From Omphalotus guepiniiformis (taxonomy: Eukaryota; Basidiomycota; Agaricomycetes; Agaricales; Omphalotaceae), in the NCBI GenBank assembly GCA_028554645.1, contig JAQOOI010000027.1:50051-114050 (forward strand): 64,000 bases of DNA. Direction: 5' to 3'. Within the stretch, counting starts at the first letter, position 1, and every line of letters begins with the position of its first letter. This document shows, piece after piece, positions 1-64,000 of the stretch. The translations under genes were made by a program, and so were the position numbers. Under the pieces are notes generated by a model that saw only the letters and a program-made list of their open reading frames with translations, made no database searches and was not told the origin of the DNA.

Positions 1-296
1 TCTGAATTCTGAGTATCTAAGTGCTCTTTTGAATTCAAATTTAAATTTTCTCGCCAGGTACAGAACACTTGTTTCTTTTCTGAGTCTACAGACCGATTTA
101 AATACGATCTAACCGAATCTGCAGCCGCTATATCGTTTTCTCTTATGATGGATTCAGCTGCAAACACAAATGCCTCAGCCTTTTCAGGTTCTGAAAACAA
201 TTCATTGTCTGGCAGCTTATATCCAGCAATTGTGGCATTGCCATCTTCATCCATTTCAATACAAACAGCTACCTCTCCCTGATCTCTTATCAGTTC
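1..296 (-). CDS. R1 pol, N-terminal part (partial)
   Basis: This is the start of the polyprotein that should carry reverse transcriptase, RNase H and integrase; only about 98 codons before the catalytic domains are visible. The frame is open to the window edge. It overlaps the end of the protease ORF in the -1 frame and has no ATG at its beginning, so expression by frameshifting or termination-reinitiation is inferred. The early segment ELIRDQGEVAV is shared with R8 (ELIEDQGEVAV) and, more loosely, R6 (ELIPDQGEAAV). That supports a real coding frame although the stretch is short. Confidence 0.75.
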
Positions 297-1687
297 ATTG
301 AGGTCCGATGAAAATTTTGAGAGTCTCCCTCATTTTTCACAGGGACACTCGCAGATTTCTGTGTTTCTGGGACAAGCTTTGGTTCACCAGGAATAGGTTT
401 AACCTTAATTCCTCTACCTCTGTCATATGTTCCCATTGTACACTTCATTCCACTGTTTGGATCTGTAATGGTGATCTCTTGTTCTCCAGTTTCAAAGTTT
501 CTGACTACACTGCTTGTTAACACATCAAATGGTCTTTCCAAAAGAACATCATAAGGCACTTTATCTATTATGTGGATCTGCATATAGATAGTTATTTCTC
601 CAAAGGTAAATGGTACATTTCTTGCTAGTCCCCTAGTAGCCTGTAATTGACCATTTGCACTTTGCATATGGATCACAGTCTCTGGGTCCCATCTTAAACC
701 AAGTCCAATAGCTACTCTTGTATCCATGGACACGATTTGAGAACCACTATCAACTACTGTCTCAACTTGTTGATCAGAGTGATTAATCTTTGGGTAGATT
801 GCCTTTAGACTGTCAGTCTGGCTGGCTACTATAATGATCTTGTTCCTCTCATCTGGAGGTACATCTTTCTGATACTGGTCCACAACATCCTTGTGTACCA
901 CTGAGCCTTTCTTAAGGTCATCTGTGTCTTCATCTAGGACAATAAACACATCTTCCCTTTCATAGGCCATATCTTCAATAAAGACCATATAATTTGCCTG
1001 TACCAGATTGACATCTTCTTCTGGTAGAATACCATCAGAATCATCTTCATCCCTTACTTCATGAACAAAAGCCTTTACAGGCCGCTTATACACCCTGTTG
1101 TTCTTCAATTTTCTCTGCATAATCTTCTGAAGTGCCGGAGATATAGCAATGAGGTCCCCACTACTTATATCTATCTCAGATCTAAAGATTTTGTCTGCAA
1201 TTTCTTCTGCTAGACCCGGTTTGAATAGTGAGTTTCTAAGCTTGAAATCGGGCTCAGATTTACGTGGAGGCTTTGTGTATACAATAGCATTCCTTGTGTC
1301 AATATTCATTCCATCTTTAGTTCCAGATTGAGCTCCTTCAGTCTCATTTGACTTGTTCTGGCTTCCTACAGGCATTCCCTTTGGTATAGGTGGCCTATCT
1401 ATTGCCTTTACATGATCAAACGGACGGTTAGATACTCTCCGTGCAACATCGTTGTTATTTTCAGAGGGAGATTCAATCTCCTCAGTGTCAGAATCAACGG
1501 GTAGTTCAAAACGAACGGGCTCTTTTCTCATAGCAGGGGGTCTGTATTTCTCCCTTTCAGATGGTCTTAGTGTAGGTAGTAACACTTCAACTCTCTTTTT
1601 CTTTACAAGTTTATTTTCCTCAGGAGATTGACCTGTTTTGTGAGAAGGATTCTGAGTATATACAGCTTCTTCACCAATCTCCTTCAT
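290..1687 (-). CDS. R1 retropepsin-type aspartic protease ORF
   Basis: 465 codons from ATG 1685-1687 to TGA 290-292. The catalytic motif is VVDSGSQIVS, about residue 314, in the DSG form of retroviral-like aspartic proteases, followed by a conserved C-terminal flap and substrate-binding half ending in LLERPFDVLT. The long N-terminal part is charged and probably disordered. The protease would cut the Gag and Pol polyproteins inside the virus-like particle. The start is 8 bases past the gag stop in the -1 frame, and that frame stays open upstream of the ATG through the gag stop (reading EKLEFP before the ATG). Synthesis as a gag fusion by frameshifting is therefore as likely as use of the ATG. 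R8 and R6 have the same organisation. Confidence 0.88.
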   Translation of the reverse strand: MKEIGEEAVYTQNPSHKTGQSPEENKLVKKKRVEVLLPTLRPSEREKYRPPAMRKEPVRFELPVDSDTEEIESPSENNNDVARRVSNRPFDHVKAIDRPPIPKGMPVGSQNKSNETEGAQSGTKDGMNIDTRNAIVYTKPPRKSEPDFKLRNSLFKPGLAEEIADKIFRSEIDISSGDLIAISPALQKIMQRKLKNNRVYKRPVKAFVHEVRDEDDSDGILPEEDVNLVQANYMVFIEDMAYEREDVFIVLDEDTDDLKKGSVVHKDVVDQYQKDVPPDERNKIIIVASQTDSLKAIYPKINHSDQQVETVVDSGSQIVSMDTRVAIGLGLRWDPETVIHMQSANGQLQATRGLARNVPFTFGEITIYMQIHIIDKVPYDVLLERPFDVLTSSVVRNFETGEQEITITDPNSGMKCTMGTYDRGRGIKVKPIPGEPKLVPETQKSASVPVKNEGDSQNFHRTSMN

Positions 1688-1695
1688 TGGAAACT

Positions 1696-3606
1696 CTAGT
1701 TTTTCGACTCAGAGTTGTTTTCTCGTTTCAGAATCTGCTTAGTTTCAGATTTAGCTGCTGGTGCCAGATTCTGCAAAGTATTGCAAACCTGACTGAATTG
1801 AGCAACAAGGCTGTTGATAGCATCTAATGAACTACTTTGAGAGGGACCTGCTATAGCCGAATCCTCATCTTCAAAAGCATACAAGTTCTGGTCAACATGA
1901 GAGGAAGGTTGTTCCCATCCATGTCTTTTGGCAATTTCCTCAATCTTCTCTTTCTTAGACCGAGTATCAGACGGATCAGCTCTTGGCCAATATACTCCAT
2001 CTTTCAATGCCCATTTACCAGCACTATTCTTGATCATCCACCCCAACCTGATAAATCTAAGTTGATGTGGACAGTCCATAGATCTATGTCCAGGCTCATC
2101 ACACATATAGCAATTGGAGTCAGCATGAGTATTATTATTCACAGATGACATCTGGGACGATCTTTGTACACTATTGTGTCCATTAGAGTTCATTCCAGGT
2201 CCAGATTGGGAATTTGGAGCATTCATGTTCATCCTAACTGAGCTAGAAGTTGCTTGGGTCATTTTTGCCAAGTTAGCAACTGTCTCAGATAGCTTTGCAA
2301 GAGCTGCCAGATTCGTCTCCTGGGCTTGTCTAATCTGGTTAAACTGGTTCTGGTGACTATCCACTGTTGCAGACAATTTCATTGCCCACTGATCTGGTTC
2401 TGACTTCACAGTAGATGCTACTTGGTAAGGATCATATAACTTCCTTGTAGCACTCTGCTCAGTTGTTGGGAGTATCCTAGAGTATCCTTCTGCCAGATTT
2501 GGACCATTCAAGAATAAACCAAAGTTGTATTCCCCTGCTCTTTTTACAGAACAGAGTTTTTCAGCCTCAGACATTACATCTTTCAGAGTAAAAGGGTCAT
2601 CCTCTCTCTGAACTTGTAAGTGGCCATTGATCACTTTGTTTTCTAGGCGGTCCAGAAGTTTCCTTCTGAAGGGTTCATCTAGGGCACTCAAGAAACCAGC
2701 TACAGCTTCTGAGTTTGATACTACAGGTGTAGTACCAGAAGATAGTTTCTCATACTCAATCTCATACTCTCTTTTAAATGCCATCAGTTTCTGAATAGCA
2801 CCAAGCACTATGAGCTTATATGCATCAATGATAGCATACAATCTTTGTCTAGATCCCAGTCCTCTATCTGCAGATTCAGGGAAATTTTTCATTAATGCCT
2901 CTTTGAAAGCATCCCAATCCAAATCTTTAACAGCTTGAAGCCGTTGAAACTCTTCACGGGTATGGAACTCCATGTATCTGAGTGCCAACATCACTTTAGC
3001 CGCATCTGTTTTAGTTCCGGTTGACACAAAGATGCCTTCCAGCTCTGCCAACCATGCAACCAATTCAGATGGATGTTTCTTATCGAAGATGGGGGCCTGC
3101 TTAGAGACTTTAGGTAGTTTCTCATTTTGCAACTCTTTAGCTGCAGGAACAGGAATCTGCATTCCTGTTGCATTTCCAAAAATGAAGATCTCTTCCATCT
3201 CAACAGGTCCTTGGGTAGGTCCTTGTTGTTGGGGAGCTTCATTCCCAGTAGCATTGTCATGAGTAGACATATTGTTTCTCGGGTTCCTTATTATTTTAAC
3301 AGGGATTCTTTTATGTGTCAAGGCAAAATATTGAGGACTGTTAACAAAGTTCCTCTTATTTTTCCTGTATCTAGCTGAGAGTTCAGATAAATCTGGAGGT
3401 GTATTCCGTTCAGGAATAGTACTTAGGGACGAAAGAGACGAAAGGGAACTTGAATCTGGTTCAGGTATGACTTCTTTCTCTTTTCCTTTGGAACTTTTCC
3501 TTCTGGATGACTGGTTCAGTGACAATTCTTCTGTTCCAGCTCTCTCAGAATTCTTAGTCTTTCTAGGACGTGTGTTTCTCTGTGAGCTGCTAATTTTGAC
3601 AAGCAA
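1696..3606 (-). CDS. R1 Gag (capsid and nucleocapsid)
   Basis: An open frame of 636 codons. The middle third matches retrotransposon capsid proteins (segment around LVAWLAELEGIFV). A CCHC zinc knuckle, CYMCDEPGHRSMDC, lies at about residues 495-508 and would bind genomic RNA. The first 110 or so codons are Ser/Lys-rich and come before the first in-frame ATG (MSTHDNATGN), so the beginning shown is the open frame, not a proven start. The same upstream segment is conserved as protein in R5 and diverged R8, which suggests it is translated from a non-AUG codon or after leader splicing. Gag ends with TAG 1696-1698 in an A-rich context that may allow -1 frameshifting into the protease. Confidence 0.9.
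   Translation of the reverse strand: MLVKISSSQRNTRPRKTKNSERAGTEELSLNQSSRRKSSKGKEKEVIPEPDSSSLSSLSSLSTIPERNTPPDLSELSARYRKNKRNFVNSPQYFALTHKRIPVKIIRNPRNNMSTHDNATGNEAPQQQGPTQGPVEMEEIFIFGNATGMQIPVPAAKELQNEKLPKVSKQAPIFDKKHPSELVAWLAELEGIFVSTGTKTDAAKVMLALRYMEFHTREEFQRLQAVKDLDWDAFKEALMKNFPESADRGLGSRQRLYAIIDAYKLIVLGAIQKLMAFKREYEIEYEKLSSGTTPVVSNSEAVAGFLSALDEPFRRKLLDRLENKVINGHLQVQREDDPFTLKDVMSEAEKLCSVKRAGEYNFGLFLNGPNLAEGYSRILPTTEQSATRKLYDPYQVASTVKSEPDQWAMKLSATVDSHQNQFNQIRQAQETNLAALAKLSETVANLAKMTQATSSSVRMNMNAPNSQSGPGMNSNGHNSVQRSSQMSSVNNNTHADSNCYMCDEPGHRSMDCPHQLRFIRLGWMIKNSAGKWALKDGVYWPRADPSDTRSKKEKIEEIAKRHGWEQPSSHVDQNLYAFEDEDSAIAGPSQSSSLDAINSLVAQFSQVCNTLQNLAPAAKSETKQILKRENNSESKN
1699..1705 (-). promoter_or_regulatory. 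Candidate -1 frameshift site at end of R1 gag
   Basis: On the minus strand the gag frame reads TCG AAA AAC TAG. The seven bases GAAAAAC resemble a slippery heptamer but are not canonical, because the P-site lysine codon would re-pair with GAA. The whole string including the stop is identical in R5 (15992-15998) and diverged R8 (61926-61932), and the -1 frame is open on both sides in R1. Function is inferred. Confidence 0.45.
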
Positions 3607-3760
3607 ACTCTAAGTTATAAAACTTATAGATGGTTCAACAACTTCAAGGAAATTGTTGCTAAGTGAGGAACAGGGCAAAGTTCAACACAGAAAAAGTCCA
3701 GATTTATTTCCAGACACATGTAAATACACAGATAGTTCAATTATCAAGTCTAAAGCCACC
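3607..3760 (-). other. R1 gag leader
   Basis: 154 bases between the primer binding site and the open gag frame. No ATG in the gag frame was seen here. The same leader is present in R5 at 14051-14204. Confidence 0.6.
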
Positions 3761-3777
3761 CCTCGCGGTGGGCTCCA
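3761..3777 (-). promoter_or_regulatory. R1 tRNA primer binding site
   Basis: On the minus strand, TGGAGCCCACCGCGAGG starts two bases after the LTR end. It begins with TGG, the complement of a tRNA CCA tail. The same 17 bases occupy this position in R5 and in the unrelated-looking R6. The tRNA was not identified; the complement implies U as discriminator base. Confidence 0.8.
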
Positions 3778-3779
3778 GA

Positions 3780-5623
3780 TGTAGTGACTATGAAATGAAC
3801 GAGAGAGATACTCAAATGAGCACAATCCAACTCAAATCAAAATGATGTAGGGTGAGGTGTGACTGGCGTTGTCAGAGATTCCGCACAGTTAGACGCAACA
3901 ATTGAACTTCGAATCTGCAGGGTTACAGATGTCTTTATCTCAATCTGGGTGAAAAATGGCAGAGGGTATCTCAAAACACAAGATTCAGACAGAAGGTAAG
4001 GGTGGTTTTCAGGGTTCAGGAGGGATTCAGGACAATCAATCTCAATGTTTAAACTCGATCCATTGGTCAGACAATGCAGGGAACAGTCTCAGATGCAGCA
4101 CAGACAGTTTCAGCAGGCAGATTCAGCACAGACAGAACAGCAGTTTCAGCAAAGATTCAGTATCTCTTTCAATTTATCTGCCACAAGGGACTTTACAGAA
4201 GTTTTCACAACTGGATATTTCTCGAACTGAACTCTAAAGAGCCAGGCTATATTTCGTCTAAGAAGGTTTTCCTGCTTTGGCTTGTAGCTTTGGGCAGTAC
4301 TTGCTTAAGAAAATCTAAATAGATACTCTGTAAACTATATATACTAAATCATAAAATCAAACATATATCTCGAAATTAAAAGAGTAATCTGAACAGTAAA
4401 TGAGTCAAAAGTAAGTAAGTATCAATTGAGCAGAGATTGGATTCTTTTTAGGTAGTTTTCTAGGTAATTTTCCAGTTAGATAGTCAAAATGAAGGAACTT
4501 TGGGTATAGATTGGTATAAAAACAGAAATATATCGCTTTGTCCGCGTTCTAGGTGTGTTAGGGCGTACCCAGGGTATCTAAATAAAGGTCCAGATCCTGT
4601 AAATAGCAACCAGTATCCTGACAGGTGACATTCTCCTTAGTGCATTGCAAATCTGGTCCCCTATAAGTTTCTCCAAAATTGGCACATCCTCCTCTACTAG
4701 GGCAGCATTAGGAGTTGTGTAGAAGTTCTAGAGCTTATCTAGACCATGCTTCATCGTTTCTATCAGCCACAGTAAGGTACAGTAACTGTTTATTTCAAGT
4801 TTTACCCCTATACATCTCTTTTTGGTCAGATTTGTACTCAGGTTATATTTCTTGTTTAGGATAGCTCTCAGCTTCTCCTAGGACAGTATTCTATCCCATA
4901 GTTTCGTCTAAGACCTCCAATTAGAGCGCCTTTGTCTTTCATCAAGTTCAGAGGGTTACTGAATTTCAGAGAGATACTCAGATCCAGAGAGATACTCATT
5001 TTCAGTATCTAACTCCTTCCAGCATGAGTATTGAGTATCTAACTCATTTGTGCAGATGTAACTTTTGAATCTACTTCCCTTATTACACAGATTGGCATTT
5101 CATCTCAGTGACATTATATCCACATAGTACTCAATGTACAATATTTCTCTGGTAATACAATCTTCAAGATTGCCCATATTCTCAGCATTCAATCTTATAG
5201 TGCCAACTTAGTTAGCAAGACCAGCTGGAACTTTTGATCAGTCCAAAGGACTTAGATAGTTGTTCAATTGAAGTGAAAATCCATCAACCCCTTGGATTAC
5301 AGTCAACAACACTTGGTAGAGTCTCTAGTTATTAGAGGGTGGGTCCGACCAACTCAATCTGGTATGGAACATTGGAATTCCAACACATCTGGAGAGGCAT
5401 AACTAGTATCTCTTTGTATAACCCATTGGTCACAGTTGCTTAGTACCAGATTCAGTACTGTAGCAAACACTACACTTAGGTATTGTGAGTACAAGTATGT
5501 TTCATGTCTTAACTAGCAGTCTGGGGTGACTCTAGTCCTTTATGTTCAGTTTCCAATGCTTGAACATTCCATATTTACTTCAATCTGATAGATTTCAGTA
5601 CTGAAAGGCTTTTTGACGCAACA
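3780..5623 (-). repeat. R1 5' LTR (family I)
   Basis: 1844 bases. On the minus strand it starts TGTTGCGTC and ends CACTACA, giving TG...CA ends. Boundaries come from alignment with the R5 LTRs (1845 bases each). It contains a CAG-rich stretch near 4090-4160 and copies of the family I word GAGTATCTAACTC, one exact at 5033-5045. Short ORFs inside are not conserved in frame with R8 and are not called as genes. Confidence 0.9.
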
Positions 5624-6346
5624 GCGGAATGAGCATGATGAGAAGAAGATGATATGTGATAAAGATTCCGGATCAGGGGAATACAAGCGACAACCTTGCT
5701 GCTAGGCAGTTGAATAACGCAAATACCATTATGGATGATGAGCTTGCAACCAGCACAATCCAGGCAGCTAACCGAGACGAGGGTGTAGACCATCTGAGGA
5801 CAGTAAAAGACATTCTTGAGGGTAACCTTGGTCGGCTTCTGACCTGGTCCCATCGGAAAGAAAGTCTCCATGTCTCCCTTACCAACAGTGCTGAACTGTC
5901 CATCTGGGGCTGTAATTGGTTCAGGTGAGATATCAACGTAGTTGATGATTTGATTACAATCGGGGGTAAAATGGCTGCTAGCACCACAATCAATGATCTT
6001 GTCCCAGTCTACTTGAACGGCAGCGTTTGCCTTGTGATACTCCTTGAAGTCGGAGGTTACAAAGTGTCCGGTCGCATTCTCAAAAATGTTCGCAGCCAGT
6101 AAAGCGATTCCAGCATTGCTTCGCTCCTCCTGCACAGCTACGTTCACACCCTTGGTCGCCTTCTGCTTCTCCTTGGGTAATGATTTGAACCAGTCCAGTG
6201 CACGGCTATGTGCTCTGCCTCCTTTAGCCCAGCAGTCCTTCTCGACATGGTTCAGCTTGTTGCAATTGTGACATCGCTTCCCCTTGTCAGGATTATCGCT
6301 ACTGCCTCCAGCACTCTTCCCCTTTCCACCTTTATCTCCATCCCGC
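5624..6346 (-). pseudogene. R2: Ty1/copia gag-protease fragment
   Basis: The minus-strand frame holds a CCHC knuckle (CHNCNKLNHVEKDC) followed about 90 residues later by DCGASSHFTPD, which matches the copia protease active site (usually D-S-G-A-S-x-H). A stretch resembling the gag-pre-integrase domain follows. Both ends are cut by family I LTR termini: R1 on the left and R3 on the right, pointing away from each other. Reverse transcriptase and the rest of the copia element are not in the window. The open frame runs a few codons into each LTR only by chance. Confidence 0.82.
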
Positions 6347-6621
6347 TGTTGCATCAAAAAGCCTTTCAGTACTGAAATCTATCAGATGTAAATATGGAAT
6401 GTTCAAGCATTGGAAACTGAACATAAAGGACTAGAGTCACCCCAGACTGCTAGTTAAGACATGAAACATACTTGTACTCACAATGCCTAAGTGTAGTGTT
6501 TGCTACAGTGCTAAATCTGGTGCTAAGCAACTGTGACCAATGGGTTATACAAGGAGATACTAGTTATGCCTCTCCAGATGTGTTGGAATTCCAATGTTCC
6601 ATACCAGATTGAGTTGGTCAG
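6347..6621 (+). repeat. R3: 5' part of a family I LTR, cut by R4
   Basis: Starts TGTTGCATCAAAAAGCC like the R5 5' LTR and aligns with its first 275 bases. It then switches at 6622 to the R4 LTR start TGTTACGGC. The remainder is expected beyond the right edge. The left flank is CCGC (6343-6346). Confidence 0.85.
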
Positions 6622-7198
6622 TGTTACGGCTATGCACTGGAACTTCGGGTCAGACCTCCGGTTTCTAGAATTTCTTTGATTCCTACTTCCTGACATCTAT
6701 TCAATCTTTCCATATGGTTCGCTTTACAAATTCACGCTTTCCTATTCGTTCTTATTATTCTTTTCTACTCCAGACATCCGAACATCTCTGACGTTCCATG
6801 TCCTTATTGTTCTTTAGTTTCATTCTTTCTCACACTATTGTTTTATTACTCCGAGTATCTCCGGTAGAATACTCATATAAATACTTCACGTTTGTACTGT
6901 ATATACTTTAGTTTTAAAATCAATTTAGTCTCTGGACTACTATCTTGGACTTCTCGTCTAAACTCTTATATCTCTCCTCGGACTTCCAGTCCGGGTGCAG
7001 CACGGGGGGCAGTATCGAAATAATACTGCCTACCGGGTGAAGTCTTGTTGCCGGAGCAATTCAGAGCTCGGGCTTATCTTGTCTTATCCTATCGCACTTC
7101 TTTTCTCGGACCTCCTCAGAGGTCCTCGTTCTCTTACCGTCTCTATTCCGCACGGGCTTAACAGTATCTTAAAACTCCTCTCTGTGCTGCTATTGATC
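6622..7198 (+). repeat. R4 5' LTR and leader
   Basis: Begins TGTTACGGC at the point where the family I LTR match stops. The LTR end cannot be fixed because no second copy is in the window; it is probably near 6990. No tRNA-type TGG primer site was convincing. A TATA box sits at 6876-6883. The rest up to the gag ATG is pyrimidine-rich leader. Confidence 0.6.
6876..6883 (+). promoter_or_regulatory. TATA box in R4 LTR
   Basis: TATAAATA, about 320 bases upstream of the gag ATG, placed as expected for a U3 promoter. Confidence 0.5.
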
Positions 7199-8812
7199 AT
7201 GTCACAAAATTCTACAAACCCCTTACTTGAGGCTTCACAGTCTCACGCACCATTTTACCAAGGTCGCAATCCCAATGCTCTTCGTGAACGGCGGAGATCC
7301 AGTCTGTACTCAGTTTGCGCAAGTGAATTCGTCTCACCAAGCCGAGGCTCACGCCTTTCTCAACAACCTCCGGTCCTATCAACATTATTTTCACCAGGTC
7401 ATTTGCCTGGTTCTCGAAATCCTCCGGTAACTCCGACTCGTCGAACTTCCACAATGCCGGGAGTTTTACTGATACATGAAGATGTGTCCGACACTGCTCC
7501 TGAAGAGCAGAATGATGAAGACGACGACATTATCGCAGCGGCAATGGAAGGAGAGGCTGGGGATCAGCCGGAAGGGATAGGAGGTAATGGTGGGGATCCT
7601 GGAGAAGGTGATGAAGGTAATGGTGGTGGACCAGGCCGTGGAGGTCCGGGTGGACCTGGCGGACCTGGAGGACCAGGTGGAAATGGCGGCGGTGGACCGG
7701 GTGGACCTGGAGGACCTGGGGGACCTTCCGGGGGTACCAGTGGCACCGGCGATGAAGATTTTAGGCAGATGATGCAGGAGTTTCTTACCACTAGCATGGC
7801 TGGTTTTACTAACATGGCTAGGGCATTCAATACACAAGCATCCGCGGCTCCGGAGAGCAAATCGCGCTTGAAGGAGCCAGACATTTTTGACGGCTCGGAT
7901 CCGCGGAAGCTCCAAAACTTCATCATTTCCTTGGCCCTTCACCACTCAGATCGGCCTCAATATTTTTCTTCCGACGATCGAAAGATCACTTTTGCGCTCT
8001 CTTATTTGTCTGGATCGGCTCTGGAATATTTCCAGCCAGAGCTTCTGAACCCGGATCTGGATGATCCTCCGGCATGGATGGTCAATTATCAGGCCTTCAT
8101 GCAGGAGCTGATGGAAAATTTCGGAGAGTACGATATGGAAGCAGAGGCTGAGCAATGCCTCAGTGGGCTCAAAATGAGGGATACAGATCGAATCCGTAAT
8201 TACAATGTGAAATTTGGAGCCTACACAGCGATGGTTCTTTGGGATCAAGCTGCTCTACGTTGGGCCTATTATCAAGGTTTGCCTTCTCGTATTAAGGACG
8301 AGCTAATGCAGATCGAGTATCCGAAAACCTACCAGGGGACCCGGAAAGAGGCCACCAAGATTGATGCTCGTTATTGGGCTCGCTCTGCTGAAAAGCAGCG
8401 AGAACAGCGGACATCTGGTGGAGGCTCCGGGAACTCCAGAAGTGGTTCGTCCACTTCACAATCCGGTTCGCAGAAGAAGAAGAGTGGCAGTTCCAACAAG
8501 CCCTCCTTTTCCTCTAACAACTGCTCGAACTCCGGAAACTCCGGATCTGGTTCTGGTTCTGGTTCTAACTCCAGTAAGCCAAATTCCTCTTCAACCACGC
8601 CAAAGCCATACGCGGATAGGCTAGGAAAGGATGGGAAGTTGACGCAGGCGGAGAAGGACAGGCGCCGGAAGTTGAAGTTATGTTTCTTTTGTGGAGGAAA
8701 TCATACTATGGATAATTGTGATAAGCGGAAGAAGTTGAACGAGGCTCGTGGACGAGCTTCAGAGGTAACTTCGGAGGACCCCAAACTGACTCCAAAGGAG
8801 TCGGAAAAATAG
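7199..8812 (+). CDS. R4 Gag
   Basis: 537 codons from ATG 7199 to TAG 8810-8812. The frame is open further upstream but without an ATG. After a low-complexity start comes a Gly/Pro run (PGGPGGPGG repeats, about residues 140-185). A retrotransposon gag core follows, from DIFDGSDPRKLQNFI to about residue 400, then a Ser/Gly/Asn-rich linker, then a zinc knuckle CFFCGGNHTMDNC close to the C-terminus. It would form the particle shell and package element RNA. Pol follows in the -1 frame with overlap, and the gag frame ends in an A-rich GAAAAATAG context. No stop or frameshift inside. Confidence 0.9.
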   Translation: MSQNSTNPLLEASQSHAPFYQGRNPNALRERRRSSLYSVCASEFVSPSRGSRLSQQPPVLSTLFSPGHLPGSRNPPVTPTRRTSTMPGVLLIHEDVSDTAPEEQNDEDDDIIAAAMEGEAGDQPEGIGGNGGDPGEGDEGNGGGPGRGGPGGPGGPGGPGGNGGGGPGGPGGPGGPSGGTSGTGDEDFRQMMQEFLTTSMAGFTNMARAFNTQASAAPESKSRLKEPDIFDGSDPRKLQNFIISLALHHSDRPQYFSSDDRKITFALSYLSGSALEYFQPELLNPDLDDPPAWMVNYQAFMQELMENFGEYDMEAEAEQCLSGLKMRDTDRIRNYNVKFGAYTAMVLWDQAALRWAYYQGLPSRIKDELMQIEYPKTYQGTRKEATKIDARYWARSAEKQREQRTSGGGSGNSRSGSSTSQSGSQKKKSGSSNKPSFSSNNCSNSGNSGSGSGSGSNSSKPNSSSTTPKPYADRLGKDGKLTQAEKDRRRKLKLCFFCGGNHTMDNCDKRKKLNEARGRASEVTSEDPKLTPKESEK

Positions 8813-9611
8813 TCTGCAGCCCAGATGCCTTGACACGAAATTTGGGTTGCGTTGGCCACGATCGTGTCATCTCCGAGGTTACTCTCAACGCGTCCGCTCT
8901 TTTACACAACTCTGATTCGCTTGTATTACCACTTTGTATCGATTGGAGCTCCTCGGGCCTCAAGGGCCTCGTTAGGGAGCCCGACAATCAGTCTACTTCA
9001 TTTTTAAAATTTTCTATGTTACTTGATTCTGGTTCTTCTCATAGTTTCCTCGATTCAAAATTTGTGCATGATTATTCTCTTCTGGTAACTCCGGTTCCTC
9101 CGGTTCGACTACGCCTTCTTGATGGTTCAACTGCTTCTTCATTAACTGAAGAGCTAGTTACTGTACCTGTTCAATTTCCTTCCGGGAAGACCTTGTCTCT
9201 TGACTTTTTTGTCACTTCTTTGGATTCGTCTTGTAAAGCTGTTTTAGGCTACAACTTTCTTACCCGCTACAACCCGTTGGTTGACTGGGTCACAGGAGTT
9301 ATTTTATTCCGAAACACTGACCAAACAGTTCCATCTCTCATTCCGCAGGCTGCATCTTCAACTCCAGTTGAGGCCGCGTCCATCGACGCAACTCCGACAC
9401 CTACCTCTCGTCCTCAGAAGGCGAACTTTCCCTTTGAACCCATCTACTCATATCCAACCGTCACGCAAATGGGAGCAAGAATTTCGGACCCATCGGATCC
9501 GAATATTGCTTTTATTGGTGCTGCAGCATTCATACGGGCTTGCAAGAAAGCTGGACAAGATCCCATTGTGATCTACGGACGTCCGGTTGCCTCCGTTACT
9601 GGTAACGCAGC

Positions 9612-9651
9612 ATCTATCCATCCACCTGTTGATCTATCCATCCACCTGTTG
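9612..9651 (+). repeat. 20-base tandem duplication in R4 pol
   Basis: Two adjacent copies of ATCTATCCATCCACCTGTTG. The extra 20 bases shift the reading frame between protease and reverse transcriptase. Confidence 0.9.
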
Positions 9652-12182
9652 ATCTCTCCGGAATACCGGAAGAGTATCACGATTTTGCTGATGTTTTTGA
9701 TGAGGGTCTTTCAGAAGTCTTACCACCGTACCGCCCTTACGACCTCAAAATCGATTTAGAGGACGGTGCTGAACCTCCCCTCAGACGTGTTTACCCACTG
9801 TCCGCGAAGAAACTAGAGGCCCTCAGGGCTTTCTTGGACAAGCATCTCGCCAACGGATTCATTACGACCTCTTCATCTAAACACGGAGCTCCGGTATTGT
9901 TTGTTCCTAAAAAGAATGGCTCACTCCGTCTCTGTGTAGATTTTCGTGGCTTGAACAAGATTACCCGCAAGGACCGGTATCCTTTACCATTAATTTCCGA
10001 CCTCCTCGACGCTCCTAAAAAGGCGAAAATCTATACCAAGCTTGATCTTCGACATGCTTACCACTTGGTCCGGATTGCCGAGGGAGACGAATGGAAAACT
10101 GCTTTCCGCACTAGATACGGCTCTTACGGATAGAAAGTCATTCCCGAGGGACTAACCAATGCTCCGGCGGCATTTCAACGGTTTGTAAATGAAATATTTG
10201 CTGACTTACTAGACGTCTACGTTATTGTCTATCTTGATGACGTTCTAATTTATTCGGACAACCGAGCAGACCACCAAAAACATGTCCGCGAGGTTCTCCA
10301 ACGCCTCCAGAAGCACAGCTTATTCTGCAATCCCAACAAATGCGTCTTTGACTCCGAAACCGTTGAATACCTCGGCTACATTCTGTCACCGGGCGGTCTT
10401 TGGATGTCCGAGGAGAAGGTTAAGGCCATCTTCGATTGGCCCCTTCCTCGACCTGGATGCATCAAAGACATTCAGTCCTTCCTTGGTTTCTGCAACTTCT
10501 ATCGCCGTTTCATTTTCAACTACTCTGGTATCGTGGTTCCACTAACTCGTCTTACTCGCAAAGGTATTCCTTGGAAATGGTCCGAGGAGTGTCAACATTC
10601 TTTTGATTCACTTAAATCTGCTTTTCTTCCCGCTCCTGTTCTAACTCACTGGGAACCTGACCGACAGATAATCCTTGAAACGGACGCCTTGGGCTACGCC
10701 ATAGCGGCAATTCTTTCACTTCGTATGGACAATGGAGAAATTCATCCAGTTGCATTTCTATCTCAGACCCTTCATGCCGCTGAGCTCAACTACGACACCC
10801 ACGGCAAGGAGCTCCTCGCCATCTTTGAATCTTTCCAACACTGGCGGCATTACTTGGAGGGCTCCGCAACACCGGTCGACGTGGTCACAGATCATAAGAA
10901 CTTGGAGTACTTTAGCACTACCAAGGTCTTGACACGCCGACAGGTTAGATGGAGTGAATACTTGTCTTACTTTAATATGGTAATCCGGTTCCGACCGGGG
11001 CGCCTTGGGTCAAAACCTGACGCTCTGACTCGACATTGGGACGTCTACCCAAAAGAGGGAGATAGTACTTACACTACGGTCAATCCACAGAATCTGAAAC
11101 CGATTTTCACCCAAGAACAACTATCGACTTCACTTCGAGCAACTTTCCTAGAAGGTCCGGTCCTCCGCGCTAGTATCATTATGGATCTCGACAAACTACA
11201 CCAGTCAATCCGGGAATCTCTAGCTTCAGACCCGGAGTCCGAGGCAGGTATGTCACTTGCCAATGATGATGCTAACAAACTTTGGACTTTAGACAACTCC
11301 GGACAACTCTGGCTCGACAGTCGCATTTATGTTCCAGACTCGGGTGACCTACGGCTTCAGGTACTTTGATATTTCCATGACCACCCACTTTCAGGACACT
11401 TTGGGCAGAACCGGACACTCAAGGTCATCCGAAGACAGTATACCTGGCCTCGGATCCGAGAGTTCGTCCGGTCCTACGTGCAATCCTGCACTGTTTGCGG
11501 TCGTAACAAGAGCCGTAGACACCGTCCTTATGGTCTTCTTCAACCTCTCCCAGTTCCGGAACGTCCTTGGGATTCCATATCCATGGACTTTATTGAACAA
11601 CTTCCGGACTCTCACAGCTTTACAGCCATTCTAGTCGTGGTAGACAGGGCATCTAAGCAAGCCATTTTTATTCCTACTTTTGACACCATAACCTCCGAAC
11701 AGCTAGCCCAACTTTTCGTCCTTCATGTATTCTCCAAACACGGTGTTCCTCGGCATGTCACCTCCGACCGGGGCTCCGAGTTTGTCTCGCAGTTTCTTAG
11801 GGCTTTAGGTAAAGCATTGCAGATGGAGCTTCATTACACCTCCGGTTATCATCCGGAGGCTGATGGACAAACTGAACGAGCTAACCAAACTCTGGAACAG
11901 TACATCCGAATTTATTGTTCTTACCAACAGGATGACTGGGATGAACTCTTGGCCATTGCAGAGTTTGCCTACAATAATGCTCTGAACGGCTCCACTGGCA
12001 TTTCGCCCTTCTTTGCCAACAAAGGTTATCACCCAAACCTTTCAATACATCCGGAATACGACCTCGCATCCAACCGGGCTCGACAGTTTGTGGTCAACCT
12101 TGACGAGCTCCACACTTTTCTACGCAATGAGATTACTCTTGCTCAGACTCGTTACAAGGAACAAGCTGACCGGCGGAGATCC

Positions 12183-12186
12183 TCGG
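12183..12186. other. R5 target site duplication, left copy
   Basis: TCGG directly left of the R5 5' LTR; the matching copy is 48587-48590. Removing R5 and one copy joins R4 pol in frame (SS-APEF). Confidence 0.9.
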
Positions 12187-14031
12187 TGTTGCATCAAAAA
12201 GCCTTTCAGTACTGAAATCTATCAGATTGAAGTAAAAATGGAATGTTCAAGCATTGGAAACTGAACATAAAGGACTAGAGTCACCCCAGACTGCTAGTTA
12301 AGACATGAAACATACTTGTAATCACAATGCCTAAGTGTAGTGTTTGCTACAGTACTAAATCTGGTGCTAAGCAACTGTGACCAATGGGTTATACAAAGAG
12401 ATACTAGTTATGCCTCTCCAGATGTGTTGGAATTCCAATGTTCCATACCAGATTGAGTTGGTCAGACCCACCCTCTAATAAGTAGAGACTCTACCAAGTG
12501 TTGTTGACTGTAATCCAAGGGGTTGATGGATTTTCACTTCAATTGAACAACTATCTAAGTCCTTTGGGCTGATCAAAAGTCCAGCTGGTCTTGCTAACTA
12601 AGTTGGCACTATAAGATTGAATGCTGAGAATATGGGCAATCTTGAAGATTGTATTACCAGAGAAATATTTGTACATTGAGTACTATGTGAACATAATGTC
12701 ACTAAGAGAAACTGCCAATCTGTGTAATAATGGAGAAGTAGATTCAAAGTTACATCTGCACAAATGAGTTAGATACTCAATACTCATGATGGAAGGAGTT
12801 AGATACTGAAAATGAGTATCTCTCTGGATCTGAGTATCTATCTGAAATTCAGTAACCCTCTGAAATTGATAAAAGACAAAGGCACTCTAATTGGAGGTCT
12901 TAGACGGAACTATAGGATAGAATACTGTCCTAGAAGAAGCTGAGAGCTATCCTAAACAAGAGATATAACCTGAGTACAAATCTGACCAAAAAGAGATGTA
13001 TAGGGGTAAAACTTGAAATAAACAGCTACTGTACCTTACTGTGGCTGATAGAAACGATGAAGCATGGTCTAGATAAGCTCTAGAGCTTCTACACAACTCC
13101 TAATGCTGCCCTAGTAGAGGAGAATGTGCCAATTTTGGAGAAACTTATAGGGGACCAGATTTGCAATGCACTGAGGAGAATGTCACCCGTCATGATACTG
13201 GTTGCTATTTACATGTTCTGGACCTTCATTTAGATACCCTGGGTACGCCCTAACACACCTAGAACGCAGACAAAGCGATATATTTCTGTTTTTATACCAA
13301 TCTATACCCAAATTTCCTACATTTTGACTATCTAACTGGAAAATTACCTAGAAAACTACCTAAAAAGAATCCAATCTCTGCTCAATTGATACTTACTTAC
13401 TTTTGACTCATTTACTGTTCAGATTACTCTTTTAATTTCGAGATATATGTTTGATTTTATGATTTAGTATATATAGCTTACAGAGTATCTATTTAGATTT
13501 TCTTAAGCAAGTACTGCCCAAAGCTACAAGCCAAAGCAGGAAACCCTTCTTAGACGAAATATAGCCTGGCTCTTTAGAGTTCAGTTCGAGAAATATCCAG
13601 TTGTGAAAACTTCTGTAAAGTCCCTTGTGGCAGATAAATTGAAAGAGATACTGAATCTTTGCTGAAACTGCTGTTCTGTCTGTGCTGAATCTGCCTGCTG
13701 AAACTGTCTGTGCTGCATCTGAGACTGTTCCCTGCATTGTCTGACCAATGGATCGAGTTTAAACATTGAGATTGATTGTCCTGAATCCCTCCTGAACCCT
13801 GAAAACCACCCTTACCTTCTGTCTGAATCTTGTGTTTTGAGATACCCTCTGCCATTTTTCACCCAGATTGAGATAAAGACATCTGTAACCCTGCAGATTC
13901 GAAGTTCAATTGTTGCGTCTAACTGTGCGGAATCTCTGACAACGCCAGTCACACCTCACCCTACATCATTTTGATTTGAGTTGGATTGTGCTCATTTGAG
14001 TATCTCTCTCGTTCATTTCATAGTCACTACA
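12187..14031 (+). repeat. R5 5' LTR (family I)
   Basis: 1845 bases, TGTTGCATC...CACTACA. Aligns end to end with the split 3' LTR (37865-38868 plus 47746-48586, also 1845 bases). Differences noticed: base 6 after the start (GCATC/GCGTC), GCAATGCAC/GCAATACAC, two bases in the stretch near 13746, and one near 13980. A TATATATAG at 13468-13476 is a possible TATA element. An exact GAGTTAGATACTC is at 12766-12778. Confidence 0.95.
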
Positions 14032-14033
14032 TC

Positions 14034-14050
14034 TGGAGCCCACCGCGAGG
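14034..14050 (+). promoter_or_regulatory. R5 tRNA primer binding site
   Basis: TGGAGCCCACCGCGAGG, two bases after the LTR, identical to the R1 and R6 sites. Confidence 0.8.
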
Positions 14051-14204
14051 GGTGGCTTTAGACTTGATAATTGAACTATCTGTGTATTTACATGTGTCTG
14101 GAAATAAATCTGGACTTTTTCTGTGTTGAACTTTGCCCTGTTCCTCACTTAGCAACAATTTCCTTGAAGTTGTTGAACCATCTATAAGTTTTATAACTTA
14201 GAGT

Positions 14205-14603
14205 TTGCTTGTCAAAATTAGCAGCTCACAGAGAAACACACGTCCTAGAAAGACTAAGAATTCTGAGAGAGCTGGAACAGAAGAATTGTCACTGAACCAG
14301 TCATCCAGAAGGAAAAGTTCCAAAGGAAAAGAGAAAGAAGTCATACCTGAACCAGATTCAAGTTCCCTTTCGTCTCTTTCGTCCCTAAGTACGATTCCTG
14401 AACGGAATACACCTCCAGATTTATCTGAACTCTCAGCTAGATACAAGAAAAATAAGAGGAACTTTGTCAACAGTCCTCAATATTTTGCCTTGACGCATAA
14501 AAGAATCCCTGTTAAAATAATAAGGAACCCGAGAAACAATATGTCTACTCATGACAATGCTACTGGGAATGAAGCTCCCCAACAACAAGGACCTACCCAA
14601 TGA
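14205..14603 (+). pseudogene. R5 gag, N-terminal piece in normal orientation
   Basis: About 132 codons matching the first part of R1 gag nearly identically, up to the residues GPTQ. The frame then runs into inverted sequence at about 14600 and stops. It carries the Ser/Lys-rich region and the first ATG context (MSTHDNATGN) but no capsid or zinc knuckle. Confidence 0.9.
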
Positions 14604-15980
14604 AAATTTTGAGAGTCTCCCTCATTTTTCACAGGGACACTCGCAGATTTCTGTGTTTCAGGGACAAGCTTTGGCTCACCAGGAATAGGTTTAACCTTAA
14701 TTCCTCTACCTCTGTCATATGTTCCCATTGTACACTTCATTCCACTGTTTGGATCTGTAATGGTGATCTCTTGTTCTCCAGTTTCAAAGTTTCTGACTAC
14801 ACTGCTTGTCAACACATCAAATGGTCTTCCCAAAAAGAACATCATAAGGCACTTTATCTATTATGTGGATCTGCATATAGATAGTTATTTCTCCAAAGGT
14901 AAATGGTACATTTCTTGCTAGTCCCCTAGTAGCCTATAATTGACCATTTGCACTTTGCATATGGATCACAGTCTCTGGGTCCCATCTTAAACCAAGTCCA
15001 ATAGCTACTCTTGTATCCATGGACACGATTTGAGAACCACTATCAACTACTGTCTCAACTTGTTGATCAGAGTGATTAATCTTTGGGTAGATTGCCTTTA
15101 GACTGTCAGTCTGGCTGGCTACTATAATGATCTTATCCCTCTCATCTGGAGGTACATCTTTCTGATACTGGTCCACAACATCCTTGTGTACCACTGAGCC
15201 TTTCTTAAGGTTATCTGTGTCTTCATCTAGGACAATAAACACATCTTCCCTTTCATAGGCCATATCTTCAATAAAGACCATATAATTTGCCTGTACCAGA
15301 TTGACATCTTCTTCTGGTAGAATACCATCAGGATCATCTTCATCCCTTACTGCATGAACAAAAGCCTTTACAGGACGCTTATACACCCTGTTGTTCTTCA
15401 ATTTTCTCTGCATAATCTTCTGAAGTGCCGGAGATATAGCAATGAGGTCCCCACTACTTATATCTATCTCAGATCTAAAGATTTTGTCTGCAATTTCTTC
15501 TGCTAGACCCGGTTTGAATAGTGAGTTTCTAAGCTTGAAATCGGGCTCAGATTTACGCGGAGGCTTTGTGTATACAATAGCATTCCTTGTATCATTACTC
15601 ATTCCATCTTTAGTTTCAGATTGAGCTCCTTCAGTCTTATTTGACTTGTTCTGGCTTCCTACAGGCATTCCCTTTGGTATAGGTGGCCTATCTATTGCCT
15701 TTACATGATCAAACGGACGGTTAGATACTCTCCGTGCAACATTGTTGTTATTTTCAGAGGGAGATTCGCTCTCCTCAGTGTCAGAATCAACGGGTAGTTC
15801 AAAACGAACAGGCTCTTTTCTCATAGCAGGGGGTCTGTATTTCTCCCTTTCAGATGGCTTCAGTGTAGGTAGTAACACTTCAACTCTCTTTTTCTTTACA
15901 AGTTTACTTTCCTCAGGAGATTGACCTGTTTTGTGAGAAGGATTCTGAGTATATACAGCTTCTTCACCAATCTCCTTCAT
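14604..15980 (-). pseudogene. R5 protease ORF inside the inverted block
   Basis: Matches R1 290-1687 on the opposite strand to the rest of R5 gag-pol, and retains the DSGSQIVS active site. Three defects: the last codons are replaced at the inversion junction near 14601; an extra base near 14830 (CCCAAAAAG against CCAAAAG in R1) shifts the frame; and TAG near 14937 replaces a CAG glutamine codon. The upstream 348 codons from ATG 15980 are open. Confidence 0.9.
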
Positions 15981-15988
15981 TGGAAACT

Positions 15989-17467
15989 CTAGTTTTTCGA
16001 CTCAGAGTTGTTTTCTCGTTTCAAAATCTGCTTAGTTTCAGATTTAGCTGCTGGTGCCAGATTCTGCAAAGTATTGCAAACCTGACTGAATTGAGCAACA
16101 AGGCTGTTGATAGCATCTAATGAACTACTTTGAGAGGGACCTGCTATAGCAGAATCCTCATCTTCAAAAGCATACAAGTTCTGGTCAACATGAGAGGAAG
16201 GTTGTTCCCACCCATGTCTTTTGGCAATTTCCTCAATCTTCTCTTTCTTAGACCGAGTATCAGATGGATCAGCTCTTGGCCAATATACTCCATCTTTCAA
16301 TGCCCATTTACCAGCACTATTTTTGATCATCCACCCCAACCTGATAAATCTAAGTTGATGTGGACAGTCCATAGATCTATGTCCAGGCTCATCACACATA
16401 TAGCAATTGGAGTCAGCATGAGTATTATTATTCACAGATGACATCTGGGACGATCTTTGTACACTATTGTGTCCATTAGAGTTCATTCCAGGTCCAGATT
16501 GGGAATTTGGAGCATTCATGTTCATCCTAACTGAGCTAGAAGTTGCTTGGGTCATTTTTGCCAAGTTAGCAACTGTCTCAGATAGCTTTGCAAGAGCTGC
16601 CAGATTTGTTTCCTGGGCTTGTCTAATCTGGTTAAACTGGTTCTGGTGACTATCCACTGTTGCAGACAATTTCATTGCCCACTGATCTGGTTCTGACTTC
16701 ACAGTAGATGCTACTTGGTAAGGATCATATAACTTCCTTGTAGCACTCTGCTCAGTTGTTGAGAGTATCCTAGAGTATCCTTCTGCCAGATTTGGACCAT
16801 TCAAGAATAAACCAAAGTTGTATCCCCCTGCTCTTTTTACAGAACAGAGTTTTTCAGCCTCAGACATTACATCTTTCAGAGTAAAAGGGTCATCCTCTCT
16901 CTGAACTTGTAAGTGGCCATTGATCACTTTGTTTTCCAAACGGTCCAGAAGTTTTCTTCTGAAGGGTTCATCTAGTGCACTCAAGAAACCAGCTACAGCT
17001 TCTGAGTTTGATACTACAGGTGTAGTACCAGAAGATAGTTTCTCATACTCAATCTCATACTCTCTTTTAAATGCCATCAGTTTCTGAATAGCACCAAGCA
17101 CTATGAGTTTATATGCATCAATGATAGCATACAATCTTTGTCTAGATCCCAGTCCTCTATCTGCAGATTCAGGGAAATTTTTCATTAATGCCTCTTTAAA
17201 AGCATCCCAATCCAAATCTTTAACAGCTTGAAGCCGTTGAAACTCTTCACGGGTATGGAACTCCATATATCTGAGAGCCAACATTACTTTAGCCGCATCT
17301 GTTTTAGTTCCGGTTGACACAAAGATGCCTTCCAGCTCTGCCAACCATGCAACCAATTCAGATGGATGTTTCTTATCGAAGATGGGAGCCTGCTTAGAGA
17401 CTTTAGGTAGCTTCTCATTCTGCAACTCTTTAGCTGCAGGAACAGGAATCTGCATTCCTGTTGCATT
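15989..17467 (-). pseudogene. R5 gag, main part inside the inverted block
   Basis: Minus-strand frame matching R1 gag from about NATGMQIPVP to the stop, with the capsid region and the CCHC knuckle CYMCDEPGHRSMDC. It is separated from its own N-terminus, now at 14205-14603 on the other strand. About 12 codons between the two parts are missing. At 17467/17468 it abuts the C-terminal part of pol in plus orientation, so no intact Gag can be made. Confidence 0.92.
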
Positions 17468-18031
17468 CAGGAGATGATATCTAGAATTGATACAACCAAG
17501 AAAGAGACTCTTAGACAATATGAAGAAGAATACAGAAATGTTATCAGAGACTTTGATTTCAAACCTGGTACACTTATACAAGTCAGAAATACACAAGTTG
17601 AGAAGAACTTGGACAGAAAGATGTATCCTAGATACCTGGGACCCATGATTGTAATAAGGAGAACCAAAGGGGGATCCTACATTGTGGCCCAGATGGATGG
17701 TACAGTACTCAGAGAAAAGGTTGCGGCCTTCAGAGTACTACCCCATGTAGCTAGATATGAACCAATTGAACTGCCTGAGAACATTCATGAACTTATAGAC
17801 CTAACTAGTGAACAGCTAGAAGAGATGGTCAATGATAACTTTGAGTTAGACTCTGAACTTGAGAGAGATTACATCTTTGACAGTATTCCTCAACTGAGAA
17901 TTCCTGCTGAAGATGACGATCTTGATGAGTCCAGTGATGAAGAACTACAATCTGCAAACGATGCAGATGAAGAAGAACCAGATTGGGACGCTCCAGTCCA
18001 GACCAGGTCTCAATCTTCACAAAATAAATGA
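17468..18031 (+). pseudogene. R5 pol, C-terminal remnant
   Basis: About 187 codons, matching the last part of R8 pol (segment QEMISRIDTTK to the end). This is the region after the integrase core, with PRYLGPMIVIRRTKGGSY, the small beta-barrel-like segment found C-terminal of many Ty3 integrases, and an acidic tail. No chromodomain. All catalytic domains are absent. The frame is open to TGA 18029-18031. Confidence 0.9.
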
Positions 18032-18232
18032 TAAACACACTATATTTGAACAAAGTACGAGATAGACACTGAAAAGTGACTATCTAACTGCAGATGAAAG
18101 TAAAAAGTGGGTAACAGTAGTATGCACTACTAAGATAAACATAAAGGGTGTCTGAGGATGTCCTATACGATGTACCAATACCGTGTAAACTGCCCATAAA
18201 TAATACTGAGATGTCCAGATGTAACATTAAAG
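18032..18232. other. Tail-to-tail spacer between R5 pol and acc1
   Basis: About 200 bases between converging stop codons. Equivalent spacers are in R6 (28303-28522) and R8 (56239-56453). No ORF seen; presumably both 3' ends. Confidence 0.6.
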
Positions 18233-19634
18233 TCAGAGAATGTCTGCAGATGGAAATGCATGGAAAGGAGCTGGATCATCAGCAGTACCTGGACCAGACT
18301 CCAAGGGACTCTGGTTGGCCCTGTAAGCCTTCTCCTTCTGTCTCCGGAGCAATTCCAGACGGGAAAACTCCTTGTAGGCGAATCTGTACTGAGAATGATG
18401 ATACTGAATGGCATGTTGATGAACACTGAGTTCTGTCTTCAAGAAGTTGGAAATTGATTGAAGAACCTCAGGAGAGAAGTGGTCCAAGTCCATGAAAGGG
18501 AACAGAGCAGTGATACGAGTCACAATCTCTTCTCCACTCTCCCGGAGTTTGCGCTCATCTGCAGGATAATTGAGTTAGATACTCGAAAAAGCTGCAGATT
18601 GGGTGACTACTCACGGTCTGTCTCCTCTCTAAGGTTGACGATTGGGCTCTCAATATGAGGCTTCTTCATGACAATCACCTTGTGGGGCTCAGGAATAGGT
18701 TCATTCTACACGAACATTAATAGTCAGTACATGAAACTGCATGAATATCTCTAGATGGAACTAAAAACTTACATCTTTGGGTCCAACTGAGGTAGCCTGC
18801 AAAGTTACCATGGTACATCAGTCTAGAGAAACGAATGAACAGTTCTGAACATAAATCTGCTTACCCTTGGAGAAGTGATTACTACTTTTTCCTTGGAAGA
18901 CTTATGAACTGTGGTAGTAGTGGAAGAACCTTTGGTCTTGTCCTTGCTAGAGTCCTTGTTATCCTTGTTGGGAGCGTGGATCGACGCAGAGAGCCCAAGA
19001 TAAGGTCCATCTGCCATCTGAGAAAAGAAAGACCATGTTGGGATTTGAGTTAGATACTCAGTAACCAAGGAGTTAGATACTTACAGTAACGTCTCCGTCA
19101 CCAGTAATGACCTCAATCTCTTCATCGTCATCATCATCATCCTCAATAAGTTCGGGAGTTTTAGCTGGCTACACACCGATAGGCAGTTAGATACTCGAAA
19201 TGAGAGGGATGGTCAATAAAAACGTACTTTGCGCTTCTTAGACCCACTAAAAGTCTCTCTGCGCTTTGCCAAGTCGTCCCGGAAAGCTTTAATGGCGGAG
19301 AAAGTGTCAGGTTCACCTACAGATGGGAACTTCTTGACTGCATCTGCGACCAGATTGACACCTTTGTCGAACAAAGTGAACGCTTCCTCGGACTTAGCAA
19401 CTGCATATGCAGGCAGAGACTTCTTCTGTAATAAGAAATTAAGTTAGATACTGGAGCTGGAATCAAAGATTGAACATTTACAAGATGGCTTGCAAGGGCT
19501 GTAATAAGCATCCCAAGCAGTTCAGTATCTGCATCTTTGGCCTCCATGGCTCCAGTAGCACGAGAAAGATATCATTGCGTTGTGGCAACCCACTCAGGAC
19601 GCTCAGGCCAAGTCTTGGGACCTTTAGGGGCCAT
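18233..19634 (-). pseudogene. R5 acc1: antisense accessory gene, one nonsense codon
   Basis: Spliced homologue of acc1 in R8 (54837-56238), antisense to R5 gag-pol. ATG is 19632-19634 (protein begins MAPKGPKTWPERPEWV); TGA is 18233-18235. Exons are joined by short GT-AG introns and include a 24-base micro-exon at about 18777-18800 coding ATSVGPKD. The C-terminus holds FMDLDHFSPEVL and a long His/Gln/Tyr-rich helix with coiled-coil character. A TGA in exon 1 (within CAATGATAT) replaces an arginine codon of R8, so this copy is probably inactive. Introns carry exact family words at 18572-18584 and 19047-19059. Function unknown; Lys/Arg and Asp/Glu tracts suggest a nuclear protein. Confidence 0.8.
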
Positions 19635-20489
19635 AACTGTAAAATATAGAGATAGAGAAATGATAAAAGTGGAAGGGTTGTAGAACCAAGTGATAGATGG
19701 TGCTGAGTCGTTCTGAATCTGCGCTGCACCTTTTATATCTGGTCTACCCCGTCTAAATCTGCAAGTTGGTCATTACTCCTATGCTGTTCAAACAGGCACA
19801 ATGAGGCCTAGCCAGCGTAGCAGATTGATCAACGGGGACGTTGAAGTTAATTTTACTTGGGGGGAGAGAGCACACAAATTTACAAGGCCAAAAATTTTGA
19901 ATTTTTGAAATTTTGAAATTTTGAAATTTCAAATATCTCAAATCTGGAGATCTAGACAGCTTTGACCGCAGAGGACTTAGCCGAATAGCATTGCCGAGTA
20001 ATCGAAAGCTCTCAACCTTGACAGAAAGGACTTATTAAATTCAATGTATCCTCAAAAAGAAATGATACTTATTGAAAATTGTGGGCTTAAGTCATTTAAA
20101 GAATTGTTTCCCTCTCGAATCGAGTTAGATACTCAATTTGAAGGAGACTCTCAAACTGATTTCTTATGTTTCACACCAGATTCATACCAAGAAAAACGAA
20201 ACCTATATTTTGAGCATGAAAGCTCAGTACTACTATGAAGATACTTCGACCTATACTACTATAAAGTAAGTACAGGGAGTATCTGGGAAAAAGCGATGTA
20301 TAAAAAAATTTTATATACTTGGGCAACCTGATGTGTTGAACACCAAGGCTACCCGCGACGAAATGCAAATGGATACGGCAGGTCCCAGCCAAGCGAAGAA
20401 AGCAACAGATCTGTGAGAATCGGGCTGAGAGATGGAGAAAGTAAAGGAATAGAGGGGTACGAACTATGCGTGCACCCGAGCCTTGAAAG
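19635..20489. other. R5 region between acc1 and acc2 (acc1 promoter)
   Basis: 855 bases without a gene. It holds the acc1 TATA box (19730-19737, minus), an AT-rich short tandem stretch of GAAATTTT-like units near 19890-19935, and an exact family word GAGTTAGATACTC at 20122-20134. No conserved ORF. Confidence 0.6.
19730..19737 (-). promoter_or_regulatory. TATA box of R5 acc1
   Basis: TATAAAAG on the minus strand about 95 bases upstream of the acc1 ATG. The same octamer precedes acc1 in R6 and R8. Confidence 0.6.
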
Positions 20490-22235
20490 TCACTCTGAGA
20501 GGGGATCGTCCCTCCCAGCTAGTGGACTGCTTTCTGGCACCAGGACTTTCCCGGCTGTCTCCTCCTCCAACTCGTCCTCCTTGTCTTTGTCCTCTTCGAC
20601 CGTTATCTGCGAGGCACTGACCGCCTGAGGCGATTCGTCAATGTCAGCTGTAGCAATGGGAGTGGAGCGAATATTGGAAGGGCCGGCTTGCTGCTCGACT
20701 TCTGGATCCACCACGACAAAACGACCTGCTTCATTCCTAGCGATGTAACTGGCCCGAGACACCAGATTGATGTCCCAACCGAGCGCGGTAGCTAGCAACT
20801 TTAGCTGCTTGTCGGAATAGTCAAACATTGGGTCGCCAGCCTGAACCTGATGTAAAACGGGACAAGGATCGCGGCACGAAGCCTTGATGTGTTCTTGATG
20901 CTGCAAGATCGTTCGGTGTGTACTCGTTCCATCACTCGCATCTGCGCGGAGACGCTGTTCTGCATGTCCTCGTAGGTGTCGATGAGAATCTGCAACTGTT
21001 CAGCTTCCTGAGCAACAACTAAGAGATGAAGAGTCTTTAATAAAAAGATATCTAGAGAAATGAGAAAGGGGGCTTACTGGCACTGCCGCTGCGAGCCAAC
21101 GTGTATGAAAGACAACGAAGCTGATCGCTGCCTTCCAAACCGTAGGACCAGCTGCAGGTGTGATTGTCCTTTGCGCAAGTCGCGCAGCGCCACTCGAATG
21201 TCTTGCTGTTAAGTTGGGAACGGCATTCCCGCCCTTCTGTGTGTGTACCACCGACGCAGGCAGCACAAATAGAGTCGCCGAAGAACTAAAGAGTGACGAA
21301 AAGAAAATTTAGCGGGTATTAATCTCGAGTCAGAGAGGTACTTACCCTGTCGAATGTACGATTAACCGAAACGAGCTGTTGTAAAGTAACAGGACGGCCA
21401 TAAGGCCATCCAAAAACAACACGGCCTGCAAAGGAGTCGTTAAACAAACGCTAGAAAAATGAAAACCCAAAAGATACTTACCGGGTACCTCTTCAAAGTC
21501 CTCCTTAGCGCGATTTTGAGGTGTTCGTCCATCTGAGCGCTAAAAAGAAGACATTATCAGTAAACAAATGCTGCAATAAAGAAGCGATGAGACTTACTTG
21601 AAGATTTGGGGCCTCGTAACGAGTGCCCGGAGCAAGAGAAACAGAAGATGTCGAAAAGTCAGCGCGAGAAGCCCACAAGGGAGCCTCGAAGTCGACGTTG
21701 AGATTGACGGGGGCCTTAGCACCCTCAGCCTTGACCGCTTTCTCCTCTTCCTTCTTCTCCTCTTCCTCGTCGCTGGATGCTGGGACTGTGACTGGAGTTG
21801 CCTTAGATCGCGTCTTTCGAGACGCTGGTTCATCGATCGGCTCTTCTACCTGCATCTTCCGAATCTTCGGTCGTGGCTTGACCACCTGTTTACCCTTGCC
21901 CTGTGTAAGAAAACATGAGAAAAGAATAAATAAATCTACAAAGAAAAAACGTACCTTTGAAGCCGCAGCTGCAGGCTTCTTACCCTCAGAAACGCGAGAC
22001 TTCTTGACCGGAGGCTCAGAGCTCTCGGACTCGAAGTCAGTATCATTGTTGTCGTTGTCGCTAAGCTCAGTCGATTCGGCAGTTGCTTCAACGTCGGAAA
22101 TCTTGCGCTTCAACTAGAAATGATAAGGATAAGAAATGACAACTTCAAACAAAAGAAAAAGACTTACTGAACGACCCGGTAAGGGCGTCACAGAGGTCTT
22201 GGCCTTTGGCTTTGACTTGGGCTTGGAAATAGGAG

Positions 22236-22239
22236 CCGG
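22236..22239. other. R6 target site duplication, left copy
   Basis: CCGG; the matching copy is 36772-36775. Joining across it restores the R5 acc2 exon 4 frame (SSKTP-APISKP). Confidence 0.93.
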
Positions 22240-23479
22240 TGATGTGCTTGGTATGGGGTATGAATGAGAAGAAGTGCTAACTAACTCGAATGAATCTATC
22301 AAACACTCAAAACACACACACAACACACAAAGACTTTTAAGTTCGTGGGGTTTGGGGGACCAACAAACTCTGTGAAGCGAATAAGGTTGTTGTAAGAGGA
22401 ACGCGAAGACACAGTCAAAACCGACACGGCACAGATAACTCTATGCTACACACCACTCAAACGAACTAACGCGTAACTTTAACAAATCACCGCGACCAGT
22501 GACTACAAACGATACAACAACCAGACGATTGTTGGGAGATGCCAGACGACTTCTCACTTAGTGGAGTTGGGTATAGGAGGATTTCAGAACTGCCAGACGA
22601 CGAGTTCAACGAGTGACCAGACGATCCACTCTTCTTCGCACTACACACACAGGCTCCGCGGTACCAGACGATCCCGCTTGTAAACACTTAGGCACACTGA
22701 CTTATGAACTAACGCGACGGTTAACACTTTAAAACTTCTAATCACTCAGAGGGACTTAAGCTTTTCCACACACAAATGCTATTAGCTCTATGGGGGGGCT
22801 CGGGAACCTGTCCTTCCTTGCCCAGGTTCTATTTCTTATATACAGTATTTCTATTTACATAGTACAAACAAATGTCGCGATACTTGACAGTTATGAGATA
22901 TATGGTGCATATGGTGCACCGCGTAGGGTAGGGATGAAGTATAGTACGCGGTAACAGGGTATCCTATATCGGTTTATAATCTTGCCGCTTTTAGAAAGTA
23001 TCGCGGTAGTTCGCTAACACTGTGTCTCCTTACGTGTTCTACTTCCGCGTCGTCGGAAGTACTTCGTGTTACATCGTACGTCTAGACCCTTCTGAGGCTC
23101 AACAGTGGTCATTAGATATGACTAGTGCACGGAGCTACTGCTACCTGGTTTCTAAGTCTGGCCTTCTGAGTAGTGCCGCGGTACTTCGTTACCTACGCGT
23201 TGGTTTATACAGTATTGGGGCCATCAAGTTATACACGTCGGACCTTAGAACAAGTGCCGCGACGCTTTACTTGAGTGTATACTTAGGTAATACCTACACT
23301 GAGAAGACCCATTTAGTGCCGTTCTACAGTCTTGTACACCTTTGTACACATATACTAGTGGTTGAATGTGCGTAATACACCGCGTAACTTAGGACTATAC
23401 AGTGTACTTAGTAGGTTTGTACTGGAGTGATCAATCCCGCGAGGCCAAAAATGGTAGTGGTATTCCTGCGGTCGTATCA
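22240..23479 (-). repeat. R6 3' LTR
   Basis: 1240 bases; on the minus strand TGATACGAC...GCACATCA. The TATA-like element on the minus strand is TATATAAG at about 22838-22845. Five copies of CCAGACGA (22521, 22542, 22593, 22617, 22664) lie downstream of it in the transcribed direction. Fifteen CGCG were counted in this LTR. Confidence 0.95.
22521..22671 (-). repeat. Five CCAGACGA repeats in R6 LTR
   Basis: Irregularly spaced identical octamers (TCGTCTGG on the element strand), starting at 22521, 22542, 22593, 22617 and 22664. The same set is in the other LTR. Possible protein or RNA-binding cluster; unproven. Confidence 0.6.
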
Positions 23480-23488
23480 TCTCCCCCT
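23480..23488 (-). promoter_or_regulatory. R6 polypurine tract
   Basis: AGGGGGAGA on the minus strand, directly abutting the 3' LTR: the expected plus-strand primer site. R5 (37857-37864) and R8 (51158-51165) share the GGGGGAGA core. Confidence 0.85.
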
Positions 23489-23860
23489 GACTAAAATATC
23501 GACTGTCCCAGTCGCTGGGGTCCTACTCAGGGTCTATCCTGGAAAGGCGCATCAACCTCCCTTTTCTGGATATCACAAACTTCTTTCTGACCCATGTAGC
23601 GCTCTCCCTCCTTCTTGTCACATCACATTCCATCACGTTGCCTTATTGGTAAATCGCCGCGTCTCTTCATTCCTCATCGTCCGGTTACGTTAGTTCCCGG
23701 ACATACCGGTTATTCAGTTAATGAATTGCCATCGCTTCTTTGTCAAAGCTGTATGTCGTACCCTGAATAAGTGTGTAATACATCAAACTCTTGCTCTCGC
23801 GTCTTCTAGGAATGGAACTTGATACTGGCACCAATCTGAGGACCCCATCGCCGCGAGGTG

Positions 23861-23867
23861 TATATAA
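23861..23867 (+). promoter_or_regulatory. TATA box of R6 acc2
   Basis: TATATAA, 58 bases upstream of the proposed acc2 ATG at 23925. Confidence 0.55.
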
Positions 23868-23924
23868 CCTTCAGTGCCCGGGTGTCGAACTTCAACTTTT
23901 TGCTCCCTCTTTCATCACTGGTTT

Positions 23925-26234
23925 ATGCCCATCAAAGCTGAACCCCTTGACTATAATTCTTTAATAGTAAGTGTCGCGGCCGCTCTTGGTGATCCCTTTC
24001 TTAACTTCCTTGGACAGGCTTTTTCACCCACACCTTCGGAGACTAAATCTATCATGCCCTCTCCTCGACCTTCAAACTCTCGCCCTCACAAACGACAACG
24101 CCGCGAGGCAGCCCCAGCACCTCTTCCTGGAATGTCGGAGCCTAACTCACAGCAGTCTATATCTGCTGCGGAGTTCGCTCTGCTTCAATACATCCGTAGC
24201 GGGCAACTGGCTGTCCAACCGACTGTGATTCCTACTTCCGCGGCGGCTTTGCCTTCACTCGCTTCGTCTTCGCGTCGTACTCCATCGCCTCCTCCTGCGG
24301 AGTCTCGTTCACACGTTCGCCGTGAGACGCTGAGAAAACTCGCGTCCAAGCGTGCTCGTTCTCGCGGTCAGACTTCTCATTTGGTACAACAGTTTCTTGT
24401 CCCTTCTTTTACCTTATACTTTTACTTGTCTCTTGCAGCTTCGCCCTGTCACCGCGGAAGATCGGGCGCAATACGATGCTGACTTTTTGGCCTTTAAGGA
24501 TGAGACCTACGATCTTAGCCCCGCGTCAGCTACTCCCGTTGCGCGTTCTCACCGCAAACATGGACATCGTCGCGTTGGTCCGGGAAAACGTCCTCCACCG
24601 TTGGACTTGGTACTATTTCTCTGTTCCTCCCTAATGCTTATTTTCTGACTTCGTCTTTTCTTAGTTCGATGATGAAGCTGTCGAGTCCGATATAGAGACT
24701 TCGTTTTCTAAGGAACGTCGTCGCGTTCTTTCTCGACGACGCGTGGACAGTGAATCTGACGCGGAGCCCATAGCTGAGGTTGTTCCTAGTGTCCCCGCGG
24801 ACTCTACTTCTTTGCCCGCTACCGCTCCTACTCCCTCTGCTGGCTCTCCCTTCGTAAGTTTCTTTTACAAATTCTCCGCGACTCTTTGTTCAAAACTCTG
24901 GCTTACTTAGGCTCATTCTCGATCGCCTCCGCCGGTTGACTTATCCGCTGGCTTTGGTCAGGACATGATAGAGGTGCCGCTGCCCGTTACCCCTCGTTTA
25001 CCACCTTCTCTGCGAGACGACGCGATCCCTCCTGCTCTTCTTTCCTCTGGGGTACCGGCTTCCTTTTCGCCATTAACCTCCATGACAGTCGTTCCCCCTT
25101 CTGCTGTTGCTGTTAGTCAACCGGGAGCTTCCGCAGCGCTGCCCGCGACTTCATCTCTACCTGAGGACCCAGCTCCTCCTGTAAGTCTTGCTGGTTTGCC
25201 CGTCGTCCAACACTCTTTCTAAAGGTCTTCTCCCTTTCAGGTGAAAGGCAAAGGTAAAGGTAAGAAGCGGGCCAATACCAAACCCGCGGCTACTACTATT
25301 CAAGAGGAGGGCCGATTCCTCACTCCTCCTCCTCAAATGGGTGATCCCGCGGACAATCGTCGATTTCTACGCGAAGTGGGGGGGTATCCTCAATACTGGT
25401 ACGACCATGTTTTCCCCGCGGCAGCGAAGATGGGCGCTGCAATTCCTCGCGACTCCTTGCCTATCACCAAGGGAAGTAAAGCCTCCGCGGCTCCTTCCTC
25501 TTCTCACGGCAACTTCGAGGCAGGTGTGCGGTGGTTTCAGCCTAACGAGGCTCCTTCTGCGCAAGCAATCAATTTCGATTTCCCTGGTCTATTGCCGCCC
25601 CTGATGACTTCTCATATCAAAATGTTTCAATCCGTGGCCAAGAGCGTCAATCTGGTACGTGATCTAGCTTCCTGTACCGCGGCACTTTATTCTGACTTTC
25701 TACTTTTCGTTGCTAGCCTTCTCTTCGGTGCAGCTCTTGCGTCGTTCATGGCAAACCTTGTGTCTTCGTGGCACCTGGCGAGTCCTGTAACGAGTGCTTG
25801 AGTAAGAAGGACTCGGCTTGTACATTTCGCTACGGTATACGGAAGATCGCGCTCGAAGATGATGCAATGCACAACCGCAGCCTCTTCTCTGTTCGCCGTA
25901 TGTATTTCTTTCTTTTGCTTGCTTTTCTCCTCCTAACTTCTAGTTTTCAGATGCTCTATCTCTTCAACACGAGGCCGCGACGCTTTTTGAAGACCTGGAT
26001 CATATTGCCAAAGCGATGCATGGGGTTCAGCGTAAGGCGGAAGGCAAGGTCGCGGAGCTCGTCGACATTATTGCTGCGGGGTATTTTAATTTTGGCAAAG
26101 ATTACCTGGCCCAGCTTCGACTTAGCGGGGACTTGGCCAAGGTGATTATTGATGAACAAATTCAACCCAAAATCGACGCGGGGGAGCTTTCCTCCATAAA
26201 CCCGGATTCTCTTCACCATGCATATCAGAACTAG
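23925..26234 (+). CDS. R6 acc2: antisense Zn(II)2Cys6-like protein
   Basis: Inferred exons: 23925-23966, 24018-24383, 24439-24609, 24665-24853, 24911-25180, 25241-25654, 25717-25897, 25951-26234. They total 1917 bases, 638 residues, all introns GT-AG and 51-62 long. The protein starts MPIKAEPLDY, then has a long disordered part with basic patches (RPHKRQRRE) and a Lys/Gly tract (VKGKGKGKKR). Exon 7 begins with a cysteine cluster CSSC-x6-C-x8-CNEC-x7-C, which fits the spacing of fungal Gal4-type zinc clusters (C-x2-C-x6-C-x5-12-C-x2-C-x6-8-C). The last exon is a helical, probably coiled-coil segment. The likely role is DNA binding in the nucleus; the target is unknown. It is antisense to gag-pol, next to the 3' LTR. 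Overall plan matches acc2 of R5 and R8. Confidence 0.8.
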
Positions 26235-26330
26235 TGATCACTGCATGCGTTCATCGTTCTTGTCCAGGCCCCGCGGTAATAAAAGCTTTTAGTATCGTAG
26301 TATTGTCATATCGCGGATCCTGTATATTCT

Positions 26331-26634
26331 TTGTTACATGAAAATCATCACTGCTTTTGTTTCATGGAGATTGAATCTTTAAGCTGTATGACACTTTCTT
26401 TGTTATATAAGATTTTTCAGAATTCAAGCGATCCTACGCGGCACTTAACTCTACGCGGTACATTCGAGCGATCCTTACTTCTTTGTTACATGAAAATCAT
26501 CACTGCTTTTGTTTCATGGAGATTGAATCTTTAAGCTGTATGACACTTTCTTTGTTATATAAGATTTTTCAGAATTCAAGCGATCCTACGCGGCACTTAA
26601 CTCTACGCGGTACATTCGAGCGATCCTTACGCGG
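26331..26634. repeat. 152-base tandem duplication
   Basis: Two adjacent, apparently identical units starting TTGTTACATGAAAATC at 26331 and 26483, each ending in CGAGCGATCCTTAC. It lies upstream of acc1 in its promoter region. Confidence 0.9.
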
Positions 26635-26817
26635 TACTTTTCTACTCCTGTGACCCTTCCCCATCTTTGAAATTGCAACTGTCCCCAGTTGTCTTGAACA
26701 CTCGTGTCCTTTGGTAAAGTACCATATGGTCCGCCGCGTCCACTTTGAAAGTAAGTATCGCGGACTTAGAATTCTACACTGACAAGTTTCCTCGTAGTCA
26801 TGACTGCCCTGGCCTGG

Positions 26818-26825
26818 TATAAAAG
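26818..26825 (+). promoter_or_regulatory. TATA box of R6 acc1
   Basis: TATAAAAG, 46 bases upstream of the acc1 ATG; the same octamer precedes acc1 in R5 and R8. Confidence 0.65.
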
Positions 26826-26863
26826 GCCCTCCAAACCCTAAGTTCTTCCTATCGGATTCACTT

Positions 26864-28302
26864 ATGTCTACTGATACTTCTTCTGTTGACGTCCAGTTTC
26901 TCGTGGAAGAGGTAGCACCTCTTTATAAGTCGTTTAGCGAGCGTCGAGCCAAACGTGGTGCTGACGATGCTAATCGCGTCGCGATGTCTTGTGCACAAAA
27001 ACTCGTAAGTTTCCTACTGCGCTGACTCCCTTCCCGTGCCTTACTTCGCTCTTTTTAGCTCGAGCTCTGGAAAGCTCACCCTGATGCCGCGCTGGCTAAC
27101 GCTGACATTCGTACTTTCACTCTGTTCTTCTTTGAACAACTGCCGCGGGACCCAGTTACCGCGAAGTATACACCAACTCATCATTTACTTGGTCCGTACC
27201 GCGGTAAATGTGTTCAGTTTGGTAAACCCAAGGAGGTTCCCAAAGTCGCCGCGGCTGCTCCTGTTCCAACTGCTGTAACCCCAGTGCCCGTCAAAGGCAA
27301 AGGTCGTGTTCGTACTAGCCGCCGCGTAAGTAATCAGTTCTTTTTCTTGAATAACCACTGGTACTAAAACTTTTTCTTAGATTCGCAAGCGTATTGCATC
27401 CCAAGCTCGTATTGATAGTAGTGACGAGGAGGTTGACGACGACGCGGCGGGTAGCGATATTGCTATGGGTGACGATGAATCCCCCTCTATTGCAGATTCC
27501 ACTACTAATACCACGGTAGGTCGCCACCCTACCCCGAGCCAGCTTGCTCTGTTGCTAAAACTATGTACCTCGCTTCAGACTCTCGACCTCGCAGCAGTTG
27601 AAGAAGTTACCCGCGTTGCCCCCTTTACTCCAAAGGTTGAGCCTAGCGTCGCGGCAGTTAAAAGGGTACGACCACCATTCCTTCTCCCAATGTTATTCTG
27701 ACTTAACGTTCCTTTCATAGCCTCACGCGTCGACTAATCACCCCGTAAGATATCTCCACTTTTCTGAGATACCACGCATGCTTATTACTTCACGGCAATA
27801 CCTTAAGGCAGTTGCCGCGGTGGATAAGAGTACCATCAATCCTCCTGCCAAGAAAGCTAAGATGGAGGTGGTTAGTGTCGCGGCAGCTCCTCCTACTTGG
27901 GCGCACAACTTCTCTATGCTCGATCCACCTCTGGCACCCCCTAGTACGTGTCACGTTTTCATACTGCCGCTAGCGACTTTTCAACTAACCTATCTTTTGG
28001 TAGACCCTGTCTCCACTTTCTCTAACTCGGTTGTGCAGTCACTCGTTGATCGTGCCAATCTCGCGGTGCTCGCACCCGTTAGTGGGCCTACTGATCGTAG
28101 TCTCACCATGCTGGAGTTCGAGACTCGCTCTAAACTTATCGCGGTCAACCATCAGATCAGTCTCCAGCTCCAAATGCGGGATTTGCTGATGAAGAGCTAC
28201 CAGAGCATCGCGTCGCAGCAGAAGGAGCTGGTTAATAAAACTAACGTTCCCCTTATCGATATGACTGGCGACGAAGATATGCCCTCCGTGACTGATACTT
28301 GA
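26864..28302 (+). CDS. R6 acc1: antisense accessory protein with micro-exon
   Basis: Inferred exons: 26864-27004, 27059-27325, 27381-27665, 27721-27744, 27808-27943, 28004-28302. They total 1152 bases, 383 residues. Exon 4 is a 24-base micro-exon (PHASTNHP); the intron after exon 5 is phase 1. The N-terminal 130 residues look folded and helical (FLVEEVAPLYKSFSERR, then LELWKAHPDAALAN). The middle has basic (KGKGRVRTSRR) and acidic (DSSDEEVDDD) tracts. The C-terminus is a long amphipathic helix with many Gln and Leu. No known family recognised. Likely nuclear and oligomeric by composition only. It converges on pol with 220 bases between stops. acc1 of R8 has the same exon plan and similar length but little sequence identity. 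Confidence 0.78.
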
Positions 28303-28522
28303 ACTGCTTCTGGAACTTTTCTTGTGCTTCCGCGACACTTTTTAATCTTCTTGTCGTGAATAGAGGTACCGCGTAACTTTCCGTTTCCCTTTCGCACTTG
28401 TATTCAACTATCGCGTAAACTTATTTATTTCCAATTTGTCGCGTATATTTCAACATAACACGTACAGATCATACACTCGTTTTTATAATAAAACTGCCAT
28501 GTGGCCCTATCTCTTGAGTGAT
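28303..28522. other. R6 tail-to-tail spacer
   Basis: 220 bases between the acc1 stop (+) and the pol stop (-), with several CGCG. Both transcripts must end in or beyond it. Confidence 0.6.
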
Positions 28523-31500
28523 TTACTGAAAGATCTTCGGCTTCGATATCCAGTGCTTCGCGTCGTATACTGAAACGTCCGCGTGAATTTCACCATCTAG
28601 GTCCGCTTGATCGTGTTCTACGGATAAATCTTCTTCTTCTTCTTCTAGACCTTGTTCAATTCTCAACAAGCCATCTTCTGACAAACCAATCAGCTCACTT
28701 AGGTTCTCGGGGAGTTCAATGTGCGACCGTGGCCAATATGGAATTACGCGGAAGGCTCCAATTTTATTCTGGAACACCGCACCATTTAGGTCTGCCACAA
28801 TGTAACTGCCACCTGTGGTACGCCTGAGTACTACCATAGGTCCTAAATAGCGCGGCTTTGTTTTAGAGTTCAAAGATTTTTCAATCTGAGTATTCCTAAC
28901 TAAGACCAAACTACCTGGCTTAAACACGTAGTCTTTAATAACATACTTATACTCTTTTTCAAACCTCAACAACCGTGACCTTTTCTCACGTGTTACGCGT
29001 TCCCGCAATTCAACTATGTGCTTCGCGTGCTTAGCTAATGCTTTCGCCCGTAGTCCAATTAGTTCCGCGTCACTTATGAAATGATCAGGATATTCTACAA
29101 GCCATGTTGCCTCAACGATATCAAAAGGTAGCGAGGGGTGCGCACCAGTTACTGCGAAGAATGGGGAGCACCCAAATCTCTTTCTTATGGTACACCTATC
29201 AGCCCACATTACTAAGTAGAAATAGTAAAACCATTTTGAATCGTCACCTCCCGCGGCCTTTATGAGACTGTGTCGCACATCATAATGCGCGTGTTCCACG
29301 ATACCGTTGGCTTGGGAGTTATAAGGTGATATGCGAATACCGCGTACGCCATATTTCTTCTCTAACCATTCCAACGCCTTTAGAAAAGGTCCGCCATTAT
29401 CTGTAACTATCTCTATAAGACAGCCCCAGCGGCAGATAATTTCTTCCCATAACCACTGCCCAATCGCTCTTGCGGACTCTGCTTTCAACGGTCTTCCTTC
29501 CATCCAGCCGGTTAACGCGCACCTACCATGTACAATCAGCTTGTAGCCATTCGACGCCGGCATATACATGGTGTCAGCGTGAATTTTCTGAAAGATTGAC
29601 GGTGTCTTCGTCTCGGTAGGAGGAATCCTGATCTTTGTCTTTTGTCTTACTTGGCACGTATGACAGGTCTTCACATACTCATAGATGTCTTTCTCCATTT
29701 CAGGCCACCAAAAGCGTTCCATAAGTAAGGATTTAGTAGCGAAGAAGCCGCGGTGCCCCAGACTATCATGACAAGCATGGATCATGGCGACGCGACGCGA
29801 CTTCTCAACTACCAGCTTATGTTTTGCCTCAATTCCACGTCGATAGAGTTTTTCGTCTTGTATAAAGAAGTTCCGCGCTAACCTTAAAAAGTTCTTGAAG
29901 CGTTTGTTATTCTCATAGCCTACAGGCCTCTTAGAAGTGTCTGTTAGCCATTTGAAAACCTCCGCGACTGTTTTATCTTGGTTTATCGCTCCCTTCGATC
30001 GCTTAGACTCATCATACTCTGTTTCGTCAATATGCTCTGGTGGCTCCTCGAGTTCTGGTACTTCACTAGCCAAGTTCGCGGCTACAAACTGTTTTACTTC
30101 TGGTATGTCGCGGAACTCTCGTTCTTGCTTATAAGCACGCGTCAATTCTTCCTTAAAGTCGTCTACCGACGCGGCTAAACCAGTCATATAATTACTTTTC
30201 CATTCCTCTTTCTCATCAACTAATACTTGCGCGTAACCATGCTTAGAGTCAATCTTATCTACAAACTCCTCTAATTTATAGGGTTCTTGAACTTCACCAT
30301 CTTCAGGATTGTCATACTCATCGTCTCCTACTTGCTTATCCCGCCGTGATAGTCCATCAGGTCCGTGAACCTTGCCTGGTACGTGCTTCAGTTTAAAATG
30401 AAACATCATGATCGACTCTATCCACCTATTTATCGCGGCGTTTGGCATTTGATCAGGATGCTCTAACATGCCTTTAATGTACTTCGCGTCAGTTTCGATT
30501 ATAAGGTTGCGAATACCAAACAACCAATACTGGCACGCTCGTAACGCGCGATACAAACCAAACAACTCCCGTTTCGGCTGTGAAAACCTAGCTTCGCGAT
30601 CACTTAGTGTAATCGAACCGAATCTGGAGTAGAACCTTCGTCGCGGATTCTCTGGATCCACTTGACAAATATAGAACCCAACCGCTTTCCACGATGTATC
30701 TACTGCCAATATAACAGGGTCTTCCACATCATACTTTAGTGGTCGTAATGCCTTGCTATTCTTTACTGCCTCTTTCAACTTTGCCAACGCGTCACTTTGC
30801 TCTTGTCGCCATTCGAACGGAATATCTTTACGCGTAAATCGGGTTAAAGGCTCCGCGATCTTTGCATAGTCTTTGACGAACATTCTTACTAGTCCCGCGG
30901 TGCCTAAGAATGGTCTTATATCCTTCTCTTCTAGGATATTCTCAGGTCCACCCCAGTTGGTAATAGTTTTCGCTCGTTCCGGGTCGATCTCTCTTCCTTC
31001 TCGTGTACACCTATGTCCGACCACGGTAATCTCGCTTTTACACAATACAGCTTTGGGGCCTGAGAAAGTCCCACCACAGTACTTCATTCTTTGAATGACT
31101 CTATTCATATTGGTGAAATGTTCCCAAATAAACCTCCGTATCCCATCATTACCAGGAATGGTATCGTACGTACCATCTTCACTTTGATAAGTCGTTTCAG
31201 GACCGCGTACAGGAACATCATCGATGTATGGTTGCGTAAACTCCGGGATCTCTTCTTGTAATATGTGTGTTACATCATCGTGGAAGATTGGTACTGAATT
31301 CGTCCATCCCATCGGTAGTGTTACTAACCTCAGGGCTCCAAAGGGAGTCTGGAATGTAGTTAAGTCTCGCGATGCTATTGCCAACTCTCTTTCATCATAG
31401 CCAACATATAAATCTAGAATTCCTCCACAAGCTCTACCACAGAATTTCTCCGCGAGCTCTTCAGTAGCAGGCGGTATACCAGAATGTGCTATTGTTACCG

Positions 31501-32470
31501 CGTTCAACGGTTCCAAACTATGTACTAGTCGAATACTCTTTCCGTCTTTCTTTAACACCGCGAACCACTTCGATCGGTAAGACGAGTTCGATGGTTTGTA
31601 AACTCCCGCGTCAATCTTTCGTCTAACTGCCGCGCATACTTCATTAAAAATACCAGGGGGAATAGGAATGTTCCTCTCAACCCAAGGTGTATGAGGTATC
31701 ACGGGCATCTCTACTGAAGGAAAGAAATCTGTTCTGAATCTTCCGCGTTCACTGTCGTCCCACGCGAACCCTTTCTCTTGCTGCATCATCATATGATGCA
31801 TCAACTTCCGTTCTTCTGGCCAAAGGAATTCTTCCTTATGTATCTCGTCTATTATCTCTTTACGTTCCTGAGTATACCTACCAGTCGGCGTGAATTCTGG
31901 AGGATTAGGCGAAAGCTGCGGCATATCAGCCAATGGATCTCCTTTAATCTCTCTTATGATTCTAAACTTCGATGGTAAATCTCCTAGAACAGGGCGTGTT
32001 TTCAACGCGACAGGTTTGTATTTCTTCCCTGCCAAGATACTAATTGGTTCGTAACGTTCCTTCCACAGCCGCGACGCGTGCCTCCTCACTTGATCTTTCA
32101 TATCAGGGGATACATCAAGCATCGTGATGCTCCTTACATCAAACAGGGGAATTTGCTGTAACTCTTCTACGCCGTCTTCTAGCTCTACTTCTTGCACCGT
32201 GAAATTTGCTTGAGAGTACGCGGCAGGATTTTGCGCTCCATACACCGAACTCAAATAGGATCTCAATACGGGTCTCGTCGTTTCTTTATCACTTTTTAGA
32301 TCAATATACTTTTCCGCGGCAGATAAGTATAGATCGCGTAACTCTCGCTTCTCAAACTTTGATTTTTGCTCTTCGTTTATATCTGCAAATACTACATCAC
32401 TTATGCCAATGGGAATACCTTCGTCATTTAATTCAAAAACCACCGCGGCTTCTCCTTGATCTGGGATCAA
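28523..32470 (-). CDS. R6 pol: reverse transcriptase, RNase H, integrase
   Basis: About 1315 codons, TAA at 28523-28525. RT has the fingers-palm run FAVLKKDGKSIRLVHSLEPLN, then LDLYVGYDER (most Ty3 elements have a SGYxQ-like version), PFGALRLVTLPMGWTNS and the catalytic YIDD near residue 410. A spacer of about 40 residues follows YIDD. RNase H shows AVDTSW, KRELFGLYRAL, ETDAKYI and GPDGLSR. Integrase has an HHCC finger (HDSLGH...CHTCQ), a D-D-E core (HADTMY, VTDNGG, Glu in GIVEHAH) and a C-terminal barrel-like segment (PRYLGPMVVLRRTTGGSY). No chromodomain. Pol overlaps the protease ORF by a few bases in the -1 frame without its own ATG, so frameshift or reinitiation is expected. Confidence 0.95.
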   Translation of the reverse strand: MIPDQGEAAVVFELNDEGIPIGISDVVFADINEEQKSKFEKRELRDLYLSAAEKYIDLKSDKETTRPVLRSYLSSVYGAQNPAAYSQANFTVQEVELEDGVEELQQIPLFDVRSITMLDVSPDMKDQVRRHASRLWKERYEPISILAGKKYKPVALKTRPVLGDLPSKFRIIREIKGDPLADMPQLSPNPPEFTPTGRYTQERKEIIDEIHKEEFLWPEERKLMHHMMMQQEKGFAWDDSERGRFRTDFFPSVEMPVIPHTPWVERNIPIPPGIFNEVCAAVRRKIDAGVYKPSNSSYRSKWFAVLKKDGKSIRLVHSLEPLNAVTIAHSGIPPATEELAEKFCGRACGGILDLYVGYDERELAIASRDLTTFQTPFGALRLVTLPMGWTNSVPIFHDDVTHILQEEIPEFTQPYIDDVPVRGPETTYQSEDGTYDTIPGNDGIRRFIWEHFTNMNRVIQRMKYCGGTFSGPKAVLCKSEITVVGHRCTREGREIDPERAKTITNWGGPENILEEKDIRPFLGTAGLVRMFVKDYAKIAEPLTRFTRKDIPFEWRQEQSDALAKLKEAVKNSKALRPLKYDVEDPVILAVDTSWKAVGFYICQVDPENPRRRFYSRFGSITLSDREARFSQPKRELFGLYRALRACQYWLFGIRNLIIETDAKYIKGMLEHPDQMPNAAINRWIESIMMFHFKLKHVPGKVHGPDGLSRRDKQVGDDEYDNPEDGEVQEPYKLEEFVDKIDSKHGYAQVLVDEKEEWKSNYMTGLAASVDDFKEELTRAYKQEREFRDIPEVKQFVAANLASEVPELEEPPEHIDETEYDESKRSKGAINQDKTVAEVFKWLTDTSKRPVGYENNKRFKNFLRLARNFFIQDEKLYRRGIEAKHKLVVEKSRRVAMIHACHDSLGHRGFFATKSLLMERFWWPEMEKDIYEYVKTCHTCQVRQKTKIRIPPTETKTPSIFQKIHADTMYMPASNGYKLIVHGRCALTGWMEGRPLKAESARAIGQWLWEEIICRWGCLIEIVTDNGGPFLKALEWLEKKYGVRGIRISPYNSQANGIVEHAHYDVRHSLIKAAGGDDSKWFYYFYLVMWADRCTIRKRFGCSPFFAVTGAHPSLPFDIVEATWLVEYPDHFISDAELIGLRAKALAKHAKHIVELRERVTREKRSRLLRFEKEYKYVIKDYVFKPGSLVLVRNTQIEKSLNSKTKPRYLGPMVVLRRTTGGSYIVADLNGAVFQNKIGAFRVIPYWPRSHIELPENLSELIGLSEDGLLRIEQGLEEEEEDLSVEHDQADLDGEIHADVSVYDAKHWISKPKIFQ

Positions 32471-33672
32471 TTCCTCGAAGCTGCTGAAAAACCCTGAGTC
32501 TGTTCCTTGTCTTTGCTTATAGGTACAGAACCTTTCCCTCTCTCATAGGTAGGTACAACAGCTCGCTTCTTAGTGTTAGGGTCCTGAATAACGAGGTCCT
32601 GCGTTCCATCTGCATGATTATCCACTAAACTCTCCGTGATCGTGTCAAAAGGCCGTCCCAGTAGCAATTCATATGCGGGGTCTCGAATTACATGTACTTG
32701 TAAGTACACGGTGATTCCGCCTAGTAAGAATGGTACATTACGCGCCAATCCCAAAGACTTCTCAACACCCTTGTTAGCCGATTGCATAAAGATTACTATG
32801 TCCGGGTCCCACGATAAACCTGCTTCGCGAGCTCTTTTCTCCGATGTAGAGATAATCTGTGAACCCGAGTCTAGTAGACTTTCGATCTTCGCGGTACCAT
32901 TTACCAAAGGATACACGCATCGAAGCGACTCTGAATCTCTTGCCACGTAGATCTGAATTGGGTTATCTTTGCTTCCCAGGCTTTCCACGTACTGTTCAAC
33001 TGGATCGCTAATCACAACCGCTCCTGCTGGAAGATCTCCTTCCGCCTGTTTCAGAACAAAAACTTCCGCGGGGACATTAAGGTCAGCTAACGCGACTGTA
33101 TTTGCTGTTACGTGAACCTCTCCTACATTTTCCTCGCTAAAAGGTAATAGGGGGCTTTTGGCTAGGATCTCTCTCAAACCTCCCGCGGTCTCTTCAGGCT
33201 TCAATTTGACTCTTGACTTGATCGTTCCTCTGAGTGAAATTTCTGATTCCACTACTGTTTCTTCCGCGTCAGGATGTTTAGTTAACGGAATAACAGGAGA
33301 CTCCGCAGCCTTCTCATTCCTTGTCTTCCAAATTATCCCCCTCGGGTTCTCTAACCGCTCTTTCTGAGCTTTCAGTTTCTCTTGCTCAGTTGGCGAATAC
33401 GACACATCAGGTACGTTCGCGTAAGGAACCTCTGGTACGCGGCTCTTCTTCACTACTGTAGGTAGCGGAGGCATCTCGACACCATCGAATCTCAAACGTT
33501 TTTCCCTCTTGACCAACTCCTTATACTTATCTTTCTCTAGGCTCGCGTCCTTCTCAGGTTCCGCGTCCTTTTCTTTCCACAACCGTCGTTCATTACCCTT
33601 GTTTTCAGTATCATTCTCAGGTGCCGCGGCCCTAACAGGATTTTTCTCTTTTGTAGGGGCCTGGCTTTCCAT
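32467..33672 (-). CDS. R6 retropepsin-type aspartic protease ORF
   Basis: 401 codons from ATG 33670-33672 to TGA 32467-32469. The active site LLDSGSQIIST is at about residue 266. Upstream is a charged, Lys/Glu-rich, probably disordered region; downstream is the C-terminal half ending ELLLGRPFDTI. The ATG lies 8 bases past the gag stop in the -1 frame, as in family I, and that frame is open upstream across the gag stop. A Gag-protease fusion made by frameshifting at GGGTTTT is the likely product. Confidence 0.9.
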   Translation of the reverse strand: MESQAPTKEKNPVRAAAPENDTENKGNERRLWKEKDAEPEKDASLEKDKYKELVKREKRLRFDGVEMPPLPTVVKKSRVPEVPYANVPDVSYSPTEQEKLKAQKERLENPRGIIWKTRNEKAAESPVIPLTKHPDAEETVVESEISLRGTIKSRVKLKPEETAGGLREILAKSPLLPFSEENVGEVHVTANTVALADLNVPAEVFVLKQAEGDLPAGAVVISDPVEQYVESLGSKDNPIQIYVARDSESLRCVYPLVNGTAKIESLLDSGSQIISTSEKRAREAGLSWDPDIVIFMQSANKGVEKSLGLARNVPFLLGGITVYLQVHVIRDPAYELLLGRPFDTITESLVDNHADGTQDLVIQDPNTKKRAVVPTYERGKGSVPISKDKEQTQGFSAASRN

Positions 33673-33680
33673 CCTCGAAC

Positions 33681-35444
33681 TTACCGAAAACCCTCCTCGA
33701 ACCTTCCTTTCTCATTGTTACTAACTGCCACGTTACTTATTGAATCTCTTGCCGACCCTCGAATATAGGCCGCGCTGAGATTGGATTCTAACACCCTTTC
33801 TTGAGCACGCTTCGCCTCTTCATATTCTTGCCAAACTCTAGTGTACTGTTTATTGTACGACTCGACCTCCTCTAGTTGCATCTGTAGTACCTCAACCTGA
33901 GAAGCTTGTACTTTCTTTTCAGACAGTCTTCGGTCCACAAAGTCTTTCTGAGGAGGCCCATTTGGAGCTTTCTGTGCTACTGGCTCTCCATCTGGCATAC
34001 AAGTGATCCCTTCTTTCAAAATGATCTTTCCATCATCTACGTACTGCTTGCGTACCATACATTGCCCTGCCATATGTCCGTTTAAGCCACAGAACCAACA
34101 CGTCGCGGCTCGAAAGTAGTCGGGACGGTTGTCATTCAACGCGGTTCTCCCGTAGTCCCGCGGCGCCATATAGGGTATACGTTCTGGATGCCTGGTACCG
34201 CTACTCGTTCCAGGTGCCGCGAGCTTTAATTGCTCTAGCAGTTTACCCATCATTTCTTCTTCTCTCGCGGCTCTCTGGGTAAGGTTCTTTGTTTGAATCG
34301 TGATTAGATCTTTCAATTCCGCCACCCATCCTTCCGTTTGCTCATGCTTCACTTTTTCTACTTTCTTTCCTCTATCTTCCTTCGCGGACCTTACGTTCCC
34401 AAGACTAATTACTTCCTCAACCTGAGATCTCGCGTTAAATTCTGCCTCGTCCAGAATCTCTTCTGCTGTATAGGCATCATCTCTCGGTCTAGCCTCTGCA
34501 GGTGGGTTCGCACGCTTTTGTAACTTCAAAGTCAACGTGATGGATCTCCAAAATTCATCTTCAAACATTCCGCGGAGGACTCTGACAATTTCTCTGTTAG
34601 TATACAACGCGGTCGTAGCGTAGTGCTTAAGGAACGGCCTTAGGGTATTCCTCATTCTTAATACATCTTCGAGATCTTCCATCGTTATATTCTTATACTT
34701 CTTCGCGGCTCTTTCGAATTTTGCGAAGGAGAAAGTTCCCTCGTCCGATCCTCCATCATAACTCTTCAAAATCTCGTCGCGGAACTCGATAAACGTCCCT
34801 TCCTCTTTCTCGTACGTAGGCAACGCCTTCCATTGTTCTCTTATAGTTGCGGGTAGGTAACGCAACGCGACTGATTTCTTATCCGCTTCTTCCTCTATTT
34901 TGAAATCTTGGATAATATCCTCAATCTCCCCCAGATAGTCTCTGACGTCGTCTACATCATGATCGCGACGCAAATCTGGTGCTCCACGTTCTCTTCTCCT
35001 CGGAATCTTATCCATAGCCGGCATTTTTATGATATTTTCTTGAATTATAGGTAAATTAGGTGCAGAGTTCGGTGAAATATGTAAATCAAATAGAAGTGTG
35101 TGGACTTCGGATAGTTCCTCGTCCGAATGAGAATGTCTATCAATAGTTGGTGGGACTACTGAGTTTCGACGCGACGGTGGGTCTGGCCTAGGAAATTGAA
35201 TTGAAGTACCTTCTCCGTAATCAGATAGTTCTTCGTCAAAGTTCCGCGACTGTCTAATACTCGAATCTTCCGCGTCAACTACGTTAATCGATTCTCGGGG
35301 TTGAGCAACAACTTCAGGCTGTGACTTCCTGTAGCTACTAACTCTTTTGATTGCCTTTGCACGTGCTAACGACTCTCTGGTATTCTCTACCGTTGAAGGC
35401 CGTGAACTTCGTCTAGACGTTTTGTCTGATTGTTGGTTAGACAA
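33681..35444 (-). CDS. R6 Gag
   Basis: An open frame of 587 codons ending TAA 33681-33683. The first in-frame ATG is near 35024 (MPAMDKIPRR). The roughly 140 codons before it are open but start without ATG, as in family I. A capsid-like part follows (DVRDYLGEIEDIIQDF to about residue 320), then a linker and a CCHC knuckle CWFCGLNGHMAGQC near residue 455, then a Glu/Gln-rich coiled-coil-like tail. It forms particles and packages RNA. Confidence 0.9.
   Translation of the reverse strand: MSNQQSDKTSRRSSRPSTVENTRESLARAKAIKRVSSYRKSQPEVVAQPRESINVVDAEDSSIRQSRNFDEELSDYGEGTSIQFPRPDPPSRRNSVVPPTIDRHSHSDEELSEVHTLLFDLHISPNSAPNLPIIQENIIKMPAMDKIPRRRERGAPDLRRDHDVDDVRDYLGEIEDIIQDFKIEEEADKKSVALRYLPATIREQWKALPTYEKEEGTFIEFRDEILKSYDGGSDEGTFSFAKFERAAKKYKNITMEDLEDVLRMRNTLRPFLKHYATTALYTNREIVRVLRGMFEDEFWRSITLTLKLQKRANPPAEARPRDDAYTAEEILDEAEFNARSQVEEVISLGNVRSAKEDRGKKVEKVKHEQTEGWVAELKDLITIQTKNLTQRAAREEEMMGKLLEQLKLAAPGTSSGTRHPERIPYMAPRDYGRTALNDNRPDYFRAATCWFCGLNGHMAGQCMVRKQYVDDGKIILKEGITCMPDGEPVAQKAPNGPPQKDFVDRRLSEKKVQASQVEVLQMQLEEVESYNKQYTRVWQEYEEAKRAQERVLESNLSAAYIRGSARDSISNVAVSNNEKGRFEEGFR
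33687..33693 (-). promoter_or_regulatory. Canonical -1 slippery heptamer at end of R6 gag
   Basis: On the minus strand the gag frame reads GAG GGT TTT CGG TAA. G GGT TTT fits X XXY YYZ exactly, one codon before the stop, and the -1 frame is open into the protease ORF. Confidence 0.7.
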
Positions 35445-35531
35445 CCGCGACTATAACTCTTCGGTCTCGTACGAAACCTAAAACACTTCACTTAGTTTAT
35501 TAATCAGAAACCCCTCGCGGTGGGCTCCAGA
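35445..35531 (-). promoter_or_regulatory. R6 leader with tRNA primer binding site
   Basis: The PBS TGGAGCCCACCGCGAGG is at 35513-35529, two bases inside the LTR and identical to family I. The remaining bases up to the gag frame contain no ATG in the gag frame. Confidence 0.8.
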
Positions 35532-36771
35532 TGATGTGCTTGGTATGGGGTATGAATGAGAAGAAGTGCTAACTAACTCGAATGAATCTATCAAACACTC
35601 AAAACACACACACAACACACAAAGACTTTTAAGTTCGTGGGGTTTGGGGGACCAACAAACTCTGTGAAGCGAATAAGGTTGTTGTAAGAGGAACGCGAAG
35701 ACACAGTCAAAACCGACACGGCACAGATAACTCTATGCTACACACCACTCAAACGAACTAACGCGTAACTTTAACAAATCACCGCGACCAGTGACTACAA
35801 ACGATACAACAACCAGACGATTGTTGGGAGATGCCAGACGACTTCTCACTTAGTGGAGTTGGGTATAGGAGGATTTCAGAACTGCCAGACGACGAGTTCA
35901 ACGAGTGACCAGACGATCCACTCTTCTTCGCACTACACACACAGGCTCCGCGGTACCAGACGATCCCGCTTGTAAACACTTAGGCACACTGACTTATGAA
36001 CTAACGCGACGGTTAACACTTTAAAACTTCTAATCACTCAGAGGGACTTAAGCTTTTCCACACACAAATGCTATTAGCTCTATGGGGGGGCTCGGGAACC
36101 TGTCCTTCCTTGCCCAGGTTCTATTTCTTATATACAGTATTTCTATTTACATAGTACAAACAAATGTCGCGATACTTGACAGTTATGAGATATATGGTGC
36201 ATATGGTGCACCGCGTAGGGTAGGGATGAAGTATAGTACGCGGTAACAGGGTATCCTATATCGGTTTATAATCTTGCCGCTTTTAGAAAGTATCGCGGTA
36301 GTTCGCTAACACTGTGTCTCCTTACGTGTTCTACTTCCGCGTCGTCGGAAGTACTTCGTGTTACATCGTACGTCTAGACCCTTCTGTGGCTCAACAGTGG
36401 TCATTAGATATGACTAGTGCACGGAGCTACTGCTACCTGGTTTCTAAGTCTGGCCTTCTGAGTAGTGCCGCGGTACTTCGTTACCTACGCGTTGGTTTAT
36501 ACAGTATTGGGGCCATCAAGTTATACACGTCGGACCTTAGAACAAGTGCCGCGACGCTTTACTTGAGTGTATACTTAGGTAATACCTACACTGAGAAGAC
36601 CCATTTAGTGCCGTTCTACAGTCTTGTACACCTTTGTACACATATACTAGTGGTTGAATGTGCGTAATACACCGCGTAACTTAGGACTATACAGTGTACT
36701 TAGTAGGTTTGTACTGGAGTGATCAATCCCGCGAGGCCAAAAATGGTAGTGGTATTCCTGCGGTCGTATCA
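35532..36771 (-). repeat. R6 5' LTR
   Basis: 1240 bases, same ends as 22240-23479. The only difference noticed is GAG/GTG near 23096 and its counterpart near 36388. Right flank is CCGG (36772-36775). Confidence 0.95.
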
Positions 36772-37560
36772 CCGGTGTCTTTGACGAGCCAGCGCGAGCG
36801 ACCTTCGCAGAAGCAGAAAGTGTGGCAAGAGGCGGGAGTAATATTTCGTCGTCGTCATTGTCGTCTTCCAGCTGCGGAGTTTGCTTAAGTTTTGGAAATG
36901 GAGGCAAGGGCTCCCATAAGTTGCGAAGCTGTAAGAAGTTAGCAAAAAGGAAATGAAACGAAGTCTACACCAATACTTACTGTATATTTGAGACAGAAGG
37001 AATCGAGTTTAGCGCGATTTAGCCCCCAAGGCGGCACGATAAAGGAAGTCGGCTTTGCCTGATGTAGCCATAGCGCGAGGTTGCAGGCTGAAAGAAAGGA
37101 GCCAGTGAAATAGTCGGGGAGATGTGTATGTGCTCTCTGGCAACGATTGAAGGTTAGAGCGACGCGAGTCTGTAAAGATGAGGTTAGCTATAACGAAGAT
37201 GAAAAGAAATATTGCCTACCAAGGCGAGATTCAAGTCGTCGAAGGCGGAGGTAATGGTTTTTAGCCTGAGACCCTTGCCGAACTCCTTAAACGATTGGTC
37301 TCGTAAACGACGGTCCAAGTCGCCTAGTCTTGAAGTAATAGCGGAAAGCGCCTTGTAATCCTCTTCGTTCATATCTGAGAGCTGTGAGGGAGAAAAGAAA
37401 AGAAAGAGGCCGTCAATTGAGAACAGTTCTCGAATATATATGTGACACACTGTGAAAAACAGCGCGTGAGAGAAAGGAATTAAAAAGGACTTACCGGTAC
37501 CTCGGAAGGCTCCCTACTGAGAGTGATAGAGGAAGCCAATTGCCTTGAAAAGTCATCCAT

Positions 37561-37856
37561 CGGGGAACAAAGTGAGATGTGAAGAGAAAATGAGAATCAC
37601 TGTCTGTTTAAGTCGAAACTTCGACAGAAGTAGATTGCGGGTTTCGCCGAAGTCTGACATTGCCGTCACATGCCGATGTAAATGTATTGACTGGCGATCA
37701 ATCGAGAAAAGTGTTGCCTAAAGGCAGTCCGTGAAACGTGATATTGTGATATTGAACAGTACGAAATGCACTTCTATGACAAATCTGCTAGTAATAATTG
37801 TATCTAACTCGATTTTGGCCAATCTGGTATGATCGGGAACGATCTTATTTTACTTT
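37561..37856. other. R5 spacer between acc2 start and polypurine tract
   Basis: About 300 bases, presumably the acc2 promoter (read leftwards). No clear TATA box seen. Corresponds to 51166-51457 in R8. Confidence 0.5.
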
Positions 37857-37864
37857 GGGGGAGA
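37857..37864 (+). promoter_or_regulatory. R5 polypurine tract
   Basis: GGGGGAGA directly before the 3' LTR TG. Confidence 0.85.
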
Positions 37865-38868
37865 TGTTGCGTCAAAAAGCCTTTCAGTACTGAAATCTAT
37901 CAGATTGAAGTAAAAATGGAATGTTCAAGCATTGGAAACTGAACATAAAGGACTAGAGTCACCCCAGACTGCTAGTTAAGACATGAAACATACTTGTAAT
38001 CACAATGCCTAAGTGTAGTGTTTGCTACAGTACTAAATCTGGTGCTAAGCAACTGTGACCAATGGGTTATACAAAGAGATACTAGTTATGCCTCTCCAGA
38101 TGTGTTGGAATTCCAATGTTCCATACCAGATTGAGTTGGTCAGACCCACCCTCTAATAAGTAGAGACTCTACCAAGTGTTGTTGACTGTAATCCAAGGGG
38201 TTGATGGATTTTCACTTCAATTGAACAACTATCTAAGTCCTTTGGGCTGATCAAAAGTCCAGCTGGTCTTGCTAACTAAGTTGGCACTATAAGATTGAAT
38301 GCTGAGAATATGGGCAATCTTGAAGATTGTATTACCAGAGAAATATTTGTACATTGAGTACTATGTGAACATAATGTCACTAAGAGAAACTGCCAATCTG
38401 TGTAATAATGGAGAAGTAGATTCAAAGTTACATCTGCACAAATGAGTTAGATACTCAATACTCATGATGGAAGGAGTTAGATACTGAAAATGAGTATCTC
38501 TCTGGATCTGAGTATCTATCTGAAATTCAGTAACCCTCTGAAATTGATAAAAGACAAAGGCACTCTAATTGGAGGTCTTAGACGGAACTATAGGATAGAA
38601 TACTGTCCTAGAAGAAGCTGAGAGCTATCCTAAACAAGAGATATAACCTGAGTACAAATCTGACCAAAAAGAGATGTATAGGGGTAAAACTTGAAATAAA
38701 CAGCTACTGTACCTTACTGTGGCTGATAGAAACGATGAAGCATGGTCTAGATAAGCTCTAGAGCTTCTACACAACTCCTAATGCTGCCCTAGTAGAGGAG
38801 AATGTGCCAATTTTGGAGAAACTTATAGGGGACCAGATTTGCAATACACTGAGGAGAATGTCACCCGT

Positions 38869-39347
38869 TGTGGAAGGGTAGCTTGTCCTCGTTGTGGACC
38901 ACCCCTTCCCATGTAATTGAAGACGACTGCTGGTTTCATTTCAAACGATGAACGTTATTGCTAAAAGACTCAGAATTACAGGTTACAAACGAAAATCAAA
39001 TACCACATCTTATTTCTTTCCTCTCGCATATCGACATTAACTTTCAATTTCATACCTACGCTGATTTCGATCCGACGTACCGACTTCCGCCTCGCCAAAC
39101 CACCGTTGCTCCTGCCTTGAGCAAGCAGTTATAGAGACTTAGCCCACCTCTGCAGCACGATGGGGATTCGAGTCGGGCGAGTAACCGAAGCGGTATTGAC
39201 GTGAAGATGACGCACTACTTGGGAATAACCCGATGGAAACGATAGGTCATTGCCTTTTTTGTACAAACGATGTTGACTGGGGAATTGTATAAAAGATTGC
39301 TACTTCGAATGTATGGGATTCTATTTCCCCCCGTTTATATCTTTTCT

Positions 39348-39384
<37 letters not shown>

Positions 39385-39629
39385 AGCTAAGCCTGGTCGT
39401 CTTTTCTCTCGTCGTTCTCCAAATACCGAGTCATATATTTTGAGTGAGTACTATATTACGAGCCATACACTGACATATACGTATCTAGATTTGATCCCAC
39501 GGAATCAATCTTGAGACCGGATTCAATTACTTCCGTTTATCGGAGATTACGCTCCCGGCTTTTAACTCCGTACTGCACGTCACGACCAGTTCACCTCTTT
39601 TTATCTGTGAGGCGAAAGTCTCTTCTACA
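38869..39629 (+). repeat. R7 5' LTR
   Basis: 761 bases, TGTGGAAGGG...CTTCTACA. TATAAAAG is at 39298-39305, followed about 50 bases later by a (CT)n run near 39350-39382. A potential hairpin sits at the left end: GGAAGGG 38872-38878 with CCCTTCC 38903-38909, and an inner stem GTCC/GGAC. Confidence 0.95.
39298..39305 (+). promoter_or_regulatory. TATA box in R7 LTR
   Basis: TATAAAAG; repeated at 47398-47405 in the 3' LTR. The downstream (CT)n run may mark the start region. Confidence 0.65.
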
Positions 39630-39630
39630 G

Positions 39631-39648
39631 TGGTGACCACCGCAGGGG
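39631..39648 (+). promoter_or_regulatory. R7 tRNA primer binding site
   Basis: TGGTGACCACCGCAGGGG, one base after the LTR; differs from the family I/II site. tRNA not identified; the complement implies A as discriminator base. Confidence 0.7.
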
Positions 39649-39747
39649 AACAGGTTTTCCGTTGACGTCTTTTTACAGTTGAGTAACTTTCATCTTTTTC
39701 TGTATTGCATAACTCGGGTATTTCGTATTTTCGCAGGAATCTTCAAT

Positions 39748-42147
39748 ATGTCTGAACCTGTTGCCGAAATGTCTTCTCAATCTCTTTCGTCTCCTTCCCC
39801 GCCCTCGTTTCAACTCACTCCACAAACGGCTCAGTTGATTGTCGCAATGCCGATACCCGCTACGCAGAATGCGCCAAAATTCGATAAGCTCAAAGTTCGA
39901 CAGTTCATTGATGTAGTCAAACGACATGCAGATGCGGCTGGGACTTCCGAGAACGAGATGGTGGACTATCTATATCTCTACTCGTCTGAGGACGTTCAGG
40001 ACACGCTGAGATTCATGCCGGAGTTCGATTTGGAAGTTGGGGGAAAAATTTGGTCAGTGGCGAAGGAGATGTTGATATCTCTGTATGGAGCTATGGATCA
40101 AGCACCCACGGTTACATTGGAGGATTTGAGGAGGTTTTGTCAAACTCAAGCTGCTAAGTCACCCTTCTCTACTAAAGGCACTGTTGATCGTTACAATCAA
40201 GCTTTCCAGAAATTCGCTGCCCCGCTGGTTAAAGATAAAATCATAACGGAACCCGAAAGGAACTTCTATTTCGTCAGCGGACTACCCAAGGACTCGAAGG
40301 AGTGGTTCTTTAATCAAGTTCCGGTCGCGAACAGATCAAGAGCTAACCCGCCTTCGATTGGAGATTCAGTCAAGTACCTTTATTCTAAATTCGATAAGAA
40401 CTCCTTGTTGTACGAACCATGGAAACACGATGAGGACAAGGACGACGTCGAAGAAGTACGACTAGACACGGAAGGTCTCAGGAAGGTAAATGGGAGCAGT
40501 ACGATTGCAACGCCTAAGGAAACCGCGAGCAGATCAAGAGTCATGACGGGGCAAGGAGTGTCGATGGATGAGCTGACCAGGCAGCTGGAACAGTTAAGGT
40601 TGAGCCATGCAGAGGTGATGTCTATGATCTCTTCCTTCAGAGGACAGAACACTGCTCCCGTGACTTCTAATACAGGGTATTTGCCTCAAACGGTGCCCAG
40701 GACCGATGGATTATATGCCAAACGATGCTTCGTCTGTGGGAAACGAGAACCGGAACTCAAACATCCTCTACATATTTCACAGTGTGAAGAGACGCCTGGA
40801 TTGATACGGGAGAATCTTATCAGGTTCAATGCGGAAACTAACAGGTACGTAATGCCCGATGGTGCTGACCTGCCCAGAGTACCAAATGGATATGCGGGAG
40901 GAATGGCAGCATATCTTCGCGATACGAGGACGGCGATGAATACAGCATCAAATGCTGCGAGAGACATCCCACCTCACATGAGTAGTCATTTGGCTCGAGT
41001 CAGCCCAGCTGGGATCTCATTCAATGGCAAAGATATATTATCAGGTGATGTTTTCGCTATATCCAGTTTAGACCCTTATGATACAGCTCCTGCTCTCAGA
41101 TCAGGAAAAGATACAAACGTGCGGTTCGATCCTATGGGAAGGCGGGAAGACAAGGGTAAGGGTAAAGAAACACCGACAGCAGGTCCCTCTAGAAATACGT
41201 CCGCTCCGAATAAAGAAGTGAGCATCCCTCCTCCGAGCAATCCGATAAATCGACCCGACGGATGGAAAGAATCGTTGAACAAAAACGACAAGGATGTAAA
41301 AATGAAGGAGGACAAACGAGAGAAGTACCATTTTACGTCTGATGTACAACAGTTCACTGACGTGAGGAAAGTGTTCGAGACTATTATGAATGTACAGATC
41401 ACCATCCCTATCAAGGATATCATAGGCTCCAGTCCGGCTCTTCAAAAATTAATGGCAGACACTACGAGAACTCGCAAGGAGTATGGGGCTAAGCCAGCGG
41501 AAGCTGAGTATTCTGTTACCACTCTAGGTCATCATGAAATCGCTGAGAACCTCTGCTGCGAGGCACCTGAAGAGGTCCCGGACTTCCTAAAACGATTCCC
41601 TAGTGCCGTGATGAAATGGCCCGGTTCGAAACTCTTTGCGATGGCGACGGGAAAGCTAAGTATTGAATTGAAAGGAGTCACGATTGAATGTTTGATTGAC
41701 ACTGGCTCGGAACTAAACCTGATTGAATTAGACTTAGTGGATGAAGTAAGATTGCCTATCAATTTCGAAGGGTCGAGATGGTCTTTGAAAGGAGTACATG
41801 GAGGACCTGAGCCGCTGAAAGGAGTGGTGGTGGAAACTCCCATGATGGTAGGGAAATACGACTTTTCACATCACTTATTCGTCTCTAGGCATCCGTTGGG
41901 ACGGAACAGGATCATTTTAGGGCAACCGTTCTTACAACATTTTGGCGCGAGAATCGACTTTTCTATTTCAGGGAAAACAAAGCTATATCTATGGGAGAAT
42001 GCCATGAAAAAGGACGAAGCTAAGTGGTCGGTAGCTATTACTATCACTGATCCAAGAGACTCTAGGAATAAGACAGAAATCAACTGTCACACGGGAAAGC
42101 AGATTGCTTCTATCGAAGAAGTCTCAGAAGACGAGGAGGATTTTTGA
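39748..42147 (+). CDS. R7 Gag-protease polyprotein
   Basis: 799 codons from ATG 39748 (MSEPVAEMSS) to TGA 42145-42147; the frame is open slightly upstream without ATG. The capsid-like part begins around FDKLKVRQFIDVVKRHADA. A variant Cys/His finger, CFVCGKREPEL...H..H...C, follows at about residue 330 and is longer than a standard CCHC knuckle. A charged linker leads to the protease, with CLIDTGSELNLIE at about residue 650 and the C-terminal box RIILGQPFLQ. Unlike families I and II, gag and protease are one frame. Pol follows in the -1 frame with a 4-base overlap at GATTTTTGA. Confidence 0.93.
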   Translation: MSEPVAEMSSQSLSSPSPPSFQLTPQTAQLIVAMPIPATQNAPKFDKLKVRQFIDVVKRHADAAGTSENEMVDYLYLYSSEDVQDTLRFMPEFDLEVGGKIWSVAKEMLISLYGAMDQAPTVTLEDLRRFCQTQAAKSPFSTKGTVDRYNQAFQKFAAPLVKDKIITEPERNFYFVSGLPKDSKEWFFNQVPVANRSRANPPSIGDSVKYLYSKFDKNSLLYEPWKHDEDKDDVEEVRLDTEGLRKVNGSSTIATPKETASRSRVMTGQGVSMDELTRQLEQLRLSHAEVMSMISSFRGQNTAPVTSNTGYLPQTVPRTDGLYAKRCFVCGKREPELKHPLHISQCEETPGLIRENLIRFNAETNRYVMPDGADLPRVPNGYAGGMAAYLRDTRTAMNTASNAARDIPPHMSSHLARVSPAGISFNGKDILSGDVFAISSLDPYDTAPALRSGKDTNVRFDPMGRREDKGKGKETPTAGPSRNTSAPNKEVSIPPPSNPINRPDGWKESLNKNDKDVKMKEDKREKYHFTSDVQQFTDVRKVFETIMNVQITIPIKDIIGSSPALQKLMADTTRTRKEYGAKPAEAEYSVTTLGHHEIAENLCCEAPEEVPDFLKRFPSAVMKWPGSKLFAMATGKLSIELKGVTIECLIDTGSELNLIELDLVDEVRLPINFEGSRWSLKGVHGGPEPLKGVVVETPMMVGKYDFSHHLFVSRHPLGRNRIILGQPFLQHFGARIDFSISGKTKLYLWENAMKKDEAKWSVAITITDPRDSRNKTEINCHTGKQIASIEEVSEDEEDF

Positions 42148-45100
42148 TCCCGGAGCCACAAACAGAGATCTTCCGTGCGTCTCCAGTAACATTGGGAAGA
42201 TCGATTGAAGCACTATTAGGAAACGCTGAGTACCGAGATTTTAATTCGCTTTTTGATCTTTCGCCAAACACTTCTTATGATTCTATGCTGCGAACATGCT
42301 ACTTATATTCCGCTTTAGAAGAAGACACTTTTATTCGCACACCTTGGACAAACCGAGTTTGTGGCGACCCATATAGTTGCTCATTAGGAACGACACCTAG
42401 AAAGAAGTACAAACCGGTGCACCGGAAGTATCGACCGGTACCAACGTACATGCCGAACCCCGAAGCACAACAATTCAAGACTATACCAAATCCGATTCCA
42501 TTGGACCTACCTTGGTCAAATCCGCCGGCTTACGAAGAATTGGACTTTGGCAAGAGGGTAACTAAGGATAGACTAATAGAAATGCTAAACAGGATTGACG
42601 AGGGAATTCTATCGAACGAGGAAACTAATCTCCTTGCATATGTGGTGGTCAAGAGAGAAGCGGCATTTGCTTTCGACTTCTCTGAAAAGGGGTATTTTTC
42701 ACGAGATTACTATCCTGACTACGAGATCCCTACTATAGAACACACGCCTTGGCAGCGGCCACCCATAAGGATACCCAAGGCGATAGAAGAACAAGTACGA
42801 CAAGAAATCTTTGCACAAGAGAAGGAAGGAAGGTTTGAACCAACGACATCGAGCTATCGTTCGGCGTTATTCGCAGTTGCGAAAAAGAAAGGAGTAAGGT
42901 TAGTGGTCAATCTAGAAGAACTAAATGCGGTTACCATACAGGACTCATCGCTACCTCCGAACGTCAATGAATTCGCGGAAGATTTCTTAGGGTATGCAAT
43001 GTACGGGTTGTTTGACCTTTATTCAGGTTTCGACGCTAGATGGGTATCGGTCAAGTCGAGGCCCTTACAAGCTTTTCACTCGCCTGCCGGAGCTAAGCAA
43101 CAGTGTACTTTGGTCCAAGGATATACTAATGCTGTTCAGGAGTTCCAAAGATGCGTTGAACATGCACTCTCATCGGTACGGGACTTCGTGAAGAATTTCG
43201 TGGACGACTGCGGACTGAAAGGGCCGCTTTCAAAATACGGAGAAGAAACGATAACCGAAAACAAGAACATACGTAAGTACGTCCGCGAGTATATTGAAAA
43301 TCTCGATTTGTTGCTAGGAGCCTTGATAAATGCTGGGATAACGGCGTCTGGATCGAAAGCCGTATTAGCGGCGACACGCTTAAAGATTGTTGGAACGATT
43401 GTTTCGTATGAAGGATGGATTATAGAGCCCAATCTGGTGAAGAAGGTACGTAATTGGAGAGAGCCCACATCGGTATCCGAGGTTCGACAATTTCTTGGGG
43501 TAGCAGGAGTAGGAAGGAAATGGATTAAAGGATTCGCTATCATCGCTAAGCCGTTAACGGTTCTTCTACAGAAAACCGATGCTAAATTTTTCTTTCCAGG
43601 AGATGCTATCGATGCTATGAAGTTATTGATTGACAGAGTTACGACAGCGCCGGTGCTGATCAAGATCGACTATCAACTCGCTTGTACGATACCAAAGAAG
43701 GGGAGAGAATCGGACGAAGGTATGATAGTATTGGGGGTTGACTCATCTTGGATAGGTGCAGGATGGGCCCTGTATCAGATTCGCGGAAAGAAGAAGTGCC
43801 CAGCTTTGTACGGATCATGCACTTACAACGAACGGGAACAGAATTACGGTCAGCCAAAGTCGGAGATGTATGGAATATTCAGAGCGCTGAAAGAAGTTCG
43901 ACACCGAGTATGGGGAACCCATTTTAGATTGGATCACGACGCTAAGTCTATTGCTCAAATGATAAAAGAACCTGACGATGTTCCTAATGCACCTGTACTA
44001 CGATGGATTGCTTGGATCAGGCTATTTGATTTCGAATTGCATCATGTGCCCGCAGAATTTCACAAACTCGAAGATGCATTGTCGAGGCAGCAAACTACAG
44101 AAGGAGGAAAGCAAGACGACACTGAAGAGTTTCTGGATGCGTTCCTGAATTCGGCGTATAAGGACGAAGTACCGACGAGAGGGGCCACACTTACATCCAC
44201 GGTGAGGTATCTTATGGATTCCTTACAAGTCAAACTATCTCTCTCCACAGGACAGAATTGGCAGATAGGCGGAAAAATGCCGGTATATCGGACCTCGAAG
44301 GCGTTGAAAATGGGTGAAGAAGAAGATTTCTTGGATGAACCACGGTATCTTCTTGCAATAACAGGTCTCTCTAATGCGGAAGTAGGAATGGTAAGGCCTT
44401 TACCGGACTTCGTCGACAGAATTCAAGAGGAACATCAAATAAGCATCGTGCAATTAGGTGAGGAGGAAGTGGAGTTGGAGCTGACAGTGTATAGAAGCTT
44501 CGTCAGTCGAGTCGCGACGACGAGTCAAAATATTCCTCTTCGTGAGCATGGGTGTCATCGAGGCAAAGTAGAAGATGTGGATGATTTAGAATTCTGGAAA
44601 GAATTACGAACGTTTCTCCAGACGGGTAGAATTCCGGGTAAGTATGACAATGACAGACTCAAACTTAGGTTCCAGAAGAAGGCCTATCGATATTTCCTCC
44701 ACGATGAACGGATTTGGTTAAAACCAAAGAAGAAGGATGGACAACTGCCGAGATTGGTCATAGAATCTGTCAAGAGAAGAGGAGAGTTGATGGCGGTAGC
44801 ACACAACGAGACAGGGCATCGAGGAAGAGACGCCACGTATCGACATTTGCGGGATCGGTTTTTCTGGCCGAATATGTATGATTCGGTGTCGTATTTTGTC
44901 AAGTCCTGCATCGAGTGTCAAAAGCTGATCAAACCTCATCCTATCGTCACTTTCAACGAGCGTTGGCAATCGCCGATGCTTCGTCACTTCAACTTAGATT
45001 GTATACATATGCCCATGGGAATAGGCGGATTCGAATTTATAGTTCACGCAGTGGAACCGAACATCTTATGGCACGAAGCGGAAGCCATCAAACATCTCAA

Positions 45101-46022
45101 GTCGTCGCGAATAGCTAAGTTCATCTTCGAAGCCCTCATCTGTCGTTTTGCTTGCATTCCTGTCCTTACCATAGATGGAGGGAGCGAGTTTAAAGGGGAG
45201 GTGGAGGAAATGCTAAGAGAACAGTATAACTGCGTGGTAATCATATCAACAGCTTACCATCCGGAGGGCAATTCGCCAGTGGAACGAGGCCATCAGCCAT
45301 TAGTAAACGCCATTTTCAAGTGTACGGGGGACGCCAAAGGGAGATGGCCCCTATACTTGGAACCTGCCTTATTCGCTATCAGAATTACGGTAACAAGGGC
45401 TACTGGTTACTCTCCATACTATCTCCTTTACGGTGTGCACCCCATCCTGTCATTTGATATTACTGATGCCACTTGGCAGACTCTCGCATGGGATCGAGTG
45501 TTCTCGCATGAAGACCTGGTTGCGATGAGGATTCTACAACTTAGAAGACGAGAACCCGAGACAAAACAAGCGTACGCTAAGATACGAGAAACAAGAAGAC
45601 GAGCTATACAGGATTTCGAGGACAGGTACGAAGGAAAGATTGGATTTTCACGGTACGAAGAAGGTATGTACGTCTGGTTACGAGAATCCAGACTGGACGA
45701 AATAAAGGGAGCAAAAGGTGAGTGGACCTATTCTGGACCCTATATTATTCATGAGAAGAGATCGAATGGGTCGTTCGTACTGAGGGAGTTAAGCGGAGCG
45801 ATACTAAAGGGGCATGTGAACGTACATAGACTTCGACTTTTCTTTTACAGACCGGACAACCAAACGCTGCGATCATCAATACCGTCTACGCCTGCGCTGA
45901 TACCGGTAAAAGCACTTCCTCTAACTACGCTGAACACTTTTCTAGACCGAGTAAAGGCGCGCAATCAGGAACTGGATATAGAAGAAGAAGAAAAGTGGTA
46001 CGAGAGGGTGGAGTTACCCTAA
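42144..46022 (+). CDS. R7 pol: reverse transcriptase, RNase H, integrase
   Basis: About 1292 codons, beginning in the -1 frame at a TTG inside the gag-protease stop region; no ATG at the start. RT has LFAVAKKKGVRLVVNLEELN, LFDLYSGFDARW and a catalytic FVDD (NFVDDCGLKGP, about residue 351) in place of the common YxDD. RNase H has LGVDSSW, KSEMYGIFRAL, LDHDAKS and EDALSR. A spacer includes LGEEEVELELTVYRSF. Integrase shows an HHCC finger (HNETGH...CIEC) and a DDE core (LDCIHM, TIDGGSEF, Glu in SPVERGHQ), then a barrel-like end (YSGPYIIHEKRSNGSF). No chromodomain. Confidence 0.94.
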   Translation: MIPEPQTEIFRASPVTLGRSIEALLGNAEYRDFNSLFDLSPNTSYDSMLRTCYLYSALEEDTFIRTPWTNRVCGDPYSCSLGTTPRKKYKPVHRKYRPVPTYMPNPEAQQFKTIPNPIPLDLPWSNPPAYEELDFGKRVTKDRLIEMLNRIDEGILSNEETNLLAYVVVKREAAFAFDFSEKGYFSRDYYPDYEIPTIEHTPWQRPPIRIPKAIEEQVRQEIFAQEKEGRFEPTTSSYRSALFAVAKKKGVRLVVNLEELNAVTIQDSSLPPNVNEFAEDFLGYAMYGLFDLYSGFDARWVSVKSRPLQAFHSPAGAKQQCTLVQGYTNAVQEFQRCVEHALSSVRDFVKNFVDDCGLKGPLSKYGEETITENKNIRKYVREYIENLDLLLGALINAGITASGSKAVLAATRLKIVGTIVSYEGWIIEPNLVKKVRNWREPTSVSEVRQFLGVAGVGRKWIKGFAIIAKPLTVLLQKTDAKFFFPGDAIDAMKLLIDRVTTAPVLIKIDYQLACTIPKKGRESDEGMIVLGVDSSWIGAGWALYQIRGKKKCPALYGSCTYNEREQNYGQPKSEMYGIFRALKEVRHRVWGTHFRLDHDAKSIAQMIKEPDDVPNAPVLRWIAWIRLFDFELHHVPAEFHKLEDALSRQQTTEGGKQDDTEEFLDAFLNSAYKDEVPTRGATLTSTVRYLMDSLQVKLSLSTGQNWQIGGKMPVYRTSKALKMGEEEDFLDEPRYLLAITGLSNAEVGMVRPLPDFVDRIQEEHQISIVQLGEEEVELELTVYRSFVSRVATTSQNIPLREHGCHRGKVEDVDDLEFWKELRTFLQTGRIPGKYDNDRLKLRFQKKAYRYFLHDERIWLKPKKKDGQLPRLVIESVKRRGELMAVAHNETGHRGRDATYRHLRDRFFWPNMYDSVSYFVKSCIECQKLIKPHPIVTFNERWQSPMLRHFNLDCIHMPMGIGGFEFIVHAVEPNILWHEAEAIKHLKSSRIAKFIFEALICRFACIPVLTIDGGSEFKGEVEEMLREQYNCVVIISTAYHPEGNSPVERGHQPLVNAIFKCTGDAKGRWPLYLEPALFAIRITVTRATGYSPYYLLYGVHPILSFDITDATWQTLAWDRVFSHEDLVAMRILQLRRREPETKQAYAKIRETRRRAIQDFEDRYEGKIGFSRYEEGMYVWLRESRLDEIKGAKGEWTYSGPYIIHEKRSNGSFVLRELSGAILKGHVNVHRLRLFFYRPDNQTLRSSIPSTPALIPVKALPLTTLNTFLDRVKARNQELDIEEEEKWYERVELP

Positions 46023-46053
46023 TGAGTGTTAATTGGACAGTCTTTCCCATGCC

Positions 46054-46114
46054 TATAAAAACTACTGAAGCTAACCTGTCAGACTATCGAGTATACTAAC
46101 CGACGAATTAACAG
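46054..46114 (+). promoter_or_regulatory. Possible expression signals for R7 ORF3
   Basis: TATAAAA at 46054-46060, 67 bases before the ORF3 ATG, could be an internal promoter. TACTAAC at 46094-46100 followed by an AG at 46113-46114 could be a branch point and 3' splice site for a subgenomic mRNA. Both are inference. Confidence 0.35.
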
Positions 46115-46126
46115 AATAACAGTCTA

Positions 46127-46939
46127 ATGGACAGCGACCACTTTCAAGTAACGGATGACTGGGACACGACTCTACAAGGCTACTATCGAGTCTGGAGCGT
46201 GGCCAAGTATATTCTTTATGAAGGAAGGGGCACCCCATACTTCTATGTTCCTTTTTCTTCTTTCTCTCACCAAACTCATCGTGGTTATCACCCTACAGAA
46301 GAAATGCTCTGGAATGCGCCACAGGTACCGAGACTCAAGCTTCGCACGATGATGTTGTGGCCGTTTCGAAGCATACGAAACCTTCCTTACGACGGATACG
46401 AAAAACGGGACTTTACAACGACGTTCACTTACGAGGAGGTCGGAGTGGTAAAACTGGGTGAAGAGGAGGTAACCATGACTTTCACAGTACGAATCTACAG
46501 AGCTGACCACCAACTACGATGGGACGAGATCTACGACTACACAGCTAAAAGAATAATACCTAGAAGACTTAGAGGAGAAGGAGAGGTGATGAGTCGACAA
46601 ATAGAGATTTTCGAGAAGAATTGCAACCGGTTTATGATGCTAACAGTTGAAGTTGATCCCTTTTATCAGATTCTCGCAGTAAAGAACGGTAGGGGAGTAG
46701 ATATGACCCCAGGAATAGTGGAGCATGTGGCCTCGTTAACTTGGTACTCCAAAGAAGAGTTTCGAGACGGCAACGAATTTACGGAGGGTGTAAAGAGACG
46801 GATGGACAAGTTTGCGTGCGATATAGGACCCCGAGCGCTCCATGCATACGAAGCCTACATGTCTAGGAGACAACCGATCATTTTCCATCTCTCCTTGCCA
46901 CAAGGCATTACCAACTCTCCGCGCCTAGTTTCGAAGTAA
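46127..46939 (+). CDS. R7 ORF3, unknown function
   Basis: 270 codons from ATG 46127 to TAA, sense orientation, between pol and the 3' LTR, where env lies in retroviruses. No signal peptide or membrane segment is visible, so an envelope role is not supported. The protein is rich in aromatic and charged residues. One segment, VVKLGEEEVTMTFTVRIYR, resembles VQLGEEEVELELTVYRSF in the pol spacer between RNase H and integrase, suggesting a shared fold or partial duplication. No known family recognised. The frame is intact in a young element, so it is probably expressed. Confidence 0.75.
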   Translation: MDSDHFQVTDDWDTTLQGYYRVWSVAKYILYEGRGTPYFYVPFSSFSHQTHRGYHPTEEMLWNAPQVPRLKLRTMMLWPFRSIRNLPYDGYEKRDFTTTFTYEEVGVVKLGEEEVTMTFTVRIYRADHQLRWDEIYDYTAKRIIPRRLRGEGEVMSRQIEIFEKNCNRFMMLTVEVDPFYQILAVKNGRGVDMTPGIVEHVASLTWYSKEEFRDGNEFTEGVKRRMDKFACDIGPRALHAYEAYMSRRQPIIFHLSLPQGITNSPRLVSK

Positions 46940-46978
46940 CGTATTAGGTCAGGACGACCTACTCGAAATATTCCTCTT

Positions 46979-47457
46979 TGTGGAAGGGTAGCTTGTCCTC
47001 GTTGTGGACCACCCCTTCCCATGTAATTGAAGACGACTGCTGGTTTCATTTCAAACGATGAACGTTATTGCTAAAAGACTCAGAATTACAGGTTACAAAC
47101 GAAAATCAAATACCACATCTTATTTCTTTCCTCTCGCATATCGACATTAACTTTCAATTTCATACCTACGCTGATTTCGATCCGACGTACCGACTTCCGC
47201 CTCGCCAAACCACCGTTGCTCCTGCCTTGAGCAAGCAGTTATAGAGACTTAGCCCACCTCTGCAGCACGATGGGGATTCGAGTCGGGCGAGTAACCGAAG
47301 CGGTATTGACGTGAAGATGACGCACTACTTGGGAATAACCCGATGGAAACGATAGGTCATTGCCTTTTTTGTACAAACGATGTTGACTGGGGAATTGTAT
47401 AAAAGATTGCTACTTCGAATGTATGGGATTCTATTTCCCCCCGTTTATATCTTTTCT

Positions 47458-47496
<39 letters not shown>

Positions 47497-47741
47497 AGCT
47501 AAGCCTGGTCGTCTTTTCTCTCGTCGTTCTCCAAATACCGAGTCATATATTTTGAGTGAGTACTATATTACGAGCCATACACTGACATATACGTATCTAG
47601 ATTTGATCCCACGGAATCAATCTTGAGACCGGATTCAATTACTTCCGTTTATCGGAGATTACGCTCCCGGCTTTTAACTCCGTACTGCACGTCACGACCA
47701 GTTCACCTCTTTTTATCTGTGAGGCGAAAGTCTCTTCTACA
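46979..47741 (+). repeat. R7 3' LTR
   Basis: 763 bases, matching the 5' LTR except for one extra CT unit. The preceding bases (CGAAATATTCCTCTT) are not a polypurine tract. Confidence 0.95.
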
Positions 47742-48590
47742 CCGTCATGATACTGGTTGCTATTTACATGTTCTGGACCTTCATTTAGATACCCTGGGTA
47801 CGCCCTAACACACCTAGAACGCAGACAAAGCGATATATTTCTGTTTTTATACCAATCTATACCCAAATTTCCTACATTTTGACTATCTAACTGGAAAATT
47901 ACCTAGAAAACTACCTAAAAAGAATCCAATCTCTGCTCAATTGATACTTACTTACTTTTGACTCATTTACTGTTCAGATTACTCTTTTAATTTCGAGATA
48001 TATGTTTGATTTTATGATTTAGTATATATAGCTTACAGAGTATCTATTTAGATTTTCTTAAGCAAGTACTGCCCAAAGCTACAAGCCAAAGCAGGAAACC
48101 CTTCTTAGACGAAATATAGCCTGGCTCTTTAGAGTTCAGTTCGAGAAATATCCAGTTGTGAAAACTTCTGTAAAGTCCCTTGTGGCAGATAAATTGAAAG
48201 AGATACTGAATCTTTGCTGAAACTGCTGTTCTGTCTGTGCTGAATCTGCCTGCTGAAACTGTCTGTGCTGCATCTGAGACTGTTCCCTGCATTGTCTGAC
48301 CATTGGATTGAGTTTAAACATTGAGATTGATTGTCCTGAATCCCTCCTGAACCCTGAAAACCACCCTTACCTTCTGTCTGAATCTTGTGTTTTGAGATAC
48401 CCTCTGCCATTTTTCACCCAGATTGAGATAAAGACATCTGTAACCCTGCAGATTCGAAGTTCAATTGTTGCGTCTAACTGTGCGGAATCTCTGACAACGC
48501 CAGTCACACCTCACCCTACATCATTTTGATTTGAGTTGAATTGTGCTCATTTGAGTATCTCTCTCGTTCATTTCATAGTCACTACATCGG

Positions 48591-49072
48591 CTCCAGAATT
48601 TCCTATTGGCTCAGAAGTATATCTTAACGCTAAGCACATTCGTTCTACCCATCCTACAGCTAAATTTTCCGAGAAATATCTAGGACCATTTAAAATACTA
48701 GCTCAACCTAGTAACCTTGCCTATACACTACAGCTTCCGGACTACCTCAGGTCCGTACATCTAGTATTCCATGTCTCTCAACTTGAACCAGCACCTCCCA
48801 ACACCATCCCTAACCGCACACAACCTCCGCCTCCTCCGGTTGAGGTCAACAGTGAAGTTGAATACGAGATTGCTCAGATACTGGACTCCAAGTTGGACCG
48901 GAGACGCCGGAAATGTCCGCTATTGTACTATGTCCAATGGCTTGGTTATGAAGGAACAGATGAAGAATTCTCGTGGGTCTTAGCTGATGAACTTACGGCT
49001 GAAGACTACATCCAGGAGTTCCATGTCCGATATCTGGACAAACCTGGACCTCTGTCGAAGTTGACAATCTGA
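48591..49072 (+). pseudogene. R4 pol, C-terminal part with chromodomain
   Basis: Continues the pol frame from 12186 once R5 and one TCGG copy are removed. After the integrase C-terminal segment (KYLGPFKILAQPSNLAYTLQLP) and VHLVFHVSQLEPAPP comes a chromodomain with YYVQWLGY and a following WVLADEL. Chromodomains of chromoviral integrases bind histone marks and steer integration to heterochromatin. Ends TGA 49070-49072. This part is itself undamaged. Confidence 0.9.
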
Positions 49073-49350
49073 TCGGACATCCTCGGATGTTGACGGTCTT
49101 GGTGTTTCTTTCTTTTTCACTATCTCTATCTTTCTCTTACTATCACGCTTATCTCGTTGTAAAAAACAGACATTATTTATATACAAACAAAACAAAAACT
49201 ATCAAGAAAAAAACAAAAAACAAAAGACATTACAACCCATTTCTTTCTATCTACATTTCATTTCTATTTACGTCCTACTCGGACCTCCGCGCTCTTCTCG
49301 TCGCCTCTCGATTTCTCGTCGCCTCTCTGCGAACATCTCTTGCTCCTCCG
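49073..49350 (+). other. R4 3' untranslated region
   Basis: About 280 pyrimidine- and A-rich bases with no ORF of note, ending where the R8 LTR begins. The R4 3' LTR is not present. Confidence 0.6.
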
Positions 49351-51157
49351 CTAATGTGCACGAATTTGACTGAGAGGGAGTCTCAAGAAACAACCTCTAA
49401 CTCAATTCTAGGGGGGTTTGTGGAGGTGTGGCTGGCGTTGGCAAAGGTTCCGCACAGTTAAACTCGACAATCGAACTCAATACTGAGCTAGCAAGTGTCT
49501 GCAGTCCGCTCTGAACAGGGTATAAGTGACAGGGCAACTCAAAAACACAGGTTCAAGACAGAAGGCAACTAGTTTCTCAGGGGTTCAGGGGATGGTTCAG
49601 GGCAATAATCAGAGTGGGCAACTCGATCCAATGGTCCAAACAGTGACAGTATCAATCAGAACAGTAGCAGCAACAGTTTCAGCAGGCAGAACAGCACAGA
49701 CAGAACAGCAGGGACAGCAACAGTTTCAGTATCTCTCTCAAGGTTTGCCACAAGGGACTTTACAGAAGTTTGCACAACTGGTATATTTCTCTATAACTGA
49801 ACTCCTAAGAGCCAGGCAATTTTCGTCTAGAAGAAGTTCTGCTTTGGTAGTGAGCCTAGGCAGTCCTAACTTAAGGAAAAATATCTACAAGTAGGTAGTT
49901 CTTATATACAGGTCAGGAAATAAATATAGTAAATCTCGAAAATGTAAGGGAATCTGAGCAGAGTAAATAGAATAGATAATAGAAAGACTAATTGAGCAGG
50001 GATTGGTGTCTTTTTAGGTATTTTTGTAGGTATTTTTCAGTTAGATACTGTCATGTATAGGTATCTTGGGTATAAAAATTGTTATAAAAATCGCTTTGTC
50101 CATATAGTGGCTTGGCAATCAAGTCCAGGGTATCTAACCAGGGTGTACAGCACGCAATATCAGTCCAGAATGGTGCCATATGACAACATCTTTTATGATT
50201 TTGAAATTTGCAACTCTTTTGGATTTCCTAACTGGGGGCTGCTGGTGAGGTTCCTAGCAGATCCAGTGGTTATTTCTTCGTTTCAGAGGTCATCTAGACC
50301 CTACTCCGTTGTTACTATCATCCACAAGCTGTACAGTGGCACATGTGTCTATCTGACCAGATCTTGCATCTGATTTGTCTCCAGGAGGTACTTCTCCTTT
50401 TAGCTGGTTCTAGCAACAAGCTATGGGCAGTTTTATGTCCCAATAATCGTTTCTTCTTCCCTATTTGGGTGTCCGGGTTCAGGGTATCACTCAGTTAGAT
50501 GCTACATTTCAGAGGGATACTCCAGAATCAACATCTAGCTCCATGGTAGGATAGCTTGAGTATCTAACTCCATTCCTCAGAAATGACTTAGAGGATTTTT
50601 TTCCTCTTTAGCCAACAGACAAAAGGTGGTTCACAAGTAGTAACACCATCCTAAACATAGTACCAAATGTACAACATATTTCTCTGGTCAGAACAATACA
50701 AGATTGTCTGCACTCTCAGCATTCAGTCTTTACAGCCAACCTGAGTTAGCAAGACCAGCTGGAGTTAGGTAGTCCCGTGGACTTAGATGTTTCTCAGATT
50801 GAATTGTAACTTCTATCATTCCCTTGGATTACAATCAAACAACACTCATGAGAGTTTCTAGTCTTTAGAGGGTGGGTCTAACCAACTCAACTTAGCATGG
50901 AACATTGGTACTCCAATACAAAGTGAGAGGCAAAACTAGTATCTCTCTCCATGATCCCATTGGTCACAGTTGCTAAGTACCATATCATGTACTGTAGCTA
51001 ACTCTACACTCAGGCTTGAGTAACTGAGTGTGTTCTCATGTTTCAACTAGCAGTCTGGGTGAGCTCTAGTCCTCATTGTTCAGTTTCCAATGTTTGAACA
51101 ACCAAAATCTTTCTCAATCTGCATGATTTCAAGCCTAGACCGCTTTTAGTCGCGACA
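49351..51157 (-). repeat. R8 3' LTR (family I, diverged)
   Basis: About 1.8 kb; on the minus strand starts TGTCGCGACTAAAAGCGG. The left end is uncertain by a few bases (49351 or 49355). It aligns along its length with the R1 and R5 LTRs, with many substitutions. An exact GAGTATCTAACTC is at 50558-50570. Confidence 0.85.
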
Positions 51158-51165
51158 TCTCCCCC
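51158..51165 (-). promoter_or_regulatory. R8 polypurine tract
   Basis: GGGGGAGA on the minus strand abutting the LTR, as in R5 and R6. Confidence 0.85.
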
Positions 51166-51457
51166 AAAGTAAAATAAGATCGACCTCGATCGTCCATGAT
51201 GGCCAATATCGAGTTAGATACTACTTTTTCAGGTAGATAGTCACAGAAGTCAAGTCAATTGCTTTACTATCACGTTGACACCTTGTCACAGTGAACTGCC
51301 GTTAGGCAGACTTCTCGATTGAAAGACCGATCAGTACGCTTTTCACTCGGCATGCCTCGGCAATGCTCAATTCGGAGAAACCCGATGTCTGCATCCGTCG
51401 AAGTTCAGCCAAATATGGAAGACCCCTTTCGTTCTTCACATCTCACTGAGTCTCCCT
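51166..51457. other. R8 spacer before acc2
   Basis: About 290 bases, presumed acc2 promoter. It contains a near copy of the family word (GAGTTAGATACTA, about 51205). No clear TATA box. Confidence 0.5.
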
Positions 51458-54006
51458 ATGGACGACTTTTCTAGGGAACTTGCTAACTCCATTTCTTTAG
51501 GAAGCGATGCCTCCATTGAGTTCGTGAGTCAACTCATTCTTCTTTCTCCCACGGACCGTTTCGGTCGTGTCATATATAGTTGAGATCCCCGTTCCATGGA
51601 GTCTCCCTTTCCTTCTCGTTTCTCACTCTCTGCTTAGCGTGTACATACTATGCAGGCCAACAACTACCAGGCCCTTTCCACCGTCTGCTCTAAGCTTGGG
51701 GACTTCGATCGTCGACTCCGCGACCAGTCATTTGAACATTATGGTGCAGGTCTCCGGCTCAAACTGATGTCCACTACTTTCGAGGAGGCAAAATTCGCTC
51801 TTGTAGGTTTTGTTTTCGTTTCTTATTTATGCCTCTACTAACGCGTGTTTACGCTGTATAGGCTCACGTCGCGTTGGTTTTTTAACCGTTGTCAGAAGAA
51901 TGAGACCCATTTGCCCGACTACTTCACTGGAACTTTCCTTGCCGCTTCGAATCTCGCGCTCTGGTTGCATCAACAGAGGCCAGGAACTTTCGTTCTGCCA
52001 CCTTGGTGTCCTTCCAGGGCTCGGTATGACGATTTGCACAAAAAGTTCACAGTGAGTTATTTAGTTCAGGGGTCTATTCCTTTTGACATCTAATGCCTCA
52101 TTTCTTGTTTAGCTTCGGAATCTCTGGGAGCCTCTACCGCCTTTTCCCAAGTCTCTCCTAGGCCCTCAGCTTGAAGACGACGAGGACGATGAGGAAGATG
52201 ACGAGATCCGCCTTTCCCCTATCGAACCCATTGCTTCCACTGCCAAATCCACTCGTTCTGCCAAGAAGACAGCTCCGGCTACGAAGACGAAACCCAAACC
52301 TGCCCTGACGCCGATGCCGGGTCGATCTGTGGTAAGTTTTAAGTTTCTCGCAGTGGATCCCTCCTGACTTGTTCATTTTTCTAGTCGAAACGCAAATCTC
52401 TGGATTCCGAGGATTCTGCCGTCTTCACCGACGAATCTGACGACGACAACGCAGAGGTTCCTGATTCCGAGCCTCCGAGAAAGAAGACCCGGACCTCATT
52501 GACCAAGAAGCCTGAGGCTCCCAAATCTTCTAAGGTGAGTTCCATTTTCTCTTGCTTAGATGTATTCATTTCTCATATGTTTTACAGGGCAAGGGTAAGC
52601 AAGCGGTGAAACCTCGCCCGAAGACTCGTTCTATTCGCGTGGAGGAACCTGTCGAGGAACCGCCGGCGCGTCAAACTCGATCCAAAGCCGCTTCCACTTC
52701 GACCAAAACGACTCTCCCTGAATCCAGCGACGAGGAGGAAGTAGAGGATGAGGAAGACAAGCCCAAAAAGAAGAATGAGGGGTCGAAGGGTGCTAAGGAG
52801 TCCAAAGTCGATCTCTCTGCTCCTCTTTGGCCGAATCGCGCGGGTTTCTCAACTACATCCGTGCTGAAGGCTCCCGGCGTTCATGACGAACCCCCCAATC
52901 TTCAAGTAGGTCATCTTTTTCATTTCTCAATATGGTCCACTAACCTTTCCTTCCTTTGTCCAGCGTGTCGATGGTCGCACCTTTCAACACCGGAACAAGG
53001 AGGAATATACCGACGTTCCTGGTATGTCTTTTCGTTTTTCTTAACTATAGCTTTTTAGAACTAACGATTTGTCTAGATCGTACTGTCTTTGGGTGGCCTT
53101 ACGGTCGTCCCGTTACACTTCAACAGCTCGTTTCTATTAATCGCTCGTTCGACCGCGTAAGTATCTCATTTTTCTTATTGCAGCATCTTTTATCTGATAC
53201 TTTTTACAGTTCTTCGGTGATTCCATCTGCGCAGCTTGTGTTGGCAGTACCCATTCCGATGGTCGCAAGTGTCGCCCTCAAATCAAGGAGAACTCGTTCG
53301 ACTGGAGATGTAGTACCTGCGCCAAGGATAATCATGCGTGCAGTTGGACATACAGCCTCGAAGGTACCGATCAGATGCGCTGCCTTTCTTACACCTTAGC
53401 TCGCAGTAGTAGCGCTGGTGAGTTAATCTCATTTTTCTTATTGTATCAATTCAATTTCTAACTGAATTTCTCGTTTATCTAGTCATTGCACAAGAGGCGG
53501 GTCAACTCCAACTTCTTATCGACTCTTACGAGAAGATGCAGGAAGGGGTTGTCGCGCAGATGCAGGCCATGGAGCAGCTTCATGCTGGGATCATCGATCG
53601 TCAGGCGCATATCAAGGCATCGTGCAGGGATCCTCGACTCGTACTCCATCAGCTTAAGACTGGTGACCCCTCCTTCGAATACACCGACGAGCAGATGCGA
53701 CTTCTCTGTACCGCGCTTGGTTGGGACGTCAACATCGTGTCTCGCGCCAGCTATATCTCGAAGAACAGCGCCGGCAATTTCATCGTGGTCGATCCCGAGG
53801 AGGATAAAGCCGAAGTTGGCCCATCTCATCCCTCCACGTCTCGAGCCGAATCTATCGCTAAGAACACCGAAGAGCCGCGTCCAGCGACTGGTGCTTCTCA
53901 CAACAATCCAGAGGTCGAGGATGATGAGGACGAATTGGACACCGAGAAGGTTCTCGCTCCCGCGAGCAGTCCACTACCTGAAGAGGATCATATCCCTTCA
54001 GAGTGA
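51458..54006 (+). pseudogene. R8 acc2: antisense six-cysteine gene with a one-base insertion
   Basis: Ten inferred exons: 51458-51523, 51638-51802, 51862-52051, 52113-52331, 52385-52534, 52588-52905, 52964-53021, 53077-53156, 53210-53417, 53483-54006. About 658 residues if exon 3 did not carry an extra T in GTTTTTTAACC (near 51880), found by comparison with R5; the insertion breaks the frame. The protein has an N-terminal helical region, DE-rich and KR-rich disorder (GKGKQAVKPRPKTR), a cluster CAAC-x10-C-x12-CSTC-x6-C in exon 9, then a helical tail with ALGWDVNIVSRASYI. The Cys exon is entered in phase 0 and left in phase 1, as in R6. Probably a nuclear DNA-binding-type protein. Confidence 0.82.
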
Positions 54007-54836
54007 CTCGCACACGAGGTTCCTCCGGCCCTTCTAGCGTATCTTCCTCAGCATTACGGTGATTCGTACGCAGCGTTGGACTGGTCATTTCTTTATCAGT
54101 AAACTGTTTGCATCTCGTGCAGGGTGACTCAAGTGTTCAACACCCTGAGTTGCCCTTATATATATATCTTGTATTTCAGACACTCACTGTATTCTATTTA
54201 GATAATAGTACATGTAGAGTGTCTTCCATAGCCATAACAATGAGCTCCTAGAGCTCAAATGTATTTCATTTATCTTGTTTTCTTCTTTAAGTGTGAACTT
54301 TAAGTTGAACTGTTATAAAAGTCCGAGTATCCCTCTCCAGATATAGTATCTAAGTCGAGCTTCAGAGGGAGACTCCACGATTACAGGTTATATTCAAATA
54401 AAACTCTGTAAGTATCTTTATTTATTATGGATAAGTCAAGATTTATTTTGCCCAAGGTTTCCGCGTGAAGACAGAGTTGAACTCGGCAATCTTAAGCCGG
54501 CTAAGCCCTCAGACGGTCAAAGCTGTTCCAGATCTCTAGATCTTAATCTTTGAAAAATCAAAAATTACGCTCTAGAGTCATTGTTAACTTGTCTTTACTC
54601 TCTCCCCCAAAGCAAAATAAATTTCAACGTCCCCGTTGAATCGCATGGACAGGCCTAGTCAAGAAATTTTGACTTAGTAACCCGGTCCAGTTTTTCAATG
54701 TCCAAATCGAGAAGTTAGGTATAGAACTAGTATAAAAGGTTTCCCAAATCGTTGACGACGATTCAGCACCATAAGATACTTGGTTCTACCCTTTTTACAT
54801 CCTTCCCAATTCTCATACTTCTCATACTTCATTACT
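54007..54836. other. R8 spacer between acc2 and acc1
   Basis: 830 bases without a conserved ORF. It contains the acc1 TATA box at 54731-54738 and degenerate family words near 54330-54350. Confidence 0.6.
54731..54738 (+). promoter_or_regulatory. TATA box of R8 acc1
   Basis: TATAAAAG, 106 bases before the acc1 ATG. Confidence 0.6.
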
Positions 54837-56238
54837 ATGCCCCCAAAAGGTCCCAAAGGTTGGCCTGAGCGCCCTGAGTGGGTAGCAACTACTCAACGTT
54901 ATATTTCTCGTGCTACTGGAGCTATGGAGGCCAAGGACGTCGATACTGAGCTATTGGGCATGTTGATCACCGCCCTAGCTAGTCATCTTGTGAGTAACAT
55001 CTAACTCAATGTCCGCCATGTTCCAGTATCTAACTCTGCGTTTCTCTGCTATAGAAGAAGTCCCTTCCTGCTTTTGCAGTTGCCAAGTCCGAAGAAGCCT
55101 TTGGTCTATATGACAAAGGTGTTTCCTTGGTGTCTGACACCCTCAAGAAATATTCAAGCATTCCTGAGCCTGACACTTTTGCTCATATCAAGATCTTCAG
55201 GGAGGACTTGGTTAAGCGCAGGGAGAGGGATCTTCCACCCAGAAAGCGCAAAGTAAGCATTTTTCTCGAGTATCCTTGTCACCTGGAGTAACTAACTGCA
55301 TGTTTTCGTGCAGCCAGCGAAAACTCCTGAGCTTGTTGATGACGACGATGATGAGGATGAGGAAATCGAAGTTATTACAGGCGATGGAGACGTTACTGTT
55401 GAGTATCTAACTCCATAGTGGCCTGAATAATTTCTAATTTTCCTTTCCTTTCATTTTTCAGATGGCTGATGGACCAGCCCTGGGACTTTCTGCGTCCATC
55501 CATGCTCCCAAGAAGGACAGCAAGGACTCAGGCAAGGTTACCAACACCCCTAGTGCAGTTGCTAAGACTGCTAAGGACAAAGTAGTACCTACTACTCCAG
55601 TGGTAGGTATCCTTTCTCAGCCTTATTATTTCATCTCTTTTACTTACTTTGAACGATTTTTGGACCATATAGGCCAATCCAATTCAGTCCAAAGTGGTAA
55701 GTGTTATTTTACTCTGAGTTGCTAAGTACAGCATGACTGACTGTTTCTTGCTCCTATAGCCTGAGACTGTCCCAGAAACTCCCAAGGCTGGTAGTCAGAA
55801 GAAGCCTCGCATTGAGAAGCCCTTTGTCAACCTTAGTGAAGAGACAGAGCGTGAGTATCTAACTCAATCTGGTACCGCGTCGAGTATCTAACTCTATGCT
55901 TTACAGATGAGCGCAAACTCAGGGAGAGTGGAGAAGAGATAGTCAATCGCATTACGGCTTTATTTCCGTTCATGGACCTTGACCACTTCTCTCCAGAAGT
56001 CCTCCACTCTATTTCCAACTTTCTGAGGACTGAACTCAGTGTTCACCAACATGCTATCCAGTATCACCATTCTCAGTACAGGTTTGCCTACCAGGAATAT
56101 TCCAAGTTGGAGCAGCTCAGGAAGGCGAAAGAGAAGGCCAATCATGCCTCTCAGGATCCCTTGCAGGCAGGTCCAGCAGTAGCTTCAGACCCAGCTCCAT
56201 TTCATGAATTTCCCCCTGCAGACTTAACACTGAACTAG
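54837..56238 (+). CDS. R8 acc1: antisense accessory protein, still open
   Basis: Inferred exons: 54837-54989, 55055-55252, 55314-55397, 55462-55602, 55673-55696, 55760-55850, 55907-56238. They total 1023 bases, 340 residues. Exon 5 is a 24-base micro-exon (ANPIQSKV) and the next intron is phase 1, as in R6. The N-terminus MPPKGPKGWPERPEWV is followed by helices, a basic patch (RRERDLPPRKRK), an acidic run (DDDDDEDEE) and a C-terminal His/Gln/Tyr helix. No known family. Three exact family words lie in its introns (55401, 55853, 55882). The intron 3 donor is GTTGAG, weaker than GTAAGT in R5. It is open although gag-pol of R8 is broken. Antisense to pol, 216 bases from its stop. Confidence 0.8.
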
Positions 56239-56453
56239 ATGTTACTTCTTAGCACCTTAGTTTCAATGTATAGGTAGTATACACGTCACTGGTACATCGC
56301 ATAGGACATCCTCGAGTATTTAGAACATCCTTTTTCGTTCATCTTAGTAGTTTAGAACTACTTTTTACACTTTTATATATTTTTCATTGAGCTAGATAGT
56401 CTCTCTCGAGTATCTAACTAGCTACTTTTTCAAATACAGTGTGTTTTATCTTT
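56239..56453. other. R8 tail-to-tail spacer
   Basis: 215 bases between converging stops of acc1 and pol, with a near family word at 56407. Matches the R5 and R6 spacers in length. Confidence 0.6.
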
Positions 56454-59400
56454 CTATCTCTTTGAAGAGCGAGCCCTGGTCTGCATTGGAGCATCCCAAT
56501 CAGGTTCTTCTTCATCTACATCATTTTCTGATGCAGCTTCTCCATCAGTGAACTCTTCTAAGTCTTCATCATCAACAGGGATTCTCAATTGAGGAATACT
56601 GTCAAAGATATAATCCCTTTCAAGTTCACTATCTAACTCCGTGTTTTCATTAACCATGGCTTCTAGCTGTTCACTAGTCAAGTCTATAAGTTCATGAATG
56701 TTCTCAGGCAGTTCAATTGGTTCATATCTAGCAACATGGGGCAGTACTCTGAAGGCAGCAACCTTTTCTCTGAGTACAGTACCATCCATTTGGGCCACAA
56801 TGTAGGATCCCCCTTTGGTTCTCCTTATTACAATCATGGGTCCCAAGTATCTAGGATACATTTTCCTGTCCAAGTTCTTCTCAACTTGTGTATTTCTGAC
56901 TTGTACTAATGTACCAGGTTTGAAATCAAAGTCTCTGATAACATTTCTGTATTCTTCTTCATATTGTCTTAGAGTATCCCTCTTGGTAGTATCTATCCTG
57001 GATATCATTTCTTGAACATGGGTTCTATGTTTAGCTAGAGCTTGAGCTCTATAGCCAATAAGTTCCTCATATGTCAGAATTCTATCTGGTAGTTTTACCA
57101 ACCAAGTGGACTCAACAATATCTAAGGGTAAAATAGGTTCAGCACCGGTAACAAGGAAGTATGGTGAACATCCAAGTCCCTTTCTAGCTGTAATTCTATC
57201 TGCCCAGAAGACATGCTTGAGAAACCACCACCATCTTTTTAAATCTCCCCCTGTAGCTTTTGCAAGGGCAGTTCTAATGTCAAAGTGGGCTCTCTCAATC
57301 TTGCCATTGGCTTGTGAATTGTAAGGAGATATGTTAATCCCTTTAATTCCATATTTCTCTTCTAGCCATTTAAGCATAGCTCGCATTTGGGGTGCATTAT
57401 CAGTTACAACTTCATCAGGACATCCCCATCTGCATATAATATCATCAAAGAACCATTCTCCCAATGACCTAGCATTGTCAGATCTTAAAGCTCTTCCTTC
57501 AGACCAAGATGATAGTGCACATCTGCCATGTACAACATCTTTGCAACCATTGCTTGCAGGTGATACTTTGAAAACATCAACATGAATCTTCTGAAACAGA
57601 GAGGGAGTGTGGGTAAGAGTGGGAGGAATTTTCAACAAGTCCATTTTGCGGTTCTGGCAGACTTGGCAGGATTTGACAAACCAATTGACATCACCATTCA
57701 AGTCTGGCCACCAAAAACGCTTTTCTATAAGAGCTTTTGTTGCAAACATTCCTTTATGTCCCAGATGGTCATGAGCAGCATGCATCATGTACATCCTTTT
57801 CTCTTTAGGCACCACCAGTCTATGCTGGCCTCCTGTATCATCATTTCTCCTATAGAGACGACCATCTCTGTCTACAAAGAACTTTACAGCTCTGGATAAG
57901 AACTTTTTCTGGAGTGTCCCGCTCAATTGAGTTAGATACTGATTTCCGTGCAGATACCAGTCTCTAATTAAATCAAGTTGATCATCCAGCTCCTTTGTAG
58001 ATGCAGATCTATGATCTTCCCGGTAAGGGTGTTCATGTGTCCATTCAGTACCTCCTTCAGGCACAACAAGAGTTTGAGCAAACTGCAACACCGAGTTAGA
58101 TACTGGATATTGAGTTAGCAACAACGCTCTAATGGAATTCAGATGGTGTTCTTCTTCAATGGCTTCTTGCAAATCGTCTTCAAAGTCATCAATTGACTTA
58201 GCAACATCCTGCAAGTAACCTCCTCTAGTATCTATTTCATCTTTAAAGGACTCAAACTCAAAGGGTGACTCAGTTTCACCATCTCCCATCCTGAATTTCA
58301 CTGGCAGACCGTCATCTTCATCAATAAATGAATCAGGATCTCTAGACGCAGCTCTTTCAGTTGGTATGGTGCCCCTAGGGGGTCTTGATAAACCATCAGG
58401 TCCTTTGTGTTCAGTACCTTTGATGTGTACTAAGGTGAAGTGAAACTTCCTTATTTCTTCAATCCACCTGTTTATAGTTGCATTGGGACCACTACTGGGT
58501 TTGTCAAGCATGCCTTTAATGTAGCTTGCATCTGTTTCCACAGTAAGTTCCCTACATCCATATGTCTGGTAGTATGTTTGTTGTAAGGCCAACATCAAGC
58601 CATTAAAGTTCTCTCTTTGGTTGGGAAAACCTTGCTTCTCTCTCATTTAAAGTAATAGAACCCATCCAATTGTAGTATTTCTTCTTAGGATCCAGAGGAT
58701 CTGTTTGGTACAATTGAAAACCAACTGCCATCCATGAAGTATCTACTGAAAGGGTGATTCCAGAACTTAAATCATAGTCAATAGGACGGAGTGCTGGAGC
58801 ATTCCTAATCCCATCTTTAATCATTTCTACAGCTTCTAACTCTGCAGGACCCATTTGAAACGGTACATCTCCAGTTAAGATTGTTAAAGGTCTAGCTTTC
58901 TTAGCATAATCCTTTATGAACATTCTCATCTGACCAGCAGTGCCCAAAAATGACCGGATATCTTTCTTTTCAGACCATTTTGATGCATCACAAGTCAGAA
59001 CAACCTCAGCTAGCCGTTCAACTGGTTTTTTCTCCTTCATAACTGACATGATGTCCAACAACATCACCTTCAGCTACACAGATAAAAGCTTTGGTACCAG
59101 CAAAGTACCACCAGCATGTTTCATTCTCTGTACAATTCTGTTCATATTCTGTAGATGCTCCCACACAAACCTTCTGATGCCAGAATTCTCAGGTATAGTC
59201 TCATATCCTCCATCTGGAGTTTTCATAACGAGTAGCTGGACCTTTTACCGGTACATCATCAATGTAAGGTTTAGTTACATGTGGAATTTCATCTCTGAAG
59301 ATATATGTAACATCATCATGATAGATAGGAACAGAGTTTGTCCAACCCATAGGTAACTTCACTAATCTATGTGGGCCAAAAGGTGTCTGGAAGGTTGTAA

Positions 59401-60519
59401 GGTCTCTTGAACTTTCATCAACCAGTCTCTCATCATAGCCAACAAAGATATCCAGCAATCCCAAACATGCTCTTCCAGAAAAGCTTCTAGCTATATCTGC
59501 AGTTGCAGGAGGAATTCCTGAATGTTGGATAGTCACTTTATTGAGTGGTTCCAAACTGTGTACCAATCTTAAGCTTTTTCCATCTTTCTTTAAGACACAG
59601 AACCATTTAGATCTATAGGATGAACTAGAAGGCTCATAGACACCAGCATCTATCTTGTCCTTGATCATCTTACACACTTGATCATAGATCCCTGGAGGTA
59701 TAGGAATATTCCTTTCCACCCAAGGTGTGTGAGGCAATACTGGAAACTTCACTGGAGGAAAGAATTCTGTATTAAAAGTTCCACCTTCAGATGCTTCCCA
59801 TGCAAATGATTTCTCTTGGACTTTCATGAGATGATGTACAAGCTTCATTTCTTCAGGCCATAAGAAACCTTCATTATGATTCTTGTCTATAATTTCTTTT
59901 CTTTCTTGAGTATACCTCTCCCCAGGAGTAAACTCTGGTGGATGAGTAGGTAGCTCAGGCATATCCTTTAACGGATTTCCTAGGATTTTTCTCTCAATTC
60001 GGAACTCTGCAGGCAATGTAGCTTTAACAGGTTTAACTTTTACAGCAACTGGTTTGTACTTTCTTGAAGCCAATACAGTTACTAACTCAGCAAACTTGTT
60101 TCCATTAGCATCTCTGCTCCATCTAGGTCTAAAAGGCGATTGTTTGTGCTTTTTCTTTAACAGATTTACACTTATCAATCCTCTTTTGTTGACGCTTAGA
60201 TACTGGTTTCCTCATTGTATACAGGCGCTGGTGGAGTATCTAACTCCAGATTTTCATTCAAAGTTTGATTTTCACGCCAGGTACAGTACACCTGCTTCTT
60301 TTCAGAGTCTACAGAATGATTTAGATATGATCTAACCGTATCTGCAGCACCTTTATCTTTTTCTCTTATGGTGGATTCTGCTGCAAACACAAATGCTTCA
60401 GCCTTTTCAGGTTCTGAGAACAATTTCGCATCTGGCAGCTTAAATCCAGCAATGGTAGCATTTCCATCATCATCTATCTCAATACAAACAGCAACCTCTC
60501 CCTGATCTTCTATCAGTTC
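56454..60519 (-). pseudogene. R8 pol with several frameshifts
   Basis: Order and motifs as R6 pol: LDIFVGYDER and PYIDDVPVKGP in RT (around 59250-59450), RNase H with SVDTSWMAVGF and ETDASYIKGML, integrase HHCC (HDHLGH...CQVC) and DDE (HVDVFK, VTDNAP, Glu in GKIERAH), then PRYLGPMIVIRRTKGGSY. Four frames are needed to read it, with shifts near 60185, 59200-59070 and 58630, so it is inactive. The integrase half, 56454-58646, is one open frame of 730 codons. The start overlaps the protease ORF in the -1 frame. Confidence 0.92.
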
Positions 60520-61914
60520 ATTAAGGTCCGATGAAAATTTTGAGTCTCCCCCTCAGGCTTGAGTGGGATACTCGAAGATTTTTGTGTTTCTGGGACAAGT
60601 TTCGGTTCACCGGGTACAGGTTTGACCTTTACTCCATGACCTCTATCATATGTGCCCATTGTACACTTCATTCCGCTGTTTGGATCTGTGATAGTGATTT
60701 CTTGCTCTCCAGTCTCAAAGTTCCTAATTACACTGCTTGTCAACACATCAAATGGTCTCCCCAAGAGAACATCATAAGGCACTTTATCTATTACATGTAT
60801 CTGCATATAGATTGTAATCTCCCCAAAGGTAAATGGTACATTCCTAGCTAGTCCCCTTGTTGCTTGTAGTTGCCCATTTGCACTTTGCATATGGATTACT
60901 GTAGCAGGGTCCCATCTCAGGCCTAAACCAATTGCAACTCTAGTGTCCATTGATACAATTTGAGAGCCACTGTCAATGACTGTCTCAATTTGCTGGTCAG
61001 AGTAGTTTATCTTTGGATAGATTGCCTTTAGACTGTCAGTCTGACTGGCTACTATAATGATCTTATCCCTTTCTTCTGAAGGAATATCTCGTTGATATTG
61101 ATCCACAACATCCTTGTGAACCACTGAACCTTTCTTAAGGTCATCTGTGTCTTCATCTAAGATAATAAACACATCTTCCTTCTCATAGGCCATATCATCA
61201 ACATTAACCATATAGGTTGCCTTAGACAGAGTAACATCTTCCTCAAGTTGAGTACCATACTCAGGATCATCTTCATCCCTAACCTCTTGAACAAATGCCT
61301 TTATAGGCCGTTTATACACTCTACTGTTCTTCAACTTTCTCTGCATGATTTTCTGTAGTGCAGGAGATATAGCAATGAGATCACCACTACTAATATCTAT
61401 CTCAGACCTAAAGATTTTGTCTGCTATTTCTTCAGCAAGACCAGGTTTGAACAATGAGTTTCTAAGCTTGAAATCAGGCTCAGATTTGCGCAAAGGCTTT
61501 GTATAAACAATAGCATTCTTTGTGTCACTATTCATTCCTTCTCTAGTTCTAGACTGAGTAATATCACCTTCCCTTTGACTTGTGTTGGCTCCCTACAGGC
61601 GCTCCCTTTGGTATAGGTGGCCTATCAATTGCCTTTACATTGTCAAATGGTCGGTTAGATACTCTCCGTGCAGTATCGAACTCCATGTCAGAGGGAGACT
61701 CAGGCTCCTCAGTGTCAGATTCAACAGGTAGCTCAAAACGAACTTGTTCTTTTCTCATGGCAGGGGGTCTGTATTTCTCCTTTTCAGATGGTTTCAAGGT
61801 GGGTAACAAGACTTCCATTTTCTTTCTCTTTGCAAGATTAAAATCCTCAGGAGTTTGACTTGCTCTGTGAGAAGGATGTTGTGAAAATACATCTTCTACA
61901 CCAAACTCCTTCAT
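60513..61914 (-). pseudogene. R8 protease ORF with frameshift
   Basis: Homologous to the R1 protease ORF. The catalytic VIDSGSQIVS is in the downstream 340-codon open part (60513-61535). The first 116 codons (from ATG 61914) are in another frame, with the shift near 61535-61565. It ends FHRTLMN like R1. Confidence 0.88.
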
Positions 61915-61922
61915 TGGAACCT

Positions 61923-63878
61923 CTAGTTTTTCGACTCAGAGGTACTATCTCTCTTCAGAATCTGCTTTTTCTCCGAGTTAGCAACTGGAGCTAAATTCTG
62001 TAGTGTAGTACAAACATGACTGAACTGCGCAACAAGACTGTTTATAGCATCTAGTGAACTGTTTTGAGAAGGGCCTGCCATTACAGCAGTATCCTCTTCT
62101 TCAAAGGCATACAGATTCTGGTCAACATGAGTGGGAGATTGGTCCCAACCATGTCTTCTGGCAATTTCCTCAATCTTATCTTTCTTAGACCGAGTATCTG
62201 AAGGATCAGCTCTTGGCCAATACACTCCATCTTTTAATGCCCATTTACCAGCACTGTTTTTGGTCATCCACCCCAACCTGATAAATCTAAGTTGATGGGG
62301 ACAGTCCACAGATCTATGTCCAGGTTCATCACACATGTAGCAATTAGAGTCAGAGTGAGAATTGTTATGAACAGAAGAGACCTGAGACGACCTAGGAGCA
62401 ACCATTGTGTCCATTAGAATTCATCCCAGACCCAGAATTTTGAATTGGAGCATTCATGTTCATTCTCATGGAGCTAGATGTTACTTGGGTCATTTTTTGC
62501 CAAGTTAGGCAACTGTCTCTGAGAGCTTTGCAAGAGCTGCCAAATTCGATTCCTGAGCTTGTCTGATCTGATTAAACTGATTCTGGTGACTATCCACTGT
62601 AGCAGACAACTTCATTGCCCATTGGTCTGGTTCTGCCTTCACAGTAGTTGCTACTTGGTATGGATCATACAATTTCCTAGTAGCACTCTGTTCAGGTGTT
62701 GGAAGCGCTCTGGAGTAACCCTCAGCTATGCTAGGACCATTCATGAATAAACCAAAGTTATAACCACCTGCTCTTTTTACAGAACAGAGTTTCTCAGCCT
62801 CAGACATAACATCTTTTCAGAGTAAAAGGATCATCTTCTCTCTGAACATGTATGTGGCCATTGATTACTTTGTTTTCCAGACGATCCAGAAGCTTTCTTC
62901 TGAAAGGTTCATCCAATGCACTCAAGAAACCAGAAACAGCTTCTGAGTTAGATACTACAGGTGTAGCACCAGAGGACAGTTTCTCATATTCAATCTCATA
63001 CTCTCTCTTAAATGCCAATCAGTTTCTGAATAGCACCAAGCACAATGAGTTTATATTCTTCTACAATAGCATAAAGCTTTTGTCTTGATCCCAGACCTCT
63101 GTCTGCAGATTCAGGAAAGTTCTTCATCAAAGCTTCCTTAAATGCAAGCCAATCTAAATTTCTGACTGCTTCAAGCCGTTGAAACTCTGCTTTAGTATGG
63201 AACTCCATATATCTGAGAGCCAACATGACCTTTGCAGCATCAGTCTTAGTTTCCAGTGGAGACAAAGATATTCTCTAACTCTGCCAACCATGCAACTAAT
63301 TCAGATGGATGTCTCTTGTCAAATATGGGTGCATGCTTCGAAACTTTTGGTAATTTCTCATTTTGCAAACTCTAGATTGCTGGGGCAGGTATCTGAATAT
63401 CAGGTGCAATTCCCAAAGATAGTATCTCGCTCCGTGGAGTTAGATTCTCGGTGGGACCTTGCCCTTGAGTACCTTCTCCAGGATTAGCTTGTTCACCAGT
63501 GGTAGACATGTTGTTTCTTTTATCTTTTACAATCCTCACAGGTATTCTCTTATGAGTCAAGGAAAAGAATGAGGACTATTAAGAAATTTCCTCTTATTTT
63601 TCTTGTATCTAGCTGAAAGTTCAGCAAACTCTGGAAGATTCCTTTCAGGAATAGGACTAAGGGATGATAGAGACGAAAGTGGACTAGATTCAGGTTCAGG
63701 TGACACTTCTTTTCTCCTTTCCTTTTGAACTTTTCCTTCTGGGTAACTGGTTCAGAGGTAATTCTTCTGTTCCAGCTCTCACAGAATTTCTAGTTTGTCT
63801 AGGGTGGGTGCTTTTCCTTGAGCTGCTAATTTTGACAAAGCAAACTCGAAGTATATAGCTATGTTTTTCTTGCAACAA
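61923..63878 (-). pseudogene. R8 gag with multiple frameshifts
   Basis: Matches R1 gag throughout, including the Ser/Lys-rich start (VKISSSRKST, RRKSSKGKEK), the capsid region and the knuckle CYMCDEPGHRSVDC, but in at least five frames (breaks near 63700, 63560-63370, 63265, 63010, 62805 and 62500-62410). The end retains the TCG AAA AAC TAG context. Not functional. Confidence 0.9.
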
Positions 63879-64000
63879 CTTCTATAAACGATGTAGTTGC
63901 TTAACTGCAAGAACAGAAACAAAGTTCAAGCAGGGGAATAGTCCAGATAGGTTCGAAACAGACGTCGTGGCAAATAGCGACAGAAGGGTTCAAATATCAA
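63879..64000 (-). other. R8 leader
   Basis: Start of the R8 leader. By comparison with R1 the PBS and 5' LTR begin just outside the window. Confidence 0.5.

Follow-up and report, generated by a model that had tools for sequence, protein, structure and literature searches.

Why would an LTR retrotransposon keep two intron-containing genes, oriented against gag and pol, in front of its 3′ LTR? The question is raised by R6, an element in the window (the whole 64-kb stretch of DNA analysed here), in which two spliced antisense genes, acc1 and acc2, occupy the stretch from pol to the 3′ LTR. A preliminary description had proposed that such a paired, intron-rich antisense cassette is conserved in two families of elements. 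The cassette proved to be real, and the families number at least four.

Architecture of R6 and its antisense genes

R6 is a Ty3/gypsy LTR retrotransposon, with an LTR pair, the domain order protease–RNase H–integrase zinc domain, a PPT-like tract and a putative PBS. Its LTRs are 1240 bp each and differ at 1/1240 sites, CCGG flanks the element at both ends, the PPT-like tract AGGGGGAGA precedes the 3′ LTR, and the putative PBS shows TGG two bases past the 5′ LTR. Pfam matched, in order along gag-pol, a sub-threshold protease, RNase H and Integrase_H2C2; RVT_1 was not reported in the pol frame at E 0.1, and the RT is therefore assigned by its position. The features of R6 are:

22240-36771, gag-pol sense on the minus strand: whole element, Ty3/gypsy
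35532..36771 (-): 5′ LTR, pairing with 22240-23479
28523..35444 (-): gag, protease and RT-RNase H-integrase frames, from ORFs and Pfam, in Ty3/gypsy order
26864..28302 (+): acc1, 7-exon model of 362 aa, or 383 aa if 27745-27807 is retained
acc1 exons (+): 26864-27004, 27059-27325, 27381-27515, 27579-27665, 27721-27744, 27808-27943, 28004-28302
26657..26700 (+): second copy of the module, before acc1, with inverted repeat CAACTG/CAGTTG
23925..26234 (+): acc2, 8 exons, 638 aa, GT-AG introns and an open frame
acc2 exons (+): 23925-23966, 24018-24383, 24439-24609, 24665-24853, 24911-25180, 25241-25654, 25717-25897, 25951-26234
25717..25896 (+): Cys6 exon of acc2, C-x2-C-x6-C-x8-C-x2-C-x7-C
23482..23520 (+): module upstream of acc2, a 3′ polypurine tract (minus strand) with short inverted repeat CGACTG/CAGTCG
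22240..23479 (-): 3′ LTR, 99.9% identical to 35532-36771

The acc1 gene lies tail to tail with pol, 220 bp from the pol stop, and TATA-like boxes were found upstream of all four cassette genes inspected. The purine tract of the module before acc1 is degenerate in family II, to which R6 belongs, and an Rfam scan of the 64-kb window gave no matches. The segment 27745-27807 of acc1 is a 63-nt in-frame stretch that is identical in three copies, in which most other introns are variable; its retention may therefore be right, and only then does the R6 protein reach the 383 aa given in the preliminary description, rather than 362 aa. The 24-base micro-exon reported earlier belongs in R6 to the 362-aa model only, and if the segment is retained it is certain in R8 alone.

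The acc1 protein features basic patches, an acidic SIM-like stretch and a long predicted C-terminal helical hairpin, which corresponds to its C-terminal exon. A Foldseek search with the hairpin returned 14 matches (best E 4.4), none of them usable. Pfam at E 0.1 gave no family for the acc1 or acc2 protein of R6, and hence no TRP28 (PF04195) in these R6 proteins. The acc2 protein consists of a long Ser/Thr/Pro/Ala-rich N-terminal part, a Cys6 domain of zinc-binding type and a C-terminal exon. Its six cysteines are invariant in 6 sequences from four families. The canonical Zn2Cys6 spacing is C-x2-C-x6-C-x5..12-C-x2-C-x6..8-C, which family II fits, whereas the first loop is too long (8-10) in families I, III and IV. 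Against Pfam Zn_clus (PF00172) the domain stayed under the cut-off of 21 bits in every family (R6 11.3, the family II variant type C 11.2, family III 8.9, unreported for IV and I). A PDB search with the domain found no significant relative (best E 0.075), and the AlphaFold model of the exon was poor and unusable (mean pLDDT 48.7).

The same two-gene layout had been described for R6 and for two family I elements of the window, R8 and R5:

54837..56238 (+): R8 acc1, 7 exons, 340 aa, 24-nt micro-exon 55673-55696
51457..54006 (+): R8 acc2, start at 51457 or 51650, Cys6 exon 53210-53417
18236..22239 (-): R5 acc1 and the C-terminal portion of acc2, interrupted where R6 inserted

The layout is alike in R8 and R6, but R5 is cut because R6 sits inside its acc2, which resumes at 36772, beyond R6. 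The R8 acc1 frame, with the expected 340 aa, is open at 7/7 loci compared (R8, locus L021, included), and all introns are GT-AG at 6/7. As for acc2, the reported length of 638 aa stands for R6, and the 658 aa of R8 are unconfirmed, since comparison with R5 shows the frame apparently interrupted near 51880.

Distribution and conservation of the cassette

The acc1-acc2 pair accompanies four or more pol families of the host genome and is thus not private to R5, R6 and R8. Long-frame pol copies were taken to be those whose frame reaches 1285 aa or more. Searching the 9 kb downstream of each for acc in antisense, we found a match in 55/57 copies listed from four families (II, 21/21; III, 13/15; IV together with two of I, 21/21). 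In a separate list of long-frame family I copies, 39/40 had antisense acc1 and 31/40 both genes. Intact copies mostly lacking the cassette, which would have told against the earlier claim, were thus not seen, and its retention by most long-frame copies rules out idle hitchhiking. Incomplete cassettes do occur: both genes were found in 5/11 copies of the R8 subfamily, and a single acc2-less structure is common to five family I copies whose pol frames measure 1364 aa; acc2-less, acc1-truncated copies have multiplied.

The dN/dS check proposed earlier indicated purifying selection on acc1 and acc2 (omega 0.076-0.186). Together with spliced frames that were found again in other copies and intron phases that agree across families (all 0 except the last, which is 1), this rules out chance ORFs. 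The families were correctly described as distant in gag-pol and nearly unrelated in the cassette. The pol identity of family II to the others is 46-47% over the C-terminal 630-680 aa (62-65% in a 500-aa stretch), its acc1 has no significant sequence similarity to that of other families, and its acc2 is similar only to that of family III (E 7e-4 to 2e-3). Profile-profile comparison of family II with the others was not usable (acc1 P 0.36, acc2 E 0.04). Homology of the cassette across families is accordingly argued from position, orientation, intron phases and the Cys6 exon, the sequence similarity of family II to the rest being marginal.

Exchange of acc2 and family-specific DNA words

The acc2 of family II comes in types A, B and C, of which A and C were compared. 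Their dS is about 2.2, as against 0.023 for the flanking acc1, and within the swapped part the Cys exon is best conserved (83% vs 47-56% for the other exons). These sequence comparisons indicate that acc2 is an exchangeable module. Because types A and C adjoin nearly identical LTRs, a change of word, in the sense described below, does not explain the diversification of acc2 within family II.

Each of two families is dense in a short word of its own, CCGCG in family II and the quite unlike, AT-rich GAGTTAGATACTC in family I, although the single word enrichments are post hoc because many k-mers were scanned. On both strands, CCGCG occurs 140 times (74/66) in R6 (14.5 kb), as compared with 5 in R7 (8.9 kb), 8 in R8 (14.6 kb), 5 in the family III copy L047 (8.5 kb) and 3 in the family IV copy L048 (8.9 kb); CCGCGG has 27 sites in R6 and 0 in each of the other four. 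The density of CCGCG is above the order-1 expectation as well, and R6 pol has 32 sites where synonymous-codon shuffling predicts 7.2 +/- 2.7. In acc2, 26 sites are found in type A and 28 in type C, of which 4 are shared, so that density is kept despite turnover. Within family II, introns have 5.3 sites per kb, below the 11.5-14.7 of exons. The family I word has 327 occurrences in the genome vs 0 for its reversed control; its core, AGTTAGATAC, is missing from the acc2 gene and acc1 exons of R8 and thin in the R8 LTR. Family III words are modest (CCGGA, AATAATG), family IV words are weaker than those of I and II, and the cassette-less R7 shows no enrichment of family I or II words. In a decayed copy, C-to-T change reaches 0.202 at CpG vs 0.127 at other C/G sites (1.6-fold). 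Matches to DNA methylase (two) and RdRP are present in the host genome.

Possible role of the cassette

We tentatively favour, as quite possible if short of probable, that acc1 and acc2 are regulators that act in trans in the nucleus, recognise the element that encodes them and work in the way of VANC anti-silencing proteins. Antisense promoters belonging to the two genes would drive them, and the products would act in trans on copies of the same family; acc2 would recognise the short DNA word filling its own family, acc1 would be its partner, and together they would prevent silencing of the element or keep it open to transcription, as VANC proteins do in plant VANDAL transposons. For the acc proteins we infer zinc binding, nuclear location, DNA binding, a target word and an anti-silencing or activating effect. 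In favour of this reading are the conservation and purifying selection of the genes, the word density of families I and II with its turnover in II, the Cys exon as the best-kept exon of the swapped part, and the host matches to DNA methylase and RdRP; the sub-threshold Cys6 domain, the modest words of family III and weaker ones of IV, the lack of the family I core in the acc2 gene and acc1 exons of R8, the lower density of sites in family II introns, and the divergence of acc2 beside near-identical LTRs speak against it. That acc2-less copies could multiply would follow from help given in trans by complete ones. A more specific proposal, which we hold to be doubtful but worth stating, is a probably fungal Ty3 clade with two-protein self-recognition, in which acc2 would read a word distributed over the entire element, its coding regions too, would protect or activate its own family only, and would move between near-identical elements as a specificity module bounded by the duplicated polypurine-tract/hairpin modules, forming a VANC/VANDAL counterpart of independent origin.

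It is rather unlikely, in our estimate, that acc1 and acc2 are replication helpers of the retroviral accessory kind (particle assembly, nuclear import, cDNA handling), with the words read by a host factor unrelated to the cassette. Accessory genes usually sit in this slot, from pol to the 3′ LTR, the genes are conserved and under selection, and the C-terminal exon of acc1 is a predicted helical hairpin, all of which would suit helpers; yet the copies without acc2 and with truncated acc1 have multiplied (which help in trans would permit too), the basic and acidic composition and the Cys6 domain suggest nuclear work, and the words are strongly enriched in two cassette families, not in R7. The antisense orientation with its own TATA-like boxes, the RdRP matches and the dsRNA-mediated control raised in a review of plant antisense ORFs would agree with a self-limiting unit, in which gag-pol expression is held down, and copy number with it, by a repressor protein or by the antisense RNA itself. 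We consider this unlikely, since pure antisense RNA needs no intact, spliced and selected frames, and the acc genes lie beside gag-pol with no overlap. It seems quite improbable that CCGCG became dense as a side effect of mutation or chromatin, without serving as a protein target: the word is CpG-rich and the decayed copy shows mild CpG loss, but the density is absent from other families of the same genome, it exceeds order-1 and synonymous expectations, and family I has its different AT-rich word.

Four families within a single genome retain the unit, its genes are under selection, acc2 is exchanged as a module, and the word is a candidate for its DNA target, so the role of acc1 and acc2 can be put to direct test. 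Should the word indeed be what acc2 reads, sequence-specific self-recognition would have arisen in retrotransposons as well, and the pairs of protein and word might serve as DNA readers.

Comparison with known systems

Plant LTR elements with antisense ORFs in this position have been described, and the function of these extra genes is left open in the parts consulted of a review and a 2025 study (PMC11963269, PMC7264820). By these accounts, the plant ORFs (Retand-type) share with the cassette their place, orientation and a suggested nuclear or DNA-binding role, and their region holds family-specific tandem repeats, which may be likened to the family words (PMC11963269, PMC7264820). The cassette differs in having two genes, both spliced (6-8 exons in the models), in a host that is probably fungal to judge by its short introns and gene content, in a Cys6 exon where the plant ORFs have TRP28, and in the modular exchange of acc2. 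Neither plant paper uses the word "intron" (PMC11963269, PMC7264820), and "antisense" is absent from the main text of a paper on fungal LTR elements (PMC3248453); a limited literature search found no paired, spliced antisense cassette in fungi. HTLV-1 HBZ is likewise encoded antisense in a retrovirus, its product is nuclear (as is presumed for the acc proteins), and its antisense promoter lies in the 3′ LTR (PMC11963269, PMC7264820). It is one gene, and the cassette is two.

VANC of the Arabidopsis VANDAL DNA transposons is also a TE-encoded, spliced and fast-evolving protein, and VANDAL elements are dense in a family-specific short word, introns included (PMC5735166). In contrast, the cassette belongs to an LTR retrotransposon, is antisense and has a second gene, and its word, the presumed target of acc2, is strand-symmetric and also present in coding DNA; the VANDAL word is mainly non-coding, whereas the family II word is sparser in introns than in exons.

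With the fungal Zn2Cys6 (Gal4-type) regulators, family II shares the cysteine spacing of the canonical pattern. The usual half-site of Zn2Cys6 proteins is CGG, and this triplet is contained in the family II word. Unlike in Gal4-type proteins, the Cys domain of acc2 lies near the C-terminus and falls below the Pfam cut-off, and the first loops are 8-10 residues long in the other families.

Two antisense genes in R6

The Ty3/gypsy element R6 is young and looks complete. It belongs to family II, one of at least four pol families (here I-IV) of such elements in this genome, and is inserted inside an antisense gene of its family-I relative R5. The 5-kb interval between its pol and 3′ LTR contains two spliced genes, acc1 and acc2 (the cassette), both on the strand opposite to gag-pol:

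22240-23479 and 35532-36771, LTRs of R6 (14.5 kb, minus strand), mismatched at 1 of 1240 positions
23925-26234, opposite strand to gag-pol, acc2, adjoining the LTR
26864-28302, opposite strand to gag-pol, acc1, tail to tail with pol across a 220-bp gap
28523, end of R6 gag-pol

In the gene models, the introns of both genes are 51-63 nt long with GT-AG ends. The preliminary description read acc1 as a 383-aa protein, which may be the true reading, because the short intron at 27745-27807 has a weak acceptor and an identical sequence in three copies. The spacer between acc2 and acc1 (26327-26630) carries an exact 152-bp tandem duplication with CGCGG words, of which the related copy L046 apparently has a single unit.

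Distribution of the cassette

The genome (42.5 Mb, 80 contigs) was searched with the pol and acc proteins; the R6 pol search gave 86 copies, scored out of 411 first-look candidates, and the counts are lower bounds. Among these 86, an antisense acc match within 9 kb downstream accompanied long pol frames (≥1285 aa) in 21 of 21 copies of family II, 13 of 15 of family III (one of the two misses has an acc match 11.7 kb away) and 21 of 21 of families IV/I. For shorter frames the figure was 17 of 29, one of the 17 lying beside an acc match from another family.

A separate family-I list held 56 copies of at least 88% identity, taken from 86 matches listed in a second search, the other 30 belonging to families III and IV. 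At least 39 of its 40 long-frame copies had an antisense acc1 within 3 kb, and at least 31 of the 40 also had acc2 within 7 kb; both genes were found in at least 26 of 29 R5-type and at least 5 of 11 R8-type copies. Of the R8-type copies, L024 (identical with L049) and L028-L031 form a group of five with one shared structure: they lack acc2 and the first two acc1 exons, retain a 1364-aa pol frame and are 99.9-100% identical over 848-849 bases. This structure is a derivative that multiplied without a full cassette of its own, as would be expected if the acc proteins act in trans. It also warns that no cassette is required in cis.

A cassette-less element also lies in the window:

38868-47741, R7, Ty3-like, 8.9 kb, pol 29% identical to R6

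The search with the acc proteins gave no match of note inside R7. Its gag-protease frame carries DUF4100, and its LTRs are rich in GA repeats.

Relationships among the cassettes

Families I, III and IV are pairwise 67-70% identical in pol and, in the aligned parts, 31-33% in acc1 and 23-31% in acc2 (E 2e-13 to 2e-36). Between family II and these three, pol is 46-47% identical in the C-terminal 630-680 aa (62-65% within a 500-aa stretch), whereas acc1 has no significant match, acc2 reaches E 7e-4 to 2e-3 with family III only, and a profile comparison of family II with the other families was not significant. The family II cassette and the others are united by position, orientation and gene structure. 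With splice sites chosen by us, intron phases are 0 throughout and 1 for the last intron in the acc1 models of four families and the acc2 models of families II, III and IV; in R8 acc2 just the last intron was read, by eye. In the Cys exon of acc2, the six Cys and a single Lys are the sole residues unchanged across six sequences from four families. An acidic, SUMO-interaction-like stretch recurs in acc1 of all four families (family IV judged by eye). A basic patch, K-K/R-x-R/K-I/L/M-E, is also recurrent in all four.

An antisense ORF in the interval from pol to the 3′ LTR is an established feature of plant elements. Such ORFs occur in 97% of Retand clusters, where they carry a TRP28 domain thought to be DNA-binding (PMC11963269), and a review gives their function as unknown (PMC7264820). 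The open-access text searched yielded no fungal case, so the acc1/acc2 cassette, which had seemed new in the preliminary description, is taken here as a new variation on this known placement.

Selection and exchange of acc2

Three acc2 types exist within family II: A (R6), B (such as L046) and C (L045). Their three pairwise comparisons gave omega values of 0.076, 0.159 and 0.088 for acc1, the A-C value being based on 9 changes, and of 0.153, 0.171 and 0.186 for acc2, where A-C and B-C are near saturation. Among the fetched copies as they stand, a sample of best-scoring loci that includes R6, the acc2 frame was open in 4/6 of type A, 3/6 of type B, 2/4 of family III and 4/4 of family IV. The broken acc2 of four copies of two types (L012, L015, L018 and L020) have their first stop at a common codon, 119.

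Type C is 98-100% identical to R6 from the LTR to about 23.9 kb and 47-69% identical in acc2. Identity is 85-89% across the spacer and the initial part of acc1, and 97-100% over the remaining acc1 and the compared pol end. Because acc2 has diverged while its flanks are near-identical (dS 2.22 for acc2 vs 0.023 for acc1), acc2 has been swapped between otherwise near-identical elements. In each of the five elements compared, a copy of a module stands on either side of the acc2 unit:

23482 and 26657, duplicated module sites
51160 and 54603, duplicated module sites

Such sites are also present in L047 and L048, and across the four families the module precedes each of the two acc genes. On the acc strand the module reads CTCCCCC plus an A-rich stretch, followed by a perfect inverted repeat; the opposite strand carries the polypurine tract. 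Of the two copies, one is the 3′ PPT; the second, whose polypurine tract is degenerate in family II, is found 201-245 bp upstream of acc1 in R6, R8 and families III and IV. In stretches picked by eye, inverted repeats with 5-7-bp arms were found at 10/10 sites (total 60; the highest of 2000 shuffles reached 35), and the arms differ in sequence between sites with complementarity kept. The internal second polypurine tract may favour exchange of the acc2 segment during reverse transcription. The second module copy is internal and central-PPT-like, and the sense-strand hairpin loop is GGGA or GGAA in 7/10.

Family-specific words

K-mer scanning revealed short strings, or words, dense within single families. 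CCGCG occurs 140 times on both strands of R6 (74/66) and 3-8 times in each of four comparison elements or stretches (8.5-14.6 kb), and CCGCGG 27 times and 0, respectively. Per kb, CCGCG in family II reaches 9.7 in the LTR, 4.5-15.9 in spacers, 11.5-14.7 in exons and 8.1-8.5 in gag-pol, and is lower in introns (5.3); R6 pol contains 32, against 7.2 ± 2.7 in 150 synonymous-codon shuffles. By locus, the density is 7.8-14.6 in family II, 4.0 in the decayed copy L009 and 0-1.1 in L001-L008, eight loci whose reverse transcriptases are of other kinds. Between acc2 of types A and B (83% DNA identity), 18 of 26 sites coincide. Because only 4 coincide between types A and C (26 and 28 sites; 57% DNA identity), the density is largely renewed, not inherited.

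The family-I word, GAGTTAGATACTC, occurs 327 times in the genome and its reversed control 0 times. Its 10-base core lies in R8 mainly in acc1 introns and gag-pol, with none in the acc2 gene, and has a few matches in L003 and L047. Family IV is enriched in CTCGA and CTAGACC, family III modestly in CCGGA and AATAATG, and R7, without a cassette, in a GA repeat.

A possible role for the acc proteins

The word is constant within family II, and there the Cys exon is better kept than any other exon of the swapped part of acc2 (A-C 83% vs 47-56%); between families its identity is 15-24%. Because this exon is kept within family II with a Zn2Cys6-compatible spacing, and the word contains CGG, acc2 would be a natural candidate reader of the family word. 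This mechanism fits imperfectly: family III has no strong word, the word also lies within coding DNA, and the LTR word is constant although the acc2 types have diverged. VANC proteins are the precedent: the YAGTATTAY word bound by VANC21 is abundant in the VANDAL that encodes it and scarce elsewhere among elements (PMC5735166). The putative partner of acc2 would be acc1, with its basic patches and a predicted helix of 53 residues (mean pLDDT 75.6). Two matches to DNA methylases and several to RdRPs in the host genome represent putative machinery that the acc proteins could counter.
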